Origin: a virus
Direction: 5' to 3' (one strand)
Length of the DNA stretch: 36,216 nt
Virus record (IMG/VR): IMGVR_UViG_3300044624_003023
Coordinates: 1-36,216 of that record
This document shows, piece after piece, positions 1 through 36,216 of the stretch; the first letter of the stretch is position 1, and each line of letters opens with the position of its first letter. A model generated the notes under the pieces. It saw only the letters and a list, made by a program, of their open reading frames with translations, did no database searches and was not told the DNA's origin. The translations under genes and the position numbers were made by a program.

Positions 1-156
1 ACCGCAGAATATCACTCTGTCACATTTCTTTTCTTGGCCTAGCTTAGTAGCCCAATCAACAAAGTCTACACAGTCTTGATTGAACTGTTGACTGTTAGAT
101 TTTTTACCAAAATGAATATCTGTAAAAACTAATGCACGATTAAAAGGTTTAGACAT
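1..156 (-). CDS. 47: gp47-like recombination endonuclease subunit (N-terminal 52 residues, cut by window edge)
   Basis: Reading leftwards from an ATG at 156, the frame is open to the window edge. The visible protein begins MSKPFNRALVFTDIHFGKKS, and DIHFG at residues 13-17 matches the D-x-H metal-binding motif I of the SbcD/Mre11 calcineurin-like phosphoesterases. The end (DRVIFCG) is where this family runs into the strand before motif II (GD-x-x-D), which lies outside the window. In T4, gp47 pairs with gp46 in a nuclease complex that resects DNA ends for recombination-dependent replication. The neighbour gp55 upstream matches the T4 order 55-47-46, which supports the call. Only 38 bp separate it from the gp55 stop. 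No Shine-Dalgarno is visible, and a TATAAT box lies six bases before the ATG. The catalytic core cannot be inspected. Confidence 0.8.
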   Translation of the reverse strand, partial: MSKPFNRALVFTDIHFGKKSNSQQFNQDCVDFVDWATKLGQEKKCDRVIFCG

Positions 157-162
157 ACTGAT

Positions 163-192
163 ATTATATGCTTGTTAGTATTGATTTAACAA
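163..192 (-). promoter_or_regulatory. Putative sigma70-type promoter for gp47
   Basis: On the minus strand, TTGTTA (192-187) is followed after 18 bases by a perfect TATAAT (168-163). Counting the -10 box as -12 to -7 puts the start of transcription on the A of the gp47 ATG at 156, so the transcript would be leaderless. The DNA is AT-rich, so a chance match is possible. The identical spacing to ATG at the other minus-strand small gene (8108) raises confidence. Confidence 0.45.
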
Positions 193-194
193 GA

Positions 195-986
195 TTAATC
201 TTGACTCCAGTCATTTTGACGTGTGTAACTTGGATTCATATTATTCATTTCTAAAATATCATCTCTAATATTTTGATTTTTCTTTTCAATGTTCAAAATA
301 CGAGTAAACGAATTTGTAATAGTTGCAGTATAGTATGCAAACGGATTAGATGATTTTGATTCATCAAACTGTAAACCAACTTGACTTAACTGCAATAGTG
401 CTTGACTACGCATTTCATCATTGTAAGTGTATCCTCGCCAGTTGCCTCTGGTGCCGTAGCGTTCACAAAGCTTTATAAACATCTTAGCAAGTTCATTTGT
501 TATCTTACCTTGTTCCTTGCTAAAGTAACCGTTTTGCATACCACCAATCCAGTGACTTTTCCCAACACAGTATGGTTGATCGTTCTCATCTAAACGGTAG
601 TGTTGAAAAGGCGGAAAGTTAACTCTAACATGATGATCACTTTTAATCTTTGGTGTTTTCTTACGTCCTGGCGCAAGAGGAACGTGATCAAATGTCATAA
701 TTCTAAAAACTAATTCAGTTTTTAAAATTTTCTTTGAATCTACTCTGAACTGTTCTTGTTTAACTTTTGAATCTGTTTTTAATGCTAGATCCCATGCATC
801 GCGAGTTAATCTATCTGCTCTATTTTTCTTTGCCTGTGCAATTGTATTTCTATTAATTTTACTTACACTTGGTAATATAATATCGTACTGTGAGTCTTCT
901 GTGGCCAAATAAGAACAATATGTATTTTTACTTTTATGAATTTCTCTTAATATATCGCGGTTATTTAAATAATTTACTCTAACCAA
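195..986 (-). CDS. 55: gp55-like sigma factor for late transcription
   Basis: 263-residue protein related to T4 gp55, the small sigma factor that directs host RNA polymerase to late promoters. The recognisable core is in the C-terminal half: a segment with RGNWRGYTYNDEM leads into SSNPFAYYTATITNSFTRI (from residue 212), the sigma region-2-like helix seen in gp55 proteins, followed by a basic IEKKNQ stretch. About 150 residues precede the core, so it is longer than T4 gp55 (about 185). No hydrophobic/acidic clamp-binding tail like that of T4 gp55 is obvious at its end (YTRQNDWSQD). The start is TTG at 986: the codon just upstream is the stop TAG, no ATG occurs before the core, and a good Shine-Dalgarno AGGAG (998-994) lies 7 bases away. 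It reads away from the virion genes and precedes gp47, as in T4. Confidence 0.85.
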   Translation of the reverse strand: MVRVNYLNNRDILREIHKSKNTYCSYLATEDSQYDIILPSVSKINRNTIAQAKKNRADRLTRDAWDLALKTDSKVKQEQFRVDSKKILKTELVFRIMTFDHVPLAPGRKKTPKIKSDHHVRVNFPPFQHYRLDENDQPYCVGKSHWIGGMQNGYFSKEQGKITNELAKMFIKLCERYGTRGNWRGYTYNDEMRSQALLQLSQVGLQFDESKSSNPFAYYTATITNSFTRILNIEKKNQNIRDDILEMNNMNPSYTRQNDWSQD

Positions 987-1011
987 CTAAAATCTCCTAA
1001 AATAACAGCAT

Positions 1012-1040
1012 ATTATATAACCGATAAATATTTAAAACAA
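1012..1040 (-). promoter_or_regulatory. Putative sigma70-type promoter for gp55
   Basis: On the minus strand, TTGTTT (1040-1035), a 17-base spacer and a perfect TATAAT (1017-1012) lie upstream of gp55. The predicted start at about 1005 gives a 19-base leader that carries the AGGAG ribosome site. This would let the host polymerase make gp55 before late promoters fire. It overlaps the late-promoter palindrome at 1024-1047. Confidence 0.5.
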
Positions 1041-1048
1041 TATTTATT
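1023..1048. promoter_or_regulatory. Back-to-back late-promoter pair in a perfect inverted repeat
   Basis: The plus strand has GATAAATA at 1023-1030 and the minus strand has AATAAATA at 1048-1041; both resemble the T4-type late box TATAAATA. They are the arms of a perfect 9-bp inverted repeat (ATAAATATT at 1024-1032, its complement at 1039-1047) with a 6-base centre. With the T4 late-box geometry, starts would fall at 1036 (rightward, into gp48) and 1035 (leftward, into gp55), on adjacent bases. The rightward box is best supported because the same box and the same 27-base gap to ATG recur before gp6. The leftward one is more speculative. Confidence 0.5.
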
Positions 1049-1057
1049 GGATTAACA

Positions 1058-2248
1058 ATGGCAACTAACGGACCAGTTAACAAAGATGCATTTACTATAC
1101 GTCAGCAGGAAATAGTTTCTGCTGCTGCAAAACGATTGAATATATCTTACGACAATATTAATTCAGCTTTAATTAGAAATGATTTACCTGACACTATTAG
1201 TGTTTTATCAAATAGTGGTAATTTTACAACTAGCGTTGTTCCTTTATACGGAGATATATTAAATCAAACTGAAAAATCACAATTAATTGCAGATAGATTA
1301 CAATCATCTGAAGCTCAACAAGCTCTAGAAAGCTTAAATGGGGTTGCTAATTTACTAGGTAAAAATAAGCAGCCGGTAGTTAGTTCAGCTGGCACAGATA
1401 GAGTAAGAGCAGAAACTTTAGCAAATCCAACTTTTGATCCTAGCACTGCTAGAAGATCAAATGCAGGATTACCTCCCGGGGCTCAAAATACCACAGGATC
1501 AGATGCACAGCCAATTGTTAAATTTACTGCGCCAAACGGAGATGACACAAGGGTTCGAATAGTAGTGCCATCGGGTCCGTTACAAGGTATATTACTAAAC
1601 GGTCCTGTGTTATATCCCTTAGCATCAACTAACGGAGTACTCTTTCCTTATACTCCAACTATATCTGTTAATCACGGTGCTAGGTATAACTCAGAAAACT
1701 TAACTCATAGCAACTATGCTTATCATTTTTATCAATCAAGTGATACTGAATCAATAAGCATAACTGCAACATTTGCATGTAAAAATTCTACTGATGCAGC
1801 TTATGTAATAGCAGCACAACATTTTTTTAGAACAGTAACTAAAATGTTTTATGGACAAGATCCAGAAGCTGGTTTACCTCCTCCTGTTTTAAGATTAGAA
1901 GGACACGGTGACTATCAATTTGGTGCCCATAAAGAATCTGTTGGTGGCGTTCCTATTATAATTGAATCTTTTGGTATTAGCTTGCCAGAAGATGTTGATT
2001 ACATCACAGCAATAACTAATGGTGCAACTGCTGGCAACAATCCTGCAAACAGCGGACCAGGTAGTAATCCAACTGCTGCACCTAATACTGGAAGTTCTAA
2101 TGGGCAAACTAGAGTCCCAATTGTCCAACAATTTAGTCTAACTTGCAAGCCTCTCTATAGTCGTAAAAGTATTACAGGTGATTTTGGCTTTAGAAAGTTT
2201 GCAGCTGGTCAATTGCTTTCAACAGGTTCAAGAGGAGGATTTATCTAA
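1058..2248 (+). CDS. 48: Baseplate tail-tube junction/initiator protein, gp48/gp54 type
   Basis: 396-residue protein. Residues about 193-316 carry the tube-like core: FPYTPTISVNHGARYNSENL, then a beta segment ending in YHFYQSSDTESISITATF, a helix AQHFFRTVTKMFYGQD (about 252-267), PPPVLRLEGHGDYQFG, and VPIIIESFGISLPEDVDYI (about 298-316). This order matches the gp48/gp54 family, which caps the baseplate and seeds tail-tube polymerisation. A long N-terminal part (1-150) and an Asn/Gly/Ser-rich loop (about 318-350) are less conserved in appearance. It is the first gene after the divergent promoter region and overlaps gp53 by one base (TAATG). Gp48 and gp54 are hard to separate by eye; position next to gp53 suggests gp48, as in related marine phages. 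Confidence 0.7.
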   Translation: MATNGPVNKDAFTIRQQEIVSAAAKRLNISYDNINSALIRNDLPDTISVLSNSGNFTTSVVPLYGDILNQTEKSQLIADRLQSSEAQQALESLNGVANLLGKNKQPVVSSAGTDRVRAETLANPTFDPSTARRSNAGLPPGAQNTTGSDAQPIVKFTAPNGDDTRVRIVVPSGPLQGILLNGPVLYPLASTNGVLFPYTPTISVNHGARYNSENLTHSNYAYHFYQSSDTESISITATFACKNSTDAAYVIAAQHFFRTVTKMFYGQDPEAGLPPPVLRLEGHGDYQFGAHKESVGGVPIIIESFGISLPEDVDYITAITNGATAGNNPANSGPGSNPTAAPNTGSSNGQTRVPIVQQFSLTCKPLYSRKSITGDFGFRKFAAGQLLSTGSRGGFI

Positions 2249-2547
2249 TGGCACAATATTTGACTAGTAGTCCTTACTTTAATACAGATGTTTATGGTGA
2301 ATTTTTAGATACATTAAGTTATAGAGCGATTCCAAAAGAAGCAGACGACATTGTTTATACTATTAAACCACAACATGGATTAAGACCAGATTTGTTAGCA
2401 TATGATTTGTACGGTGATGCAAATTTATGGTGGGTGTTTGCTGTTAGAAATCCAAACACAATTGAAGATCCAATATTTGATTTCCAACCAGGTTTAACAA
2501 TATTCTTGCCAAAATCAACAACATTAAAAAGGGTACTAGGTTTATAA
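2248..2547 (+). CDS. 53: Baseplate wedge subunit gp53-like (short, LysM-like)
   Basis: 99-residue protein. The middle holds LRPDLLAYDLYGDANLWWVF followed by an Asn-rich turn, and the end has GLTIFLPKST, the strand with which LysM-like folds finish. T4 gp53 contains a LysM-like domain and binds at the wedge-hub interface of the baseplate; T4 gp53 is about 196 residues, so this version is about half length, essentially the LysM-like core. A strong Shine-Dalgarno AGGAGG (2233-2238) inside the end of the previous gene sits 9 bases before the ATG, and the start overlaps the previous stop by one base, so the two genes are translationally coupled. The next gene follows after one base. Confidence 0.8.
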   Translation: MAQYLTSSPYFNTDVYGEFLDTLSYRAIPKEADDIVYTIKPQHGLRPDLLAYDLYGDANLWWVFAVRNPNTIEDPIFDFQPGLTIFLPKSTTLKRVLGL

Positions 2548-2548
2548 T

Positions 2549-5329
2549 ATGGCAAAAAAACAAATTACTGCTGCAAGCTCTTCAACAGAAGTTAGAACAG
2601 CGTATGAGCAAATTGCTAAAGCACAACAAGAGTACAGAGAAGCATTAGATGCTTTAAAAAATGAGCAAGGTATACCTGTAGTACCAAGTACAGGTCAACC
2701 TCTTACTGCACAACAAGAATTAAATTTAGCATCAGGAATTGCGTCAAAATATGATTACGTTGACGTAGGTGGAAATTTAGGATCAAAAGAATTTGGATAT
2801 AATGTAGGCGGTGATACATTTTATGTTCAAGGATTAGATAATCAAACTAAAACAACTTTACCTCCTGAATCTAAAACAACAATCAATCAAGATGATGCAT
2901 TTCCTACATCAAACACAAATACTGTTGTTCCAAAAATAAACACAAATCCAAAAACAAATAATCCTAGTCAAGCAAAACTTGATCAAAGTATAGTTAATGA
3001 AGCTGCACCTTCTCCTGCTACGCAATCATCTCAAGTACAGCCTGACACTTCTACAAACACAACTAGTGCTAAAGATTCAGCTCAAGCTGGCGCTGCATTA
3101 GAAAGCAATAGTAAGTTACAAAATACTCAAAGTCAAAATGGTATTGTTAGTCAAAACCCAAACGAACTACCAACTACAAATAATTTACCAGGAAGATTAT
3201 CAGATGAGTTTTTAAGAGAACCCGCAATATCTGATAGTCGTAAAAAAGGTAACATAGACGACGCAGCAAAAAATACAAATCCAATGGGCACTGCAATAAC
3301 GGGATTTGGAAACCAAAATTCAATAAACATTTCGCCTGATCCAGGAATTTCAAAACCTTCAGGCACTGTATCAATTGATACAACAGACTCGGTAAATGTG
3401 CCGCAATCTGCACCCGGAACAAATAATAAACCTGGTGTTACAGAACGTCCTAATATATTACATGAATACGCTAATTGGACATACAAACTTGCTTGGTACA
3501 TGCTTGATAATAATTCCTATAATAGCATTGCTAAAACAGGCGCAGTGCCTGGAAACGTTGGTAGATTAATTGCAAAAAGTGGAGGTGTTGGTGCCCAGCA
3601 ATCGCAAGAAATGGCAGGCGATGTTTATTTTAGAAACTTAAGAATAACAAGCGTAATTGGTAATCGTCAAGCAGCCGCTGCAACAAATAACGTTGAATTA
3701 GAAATGACTGTAGTTGAACCATATGGTGCAAGTTTAATAGGTGAACTTGCAGCAATGGCGTTAAACATGACAGGAGAAAATAGCATAAGTCCTGCTGAAG
3801 TAGCATACTTGATAGAAATAGATTTCGCAGGATACAAAGACGATGGATCAATGATTCCAAGTATTTTAAAAAATGGTAAAAAATATATACCAGTAAAAAT
3901 ACTTTCTATTGAGATGGCATTACAAGCAGCAGGCACAGTCTATACTATTTCTATGGCACCGTATTCATTTTTTGCTATGACATCAAGATATGCAGACATG
4001 GAATTTGGTATAAAATTAAAAGGCAAAGTAGTATCAGACATGCTAGGAGACGGGCCTGGTGGTTTAATGTCGCAGCTAAATCTTTGGGAAAAATTAAAAG
4101 CAGGGGAAAGTAAAGTTGCATCTGTACCAGATCAATATGCAATTGAAATTTACAGTTTTAATACAAAAGGCAGCAGAGATCAATCAATGGCTAATAGTCC
4201 TTTTGCTTACCCTCAAGTAGGCGGTGACGGAACAATAGCAAAGACTCGCGACTTTGAAACTAATGCAGTAGGTGAAACAACTTATACTATACCAAGAGGT
4301 AGTATTATTAAAGATGTAATTAAAAATATTATACTACATTCGCAATATTTTAACGAACGTGTAGATCCAAAAAAACCTTATGATGAAACAAAAGCAGCAG
4401 AGTTAATTAAAATTATACCTGTTATAGAACTACTTTCAGATTACGATACTGCAAGAAATGAATTTGCTAAAAAAATAACTTACAAAGTTTTTAATACACT
4501 AAATTTTGGTGAAGTTATGGCAGGTGTTGGAAATGCTCCTGTAAGTGATTGGGGATATAGTAAAATATATAATTGGTTGTTTACAGGAAAAAATGCCGAC
4601 ATTCTTGATGCTAATTTAGTATTCAATATGGTTTATTTTGCTAAGATGCAAACGAATGTTACAGAACAAAATACGATTAAGCTAGGACAAACTGCTGATG
4701 GTTTACGTGAATGGGCTGATCAAAGCTATTCTAAAAAGGGTATTGCAACAAAAGGCGGCGGAGTAAGTAGCTCAGGTTCAAATGTTCCGGAAAGATATAT
4801 CAATGCAACTGTAGCTGCTGAATGGTTTGATTCAAAACTTAACAGTAGTAATGCAGACAATGTTATTTTAGATTTAAGAATAATTGGTGATCCAGATTGG
4901 ATACCACAAGACGGTAGCATTAGAGGCGGTGCCATTGAAGTTGGCACAGACTTAGTTGATCGACACGGAAGTATCGCAGTTGATGTTGCAGGGGTCTATG
5001 TAAAACTTAATTTAAGAACACCTAGAGATTATGATCCTAAAACAGGATTAATGGAATTAAAAGCAGATCAACTTACTATCCAAGGTGTTTACCAAGTTAT
5101 TACTGCCGAAAGTCTTTTTGAAGACGGCAGATTCACACAAACACTAAACATGGTTAAAGTTCCAAATCAAGAAGAAGAATCTGCAGGATCGCGCAGACAA
5201 ACACAAAATAACATACAAGGCAGGGGAGGAGCGATTCCAAATGGAACTGATCCTGCATTAGCAAATGTTTCTAATATTAATGCATCAGTTAATACAAGTA
5301 ATAATCCAACAACACCAAATGCGAGATAG
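2549..5329 (+). CDS. Putative baseplate hub protein (gp27 position)
   Basis: 926-residue protein. Residues 1-45 are a predicted helix rich in Gln/Lys/Ala. Residues about 100-300 are Asn/Thr/Gln/Pro/Ser-rich and look disordered. From about 302 (LHEYANWTYKLAWYMLD) the protein becomes folded, with beta-rich stretches (FRNLRITSVIG, VELEMTVVEPYGASL), a block YNWLFTGKNADILDANLVFN at about 674 and IIGDPDWIPQDG at about 779. Blocks of this sort occur in myovirus hub or tail-tube-like baseplate proteins, and the gene lies between gp53 and gp5, so a gp27-like ring under the spike is the best inference. The last 60 residues are again Asn/Gln-rich. It is more than twice the length of T4 gp27 (391 residues). 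I see no catalytic motif. The hub role is inferred from position and these blocks. Confidence 0.6.
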   Translation: MAKKQITAASSSTEVRTAYEQIAKAQQEYREALDALKNEQGIPVVPSTGQPLTAQQELNLASGIASKYDYVDVGGNLGSKEFGYNVGGDTFYVQGLDNQTKTTLPPESKTTINQDDAFPTSNTNTVVPKINTNPKTNNPSQAKLDQSIVNEAAPSPATQSSQVQPDTSTNTTSAKDSAQAGAALESNSKLQNTQSQNGIVSQNPNELPTTNNLPGRLSDEFLREPAISDSRKKGNIDDAAKNTNPMGTAITGFGNQNSINISPDPGISKPSGTVSIDTTDSVNVPQSAPGTNNKPGVTERPNILHEYANWTYKLAWYMLDNNSYNSIAKTGAVPGNVGRLIAKSGGVGAQQSQEMAGDVYFRNLRITSVIGNRQAAAATNNVELEMTVVEPYGASLIGELAAMALNMTGENSISPAEVAYLIEIDFAGYKDDGSMIPSILKNGKKYIPVKILSIEMALQAAGTVYTISMAPYSFFAMTSRYADMEFGIKLKGKVVSDMLGDGPGGLMSQLNLWEKLKAGESKVASVPDQYAIEIYSFNTKGSRDQSMANSPFAYPQVGGDGTIAKTRDFETNAVGETTYTIPRGSIIKDVIKNIILHSQYFNERVDPKKPYDETKAAELIKIIPVIELLSDYDTARNEFAKKITYKVFNTLNFGEVMAGVGNAPVSDWGYSKIYNWLFTGKNADILDANLVFNMVYFAKMQTNVTEQNTIKLGQTADGLREWADQSYSKKGIATKGGGVSSSGSNVPERYINATVAAEWFDSKLNSSNADNVILDLRIIGDPDWIPQDGSIRGGAIEVGTDLVDRHGSIAVDVAGVYVKLNLRTPRDYDPKTGLMELKADQLTIQGVYQVITAESLFEDGRFTQTLNMVKVPNQEEESAGSRRQTQNNIQGRGGAIPNGTDPALANVSNINASVNTSNNPTTPNAR

Positions 5330-5338
5330 TAGATAAAA

Positions 5339-7933
5339 ATGGCATATTCAATAAACAAAGCACAAACAACGAATAACGATAAGAGAACCGGTTCTCATAT
5401 CTATCCAGGTACATTCTTAGCTGAAGTAATGCATAATCAAGATCCACAGAAAGCAGGAAGATTGTGGGTTTTCATTTCAGAATTTGGTTATAAAAAAGAT
5501 GATCCTGCATCTTGGATACCAGTTTCTTATGCAAGTCCTTTTTACGGTATCAGTCCACATGCTGCTCCGGACCCTAATGCAAGTTCTTCAGGAGGACAAC
5601 AACAAGAGCAACCAGTAACCACTTACGGATTTTGGGCTATACCTCCAGATGTGGGTGTAAAAGTTTTATGTACCTTTGTTGAAGGTAATTTAACTTACGG
5701 ATACTGGTATGCAGTTGTTCCGACTATTAGTCATAGTATGATACCTGCAATGGGCGCACCTGACGGGAAGAGTCCAGTTATGGACATCAATCCTTTGTCT
5801 CCGCAAATTTCAGTTACTGAAGATTTAGACTCATTAGAACGACAACCTTATGAACCTTTGACAACACAGTTTAGCACACAAGGTATTCAAGAAGATCCAA
5901 TGCGAGGACCAATAACTTCTAGCAGCTTTAGAGAAAGCCCAAGTCGTGTTTTTGGTATAAGCAGTCAAGTAACACCTGACGCCCCCGGCCATACATTTGT
6001 TATGGATGATGGAGATGCAGAAGGAAAAAATAAATTAATTCGTATTCGTTCGGCCGGTGGCAATCAAATTACCATGCATGATGATACTGGCATGATTTAT
6101 TTGATTAACGCTCAAGGAACAGGCTGGATTGAAATAAGCCCAAGCGGTCAAATTGATGTGTTTGGTGCTGCTGGTATTAACTTAGCCACTAATGGTGATG
6201 TTAACTTACATGCTGATAAGAATGTTAACATACACGCAGGTGAATGCGTTAAGATAGTTGGTATGAAAGGTACCAAAGTAATGGGCGGTGAAGAACTGCA
6301 ATTACATGGTGCCAAAACAATGATTGAAGGTGTTGATAGTTTGCACGTTCATAGTTGTAAAGAAATGATGTTTACATCATTTGGTGACATACACATGAAA
6401 GCATTTAACTATTTCTGTTTAAAAGGCAAGTGTTTTTATTGGAATAGCTGTACAGCTAAAGAATCAGAACAAGTTCCGCCAGAACAACCAGCTGATGTAA
6501 GTGGATACAAAACTACAGTAGCTAGAGCACCAAGCAAAGAACCTTATAAAGAGCACGATGGTGGACAAGGTGCAGCAGGCGGCGGAACCGCTGGTGCAGG
6601 CGGTACTGGAAGCAGTAGCACAGGTGGAAGCGCAACAGATGCAGGAGGTATGTTTGGCGGACTACCAAATGCTGGTGCTATGGATACTGCTGCAACATCG
6701 CTTGGCGGAAACTTTAATTTAGGTTTTTCAACTCCATTTAATAATGTTGGTAAAGTAGATACACCAGCAACATCTTTAGGTAATAATTTTCAACTAACAA
6801 CTAGCGTTAGACCAAGTAACACACCTTTACCAACCAGCAAAACTAATCCAGTACCAACTAATTCTGCTTCGTCAGCGGGTATGAGTTTTACACAATCTCC
6901 AACGATTTCAAATCCAGGCGGAGGAATAAAACCAACTGTAGTTGATTCAACTGCACTTAGTAATGCAACAAGAACACAAGCAACTAGAACATCTAACTTA
7001 GCTAATATATCAACTGGCACAAGTGCAAATTCTTTAGGTACAAGTGTAAGCGGTTCAACAACTCCAAATACCATAACAACTACTGCTTATACTCCAGCAA
7101 CCCAAGCAGGTCCTGTATCAACAGAAGTATTGCCAGCATCGTTAACAGCTACAACTTCTGCTGCTACTGGCCCTAACAGAGGTTTAGCTGCATCTGATAC
7201 AACGCAAACACTAACACAAGAAAATGCAGTTCAAAATCCAAATGCATTTACATCACAAAATCCAGCAGATCAAGCATTAACAGGAAGAACACCTGCACAA
7301 GAAGCAAGCAATGCATTGGGGCAAATGGGAGGAATGACACCAAGTTCTGATCTTCCAGCAGCACCAGGCGGCGGCGGTACAGGATGCTTTGCTACAGGAG
7401 ATAATTGTGATAGACCTATTGACGAAACAGGCGGAACACCGGGCAACGCAGATCCAAATGCAAATGCTGAACAAACAAATTACGCTGCAAATAATCCTGA
7501 AGGTAAAGCAGCAGCGGAAGAATATTTAGGAAGACCAATGTCTGACAGCGAATACAATGCGCTTGTAGCTGCTACACATGCTGAAGCTGGTACTAACCAA
7601 ACAGAACAAGCGTGGGTATCAGGGACTATATTAAACAGAGCTCGAGCAAGTGGATTGTCAGTAAATCAAGTGCTTTCACAACCGGGACAATTTGAAGCTG
7701 TTACAGGCCCAGGCGGTAATTCTAACTTCTTAAACGGTCCAAATGCAAGTCGCGCAAGTAGTATTAACGGTAGCATGACTAATATATTGTCTGGTGTACC
7801 AAAGAATAACTATTACTTTGATGCTGCTAATCCTGCCGCATACAAATATGGATCAATGCCAACTAACAGAGGAGGCGTTTCTCCAAGTCAAATTGGTGCA
7901 AGTAGATTCTATCCAGGCGCTAATTGGCCATAA
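5339..7933 (+). CDS. 5: Baseplate central spike gp5-like with C-terminal SleB-like cell-wall hydrolase domain
   Basis: 864-residue protein. Residues about 24-150 form the OB-fold of gp5/VgrG spikes (FLAEVMHNQDPQKAGRLWVF, then VKVLCTFVEGNLTYGYW). Residues about 215-370 are the triple-stranded beta-helix, with short repeats such as GDVNLHADKNVNIHAGE. A Gly/Ser/Thr/Asn/Ala-rich linker covers about 375-715. Residues about 717-864 resemble the SleB/CwlJ (Hydrolase_2) fold: YNALVAATHAEAGTNQTEQA with the likely catalytic Glu749, then VSGTILNRA and LSQPGQFEAV. The spike pierces the outer membrane, and the hydrolase would open peptidoglycan for the tube. In T4 gp5 the lysozyme sits between the OB-fold and the beta-helix; here none is there and an unrelated hydrolase is at the C-terminus. 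Start ATG follows the hub stop by 9 bases. Confidence 0.85.
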   Translation: MAYSINKAQTTNNDKRTGSHIYPGTFLAEVMHNQDPQKAGRLWVFISEFGYKKDDPASWIPVSYASPFYGISPHAAPDPNASSSGGQQQEQPVTTYGFWAIPPDVGVKVLCTFVEGNLTYGYWYAVVPTISHSMIPAMGAPDGKSPVMDINPLSPQISVTEDLDSLERQPYEPLTTQFSTQGIQEDPMRGPITSSSFRESPSRVFGISSQVTPDAPGHTFVMDDGDAEGKNKLIRIRSAGGNQITMHDDTGMIYLINAQGTGWIEISPSGQIDVFGAAGINLATNGDVNLHADKNVNIHAGECVKIVGMKGTKVMGGEELQLHGAKTMIEGVDSLHVHSCKEMMFTSFGDIHMKAFNYFCLKGKCFYWNSCTAKESEQVPPEQPADVSGYKTTVARAPSKEPYKEHDGGQGAAGGGTAGAGGTGSSSTGGSATDAGGMFGGLPNAGAMDTAATSLGGNFNLGFSTPFNNVGKVDTPATSLGNNFQLTTSVRPSNTPLPTSKTNPVPTNSASSAGMSFTQSPTISNPGGGIKPTVVDSTALSNATRTQATRTSNLANISTGTSANSLGTSVSGSTTPNTITTTAYTPATQAGPVSTEVLPASLTATTSAATGPNRGLAASDTTQTLTQENAVQNPNAFTSQNPADQALTGRTPAQEASNALGQMGGMTPSSDLPAAPGGGGTGCFATGDNCDRPIDETGGTPGNADPNANAEQTNYAANNPEGKAAAEEYLGRPMSDSEYNALVAATHAEAGTNQTEQAWVSGTILNRARASGLSVNQVLSQPGQFEAVTGPGGNSNFLNGPNASRASSINGSMTNILSGVPKNNYYFDAANPAAYKYGSMPTNRGGVSPSQIGASRFYPGANWP

Positions 7934-8108
7934 TAGTTTCTTGATCTCGATGTAATAGTGCTAAACGCATTTGCCAAATAGTTTCTTTAGGCATTGCGTT
8001 TAGCTTTTCAAACTCATCAACTAAATCAGCTAACGTCATTTCAATTGGCTGATTATGGCTGTTTTTTATTAAATTAAAAGTAATTGAATAAATCTTATCT
8101 GTGTGCAT
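7920..8108 (-). CDS. Small antisense protein of unknown function
   Basis: 62 residues, starting MHTDKIYSITFNLI and ending LLHRDQETIMAN. I do not recognise it. The sequence looks like real protein: an N-terminal beta-like segment, then an acidic amphipathic helix (LADLVDEFEKLN) and a second helix (KETIWQMRLALLHRD). Its 3' end overlaps the gp5 stop by 14 bases on the opposite strand, and it fills the only gap in the baseplate run. A sigma70-like promoter (TTGACA, 16 bases, TAAAAT) lies directly in front, with the predicted start on the A of the ATG and no Shine-Dalgarno. An internal Met at 8039 (MTLADLV) is an alternative start. There is no membrane segment or signal peptide. An early-expressed small protein is an inference. 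Confidence 0.6.
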   Translation of the reverse strand: MHTDKIYSITFNLIKNSHNQPIEMTLADLVDEFEKLNAMPKETIWQMRLALLHRDQETIMAN

Positions 8109-8114
8109 AGTAAA

Positions 8115-8142
8115 ATTTTAGTACAAACTGTGCTAGTGTCAA
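8115..8142 (-). promoter_or_regulatory. Putative sigma70-type promoter for the small antisense gene
   Basis: On the minus strand, a perfect TTGACA (8142-8137) is followed after 16 bases by TAAAAT (8120-8115). The predicted start is 8108, the A of the ATG, so the mRNA would be leaderless. The -35 box lies two bases from the late box of gp25, which reads the other way. Confidence 0.55.
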
Positions 8143-8144
8143 CT

Positions 8145-8152
8145 AATAAATA
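8145..8152 (+). promoter_or_regulatory. Putative late promoter box for gp25
   Basis: AATAAATA ends 5 bases before the gp25 ATG (8158). With the T4 late-box geometry the start of transcription falls on the A of that ATG, giving a leaderless transcript. No Shine-Dalgarno is visible upstream of gp25, in keeping with this. Confidence 0.5.
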
Positions 8153-8157
8153 GATAC

Positions 8158-8526
8158 ATGGCACTATATGTTGGGTATTCTACAATTGATCAAATTAAAA
8201 GCGTTAGCTTAACTGATGCTGATTTAATTAAGCGTGACTTAATCAATCATTTTCATATAAGACGCGGCGAGAAACTAATGAATCCAAATTTTGGAACTAT
8301 TATTTGGGATAGTATTTTTGAGCCCTTTACTGAACAGTTAAAAACTGCCATTGTTGATGATGTAACTAAGATCGCAAGATACGATCCGCGTTTGCGAGTA
8401 GATCAAATTTTAGTAGATCAATTTGAGCATGGTATCTTAATTGAGCTAAGATTAGAGTATGTTGACTCAAACGAACTCGAAACATTAAAATTAATCTTTG
8501 ATCGTCGTGTAGTTGAACGTTATTAA
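8158..8526 (+). CDS. 25: Baseplate wedge subunit gp25
   Basis: 122 residues, the normal length for the gp25/GpW-lysozyme-like family. The core motif RGEKLMNPNFGTIIWD (about residues 36-51) is the conserved stretch (G-x-x-x-x-P-x-F-G) found in T4 gp25 and its homologues in contractile injection systems; the C-terminal strands (ILIELRLEYVD) complete the fold. Despite its fold, gp25 is structural and not enzymatic: it joins the gp6 wedge dimer and touches the sheath. It precedes gp6, as expected. The first Met is favoured because YSTIDQI at residues 8-14 aligns with the start of T4 gp25. There is no ribosome site, and a late box lies right before the ATG. Confidence 0.9.
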   Translation: MALYVGYSTIDQIKSVSLTDADLIKRDLINHFHIRRGEKLMNPNFGTIIWDSIFEPFTEQLKTAIVDDVTKIARYDPRLRVDQILVDQFEHGILIELRLEYVDSNELETLKLIFDRRVVERY

Positions 8527-8545
8527 AATACCATTTTATTACCAA

Positions 8546-8553
8546 AATAAATA
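8546..8553 (+). promoter_or_regulatory. Putative late promoter box for gp6
   Basis: AATAAATA lies in the 54-bp gap between gp25 and gp6, ending 27 bases before the gp6 ATG. The predicted leader is 22 bases, the same as for the gp48-like gene. Confidence 0.5.
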
Positions 8554-8580
8554 ACATTATACATTAGAAAGACATCAAAG

Positions 8581-11500
8581 ATGGCTGTAACCACTCGTCA
8601 ATCAAACTTATTTGCTGCGGAAGACTGGAAAAGACTTTACACAACATTTCGTACTGCTGACTTTCAAAGCTACGATTATGAAACACTAAGAAAGAGCATG
8701 GTTGATTACCTCAGAATGTATTATCCTGAGGACTTTAATGATTATATTGAATCATCAGAATTCGTTGCTATGCTTGATCTCATTGCATTTATGGGACAAA
8801 GTCTAGCATTTAGAGGCGATTTAAATGCTAGAGAAAACTTCTTAGCTACTGCTGAACGCAGAGACAGTGTTTATAGATTAGCAAATATGCTTGGTTACAG
8901 CCCAAAAAGGCATATAAATGCCAGTGGGTTACTAAAAATTATCAGTGTCAATACTACAGAATTATTAAGAGATAGCTCAGGTCGCAATCTAGCAAATCAA
9001 ACAATTTTTTGGGATGACCCAACTAACTTAGATTGGCAAGAACAATTTACTACAGTTATGAATGCAGCTCTACAGCCGGGACAACGTATTGGTCGTTCAA
9101 GCGGCAGTTTAATTGTAGGCGATGTTTTAAATGAACTTTATCAGCTTAGATTACGACCAAATTTAGTTCCTGTATTTCCGTTTAATGCAACTGTAAATGG
9201 TACTTCATATCCATTTGAAGCATATAACATAGGTCTAGATAATACTAAAGGAATGTACGAAGTTCCACCTCAATCAAATGATAGTTTTGGCTTTTTATAT
9301 CGAAGCGACGGTCGAGGTAACAGCAGCGGCAACACTGGATTCTTTATAGGATTTAAACAAGGGCAGCTTAATAATTTAGATTTTACATTGGCTGAATCTT
9401 TACCAAATAGATTAATTGGTCTTAATTTAGAAAATATTAACAATAAAGATATATGGTTATATGAATTAAGTGATGCTGGCGGTGTATTAAGAGAATGGTA
9501 TAAAGTTGACAATCTTAGAGACAGTAATATCATTTATAATTCAGTATCAGATGAAAATCGAAATTTATATTCTGTGTCTTCAAGAATTAATGATCAAGTT
9601 GATTTAATTTTTGGTGACGGTATTTTTGCTGATATCCCTACAGGAAGATTTAGAGCAACTGTTCGTGTAAGTAACGGATTAAATTATAACATTCCCCCTG
9701 TTGCTATGCAAAGCGTTAATTTATCTATAGCTTATGTAAGCAAGCAAAATAGAGTAGAAGCAATTACTATTAAAGCAGCACTACAATATACTATTAACAA
9801 TGCTGAAGTAAAAGAAGATATTGCTGATATTAAAGCAAATGCTCCACAATACTATTATACACAAAATCGTATGATTAATGGGCAGGATTACAATGTTTTT
9901 CCATATACAAAATATAATGAGATATCAAAAGTTAAATCTGTCAATAGAACAGCAAGTGGCATTAGTCGCTTTTTGGATGTAAAAGATGCTACCGGCAAAT
10001 ATTCTAGCACAAATATTTTTTGTGAAGATGGATACGTGTATCGCACTTCAATAACAGAAGGCACACAGTTTAGTTGGACTAACTTAAATGATATTAGAAA
10101 ATTTATTAGAAATTATATTAGAAAAGTAATTAATCAAAAATCAAGTTTACATCTTTATTATAATAATTTCCCTCAATATTCGTTAACTGAAACTTTTTGG
10201 ATAAGAGGAACTGCCGAAAGCGGTGTAAGCACTGGATACTTTGGAAACATAGATTACATTCCATGGCAAATTGGCGCTACAGTTAGCAGTAATAGAAAAT
10301 TTATTAAACCTGGGTGCTTGATTAAATTTGTTGCACCTTCTGGGTACTTCTTTAATTTAGAAGGTCAACTAAGTGCTGGAAATCCAACTTTGCAAGGAGA
10401 AACTACTTCTGTTTGGGCAAGTGTTGTTTCTGTTAGTGAAGATGGAACTAATAGCGGTGTTGGTTTTAATGATGCAGGGATAGGACCAGTTATTATCAGT
10501 GAAAACATACCAACAGGCGCAATTGCTCAAGCAGTATATGCAAGTTATAGTACTGAATTAACAACATCTTTTGAACAAGAAATTGTTAGTTATATTACTA
10601 ATAATCAAGATTTTGGAATACAGTATAATACTCTAACACAGGAATGGGCAACAATTTCTCCAGCATTATTAGACGTAGATGCTGATTTTGATTTTGGAAT
10701 TGAAGGAACTAATTGGATCATTGCTATGATTAACAATGGAAACACATACAGTGTTTTTTCAAGGGGAATCGATTATATTTTTGGTAGCGTGTTAGATACA
10801 AGATTTTATTTTGATAGTTCAGCAAGAATTTATGATCCACGAACTGGAACTGTAATCAAAGACACTGTTAAGTTTTTAAAGTTTAATGACGGTCCTAACG
10901 GAAGCGGAACTTTAGGTATTGACCTAGCAATGGAAGTAACTGATTCAGTTTTATATCCAGATGGATTTAAAGATGACACTATTGTAAAATTAACTTTTGC
11001 AGATAGTGACAATGATGGTATTCCTGATGACCCAAGTATTTTTGATCAAGTAGTTGGGGACGATGTTACTATCTTTGATTTAGATAAACTTGTATTTCTA
11101 GAAAAATATTTAGATTTTGATAATATTGAAAGATTACGATGGAGAGATCCAAACACAGTGTCTGTTGCATATGCAAGTTTAAATGACATTGAACTTGAAG
11201 GAAAATATAGCAATCCAATTGGAACAGTGTTTTATGCTTATACAGATCAACAATTTTATCTTTTAGTTTTAGAAGAAGATGTTAGAACAATAGTGTCAAC
11301 TACTAACTATGTTGTTAGAGTTGGACGCAGTAGTTTAAGATTTCAGTATAAACACAATAGTCCTAATGATCGTCGTATTGATCCAAGTCCAACTAACATT
11401 ATTGACATGTACATATTAACAAGTTCGTATGATACTGAGTATAGACGTTACTTAAAAGATTTAACAGGGAGTATTATAGAACCGCAGTCAATGACAACAT

Positions 11501-12009
11501 TGGATATGGCATTGCTTTTTCAAGATTTAAATAATTTTAAAGCAACTAGCGATGCTATTATCTATAACCCTGTAAAATACAAATCATTGTTTGGATCAAA
11601 AGCTGAAGCAGCACTGCAAGCAACCTTTAAAGTTGTAAGAAGCGACAGTACTCGTTTAACAAACACGCAAATTCGAAATAATGTAATTAATGCAATTGAT
11701 AAGTATTTTGCTATTGAAAATTGGGATTTTGGAGACACTTTTTACTTCTCAGAATTGGCAGGATACTTGCATAAGGAACTTAGTACAGATGTAGCAGCAA
11801 TTGTAATTGTGCCTAAATTAGACACAATACAGTTTGGTGACTTTATGCAAATAAGAGCGAGAGCCGATGAATTGTTAATTTCAGCAGCGACCGTAGACGA
11901 TATAGAATTAATTGATGCAATTACAGCATCGAGACTAAAAGCAACACCGAGCTCAAGTGTCTCATCTGGGATTGCACTACAGAATAGAACTGTTATTGGA
12001 GGTTATTAA
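8581..12009 (+). CDS. 6: Baseplate wedge subunit gp6
   Basis: 1142-residue protein. The N-terminal segment (SYDYETLRKSMVDYLRMYYP, then DYIESSEFVAMLDLIAFMGQ, residues about 30-75) and NMLGYSPKRHINASG (about 103-117) are characteristic of gp6/baseplate-J-type proteins in T4-like phages. Near the C-terminus, FYFSELAGYLHKELSTDVAA (from about residue 1056) matches the J-like domain by which gp6 dimers form the inner baseplate ring. T4 gp6 is 660 residues, so the middle is greatly expanded with beta-rich sequence. Within the expansion, DSDNDGIPDD (residues 808-817) looks like a thrombospondin-type-3 or EF-like calcium loop. A late box lies upstream. The giant gene follows after 3 bases. Confidence 0.88.
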   Translation: MAVTTRQSNLFAAEDWKRLYTTFRTADFQSYDYETLRKSMVDYLRMYYPEDFNDYIESSEFVAMLDLIAFMGQSLAFRGDLNARENFLATAERRDSVYRLANMLGYSPKRHINASGLLKIISVNTTELLRDSSGRNLANQTIFWDDPTNLDWQEQFTTVMNAALQPGQRIGRSSGSLIVGDVLNELYQLRLRPNLVPVFPFNATVNGTSYPFEAYNIGLDNTKGMYEVPPQSNDSFGFLYRSDGRGNSSGNTGFFIGFKQGQLNNLDFTLAESLPNRLIGLNLENINNKDIWLYELSDAGGVLREWYKVDNLRDSNIIYNSVSDENRNLYSVSSRINDQVDLIFGDGIFADIPTGRFRATVRVSNGLNYNIPPVAMQSVNLSIAYVSKQNRVEAITIKAALQYTINNAEVKEDIADIKANAPQYYYTQNRMINGQDYNVFPYTKYNEISKVKSVNRTASGISRFLDVKDATGKYSSTNIFCEDGYVYRTSITEGTQFSWTNLNDIRKFIRNYIRKVINQKSSLHLYYNNFPQYSLTETFWIRGTAESGVSTGYFGNIDYIPWQIGATVSSNRKFIKPGCLIKFVAPSGYFFNLEGQLSAGNPTLQGETTSVWASVVSVSEDGTNSGVGFNDAGIGPVIISENIPTGAIAQAVYASYSTELTTSFEQEIVSYITNNQDFGIQYNTLTQEWATISPALLDVDADFDFGIEGTNWIIAMINNGNTYSVFSRGIDYIFGSVLDTRFYFDSSARIYDPRTGTVIKDTVKFLKFNDGPNGSGTLGIDLAMEVTDSVLYPDGFKDDTIVKLTFADSDNDGIPDDPSIFDQVVGDDVTIFDLDKLVFLEKYLDFDNIERLRWRDPNTVSVAYASLNDIELEGKYSNPIGTVFYAYTDQQFYLLVLEEDVRTIVSTTNYVVRVGRSSLRFQYKHNSPNDRRIDPSPTNIIDMYILTSSYDTEYRRYLKDLTGSIIEPQSMTTLDMALLFQDLNNFKATSDAIIYNPVKYKSLFGSKAEAALQATFKVVRSDSTRLTNTQIRNNVINAIDKYFAIENWDFGDTFYFSELAGYLHKELSTDVAAIVIVPKLDTIQFGDFMQIRARADELLISAATVDDIELIDAITASRLKATPSSSVSSGIALQNRTVIGGY

Positions 12010-12012
12010 TAG

Positions 12013-15000
12013 ATGGCATATCGCAGATCCTTGGATTTTCTACCAAGCGTTTTTAGAACTGAAGTAAACGATAAATTTTTGCATGCCACTATTGACCAGT
12101 TAATTAGTGAACCAGAATTAAAACGTGTTGATGGTTATGTTGGTCGCAAATTTAGTCCGGTGGCTGGATCAACTGATTCATTTATCAACGAACTAACTGA
12201 ACTTAGACAAGATTACCAGCTTGAGCCACATACTAATTTTATTGATTCAACTAATAAAGTTAAGTTTTCATCTGGGTACGTTGATCTTTTAAGAAGAATA
12301 GATGCGTTGGGTGGATTTACTAACGATCATTCTAGATTGTTTACTGATGATACTTACAACTACGACGGGTTTATTGATTTTGATAAGTTCTTAAATTATA
12401 GTTCTTATTATTGGTTACCAAACGGACCTGATGCAGTTACAATTTTTGCAACTGCGGTTCCTCTACAACAGGACTATGTTGTTACTCCTCCAAAACTATA
12501 TCAAATTGTAAATGGCGAATATGAAAAAGAAAACTTTGATACATTAGCATTTGATGTAAGTGAAAATGTTGTAACTAGAGTAAGACAAGACGGTATTCGA
12601 TTTAATGTAACTGGTAATAAAATTAATCCAACAATACGTTTAGCTCGCGGCGGCGTTTATAAATTTATAGTTGAACAAATTGGACACGGATTTTTTATCC
12701 AAACTCAGCCTGGTACTACTGATGAATTAGCTTGGCAAAATAACTTAAGCAGTCGAGATGTTTATGGCGTTGAAAACAATGGCGAAGATGTAGGTGTAAT
12801 AACTTTTAAAGTTCCTGAAACTAACGCACAGGATTTCTTTAGTCGTATGCCAGTTTTTACTTCTGCAAATTTAACAGCACACAGTAGTCGCAGAGGAAGA
12901 GATTTAAGATACAACGAAATTCATTATCAAAAGTATAGTGACATTCTAGAAAAGTTTGGCGGCATCGACGGCCAAATTATGTTGGAAGGAAAAACAGTTG
13001 TATTTCCTAGAGATCCTGCAAGCGGAAAAAATCCCCAACCTTGGAATGAATCTACAGAATATAATGAAGGTGATTTAATTCAATACGGTAATACTGTTTA
13101 TAGAGTTCTTGAAAGTTTCAAATCAGGACAAGTTTTTAATGACTCGAAGTTAGAACTTTATGATTTACAACAAACTTGGTATAATCCTGATCCTTTTGAT
13201 TCTGTTGAACGTCCGTTTGACTCTGTAGGATTTGATATTGGTCAATCTGTTGAGTTCGAACAACGTCGAGGATTGTTTGACATTACTGTTAATGCTGATG
13301 GATATGTGGTATTGATACCAGGTGTTGTTGTTCCACGAAATAATAAAGTTAAAATTTTAGAAGGAATTTCTTACGGTAACAAAGCATTATATCGCGATAG
13401 CAATGATGACATTCTATTGGTTAAACCAACTACTGCTGATTTAACTCGACTTTATTATGCAGATTCTTTAGACCCAAACATTGGCGGAACTATTGAACTT
13501 ATTGAACAAGATAATAATTTAAAAATTGATGTTGTTGGTAGTATTTTAAATCAAAAATCTTACGAAAGTCCAAATGATGTAATTTTTACTAACGGGCTTA
13601 AGATTAAATTTTTACAAGATGTTGTTCAGCAGGAATATGCAAATAAATCTTATTACGTTGAAGGTGTGGGCGAAAGTATTAAACTAGTTGATGTTGATAG
13701 TTTAATAGCAAATGAACCATGGCTAGATACAATTGAAAAACCGTTTGATATTACCTCATTTGATACTGACTCATTTTCTGCTTCATCAAACAGTCCATTG
13801 AATCCAAACTATTTTGTTATTAACAGAAGCAGTATTGAAAAAAGTGCTTGGACAAGACACAATCGTTGGTTCCATAGTGATGTTATCGAATTAACTTCTA
13901 AATACAATAATTTTACAACCGTTATCGAGTCAACTAACAGAGCAAAACGACCAATTTTAGAGTTTGACCCAAATCTGCAATTGTACAATTTTGGTCAAAA
14001 ATCTAAAAAAGCTATTGACGCTATCGATAGAGTTACAATTGATGCTTTGAGTACAGTAGAAGGACAACCGGTTACTATTAATGAATCAAATGTGGTATAC
14101 TTTACTGGTTCGCTAAGTGCAGTTAATAATTTTAAAGATGAAAAAACTAAAGAAGGTTATACACTAGTAAGCGAAACTACCAGTGATGACGGTGTTGTTA
14201 CAATTCAAATGAAATTATTTGGCCTTGGCGGATTTTATGTAGATGACATTCCTCTTTTTCCAGGCATGAGAGTTATTTTTACTGCCGATAATGATGCAGA
14301 TGTAAGAAACAAAATTTATGAAGTTCAGTGGATAAATCCACAAAGCGAAACTGACGACCGTGTTTGGAGTTTTACTTTAGATGGCAGTACTACAAGTTAT
14401 GATTTAAATTATAACGTAACTGAACCGTCTAGGTTGCAAGTATTTGTGAACGGAATTAATGCAAGTTCACAAGGTTATTATTGGTCATATCTTGCTGAAA
14501 CACAAAGTTTAGTTTTTTCATCAACTATACCACCTGAAGATTCTAACTTAACAATAAGTTTAGAATTTGATGAACAAATTCATCTTGTGTTAGCAGAAGA
14601 CGGCAACGTTATTGAAGGCGAATGTGTTTACGTAAAGCAAGGATTAACGAATCAAGGAAAAATGTTCCATCTTATTAACGGCGATTGGACAGAATCTCAA
14701 CAAAAAACTAAAGTTAATCAACCACCTTTATTTGAACTTTATAATCAATCTAAAATAAGTTATAGCGATAGTTCAACATATAACAGTACTAGTTTTATTG
14801 GTAATAAGTTGTTTGGTTATGAAATTGGGTCAAGTAACACTGATCCAATATTAGGAATGAAACTAAAATATCGTAATATTAATAATATTGGTGATATTGT
14901 ATTTTCTGATTTTATTACAAAAGGAAATTTTACTTACAGACAAGGTCAGCAAAGTATCAATGAATCAACAATTGGTGCAAAAGTTCGTGTAAATGACGAA

Positions 15001-18000
15001 TACGGCAATTTTTATTTTAGAAATCAATGGAGAAAGATTAGACAAAAGTCTAGACAAGCACAATTACAAACTTACTATGCAACAGATTACCAAAAGAATT
15101 TATTTAAATTAAATGCATTACCTGACGGTATTAAAGAAAATAAGTTTACAAATATAATTGTTTATGTAAACAATAACCTTTTATATAACAATCATTATGA
15201 TCTTCAAATCGAAGATGACATTGCTTATTTGTTAATAGACAATGATTTAAACGTAGGTGATAAATTAGACATTAAAGTGTATTCATCTGTTATTAACGAT
15301 GCTAGTATATTTGAAGTTCCTTATAATTTTACAAACAATCCTTTTAACAAAGAAATTACAGATGTTACTCTTGGTCAAATGCGTAATCATATTATTAGAT
15401 GCGTTGAAGATGCACCTAACTTAAGTGACGAGCCTTTATCTATATATAATGTTCGTGATACATTTGATATTAAAACTTTTCGAGGAAGTATTTTACAACA
15501 TAACGGTGCCACACATCTCGCAAACTTCTTTTTAAACGACTCACAAGCAAACTTTATTAATTCTGTAATTAATGCCCAAAGAGAATATGTAAGATTTAAA
15601 AATAGATTCTTACAACTTGTAGGTGAAGTTGCAGTTGTTAATGAATCTGCAACTGCAACATTAGAACGAGTAATGAGCGAAATAGTTGCAAATAAAAATA
15701 AAAATTTTGCTTACTTTACTAGTGATATGCTGCCATTTGGTAACGATTATAACAAAAGAATTTATAAAGTATTTGATACAAGATTAGACACATACGATCT
15801 TAGCGACATGTTTAATCTATCAATGCCAAGTGAAAAAGCAGTTTTAGTTTATCTTAATAATAGACAATTATTAGTTAATAGAGATTATACATTTTCAATT
15901 GAAAGACCGATCGTAGAACTTGATTTAACACAAGTAACGCTAAACGAAAATGATATAATTGAAATTAGAGAATACGTTTCAACTGACGGCAGCTACATAC
16001 CTCCAACTCCAACTAAGTTAGGATTATATCCTTTATTTGTTCCAGCAATTATTCAAGATGGGTACGGTGATAATTCTCGTTCAATGATAAGAGGCCATGA
16101 CGGTAGCTTAACTGCAATGTTTAACGATAGTCGTGATGATACATTATTAGAATTTGAAACTAGAATTTATAATAATATAAAAGCAACCTACAATGACTAT
16201 CGTTTTGATATTTGGGACTACATACCTGGTGCTTTTAGAACAACAGATTATAATTTAACTGAATTTAATTCTATACTAAGCAGTCACTTCTCTGCTTGGT
16301 CTGGTTCTAATGCAATCTCTGTAAGCGATTACAGACAATTTGTTTCAGGCGATGCATTTACTTACAACTACGGTAGATTTACAAATCGTATAGATGGAAA
16401 CTTAATGCCGGCTTCAAGCTGGCGTGGAATATACAAGTATTATTTTGATACTGATGCCCCACATTTGCGTCCATGGGAAATGCTTGGGTTTGTTGAAAAA
16501 CCAATTTGGTGGGAACTATCTTATGGCCCTGCACCTTACACAAGTGGTAACACTGTGCTCTGGGGAGATATTGAAGCTGGTCGTATCTTATACGGCGATA
16601 GAGCTGGAATTGACGATAGATTTGCAAGACCAGGTTTAAACAAGATTATCCCAGTTAGTGAAAACGGAGAATTGTTAAGTCCATTTGACTGTATTGCTAA
16701 AAATATTAACGAACTTGATGTTAGCGGATTTTTCAAATTTGGAGACATTGGACCAGTTGAAGCAGCGTGGAGACAAAGCAGTGAATATCCTTTTGTGTTG
16801 CAAATTGCAATAGCAATAATGAAACCTGCTGAATACTTTGGTGTTAATATCGACGCAAATAGACAAGTATTAGATTTACTTGATCAACAAGAAATATTTT
16901 CTGATACAGGTACTAGAGAAATATCAAATCAACTAGTACAAAATGAAATTGATAAAAACGGTAATGTATACAGAGCCAATAGTTATCTAACTTGGATAAG
17001 CGAGTATTGTAAGAGTCGAGGATTCGATGTAACTGCTGCACTAGGTAACAAATTACGTAACTTAGAATCTAGGCTTGGTTATAAAGTTGGTGGCTACACA
17101 GATAAGAAATATTTGAGAATTATTACTGAGCAATATACACCAGCAAGTAATAACCCAGGTGTAATTATACCAGATGATGACTTTGATATTGTTCTAAACA
17201 AAAGTGCACCAATCTATAATTTAACATATAGCGGAGTGATTGTAACAAAGACAGTGGATGGTTATAGTGTCACTGGATATGATGATAACAAACCATACTT
17301 TACAATTGAATCAAGCTCACAAAATAATAATAAGAGTTACATTAAAGTAGGTAAACTTGCTGTAACAAAATTCCACGATGGCACAGGAGATTTTTATCGT
17401 GTACCTTATGGAACTGAATTCTTTAGTATTGATCAAGTTGCTGATTTCTTTATTAGCTATGGTCGATATCTAACACGACAAGGTTTTCAATTCATAGATA
17501 AACTTGATTCTGATGCAAGTTGGTATCAAGACTGGGATCTTGCTGTTCGAGAATTTCTATTTTATGTGCAGCAAGGATGGGACGTTGATGTTGCTATCAG
17601 TCTAAGCCCAGTCGGTAATAAAATTAATTACCGTAGTAATTTTGGTACAGTTGACGGATTAAGTAATCGCCCATTAAACACAAGAATTTTAGATGAAGAT
17701 TTTAAGATTGTACGTGCAAGTGAATATACTGTTTATAGAAATGGAAGAGATTTTAATGCTAACGTAGATAGTGATCGCGGCATCTACTTAATTGATTTAG
17801 ATGTAGTTGAATATGAACATGTTATAATCTTTAACAACAAAACTAGATTTAATGATATTATCTATGATCCAGTAATAGGTGATAGACAACATCGTCTACG
17901 ATTACAAGGTTTTAAAACCGGATCATGGGACGGTACATACAGTGCTGCTGGATTTATTATTAATGAAGATAACGTTGAAGAATGGCGTCCAGGTGTAAAT

Positions 18001-21000
18001 TATAGTAAAGGCGATATAGTAATATTTAAAGGCGAGTATTTTACTGCCGGAGAAAAAATTGCAGCAAGTTCTGATTTTGAATTAGATTATTGGATCAAAA
18101 CAGAATATGATTCTATCAAGAAAGGACTGTTGCCTAACTTAGCAAATCGTGCAGGCTTATCTAAAAACTTCTACGATAGCAATGAAGTTAATCTTGAACA
18201 AGACGCACAAAAGCTTGGTAAGAATTTAATTGGTTTTGAATCTAGAAGCTATATGGAAGATCTAGGCATTAGTGATACTAGTCAATTTAAATTCTATCAA
18301 GGCATGTTAAGTCAAAAAGGTACTAACTCAAGTCTCGATAAGTTGTTAAAAGCTAAAGTCGATAACTTTGGTGGTTACGCCAATGTTTACGAAGAATGGG
18401 CAATACGATTAGGTGCTTATGGTGCAAATGATAGCACACGTAATTTACAGATTGAACTTGACGAGACTTGGGCGGTTAAAGATCCTTTAGTAATCGAACT
18501 ATTAGACGATAACGATGTGATGCCAACTGGTCACAAAGGTTTAAAGAGTAAAGACATCTATATTAAACATATTCCATTTGATAAGAATTTCTTAAATCCT
18601 CGTACTAGCAATTCTAATCCAAATGATTTATATACTGCAGGATATGTTCAGTTAGACGATGTCGATTACACATCACCAACTCGTTCTGCATTAAACAGTT
18701 ATGTACAAGATGCAAATGCGGGAGCAGGCGATCTAATATGGATTGCTGCTGATAGAAATAATCAATGGAATGTCTATCGTATAGATGAAACTGACATTCG
18801 ATTAGAATCAGCTAATATTATTTCAAACGGTAACGCAACAATTCGTTGTGTTAACAATCACGGTTTAGAAAAAAACGATCTAATTTATATTAAATCTGAT
18901 AATACTGTTCCTAGTATGTTTGGGTTCTACACCGTAACAACTATTATAGATGCAAGAACATTTGTAGTTTCAACTGGATACGGCACAGTACAAATTAAAC
19001 CATTTAGTGGTTTTGTTTATAAACTTAAAAATATGCGTTTTGAATCAGCTAGAGAAGTGGCAGCTAACGAACCGCTCAAAGGTTGGAAAACAGGTGATAC
19101 ATTATTCATAGATAAAGCAACTAATTTGGGTTGGAGAATTTATGAAAATCAAGAAGCATATCAAGTTGGTCCAACATTTAAATCAAACTTTAGTAATGAA
19201 AATGATCGTCTAGGATACAGTATTGCAACTGATTTAGAAAACAATTATATGATTGCAGGTCGTCCTGGTTATGACAGCAATCGAGGCGGAGTTGTAATTT
19301 ATAGTATCACTACAAGTGGTACACTTGAAGAAATTGCGAACTTAACAACTGATAGCGACGGGGCAACTGACGTTGGATTTAGTGTAACTATTAGCAACGA
19401 CGCAACATTTGCAGCAGGCGCACCAACATCAGACAATTTAGGATTTGTTGTAACGTTTGCTCCAAGTAATAATACAGGTGATTTTAGAACACAACAAGTA
19501 TTAACATCTGATACTCTAGACGTAGATGGAGAATTTGGATATAGCGTAAAACTAAGCAACGATGGAAATTGGCTAGCAGTTGGTCAACCAGGACAAGAAG
19601 AAGGTTATGTTTATATCTATCAAAGAAGATTTGTTGATATTTTACCATCCGCAACTGCTTCATTTATAGGCGATGGAAGTAGTACTACTTTTACTTTAAC
19701 TGGAAGTGCAGCTAATCCAAATGATACTGATAGTTTAATTGTTGTGCAAGATGGTGTTATTTTAACTGCAACAGTTGATTATAGTATCTCAGGAAGTGAT
19801 TTAGTATTAAGCGCCGCACCTGCATACGGAAGCAGTATATCAGTAACAGTCAACAGAGGTGCTCCTGAGCAAACATATATTTCAGACGGATCAACTAACA
19901 TATTTGCTTTATCAGGAGATAACGCTTCTCCATCGAGCATATATGCACTTTATGTCGAAGCAGACGGAGTAATTCAAGTACCATTTAGAGATTATTCTTT
20001 AACTCTAGTCGGAAGTCAGTATTTTATTGAATTTACTGAAACACCAATAAACAATCTTGAAGTTTATATAACTCAAAGAACTCACTACGAATACGTTACT
20101 GCATTTACAAGCGACAATGCTAACATAGGTGATAGATTTGGACAAACACTTGAATTTACAGAAAATGGTCGTCAACTTATAATTGGTGCGCCAAATACTG
20201 GAATCTTATCCGATGACGGAAGCACAGTTATTAATGCAGGCAAAGTATACGTATATGAACGTACAGCAGAAACATATTACGCAGACGGTTTTGATTCTGT
20301 TTTTGAAACAGTATCTACAATTGAAGGAACTCCATACGTTTATGTTGATGGAATTAGATTAATCGAAGACGAAGATTATACACGTTTTGGAAATATAATT
20401 ACTTTAGCTAATACTCCATCAAGTGGTAGCTTAGTTAAAATTGAAACTAACAATTTCTTATTAACTAGCGAAATAACACCAGAATCTGCAGGTGATGAAC
20501 TTGAAGAAAGTGCCAACTTTGGTGCAAGCATAGTAATTTGTCCAAACAATTGTTCATTGTATATTGGTTCTCCAACTAGAGACTCAAACAATAAAACTAA
20601 TTCTGGAAAAGTATATCGCTTTATCAATCAAGGTCGTTTCTTTGGCCATGTTGATGCTACAGTTGAAAATCCAGTTATTTCTACAAACAGCGTAATAATC
20701 ATAAATGATTTCTTAGTATCACTTGCATCAGGTAGTTCTTTAGATGATATTATACAAGCAATTAACGAAACTCTAATACCAGGTGTTACTGCTTATAACA
20801 ATAATGGCTATTTGTATATTGAAACAAATAGTTTAATTACTGGCGAAAAATTATTAATAGCAAATGGTCTTGGTCAAGCTTTAGAAGATATTGGAATTGA
20901 AATATATCCATATCAGCAAACACTTGATAGTCCACAAGACGATCATTATGTTGAATTTGGAAAAACTCTTGCAATTAGTCCTAGTGCTGATTTGTTAGCA

Positions 21001-24000
21001 GTAGGTAGTTCACGAGCGAGCACTAGAATTGAAATTACAATTGACAATAAAACAACTTACTTTGATTCAAGAGCAACATCATTTAATGATGTTAAGAAGC
21101 AAAGCGGTGCTGTTTGGCTATATCAATTCTTACCTACAGCTAATTCAAGTGTCGAAAATCCTGGCCAATTTATTTCTGCACAACGTTTAATTAATTCTTT
21201 AATTAGTAATCTTGATGAATACGGTTCAAGCATTGCAATTAATCAATCAACAATTTATGTTGGTGCACCTGGAAATGATTCAATTAAAAATAATTCTGGC
21301 ATAGTATTCTCTTTTGAAAACAATAACAATACTAAAAATTGGAGTACAGTCAGAAGCGAAGAATCAAAAGTTGATATTAATTTGATTAATCGTGTGTTCT
21401 TATATAATAAAGAAACTAATCAAATTGTAACAGACTTAGATTACATTGACCCAGTCAAAGGAAAAATTAGCGGCCTCGCTGCACAAGAAATTACATATCA
21501 AACTTCATTTGATCCAGCAATTTATTCCAATAATTCTGCAGGAAGACTGTGGGGCAAAGATCATGTTGGACAAGTTTGGTGGGACATCAGTCAAACACGT
21601 TGGATTGATTACGAACAATCTAATGTAAGTGATCGCGGCATTAACTGGAATACTGCTTTCCCAGGCTCTACTATTATTTGTTACGAATGGGTTGAAAGTA
21701 ACTTGCCTCCATCACAATTTATTGATGAAAAAGATACAACAGCATTTGCTAGATCAAATACTTTTAACTTAGTGTCAGACATTGATCCAAATACTGGAAT
21801 TGTTACTAACAAATATTATTATTGGGTTGCTGGTAAGAGAACTATTCCTCAAATTAAAAATCGCAAATACAGTACAGTTGATTTAGAGAACTTGATTGCA
21901 AATCCTAGGGCAACAGGTATTCCGTTTGCAGCGTTTATTTCTTCAAATTCAATTGCGCTATACAATTGTTCTAGATTGTTGCAAGATAAGAATGTTGTAT
22001 TAAACATTGATTACGATGTAAAATATAATGAAAATTCAATTCATACTGAATTCCAATTACTTTCTGAAAACGATCCAACTAGTGTTCCTAACGACAAAAT
22101 AGTTCAAAAACTTATAGATAGTTTAGCTGGTGCCGATCCTTTAGGTAATCTTGTTCCTGATATTAAACTAACACCAGGTGAACGATATGGTATAGAATAT
22201 CGTCCTCGCCAAACAATGTTCAGAGATCGTAAGCAATCATTAAAAACAGCAATAAGCTATATTAATCGTGTACTATCTCAATTACCTGTAAGAGAAAATA
22301 AAAATACTGCTAACTTGCTAGCATTTGAAGAAATTCCAAATGTTTATGCAAACATGTATGACGATGTTGTCAATGACAATATTGAACTTAGCTATCTTAA
22401 CATTAACTTGTTACCAGATGGCTATAAGATATTAGTTAAAACTGACAATGAAGTAAGCGATAAGTGGACAATTTATGAAAAAAGAAATAACGTTTGGTTG
22501 TTAAACAGAGTTCAAACATTCGATAATCGTCGTTATATTACTACTATTGATTGGATCAAACCTGGCGCTGTAGATCCAGTTGTAACCAATTATACAATTG
22601 ATTATAGCTATCAATTGTCAAGTATTGTTCCAATTTTAGGAGATACTGTAAAAATTAAAGATTCTGGTAATGGTAGATATGCAATATTACAGTATACAAA
22701 TAATAATTATGAAATTATAAAACAAGAAGCAGCAACATATAAAATAATCGATGCAATATGGGAAGAATCAACATTTGCTCAAGGATATGATAGAGAAACA
22801 TTTGATGTCCAAATATATGATGACTGGCCAACAAACGAAATACAAAACATTGTATCCGCTGTATATAATGATATCTTTACTAGCGACGAGCAAATTGAAA
22901 AGAATCGTTGGTTCTTATTAATGATGCAGCATCTACTTGCTGAACAACAGTATGTTGATTGGATCTTCAAAACAAGCTTTATTAAAGTTGAGCATCGCAA
23001 TCAACAAGCAATTAGTAAAATTCCAAGTTTACAGAAAGACAGACAGGACAGCTTACGCAAGTATATTGAAGAAATTAAACCATACCATACAAAGATTCGT
23101 GAATTTGTAACAAGCCACGAAGGATTTGATACTTACGGATCTGACATAACTGATTTTGATATTCCTGCTTACTATAACGAAACAACAGGCAAGTATCGTA
23201 GTCCAACTGGTTTAGATGAAATTGATGACATTATTTTTGATCGTCCTGAATACTATTCTTGGTTGAATAATCATACTTTAGAAGTTGAATCAGTAGTTGT
23301 TCATAATACTGGATCCAGTTACAGCGATCCTCCAATATTAACAATAAATGGTACTACTGGTAGCGGAACTAAACTAGAACCGGTAATTGTTAACGGAGAA
23401 ATTACAAATGTATCTGTAATTAATCCAGGAACAGGATATACAACTACTCCAACTATTGAAATTGGACCATCAAGCGGAAGCGATGCAAAATTAATTCCAA
23501 TAATGGCCAATCGCAAAGTAAGAAGCATTAAAGATGTAATTAAGTTTGATCGTATACCAAATAACGGTGGATTCTTAGTACAATTCTTAGATAGTAATGG
23601 CGATCCAATCGATATTAGAAATCAACGCAAGTCTCGCTTGTTTGGAAGCCACGGTGTAGTTGATGAGTTAATTGACGCTTTAACAATGGATGTTAATAGT
23701 AACACACACTGGATTAAAGAAAGCACAAGTCTAATTAATTGGCCTGTTGAAAATGCTGTAAACTATAGAATATTCCCTGATGATTCAGGACGTATTCAAA
23801 TACAGTACAAGAAAGTACCTGGTGGGTGGACTGCTGAATTACTAGAAACTTATATTCAATCATTAGGATACGAAGTTGGTGTTGATGAACTTGATATTTC
23901 AGAAACTACTGTAGTAGTTGACGGAAATATGAGTTTATATCAACCAACAGTTATGGAGTGGTTAGCTAATACACGTTATGATCGAGGGGATATTATTGTA

Positions 24001-26376
24001 TACAATAATCATGCATATACTTTGCGTGATTCAGTAATCACTACTACAACTGGAGACACTTTTGATTTAACAGATTTTAGAGAATACACTGCAAATGAGT
24101 TTGAAAGTCATTTAAACAGAACATGGACTTACTATCAACCAAAAGAAGGATTGCCAGGTAAAGATTTAGGACAACTGTTTAACGGTATTGAATATCCAGG
24201 GGTAAAAGTTCGTGGTGCAAGCTTTAGAGCAGAGCCTGGATATGATGTCGGTAATTATGATATGGATGGATTAGATCAGTATATTCTTGGACCAGAAGGA
24301 GTTACTGTTCTTGATGAAAGCGTCCTTGATCAAACACTGTACAGCAACTTCCTTGATACAAGTTTAGGCACTAGACCAGAAGATTTAGTAACTTTTGGTG
24401 GGGCATTTGTTGATACGTATTCAAGTCATGCCCCTGAGGAAGCAGTGCCTGGAAGAGTCTACGATACATTGAATATCATGGTTCATACTTTAAGCACTAA
24501 CTTTGTTAATAAGAATTCAGGATTTAGTCCTCAATTTAATGTAAACAAGTATAAGTCAGATGGACTAACTAAAAGATTTAAGTTTATATCAGTAAATCAA
24601 ACACACGTAGGAGATTATTTTATTATATCTTCTGAAATGTATGGACCGCTCTATAGAAAAATAACTGAAACTAACTTTGCTGCACCTACATCTATTGTAT
24701 CAGGCGGTTACTACGACATAGCCCAACAAAGGTCATATTCTGTTGATTGGGCAAACGAAGAAATCGTATTCGATAATTCTTTACCTGTTGGGGATGTGAT
24801 TTCAATTTTAAACATTGGGCAAATTGGTGAAAATGTTATTGCTGATGACTTTTATCAAGCCGATGGGTCAACTGCTGCATTTAGATTTAATGTAAGCTTT
24901 AGTGAACTTGGCGGAGTAATGGCACTAGTAAATGGCACACCTACTATCAATTTTAACGTACAAAATATCAATGGGGAACCTCACGTTATTTTTTATGCAG
25001 CGCCTCCAAGTGGAAGTCATGTACATTTGATTGCAACATTAAATGTTGATTATGCAATTAGTTATGTAAACACACAGTATGCACAAGTTGATAACGACAA
25101 CCGTAGCATAGTATTAAATCGTCAAATTAGAGAAGATCGATCAAAAGATACAGTTATGATTGTTGATTTAAACGGTCGAAGACTAAGACCAGGCAACAGT
25201 ACATATTACATCGGTGATGGCAGCACTACTACATTTTCTTTACCAATATCAGCTGACGATGATTATAGTAACGGTACAGGAAAAGTTAAAATTTGGATAA
25301 ATGGTTTTAACGTCAATGTATCGGACTATACGATTAGCCCTTATGATGGCAGCACTGCACCGCAGGTTACTTTTGTTGTTGCTCCTTTTGAAGGGGATGA
25401 TATAAGCATAACTTACATAGGGGAAGCAGAATACACCTACAACGAAAATACTAGAGAAGTTACAGTTTTAGAAACTATCTATATTCCAGACGGTAGCATG
25501 TTAGCAGTTACAGCGTTTAGTCACCACGATGCTTATAAATTTAAGACAAAGATATTTAAAGGCGTAGATTTCTCTACAGCAAGCATTGATGTTACTCTTG
25601 GATTTGGTTTAGGCTTATTTGATGCTGAAGATACTGCTTTTGATGCAAGCTACAGTGTAACAAAAGCAATTGGTCAAAGCTATCAAATTGACGAAGATCA
25701 AAATAATGCTGAAAAGATTTTTATAAGTGTAGCCGGTCAAACATTAATGGCAGGATACGATTATACAGTTACAAACGGTAAAATTTTACTTTCAGATAAT
25801 ATTGTTGTTCGTAATGACACTTTAATTATTGTCACTTGGATGAGTGCCGCAACCTACATTAGTGCAACTACATTTAGACTCTTTAAAGATTTAAATGATA
25901 ATTTTTATTATAACAGAGTTGCTCTAGCTGATGCGGCCATTTTAACTAAAGAATTAAAAATAACTGACACTGAAATACACGTAAATAATGCTGATGCATT
26001 AGGAATACCAAATCCAAATAAAAACGTTCCAGGGGTAATTTTCATTGGCGGAGAAAGAATAGTATTCTGGCAAAAAAATGGAAATGTGCTTTCTCAAATT
26101 AGAAGAGGTACAGCGGGTACCGCCGCAAGTATACTTTATGCTGAGGGTAGCATAGTTGTTGATGCAAGTAATAAATCTAAAATTCCAAACGGTGAAATCA
26201 GCACATGGTATGATTTAGGGGAAGAAGGCCCTACTAACGGTGAAGGATTAATACTTTCAGGTACAATTCAAGCAAGATTCCTTAAAGAAAGCAAGGGCAT
26301 TATACCGTTCTTAAGTGCAATACAAATTGGAGGATATATTTTACCAGGGTATGTATTAGATCAATATTTCTCATAA
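12013..26376 (+). CDS. Giant modular baseplate/virion structural protein (gp7 position, 4787 residues)
   Basis: One open frame of 14.4 kb, over four times the length of T4 gp7 (1032 residues), which occupies this place after gp6. A Shine-Dalgarno GGAGG (11998-12002) stands 10 bases before the ATG. The N-terminus (YRRSLDFLPSVFRTEVNDKF) and blocks such as RPWEMLGFVEKPIWWEL (1486) and LRKYIEEIKPYHTKIREF (3681) resemble large structural proteins of marine T4-like phages. Modules in order: CBM5/12-like motifs at W344, W1991 and W3983; a beta module at about 2269-2325; a seven-bladed FG-GAP propeller at about 2400-3105 with inserted domains; a G-x-x-Y-x-x-P-P repeat pair at 3766-3820; and DGS-type beta modules at about 2550-2822 and 4281-4477. 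The C-terminus has an IGGERIVFWQK segment (about 4678). No transmembrane or enzymatic motif was seen. It probably bridges wedge and fibres; that is inference. Confidence 0.75.
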   Translation: MAYRRSLDFLPSVFRTEVNDKFLHATIDQLISEPELKRVDGYVGRKFSPVAGSTDSFINELTELRQDYQLEPHTNFIDSTNKVKFSSGYVDLLRRIDALGGFTNDHSRLFTDDTYNYDGFIDFDKFLNYSSYYWLPNGPDAVTIFATAVPLQQDYVVTPPKLYQIVNGEYEKENFDTLAFDVSENVVTRVRQDGIRFNVTGNKINPTIRLARGGVYKFIVEQIGHGFFIQTQPGTTDELAWQNNLSSRDVYGVENNGEDVGVITFKVPETNAQDFFSRMPVFTSANLTAHSSRRGRDLRYNEIHYQKYSDILEKFGGIDGQIMLEGKTVVFPRDPASGKNPQPWNESTEYNEGDLIQYGNTVYRVLESFKSGQVFNDSKLELYDLQQTWYNPDPFDSVERPFDSVGFDIGQSVEFEQRRGLFDITVNADGYVVLIPGVVVPRNNKVKILEGISYGNKALYRDSNDDILLVKPTTADLTRLYYADSLDPNIGGTIELIEQDNNLKIDVVGSILNQKSYESPNDVIFTNGLKIKFLQDVVQQEYANKSYYVEGVGESIKLVDVDSLIANEPWLDTIEKPFDITSFDTDSFSASSNSPLNPNYFVINRSSIEKSAWTRHNRWFHSDVIELTSKYNNFTTVIESTNRAKRPILEFDPNLQLYNFGQKSKKAIDAIDRVTIDALSTVEGQPVTINESNVVYFTGSLSAVNNFKDEKTKEGYTLVSETTSDDGVVTIQMKLFGLGGFYVDDIPLFPGMRVIFTADNDADVRNKIYEVQWINPQSETDDRVWSFTLDGSTTSYDLNYNVTEPSRLQVFVNGINASSQGYYWSYLAETQSLVFSSTIPPEDSNLTISLEFDEQIHLVLAEDGNVIEGECVYVKQGLTNQGKMFHLINGDWTESQQKTKVNQPPLFELYNQSKISYSDSSTYNSTSFIGNKLFGYEIGSSNTDPILGMKLKYRNINNIGDIVFSDFITKGNFTYRQGQQSINESTIGAKVRVNDEYGNFYFRNQWRKIRQKSRQAQLQTYYATDYQKNLFKLNALPDGIKENKFTNIIVYVNNNLLYNNHYDLQIEDDIAYLLIDNDLNVGDKLDIKVYSSVINDASIFEVPYNFTNNPFNKEITDVTLGQMRNHIIRCVEDAPNLSDEPLSIYNVRDTFDIKTFRGSILQHNGATHLANFFLNDSQANFINSVINAQREYVRFKNRFLQLVGEVAVVNESATATLERVMSEIVANKNKNFAYFTSDMLPFGNDYNKRIYKVFDTRLDTYDLSDMFNLSMPSEKAVLVYLNNRQLLVNRDYTFSIERPIVELDLTQVTLNENDIIEIREYVSTDGSYIPPTPTKLGLYPLFVPAIIQDGYGDNSRSMIRGHDGSLTAMFNDSRDDTLLEFETRIYNNIKATYNDYRFDIWDYIPGAFRTTDYNLTEFNSILSSHFSAWSGSNAISVSDYRQFVSGDAFTYNYGRFTNRIDGNLMPASSWRGIYKYYFDTDAPHLRPWEMLGFVEKPIWWELSYGPAPYTSGNTVLWGDIEAGRILYGDRAGIDDRFARPGLNKIIPVSENGELLSPFDCIAKNINELDVSGFFKFGDIGPVEAAWRQSSEYPFVLQIAIAIMKPAEYFGVNIDANRQVLDLLDQQEIFSDTGTREISNQLVQNEIDKNGNVYRANSYLTWISEYCKSRGFDVTAALGNKLRNLESRLGYKVGGYTDKKYLRIITEQYTPASNNPGVIIPDDDFDIVLNKSAPIYNLTYSGVIVTKTVDGYSVTGYDDNKPYFTIESSSQNNNKSYIKVGKLAVTKFHDGTGDFYRVPYGTEFFSIDQVADFFISYGRYLTRQGFQFIDKLDSDASWYQDWDLAVREFLFYVQQGWDVDVAISLSPVGNKINYRSNFGTVDGLSNRPLNTRILDEDFKIVRASEYTVYRNGRDFNANVDSDRGIYLIDLDVVEYEHVIIFNNKTRFNDIIYDPVIGDRQHRLRLQGFKTGSWDGTYSAAGFIINEDNVEEWRPGVNYSKGDIVIFKGEYFTAGEKIAASSDFELDYWIKTEYDSIKKGLLPNLANRAGLSKNFYDSNEVNLEQDAQKLGKNLIGFESRSYMEDLGISDTSQFKFYQGMLSQKGTNSSLDKLLKAKVDNFGGYANVYEEWAIRLGAYGANDSTRNLQIELDETWAVKDPLVIELLDDNDVMPTGHKGLKSKDIYIKHIPFDKNFLNPRTSNSNPNDLYTAGYVQLDDVDYTSPTRSALNSYVQDANAGAGDLIWIAADRNNQWNVYRIDETDIRLESANIISNGNATIRCVNNHGLEKNDLIYIKSDNTVPSMFGFYTVTTIIDARTFVVSTGYGTVQIKPFSGFVYKLKNMRFESAREVAANEPLKGWKTGDTLFIDKATNLGWRIYENQEAYQVGPTFKSNFSNENDRLGYSIATDLENNYMIAGRPGYDSNRGGVVIYSITTSGTLEEIANLTTDSDGATDVGFSVTISNDATFAAGAPTSDNLGFVVTFAPSNNTGDFRTQQVLTSDTLDVDGEFGYSVKLSNDGNWLAVGQPGQEEGYVYIYQRRFVDILPSATASFIGDGSSTTFTLTGSAANPNDTDSLIVVQDGVILTATVDYSISGSDLVLSAAPAYGSSISVTVNRGAPEQTYISDGSTNIFALSGDNASPSSIYALYVEADGVIQVPFRDYSLTLVGSQYFIEFTETPINNLEVYITQRTHYEYVTAFTSDNANIGDRFGQTLEFTENGRQLIIGAPNTGILSDDGSTVINAGKVYVYERTAETYYADGFDSVFETVSTIEGTPYVYVDGIRLIEDEDYTRFGNIITLANTPSSGSLVKIETNNFLLTSEITPESAGDELEESANFGASIVICPNNCSLYIGSPTRDSNNKTNSGKVYRFINQGRFFGHVDATVENPVISTNSVIIINDFLVSLASGSSLDDIIQAINETLIPGVTAYNNNGYLYIETNSLITGEKLLIANGLGQALEDIGIEIYPYQQTLDSPQDDHYVEFGKTLAISPSADLLAVGSSRASTRIEITIDNKTTYFDSRATSFNDVKKQSGAVWLYQFLPTANSSVENPGQFISAQRLINSLISNLDEYGSSIAINQSTIYVGAPGNDSIKNNSGIVFSFENNNNTKNWSTVRSEESKVDINLINRVFLYNKETNQIVTDLDYIDPVKGKISGLAAQEITYQTSFDPAIYSNNSAGRLWGKDHVGQVWWDISQTRWIDYEQSNVSDRGINWNTAFPGSTIICYEWVESNLPPSQFIDEKDTTAFARSNTFNLVSDIDPNTGIVTNKYYYWVAGKRTIPQIKNRKYSTVDLENLIANPRATGIPFAAFISSNSIALYNCSRLLQDKNVVLNIDYDVKYNENSIHTEFQLLSENDPTSVPNDKIVQKLIDSLAGADPLGNLVPDIKLTPGERYGIEYRPRQTMFRDRKQSLKTAISYINRVLSQLPVRENKNTANLLAFEEIPNVYANMYDDVVNDNIELSYLNINLLPDGYKILVKTDNEVSDKWTIYEKRNNVWLLNRVQTFDNRRYITTIDWIKPGAVDPVVTNYTIDYSYQLSSIVPILGDTVKIKDSGNGRYAILQYTNNNYEIIKQEAATYKIIDAIWEESTFAQGYDRETFDVQIYDDWPTNEIQNIVSAVYNDIFTSDEQIEKNRWFLLMMQHLLAEQQYVDWIFKTSFIKVEHRNQQAISKIPSLQKDRQDSLRKYIEEIKPYHTKIREFVTSHEGFDTYGSDITDFDIPAYYNETTGKYRSPTGLDEIDDIIFDRPEYYSWLNNHTLEVESVVVHNTGSSYSDPPILTINGTTGSGTKLEPVIVNGEITNVSVINPGTGYTTTPTIEIGPSSGSDAKLIPIMANRKVRSIKDVIKFDRIPNNGGFLVQFLDSNGDPIDIRNQRKSRLFGSHGVVDELIDALTMDVNSNTHWIKESTSLINWPVENAVNYRIFPDDSGRIQIQYKKVPGGWTAELLETYIQSLGYEVGVDELDISETTVVVDGNMSLYQPTVMEWLANTRYDRGDIIVYNNHAYTLRDSVITTTTGDTFDLTDFREYTANEFESHLNRTWTYYQPKEGLPGKDLGQLFNGIEYPGVKVRGASFRAEPGYDVGNYDMDGLDQYILGPEGVTVLDESVLDQTLYSNFLDTSLGTRPEDLVTFGGAFVDTYSSHAPEEAVPGRVYDTLNIMVHTLSTNFVNKNSGFSPQFNVNKYKSDGLTKRFKFISVNQTHVGDYFIISSEMYGPLYRKITETNFAAPTSIVSGGYYDIAQQRSYSVDWANEEIVFDNSLPVGDVISILNIGQIGENVIADDFYQADGSTAAFRFNVSFSELGGVMALVNGTPTINFNVQNINGEPHVIFYAAPPSGSHVHLIATLNVDYAISYVNTQYAQVDNDNRSIVLNRQIREDRSKDTVMIVDLNGRRLRPGNSTYYIGDGSTTTFSLPISADDDYSNGTGKVKIWINGFNVNVSDYTISPYDGSTAPQVTFVVAPFEGDDISITYIGEAEYTYNENTREVTVLETIYIPDGSMLAVTAFSHHDAYKFKTKIFKGVDFSTASIDVTLGFGLGLFDAEDTAFDASYSVTKAIGQSYQIDEDQNNAEKIFISVAGQTLMAGYDYTVTNGKILLSDNIVVRNDTLIIVTWMSAATYISATTFRLFKDLNDNFYYNRVALADAAILTKELKITDTEIHVNNADALGIPNPNKNVPGVIFIGGERIVFWQKNGNVLSQIRRGTAGTAASILYAEGSIVVDASNKSKIPNGEISTWYDLGEEGPTNGEGLILSGTIQARFLKESKGIIPFLSAIQIGGYILPGYVLDQYFS
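19189..21327 (+). other. FG-GAP beta-propeller region inside the giant protein
   Basis: Seven copies of the integrin-type FG-GAP motif (F/Y-G-x-S-v-x-i-s-x-d-g-x-x-l-a-v-G-a-P) start near residues 2400, 2455, 2508, 2709, 2836, 2982 and 3070. Examples are FGYSVKLSNDGNWLAVGQPG and YGSSIAINQSTIYVGAPG, each followed by a strand such as GYVYIYQ or GKVYVYE. Seven is the number in a closed propeller. Gaps between blades 3-4, 4-5 and 5-6 are much longer and hold inserted beta modules. FG-GAP propellers usually act in protein or glycan binding; here binding to the host or to fibres is inferred. Confidence 0.75.
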
Positions 26377-26379
26377 ATA
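26372..26379 (+). promoter_or_regulatory. Putative late promoter box for the first fibre gene
   Basis: CATAAATA overlaps the TAA stop (26374-26376) of the giant gene and ends 22 bases before the fibre ATG at 26402. The predicted leader is 17 bases and includes AAAGGA (26388-26393) as ribosome site. Confidence 0.5.
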
Positions 26380-26401
26380 ATTTTGATAAAGGATTGTTTA
26401 A

Positions 26402-29400
26402 ATGACATTAGTATTGAGGAAAGATACCTTAACTCCATTAAGTTACGAGCAAATGGACGGAAACTTCGAGTTTCTACAAACCGAAATTACCCAGTTACAA
26501 TCTGGTCTCGGTATTTCTCCTGAATATATACGTGGTTTATTTTCAGGTGGCCCAGGAATTACTTATAATAGTGCTACTGGTGAAATTGAGTTTACGGGCG
26601 GATCCAGTGTTGTTACTTCAATCAATGGACAAACAGGTGCAGTAACCTTAACTGGAGCTGATCTAGATATCACCACAAGTGAAATTAATGAAGGAATTAA
26701 CAAATATTTTACTGCAACTCGAGCCTGGGATGCAGTTAATGATAAAATCAACGTAGCGCCAGGTTTAACAAAAACTTATAATGTAAATGGATTTACAATT
26801 GCTCCACGTAACTTTAACATTGCGTTGGTCGGTGATGTTGTGGGTTCTGCTAGAGTTACAGAATTAAATGATATTGTTATTGATACTAGTCTTTTTGGTA
26901 TTACTATTGATGCCTCAAATGTTACTGTAACTGAAGGTGTTATTGTTCGTAGCCCTCCAACAGTTCCAGGCACACGCAGATTTACTGGTTTAGATTTTGA
27001 TCCGGCTGACTTCTTAGTCACTGATGCAGGCTCTTTTGCTAAAATTACATCTCGTCAAAATGATAGTGCAGTAATTGAAATTGTTGGTAACGCAATGAGC
27101 GGTGCCGTTTTTGGAGATGTTACTGAAACTGAAAGTGGTATTAGCGTTACTTTTGATCCAGAAAATGGATCAATTAGAATTTCCCCGAGAGATTTTACAA
27201 TTAGATTAACTGGCGCAGTAACAGGAGAAGCTACTGTTAGTCGTTTACGTGATGTAACAATTAATACAATTAACAGTAATGGATACATTAAGGGCATCGA
27301 TGCCTATAGTGATGTTAACAAAGTTAATATTGAACCACTTACTGAAGTACAATTTGATGTTAATGCTTTTACTATTAACGCTATTAACAAGCGTTTGTTT
27401 ATTAGTCCAAAGAATGCGCTAAGTCCACAAGATGTTCGTGACATCATTGGTAATACAGTACAAGGTACTGAACAAGATGTTGATCTAAGCACTATTACTG
27501 AAACAGGTATCATAGTAACATATGACAGAGACAATAACACATTAAGTGTTGCTCCGCGTAACTTCACTATTACCTTAGATGGAGCAGTTGGTGGCAGTGT
27601 AACTATATCTCGACTTCAAGATGCAACTTTAGTTGCAACTAACATTAATGAATACATATCAGGTCTTGATATGTATAGCGATGTAAATCAAGTAAACACT
27701 AAAAAAATTACTGAAGTACAATTTGGATTAAATGCATTTGATATTACCAGTGTTGGTAACCGTGCGTTTATAGATCTTAAAAATGCGCTTACGCCACAAG
27801 ACGTAAGAGATATTATTGGTAATACAGTACAAGGTACTGAACAAGATGTTGACTTAAGCACAATTACTGAAACAGGTATCATAGTAACATATGACAGAGA
27901 CAATAACACATTAAGTGTTGCACCAAGAAACTTTACAATTACCTTAGCTGGAGCAGTTAGCGGTAGTGCTACTATTAGTCGTTTACAAGATGTAACACTT
28001 ACAACAAACAACATCAATAATTATATCGCCGGTTTAGATGTATTCAGCGATGTAAATCAAGTAAACACATCAAAAATTACTGAAATACAGTTTGATACGA
28101 ATGATTTTGGCGTTAGTTCTGTAGATGATAGAGCTTATCTAAGAATTAAAAATGCACTAAGTCCCCAAGATGTTCGTGACATCATTGGTAATACAGTACA
28201 AGGCACTGAACAAGATGTTGACTTAAGCACAATTACTGAAACAGGTATCATAGTAACATATGACAGAGACAATAACACATTAAGTGTTGCACCAAGAAAC
28301 TTTACAATTACAATTGATGGTGCAGTAAGCGGACAAGCTACTATTAGTCGTTTACAAGATGTAACACTTACAACAAACAACATCAATAATTATATTGCCG
28401 GTTTAGATGTATTCAGTGATGTAAACAAAGTTAATGTAAACAAGATTACTGAGTTTAGTTTCAATTTAGATCAATTTGCAGTAACAGCAAATAACAATAG
28501 AGCTAACATTGAATTAGCAGGAATACTAAGTCCACAAGATATTAGGGACATTATCGGCGATACTGTTAGTGGTACTGAACGTGATGTTGATTTATCAACA
28601 CTTACTGAAACAGGTATTATTGTAACCTACGATAGAAGTAATAACACATTAAGTGTTGCTCCACGTAATTTCACAATTACAATTGATGGTGCGGTAAGCG
28701 GGCAAGCTACAATTACTCGTTTACGTGATGTAACACTTACAACAAACAACATCAACAACTACATATCAGGACTTGATGTTTATAGCGATGTTAATAAAGT
28801 TAACTCAAATAAAATTACTGAATTAAGTTTTGATCTAAATCAATTTATTGTTACAGCAAGTAATAATAGAACAAATATTTCTATTGGAGATATCTTAAAT
28901 CCACAAGATATTAGGGACATTATTGGTGATACTGTTAGTGGTACTGAGCGTGATGTTGATCTGTCAACACTTACTGAAACTGGTATTATTGTAACCTATG
29001 ACAGAGATAACAACACATTAAGTGTAGCACCTCGTAATTTCACAATTACAATTGATGGTGCAGTTTCAGGTAGTGCTACAATTACTCGTTTACGTGATGT
29101 AACATTAACCACTAACAATATTAACAACTACATCTCAGGACTTGATGTTTATAGTGATGTTAATAAAGTTAACTCAAATAAAATTACTGAATTAAGTTTT
29201 GATCTAAATCAATTTATTGTTACAGCAAGTAATAATAGAACAAATGTAGCATTAACAGGAATATTAAACTCACAAGATATCAGAGACATTATTGGTGATA
29301 CTGTTACTGGTACTGAAAGAGATGTTGATCTATCAACTCTTACTGAAACCGGTATTATTGTAACATATGACAGAGATAACAACACATTAAGTGTTGCTCC

Positions 29401-32239
29401 AAGAAACTTCACTATTACAATTGATGGTGCAGTCAGCGGGCAAGCTACAATTACTAGATTACGTGATGTAACATTAACCACAAACAATATTAACAACTAC
29501 ATATCAGGACTTGATGTTTATAGCGATGTAAACAAAGTAAACGTATCTAAGATAAACGAAATTAGTTTTGACTTAAATCAATTTATTGTTACAGCAGATG
29601 ATAACAGAACAAATATTTCTATTGGAAATATATTAAATCCACAAGATATCAGAGACATTATTGGTGATACTGTTACTGGTACTGAACGTGATGTTGACTT
29701 AAGTACAATTACTGAAACTGGTATTATTGTAACATATGACAGAGATAACAACACATTAAGTGTAGCACCTCGTAATTTCACAATTACAATTAATGGAGCG
29801 GTGAGCGGCAGTGCTACTATTAGTCGCTTGAGAGATGTAACACTTACTACCAATAACATCAATAATTACATATCAGGTATTGATGTTTACAGTGATGTTA
29901 ATAAAGTTAACGTATCTAAGATAAACGAAATTAGTTTTGATCTAAATCAATTTATTGTTACAGCAGATGATAATAGAACAAGTATTTCTATAGGCGATAT
30001 CTTAAATCCACAAGATATTAGAGATATTATTGGCAATACTATTAGTGGTACTGAACGTGATGTTGACTTAAGCACAATTACCGAAACAGGTATTATTGTA
30101 ACATATGACAGAGACAATAACACATTAAGTGTAGCACCTCGTAATTTCACAATTACAATTGATGGAGCAGTAAGCGGTAGTGCTACTGTCTCACGTTTGG
30201 GCGACGTAACACTTACAACAAATAATATTAACAACTACATATCAGGGCTCGATGTTTATAGCGATGTAAACAAAGTCAATATTGAAAAAATTACTAACTT
30301 AAAATTCAATATGGACGATTTTATAGTACAAGCTAGTCAAAATCAAGCTACACTATCTTTAAAGAATATTTTAAGCACGTCAGACGTAAAAGACATTATT
30401 GGTAATACTATTTTAGGAACAGAAAACTCTTCTGACTTAAGTTCTCTTACTGAAACTGGTATAATTGTAAGTTATAATACAGACAATCAAAGTTTAAGTA
30501 TTGCTCCAAGAAACTTTACTATTACTTTAGAAGGTGCGGTTACTGGTAGTGCTACAATACGTAAATTGAGAGATGTTGTACTAACAACTTATAACACTAA
30601 CAATTACATATCAGGACTAGATTTATTCGAAGGTTCAAATAAATCGAATATATCCAAGATTACTGAGTTAGAATTTGATGAAGTTAATTTTGATGTTAAC
30701 GCTACTAATCAAAGAACAGTTGTTACATTAAAGAATCAATTATCAACTACTGACATAAGAAATATAATTGGGCAAACTGTTACTGGAACAGAAATGAGTG
30801 CTGACTTAAGCACTCTTACTGAAACAGGTATTATTGTAAGTTATAGCAAAGCAAATGGTACATTAAGTATAGCTCCACGTAATTTTACTATTAATTTAAC
30901 CGGAGCAGTTACAGGTAGTACTACAATTACTAGACTAGGTGATGCTACTATTAATGTTTTAAACAGCAATAATTATATTTCTGGTCTAGACATTTACGAT
31001 GGTGTAGATAAAAAGAACATTACACCTATTAAGTCTATTGTTTTTGACCCAGCACAGTTTACTATTACAACAGATGGTACAGCAGCTAACGTTCAATTTA
31101 ACAACCCAATTGATAGCCAAGCGGTTAGAGATATTATTGGAACAACTGTATTAGGTGAATCTCGAGATCCTGTTACCGGAAGAGTAAGCGAAACAGGCAT
31201 TTTAATAACTTATGATTCTGATAACAATACATTAAGTGTAGCACCACAAGATTTCTCTATTACATTAATTGGTGATGTAAGCGGTACTGCAACTATTAGT
31301 AAATTACGTAGTGCAACAATACAAACTACTACTACTGCTATTAAAGGTCTAGGTATATCATCAAATAGTGTTCCTTTTGATAGCGGAGTTAAAAATCTTA
31401 ACTTTAGTTCAAACTTTACTTTAACTCGCGATGCTTCCACAAATACACTTGCTGTTGATGTTTCTAATTTACTTAATACAAACCAAGTATTATCGATTGT
31501 TGGAGGAGCATTAACTGGTAGTCAAAATGGTATAGCAGTAGGTTATAACAGCAATGAAAGACAATTTAGCTATAATTTAGCAAACTTAGAAGTAAACCTA
31601 CAAGGTGCTATTAACGGTGCTGCTACATTAGAATATTCAGGAACAGGCACACAAACACTTAACATTGTAACTGAAATTGGTGAAATTGGTTCAGGACTTG
31701 ATGTTAAGGATGAGGGTGAAACAAAAGGCACAAGCGTTACAGCTATTAACTTCGTTGGCGGTGGCGTCACTACTGCTGTTAGCATGGATGGTTCTATTGC
31801 TACAGTAAGCATTCCAAACAGCCCAGCCGCAGAAAAATTCTTGCTTATTGATAACGGTAGCGCCAACGTTCCAAACGCAAGAAGGCTTGTTGCAGGTACA
31901 GGTATCGTACTTTCAGACAGCGGCGCAGGTGATGATTTTGTTATCAGTGCCAGCGGCGGCGAAGTACTTGGCAAAGTTCAAATTACATATGATGGCGATA
32001 TTGTTGATGAAGTCCCAACTGTAAACTTTATTGATAGCCAACAAGTATTTTTTGACGTTACAAGCGACGGATCAACAAATAAAGTTAATGTAACAGCGTA
32101 TAGCTTGTTAAACGGTTGGTATAGGAAGACTCAAATAAACAATGGCACGTTGACGGATAAATATGGTAATAGCTTAGATATGGGACCAATTATTGGTGGC
32201 ATTATCGAAAATCAAATTAACCTTGGGGATATAGCATGA
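26402..32239 (+). CDS. Repeat-built tail-fibre-like protein 1 (1945 residues)
   Basis: The N-terminus (LRKDTLTPLSYEQMDGNFEF) contains the P-L-S/T-x-x-x-x-D-x-N-F motif often found at the virion-binding end of phage fibres. Residues about 220-1700 are a tandem array of 123-residue units (see the repeat entry). Each unit has VRDIIG, then TETGIIVTYD, NNTLSVAPRNFTIT, GAVSGSATISRLRDVTL, NNYISGLDVYSDVNKVN and a closing KITELSFDLNQF segment. The C-terminal 250 residues differ: NARRLVAGTGIVLSDSGAG (about 1819), then a Gly-rich end. No peptidase, chaperone or catalytic motif was seen. The composition (Asn/Thr/Ile/Asp-rich, almost no Cys) suits a trimeric beta fibre shaft. A ribosome site AAAGGA and a late box lie upstream. 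The gene overlaps the next one (ATGA), so both are translated as a pair. Confidence 0.8.
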   Translation: MTLVLRKDTLTPLSYEQMDGNFEFLQTEITQLQSGLGISPEYIRGLFSGGPGITYNSATGEIEFTGGSSVVTSINGQTGAVTLTGADLDITTSEINEGINKYFTATRAWDAVNDKINVAPGLTKTYNVNGFTIAPRNFNIALVGDVVGSARVTELNDIVIDTSLFGITIDASNVTVTEGVIVRSPPTVPGTRRFTGLDFDPADFLVTDAGSFAKITSRQNDSAVIEIVGNAMSGAVFGDVTETESGISVTFDPENGSIRISPRDFTIRLTGAVTGEATVSRLRDVTINTINSNGYIKGIDAYSDVNKVNIEPLTEVQFDVNAFTINAINKRLFISPKNALSPQDVRDIIGNTVQGTEQDVDLSTITETGIIVTYDRDNNTLSVAPRNFTITLDGAVGGSVTISRLQDATLVATNINEYISGLDMYSDVNQVNTKKITEVQFGLNAFDITSVGNRAFIDLKNALTPQDVRDIIGNTVQGTEQDVDLSTITETGIIVTYDRDNNTLSVAPRNFTITLAGAVSGSATISRLQDVTLTTNNINNYIAGLDVFSDVNQVNTSKITEIQFDTNDFGVSSVDDRAYLRIKNALSPQDVRDIIGNTVQGTEQDVDLSTITETGIIVTYDRDNNTLSVAPRNFTITIDGAVSGQATISRLQDVTLTTNNINNYIAGLDVFSDVNKVNVNKITEFSFNLDQFAVTANNNRANIELAGILSPQDIRDIIGDTVSGTERDVDLSTLTETGIIVTYDRSNNTLSVAPRNFTITIDGAVSGQATITRLRDVTLTTNNINNYISGLDVYSDVNKVNSNKITELSFDLNQFIVTASNNRTNISIGDILNPQDIRDIIGDTVSGTERDVDLSTLTETGIIVTYDRDNNTLSVAPRNFTITIDGAVSGSATITRLRDVTLTTNNINNYISGLDVYSDVNKVNSNKITELSFDLNQFIVTASNNRTNVALTGILNSQDIRDIIGDTVTGTERDVDLSTLTETGIIVTYDRDNNTLSVAPRNFTITIDGAVSGQATITRLRDVTLTTNNINNYISGLDVYSDVNKVNVSKINEISFDLNQFIVTADDNRTNISIGNILNPQDIRDIIGDTVTGTERDVDLSTITETGIIVTYDRDNNTLSVAPRNFTITINGAVSGSATISRLRDVTLTTNNINNYISGIDVYSDVNKVNVSKINEISFDLNQFIVTADDNRTSISIGDILNPQDIRDIIGNTISGTERDVDLSTITETGIIVTYDRDNNTLSVAPRNFTITIDGAVSGSATVSRLGDVTLTTNNINNYISGLDVYSDVNKVNIEKITNLKFNMDDFIVQASQNQATLSLKNILSTSDVKDIIGNTILGTENSSDLSSLTETGIIVSYNTDNQSLSIAPRNFTITLEGAVTGSATIRKLRDVVLTTYNTNNYISGLDLFEGSNKSNISKITELEFDEVNFDVNATNQRTVVTLKNQLSTTDIRNIIGQTVTGTEMSADLSTLTETGIIVSYSKANGTLSIAPRNFTINLTGAVTGSTTITRLGDATINVLNSNNYISGLDIYDGVDKKNITPIKSIVFDPAQFTITTDGTAANVQFNNPIDSQAVRDIIGTTVLGESRDPVTGRVSETGILITYDSDNNTLSVAPQDFSITLIGDVSGTATISKLRSATIQTTTTAIKGLGISSNSVPFDSGVKNLNFSSNFTLTRDASTNTLAVDVSNLLNTNQVLSIVGGALTGSQNGIAVGYNSNERQFSYNLANLEVNLQGAINGAATLEYSGTGTQTLNIVTEIGEIGSGLDVKDEGETKGTSVTAINFVGGGVTTAVSMDGSIATVSIPNSPAAEKFLLIDNGSANVPNARRLVAGTGIVLSDSGAGDDFVISASGGEVLGKVQITYDGDIVDEVPTVNFIDSQQVFFDVTSDGSTNKVNVTAYSLLNGWYRKTQINNGTLTDKYGNSLDMGPIIGGIIENQINLGDIA
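27068..31483 (+). repeat. Tandem array of 369-bp coding repeats in fibre 1
   Basis: Using the codon before V-x-D-I-I-G as anchor, units start at 27068, 27431, 27800, 28169, 28538, 28907, 29276, 29645, 30014, 30383, 30752, 31121 and, degenerate, 31484. Ten successive intervals (27431 to 31121) are exactly 369 bp (123 codons); the two flanking ones are 363 bp. Units 2-9 are the most alike; those from 30383 diverge. A further degenerate half unit with APRNFNIALVGDVVG lies upstream near 26795. Nearly identical DNA stretches occur between neighbours, for example 28787-28876 and 29156-29245. Confidence 0.95.
32156..32163 (+). promoter_or_regulatory. Possible late promoter box inside the end of fibre 1
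   Basis: GATAAATA lies 72 bases before the fibre 2 ATG, within the coding sequence of fibre 1 (as Asp-Lys-Tyr). It could give fibre 2 its own late transcript, but the long leader is unlike the other late boxes and the match may be chance. Confidence 0.25.
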
Positions 32240-35200
32240 GCAGTGAATTAAGACTACGCAGAGGTACAGATACTCAGCATGACAGCTTTACAGGTGCAGA
32301 AGCTGAAGTAACAGTGAATACAACTAATAAAAGTGTTCACGTACATGATGGCACAACAACAGGTGGGTTTGAACTTGCTCGTTCAGACTTAAACAACGTT
32401 GATGATGCAGTATTTGCTGCTAAAGCAGCTTCTGCTGGTATTAGTGGCGGCGGCGATTTTATTAGTACGATTACTGGGATAACAAAAGCAAATCCTGCTG
32501 TAGTTACTGTTTCAACAAGCCACGGTTATGTTGATGGGCAACAAGTAACAATTACTGGCGTTGGCGGCATGACCCAAGTTAACGGAATAACTTTTTATGT
32601 TAATGTATTAACTGCTACAACATTTTCTCTTTATTCTGATATTGCTCTAACAACTACAGTTAACAGCACTAGTTATACAACATATACAAGTGGTGGCGAA
32701 GCTGCAGGTAGCGTAAGTGCTGGTGCCCCAATCAGTGCAAGCTATGTAACAATTAATGCTGAATCTGGCATGCCAAATGAACGTAGATTACAAGCTGGCA
32801 CAGGTTTAACTTTAACTGACGGCGGAGCAGGTGGTGCAGTTTCTCTTGCTGCTAACTTAGCTGCTACTGCCCCAAGCAATTTAGGTAGCGCAAACGCAGG
32901 TGTAAGCAATGTAATAGCTAGAGCAGATCACGTACACGCTATGCCAATTGCTTCAGATGTTGGTGCAGTTCCTACTGCACGTACTGTTTCCGCTGGTACT
33001 GGTTTATCAGGCGGCGGAGCACTTAGCTCAAACATAACTCTAAGTTTAAATGCTAATTTACATATGTTAACTGACGTTACAATAGGCACACTTGCTAATG
33101 GTGACGTAATAATGTACAATGAAGCAACTGGAGTATTTGAAAATTCAAACACTTTTGCTAAAAGCTCAATTCTTTTAAACAACACTAACGTTGCTGTAAA
33201 TTCAATTACTAAATTTAACTTTATTGGTACTGGTTTATCAGCAACCGTAAACGGAACAGATGCAACTAGAATAGATTTAAACTTCACTGGCTTGTTAGAC
33301 GCCGAAGGTGTACAGGATATTGTTGGTGCTATGGTAGAAAGTAATACTGAAAACGGTATTGCTGTAACATACGATGATGCTAACGCTAAGATAAATTTTG
33401 ACGTAAATGACCCGGTTATCACATTAAGTGGCGATGTAACCGGAACCGCTACTATGACCAACTTAGGCAATGTTACTATTTCAACAACAATTGCTGCTAA
33501 TAGTGTGGCATTAGGTTCAGACACAACTGGTAACTATGTTGCTACAATTACGGGTGCAAACGGAATAAGTGTTACTGGAAGTGGAGTAGAAAGTGCTGCT
33601 ATTACACTTGAAATAAACCCAACTGAAGGCAACTTTGTTGAAGCTATGCAAGACCTAGTTGGTACTATGGTTTCTGGCAATAGCGAAAGCGGTATTGCGG
33701 TTACTTACAATGATACATTAGGTAAATTAGATTTCGCAGTTGGTAATCCTACTGTTACATTAAGTGGCGCTGTAACAGGCGCTGCTACTATTACTAACTT
33801 AGCAAATGCAACTATTACAACAAGTATAGCTGAAAATGCTGTAGCACTTGGTACAAATACAACTGGTAATTATGTTGCTACTGTAGCTGCTAATGCTACT
33901 TCTGGATATGGTGGTATAGTTGTAAGTGGTAGTGGTAGTGAAACTGCTGCTGTAACAATTGGTATCAATCCAGCTAACTCTGATTTTATTGAAGGCGTGC
34001 AAGATATTGTAGGCGGTATGGTAGAAAGTAATACTGAAAATGGTATCGCTGTAACATATGATGACAATACAGGCAAATTAAATTTTGATGTTGCTGATCC
34101 AGTAATTACTGTTTCAGGTGCAGTCTCTGGTAGTGCTACTATGACCAACTTAGGCAATGTTACTATTACAGTAACACAAGCTAACGATAGTGTAGCACTA
34201 GGCACAAATACAACTGGTAACTATGTTGCTACTGTTGCTGCTAATGCTACTACTGGATTTGGTGGTATAACAGTAAGCGGAAGCGGAAGCGAAACTGCTG
34301 CTGTAGTAATTGGTATCAATCCAGCTAACACTGATTTCATTGAAGGCATTCAAGATATCGTTGGCGGTATGGTTGAAACAAACACCGAATCAGGTATTTC
34401 TGTAACATACGATGATCTTAATGGAAAATTAAATTTTGATGTTGCTGATCCAGTAATCACACTTAGTGGCGATGTAACTGGTAGTGCTACAATGACTAAT
34501 TTAGGCAACGTAACAATTGCTGCTACGATTGCTGCCAATAGTGTAGCATTGGGTACTGACACAACCGGTAACTACATTGCTACTGTTGCTGCCAATGCCA
34601 CTGCTGGATATGGTGGTATAGTTGTAAGTGGAAGTGGTAGTGAAACTGCTGCTGTAACAATTGGTATTGATCCAGCCAATGCTGACTTCATTGAAGGCGT
34701 ACAAGATGCTGTAGGTGGCATGGTTACTGGTAATACTGAGAATGGTATTGCCGTAACATATGATGACGCAACAGGTAAGTTAAATTTTGATGTGGCAGAT
34801 CCAGTAATCACACTTAGTGGTGATGTAACTGGTAGTGCTACAATGACTAATTTAGGTAACGTTACAATTACCACTACAATTGCTGCTAATAGTATTGAAC
34901 TTGGCACTGACACAACCGGTAACTATGTTGCCACAATTACTGCTGGATCAGGTATAACTATAGCAAATGCTGGCGTTGAAAACGCTAACGTTACTATATC
35001 TGTTAATCCAAGTGAAGCGGGACTACTAGAAGCTTTACAAGATGTTGTTGGTGGTATGGTTGAAACAAATACCGAATCAGGTATTTCTGTAACTTACAAT
35101 GATGCTACAGGTAAACTTGACTTTGACGTTGCTGATCCAGTTATCACTCTTAGTGGTGATGTAACTGGTAGTGGAACATTAACTAACTTGAGTAACCTTA

Positions 35201-36216
35201 CTATTACCACTACAATTGCTGCTAATAGTGTAGCATTGGGTACTGACACAACCGGCAATTATGTTGCTACTGTTGCTGCAAATGCTACTACTGGGTATGG
35301 TGGTATAACAATAAGTGGTAGTGGTAGTGAAACTGCTGCTGTTACAATTGGTATTGATCCAGCCAATGCTGACTTTATTGAAAATATTCAAGACATTGTT
35401 GGCGGTATGGTAGCAACTAATACTGAGAACGGTATTGCAGTAACTTATAATGATACTACAGGTAAACTTGATTTTGACGTTGCAGATCCAGTAATCACAC
35501 TTAGTGGTGATGTAACTGGTAGTGCCACAATGACCAACTTAGGTAACGTTACTATTACTGCTACTATTGCTGCTAATAGCGTAGCACTTGGAACAGACAC
35601 AACCGGCAATTATGTAGCGACTATAGCTGCTAACGCTACTACTGGATATGGTGGTATAACAATAAGCGGAAGCGGCAGCGAAAATGCTGCTGTTACAATT
35701 GGTATTGATCCATCAAACGCAGATTTTATTGAAAACATGCAAGATTTAATTGGTGGTATGGTTTCTACCAACACTGAAAATGGTATTGCAGTTACATATA
35801 ATGATTCTACTAATAAACTAGATTTTGACGTTGGTGATTTTACAATCACACTAACTGGTGATGTAACTGGCGTTGGCACAGTTACTAACTTAGCTAACGT
35901 AAGTTTTGCAACTACTATTCAACCAAATAGCGTTGAACTTGGTACTGATACTACCGGTAACTACATTGCTACAATAGCAGCAAATGCAACTACTGGGTAT
36001 GGTGGTATAGTTGTAAGTGGAAGTGGTAGTGAAACTGCTGCTGTTATAATTGGTATCAATCCAGCTAACGCTGACTTTATTGAAGGTATTCAAGACATTG
36101 TAGGTGGTATGGTTGAAACAAATACCGAATCAGGTATTTCTGTAACTTACAATGATACAACAAATAAATTAAACTTAGATGTGGCTGATCCAGTAATCAC
36201 ACTTAGTGGAGATGTA
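32236..36216 (+). CDS. Repeat-built tail-fibre-like protein 2 (at least 1327 residues, open at window end)
   Basis: Starts at an ATG overlapping the previous stop (ATGA), with GGGGA (32225-32229) as ribosome site, and stays open to the last base. The N-terminus (SELRLRRGTDTQHDSFTGAE, then HVHDGTTTGGFELA) is the fibre head module also found in Mtd-type receptor-binding proteins and in many marine phage fibres. Residues about 76-135 hold a beta module with HGYVDGQQVTITGVGGM resembling the E1_FCCH-like domains of virion proteins. Residues about 178-195 (NERRLQAGTGLTLTDGG) match a block near the C-terminus of fibre 1. From about residue 357 an array of 117- or 112-residue units begins, with VQDIVGGMV, ENGIAVTYDD, ITLSGDVTGSATMTNLGNV and LGTDTTGNYVATVAANA. 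The receptor-binding tip is outside the window. Confidence 0.85.
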   Translation, partial: MSSELRLRRGTDTQHDSFTGAEAEVTVNTTNKSVHVHDGTTTGGFELARSDLNNVDDAVFAAKAASAGISGGGDFISTITGITKANPAVVTVSTSHGYVDGQQVTITGVGGMTQVNGITFYVNVLTATTFSLYSDIALTTTVNSTSYTTYTSGGEAAGSVSAGAPISASYVTINAESGMPNERRLQAGTGLTLTDGGAGGAVSLAANLAATAPSNLGSANAGVSNVIARADHVHAMPIASDVGAVPTARTVSAGTGLSGGGALSSNITLSLNANLHMLTDVTIGTLANGDVIMYNEATGVFENSNTFAKSSILLNNTNVAVNSITKFNFIGTGLSATVNGTDATRIDLNFTGLLDAEGVQDIVGAMVESNTENGIAVTYDDANAKINFDVNDPVITLSGDVTGTATMTNLGNVTISTTIAANSVALGSDTTGNYVATITGANGISVTGSGVESAAITLEINPTEGNFVEAMQDLVGTMVSGNSESGIAVTYNDTLGKLDFAVGNPTVTLSGAVTGAATITNLANATITTSIAENAVALGTNTTGNYVATVAANATSGYGGIVVSGSGSETAAVTIGINPANSDFIEGVQDIVGGMVESNTENGIAVTYDDNTGKLNFDVADPVITVSGAVSGSATMTNLGNVTITVTQANDSVALGTNTTGNYVATVAANATTGFGGITVSGSGSETAAVVIGINPANTDFIEGIQDIVGGMVETNTESGISVTYDDLNGKLNFDVADPVITLSGDVTGSATMTNLGNVTIAATIAANSVALGTDTTGNYIATVAANATAGYGGIVVSGSGSETAAVTIGIDPANADFIEGVQDAVGGMVTGNTENGIAVTYDDATGKLNFDVADPVITLSGDVTGSATMTNLGNVTITTTIAANSIELGTDTTGNYVATITAGSGITIANAGVENANVTISVNPSEAGLLEALQDVVGGMVETNTESGISVTYNDATGKLDFDVADPVITLSGDVTGSGTLTNLSNLTITTTIAANSVALGTDTTGNYVATVAANATTGYGGITISGSGSETAAVTIGIDPANADFIENIQDIVGGMVATNTENGIAVTYNDTTGKLDFDVADPVITLSGDVTGSATMTNLGNVTITATIAANSVALGTDTTGNYVATIAANATTGYGGITISGSGSENAAVTIGIDPSNADFIENMQDLIGGMVSTNTENGIAVTYNDSTNKLDFDVGDFTITLTGDVTGVGTVTNLANVSFATTIQPNSVELGTDTTGNYIATIAANATTGYGGIVVSGSGSETAAVIIGINPANADFIEGIQDIVGGMVETNTESGISVTYNDTTNKLNLDVADPVITLSGDV
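33304..36216 (+). repeat. Tandem array of 351/336-bp coding repeats in fibre 2
   Basis: Taking the Glu codon of E-G-x-Q-D as anchor, units start at 33304, 33640, 33991, 34342, 34693, 35029, 35380, 35731 and 36082. Intervals are 336, 351, 351, 351, 336, 351, 351 and 351 bp. The two short units lack five codons in the second half, where NATTGYGGI is replaced by a shorter segment ending in a GVE-type turn. The array continues past the window. Confidence 0.95.

Follow-up and report, generated by a model that had tools for sequence, protein, structure and literature searches.

The fibre locus and its surroundings

The DNA analysed here, hereafter the window, is an entire IMG/VR virus record, 36,216 bases long; it is a linear contig without end repeats and probably a fragment. 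Its gene order runs from structural genes through genes for gp25-like and gp6-like baseplate wedge proteins and a 4787-aa structural protein to two adjacent genes for fibre-like proteins, F1 and F2, whose reading frames overlap by 4 bp (Table 1). The nearest relatives of the gp6-like protein are those of jumbo myoviruses, e.g., Agrobacterium phage Atu_ph07 (490 kb) and Salmonella phage Munch (350 kb), with 33-36% identity. Downstream of its gp6-like gene, Atu_ph07 has a 13.35-kb structural gene at the position corresponding to that of the window's 4787-aa protein, and the annotation beyond it lists short genes and no long repeat-fibre pair. The 4787-aa protein itself shows two matches to CBM5/12 (chitin-binding type) domains and one to an FG-GAP repeat.

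Table 1. Features of the window; the two repeat-unit halves are given by one example per fibre.
Feature	Position	Strand	Basis
Late-transcription sigma factor	195-986	minus	PHROG 12791, E 1e-81
gp25-like baseplate wedge protein	8158-8526		profile match
gp6-like baseplate wedge protein	8581-12009		profile match
4787-aa structural protein	12013-26376		PHROG 10938, E 4e-303
F1, fibre-like protein, 1945 aa	26402-32239	+	ORF
F1 repeat array, units of 369 bp, the 13th degenerate	about 27047-31813	+	unit mapping
F1 shared half (helix, GI-V-TY hairpin, ITI-GAVSG core; aa 960-1028)	29279-29485	+	
F1-specific second half (NNYISGLDVYSDVNKVN...NISIGNILNPQD; aa 1029-1082)	29486-29647	+	
F2, fibre-like protein, at least 1327 aa, ORF runs off record end	32236-36216	+	ORF
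Mtd_N domain, F2 N-terminus	32251-32358	+	Pfam PF18454, E 2.5e-12
E1_FCCH-like domain, F2, after Mtd_N	32491-32700	+	Pfam PF16190, E 8.5e-10, above cut-off
F1-like second half (AKSSILLNNTNVAVNSITKFNFIGTGLSATVNG...) ahead of first F2-type head, putative mixed junction	approx. 33157-33288	+	read directly from sequence
F2 repeat array, units of 336 or 351 bp (112 or 117 aa), cut by record end	about 33265-36216	+	unit mapping
F2 shared half (aa 934-993)	35035-35214	+	
F2-specific second half (LGTDTTGNYVATVAANATTGYGGITISGSGSETAAVTIGI; aa 994-1050)	35215-35385	+	

Between a non-repetitive N-terminal region and a unique C-terminus, F1 has 12 units of 123 aa and then a degenerate 13th one, the spacing being constant at 123 aa except at this last unit; the copies are about 70-82% identical in DNA. 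Tandem Repeats Finder independently called the F1 array at 27419-30295 (period 369) and that of F2 at 33691-36216 (period 351). The two arrays reported in the initial annotation are thus real, with the proviso that the start given there (27431) is slightly late, the first array beginning near 27047.

The Mtd_N domain of F2 scores 46.9 bits against a curated cut-off of 26.3 and also matches PDB 1yu0 (E 4e-9). The E1_FCCH-like stretch recurs in proteins of Vibrio, Xanthomonas, Klebsiella, and Pelagibacter phages. Stretches resembling the mixed junction likewise start the F2 array in four related contigs introduced below (L009, L015, L016, L094), one of which (L009) encodes a complete F2 orthologue of 1622 aa, whose C-terminal domain belongs to PHROG 22593/19602. 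At positions 12249-13733 of L009 there is, in addition, a 494-aa protein, the last ~150 residues of which are similar to the C-terminus of F2 (QYADLAERY/F...GTVV); judging from the sequences, this C-terminal domain is a second shared module in neighbouring genes of L009, namely those for F2 and the 494-aa protein. A number of further matches were judged to be chance similarities to repeats of biased sequence: those of the F2 repeats to Pfam DUF3846, DUF5417, and oestrogen receptor (the first two nonetheless above their cut-offs), those of the F1 repeats to THP2, SafA, and HisG, and NCBIfam matches to MerP and choline-binding families, which fall far below cut-off.

A shared half and a fibre-specific half

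We divided the units of both arrays into a head (a helix and a GI-x-V-x-Y hairpin), a core (ITL-x-G-x-V-x-G...), a loop, and a final hairpin. The motifs that had been quoted for the two arrays are all present in F1 and F2 units. Profile alignment of the first halves with hhalign returns a highly significant match (E 7e-17, 45% identity over 60 columns) and none for the second halves, such that the initial description of each repeat as a common half joined to a fibre-specific half stands. The shared part accounts for about 60-69 residues of the 112-123-aa unit. The mean identity between F1 and F2 units of the window is 51% in the core (shuffled control 22%) and 40% in the head (19%), as against 12% in the loop (14%) and 18% in the final hairpin (13%); the second halves of the two fibres show no match above chance. 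Both arrays are recognized by the profile of PHROG 30390, a phage family of unknown function (F1: E 3e-35, 8 stretches; F2: E 6e-92, 9 stretches). The best stretch listed for F1 places residues 483-536 on positions 55-111 of the profile, i.e., the shared half only, with the F1 second half lying outside it, while that for F2 places residues 793-921 on positions 22-146, spanning both halves. F2 units match this family and PHROG 356 (minor tail protein) over both head and connector, the segment that follows the head.

AlphaFold monomer models, which are unreliable for F1 (mean pLDDT 48.6) and moderate for F2 (72.9, pTM 0.35), were used solely for the order of elements. This predicted order is the same in both units, viz., helix, four strands, irregular stretch, hairpin, and next helix, and the structural difference may therefore be nearer in size to a loop of 25-30 residues than to an entire half.

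Conservation of the pair and whole-unit change

The F1-F2 pair was recovered in six other IMG/VR contigs, namely L009 (also recorded as L089; 79 kb), L015 (608 kb), L016, L019, L023, and L094 (240 kb); as L019 and L023 are near-identical, these count as five viruses besides the window. In all six the F1 gene immediately precedes that of F2 on one strand, the L016 copy of F1 being cut by the contig end. F1-type units are rare, occurring in these same contigs: a pattern scan from a single F1 query found nothing, one with an F1 alignment found one contig, and tblastn searches of INPHARED detected no F1-type protein in any record. F2-type units are common, with 238 candidate stretches in viral contigs encoding a relative (the best 80 of which were kept), and the tail fibres of the Synechococcus phages S-CBS4 and BUCT-ZZ01 and the Roseobacter phage CRP-603 contain F2-like stretches with 58-71% identity over 20-35% of a two-unit query. 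In the F2 arrays of L009 (6675-11543) and L094 (10217-14386), connectors of one kind are combined with two head subtypes, an IQDIVG-x-MV... and a ...DVAALMF / DIAATLF type.

The F1 orthologue of L009, taken over the whole gene, is 1586 aa long. Towards the ends of the array positional orthologues can be paired (heads 9, 10, and 11 of the window with heads 6, 7, and 8 of L009), and the middle units multiply within a lineage, a pattern that appears to be one of whole-unit duplication and homogenization within each gene. L019 and L023, the sole close variant pair found (about 98.5-99% identical), differ in F1 by exactly one 366-bp unit, the two L023 copies of which are 98.6% identical, and in F2 by exactly 345 bp; either difference in unit number could be produced by repeat collapse in metagenome assembly. 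The identical flanks of the F2 difference have 188 bp in common, from which the crossover can be placed in and beside the shared half.

The reading that we favour, with a probability of roughly 0.75, is that F1 and F2 are an old paralogous fibre pair with uniform arrays that change by whole units, and with no current trading of the fibre-specific part. They would be neighbouring fibre proteins, probably homotrimeric and baseplate-associated, of a large T4-like (jumbo-type) myovirus, which have stayed side by side in related viruses. The shaft would be a tandem array, in which a short helix and two β-hairpins ending in the ITL-x-G-x-V-x-G core provide the shared scaffold, followed by a loop specific to the fibre and a last hairpin that connects to the next helix. 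Recombination between copies would keep each array uniform and lengthen or shorten it by whole units, and the fibre-specific part would have been either substituted long ago or have diverged after the duplication, as opposed to being traded between F1 and F2 now. Family names and genomic context are what suggest the fibre role, the trimeric state, the shaft role, the place at the baseplate, and any function of the variable part or contact with the host.

Origin of the second halves and proposed exchange between the fibres

It is possible, though somewhat unlikely in our estimate, that the second halves are homologous too, having diverged beyond recognition after the duplication and never having been replaced. 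The predicted strand order common to both units, including the final hairpin before the helix, would be consistent with this, as would a weak similarity of distant F1-type connectors to F2-type connectors (E 0.004, with ~1-2% of column shuffles as good). However, the similarity of second halves is not significant against block shuffles that keep the local strand pattern (17/150, 4/150, 13/200), nor is their profile match when enriched alignments from several viruses are used. The faster evolution of the loop that was sought among F1 orthologues was not seen: in five pairs of positional orthologues the loop is conserved like the head (84% versus 83% identity), and the corresponding values for F2, from two pairs only, are 83% and 82%, with a lower 56% for the hairpin. 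Further, where first halves are 39-43% identical, the second halves of F1 proteins from distant viruses retain 20-25% identity (z 2.4-4.6), as against 11% (z -0.4) for F1 versus F2 in one virus. This matched-identity comparison tilts the balance towards an old replacement, albeit with few viruses and short segments.

Beyond the pair itself, a survey of connectors covering 142 units from 59 contigs resolved 9-13 clusters at E 1e-3 to 1e-6, with more than one cluster present in 15 of the 31 multi-unit proteins; since the units were picked by similarity to F2 units, these proportions are not population estimates. For example, L024 has two heads with 90% identity followed by connectors with 13% identity, and in the F2 of L019 the head occurs once before an LGTNTQGNYVA connector and once before a GDTMTGALSLNAAPTSNMHAATKAYVD connector. 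With F2-type heads preceding many unrelated connectors, module re-use across phages is real, and the anticipated joining of the common half to other second halves is borne out for the F2-type version, even within one protein. A more specific proposition is that the conserved half acts as a DNA-level landing site for recombination, with crossovers among near-identical copies of that half adding, dropping, or bringing in different second halves. This draws on the F2 difference between L019 and L023 (one possible event) and on the many head-connector combinations across phages, and we regard it as doubtful; were it true, the fibres of these viruses would evolve by cassette assortment on a fixed scaffold.

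The initial annotation had gone further in proposing that half-units are actively exchanged between the two fibres, forming a shaft scaffold with a putative swappable face, which we now consider highly unlikely. Several observations are compatible with such exchange: F2-type heads of other phages that are 84-90% identical carry unrelated second halves, connector types are mixed within the proteins noted above, an F1-like second half precedes an F2-type head at the start of F2, and the crossover between L019 and L023 falls within the 188-bp identical stretch. Nevertheless, in a tree built from 56 internal heads (window, L009, L015, L016 with F2 only, L019, and L094) a single branch with 100/100 support separates F1 from F2 fully, so that no exchange of the shared half between them is detectable; on this tree the F1/F2 label requires one change, versus 18 in shuffles, and the virus label 20. 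The head alignment is short (61 columns), and single rearrangements deep within a group could hence escape detection. The tree leaves out the three terminal short-headed F1 units and the N-terminal F1 heads of L015 and L019; an earlier tree with those heads had placed the N-terminal head of L019 and all three short-headed units outside the F1 group. The DNA of the shared halves is ~61% identical between F1 and F2, near the 53-58% of codon-shuffled controls. Moreover, neither type of array was found to have a second half of the other fibre's type in its interior, and F1 and F2 connectors form separate clusters at E 1e-3 or stricter; a lenient clustering (E 0.01) merged the two types via weak links, and the stricter cut-offs were adopted after inspection of the bridging matches. 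When close relatives were scanned for replaced cassettes, no clean case emerged, just whole-unit or unrelated differences. The recent changes observed are of whole units, and the proposed exchange between these two fibres is not supported.

There is a very slim chance that the shared half is a convergent β-rich motif common in phage fibres and of no common origin. The core (ITL-x-G-x-V-x-GSA) does resemble the C-terminus of the phage L decoration protein Dec (E 6e-4 over 37 positions) and is hence widespread, but the similarity between F1 and F2 extends through the helix, two hairpins, and core, and both arrays match a single PHROG. The least credible alternative is that the arrays or their homogeneity are artefacts of assembly, which can collapse or multiply repeats in a linear contig of this kind, as the F1 copies differ enough in DNA to be easily distinguished and arrays of the same design were assembled in six other contigs.

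The closest precedent is offered by phage T4, in which gp34 (proximal long tail fibre) and gp12 (short tail fibre) share a mixed α-β repeat whose core is conserved and whose loop, variable in length, is not, their domains being described as mixed, matched, and duplicated (PMC5537660). As with F1 and F2, these are two fibre proteins of one phage with a common repeat; their repeats are shorter (about 33-47 aa) and no sequence match was found. Among solved fibre structures in the PDB, F1 has no match, and the F2 array matches just the C-terminal part of Dec (PDB 6e3c), where ARTITLTGAVTGSASFDGSANVTIETT resembles the shared-half core. That part of Dec has been modelled after gp34 as a trimeric three-stranded β-helix, a model its authors call speculative (PMC6449081), and, unlike the arrays of F1 and F2, it is present in a single copy on a capsid protein. 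The Bordetella phage protein Mtd has the N-terminal Mtd_N domain alone in common with F2, the C-terminal domain of the F2 orthologue being unlike that of Mtd. Given that T4 already provides fibre repeats that are re-used and combine a conserved core with a variable loop, we see in F1-F2 no new kind of system and no live swapping system, but a well-preserved instance of the ordinary modularity of phage fibres. Its occurrence in six viruses, the window included, provides a repeated natural case for telling the scaffold of a fibre repeat from its freely changing part, and links a common phage-fibre repeat with large T4-like myoviruses.
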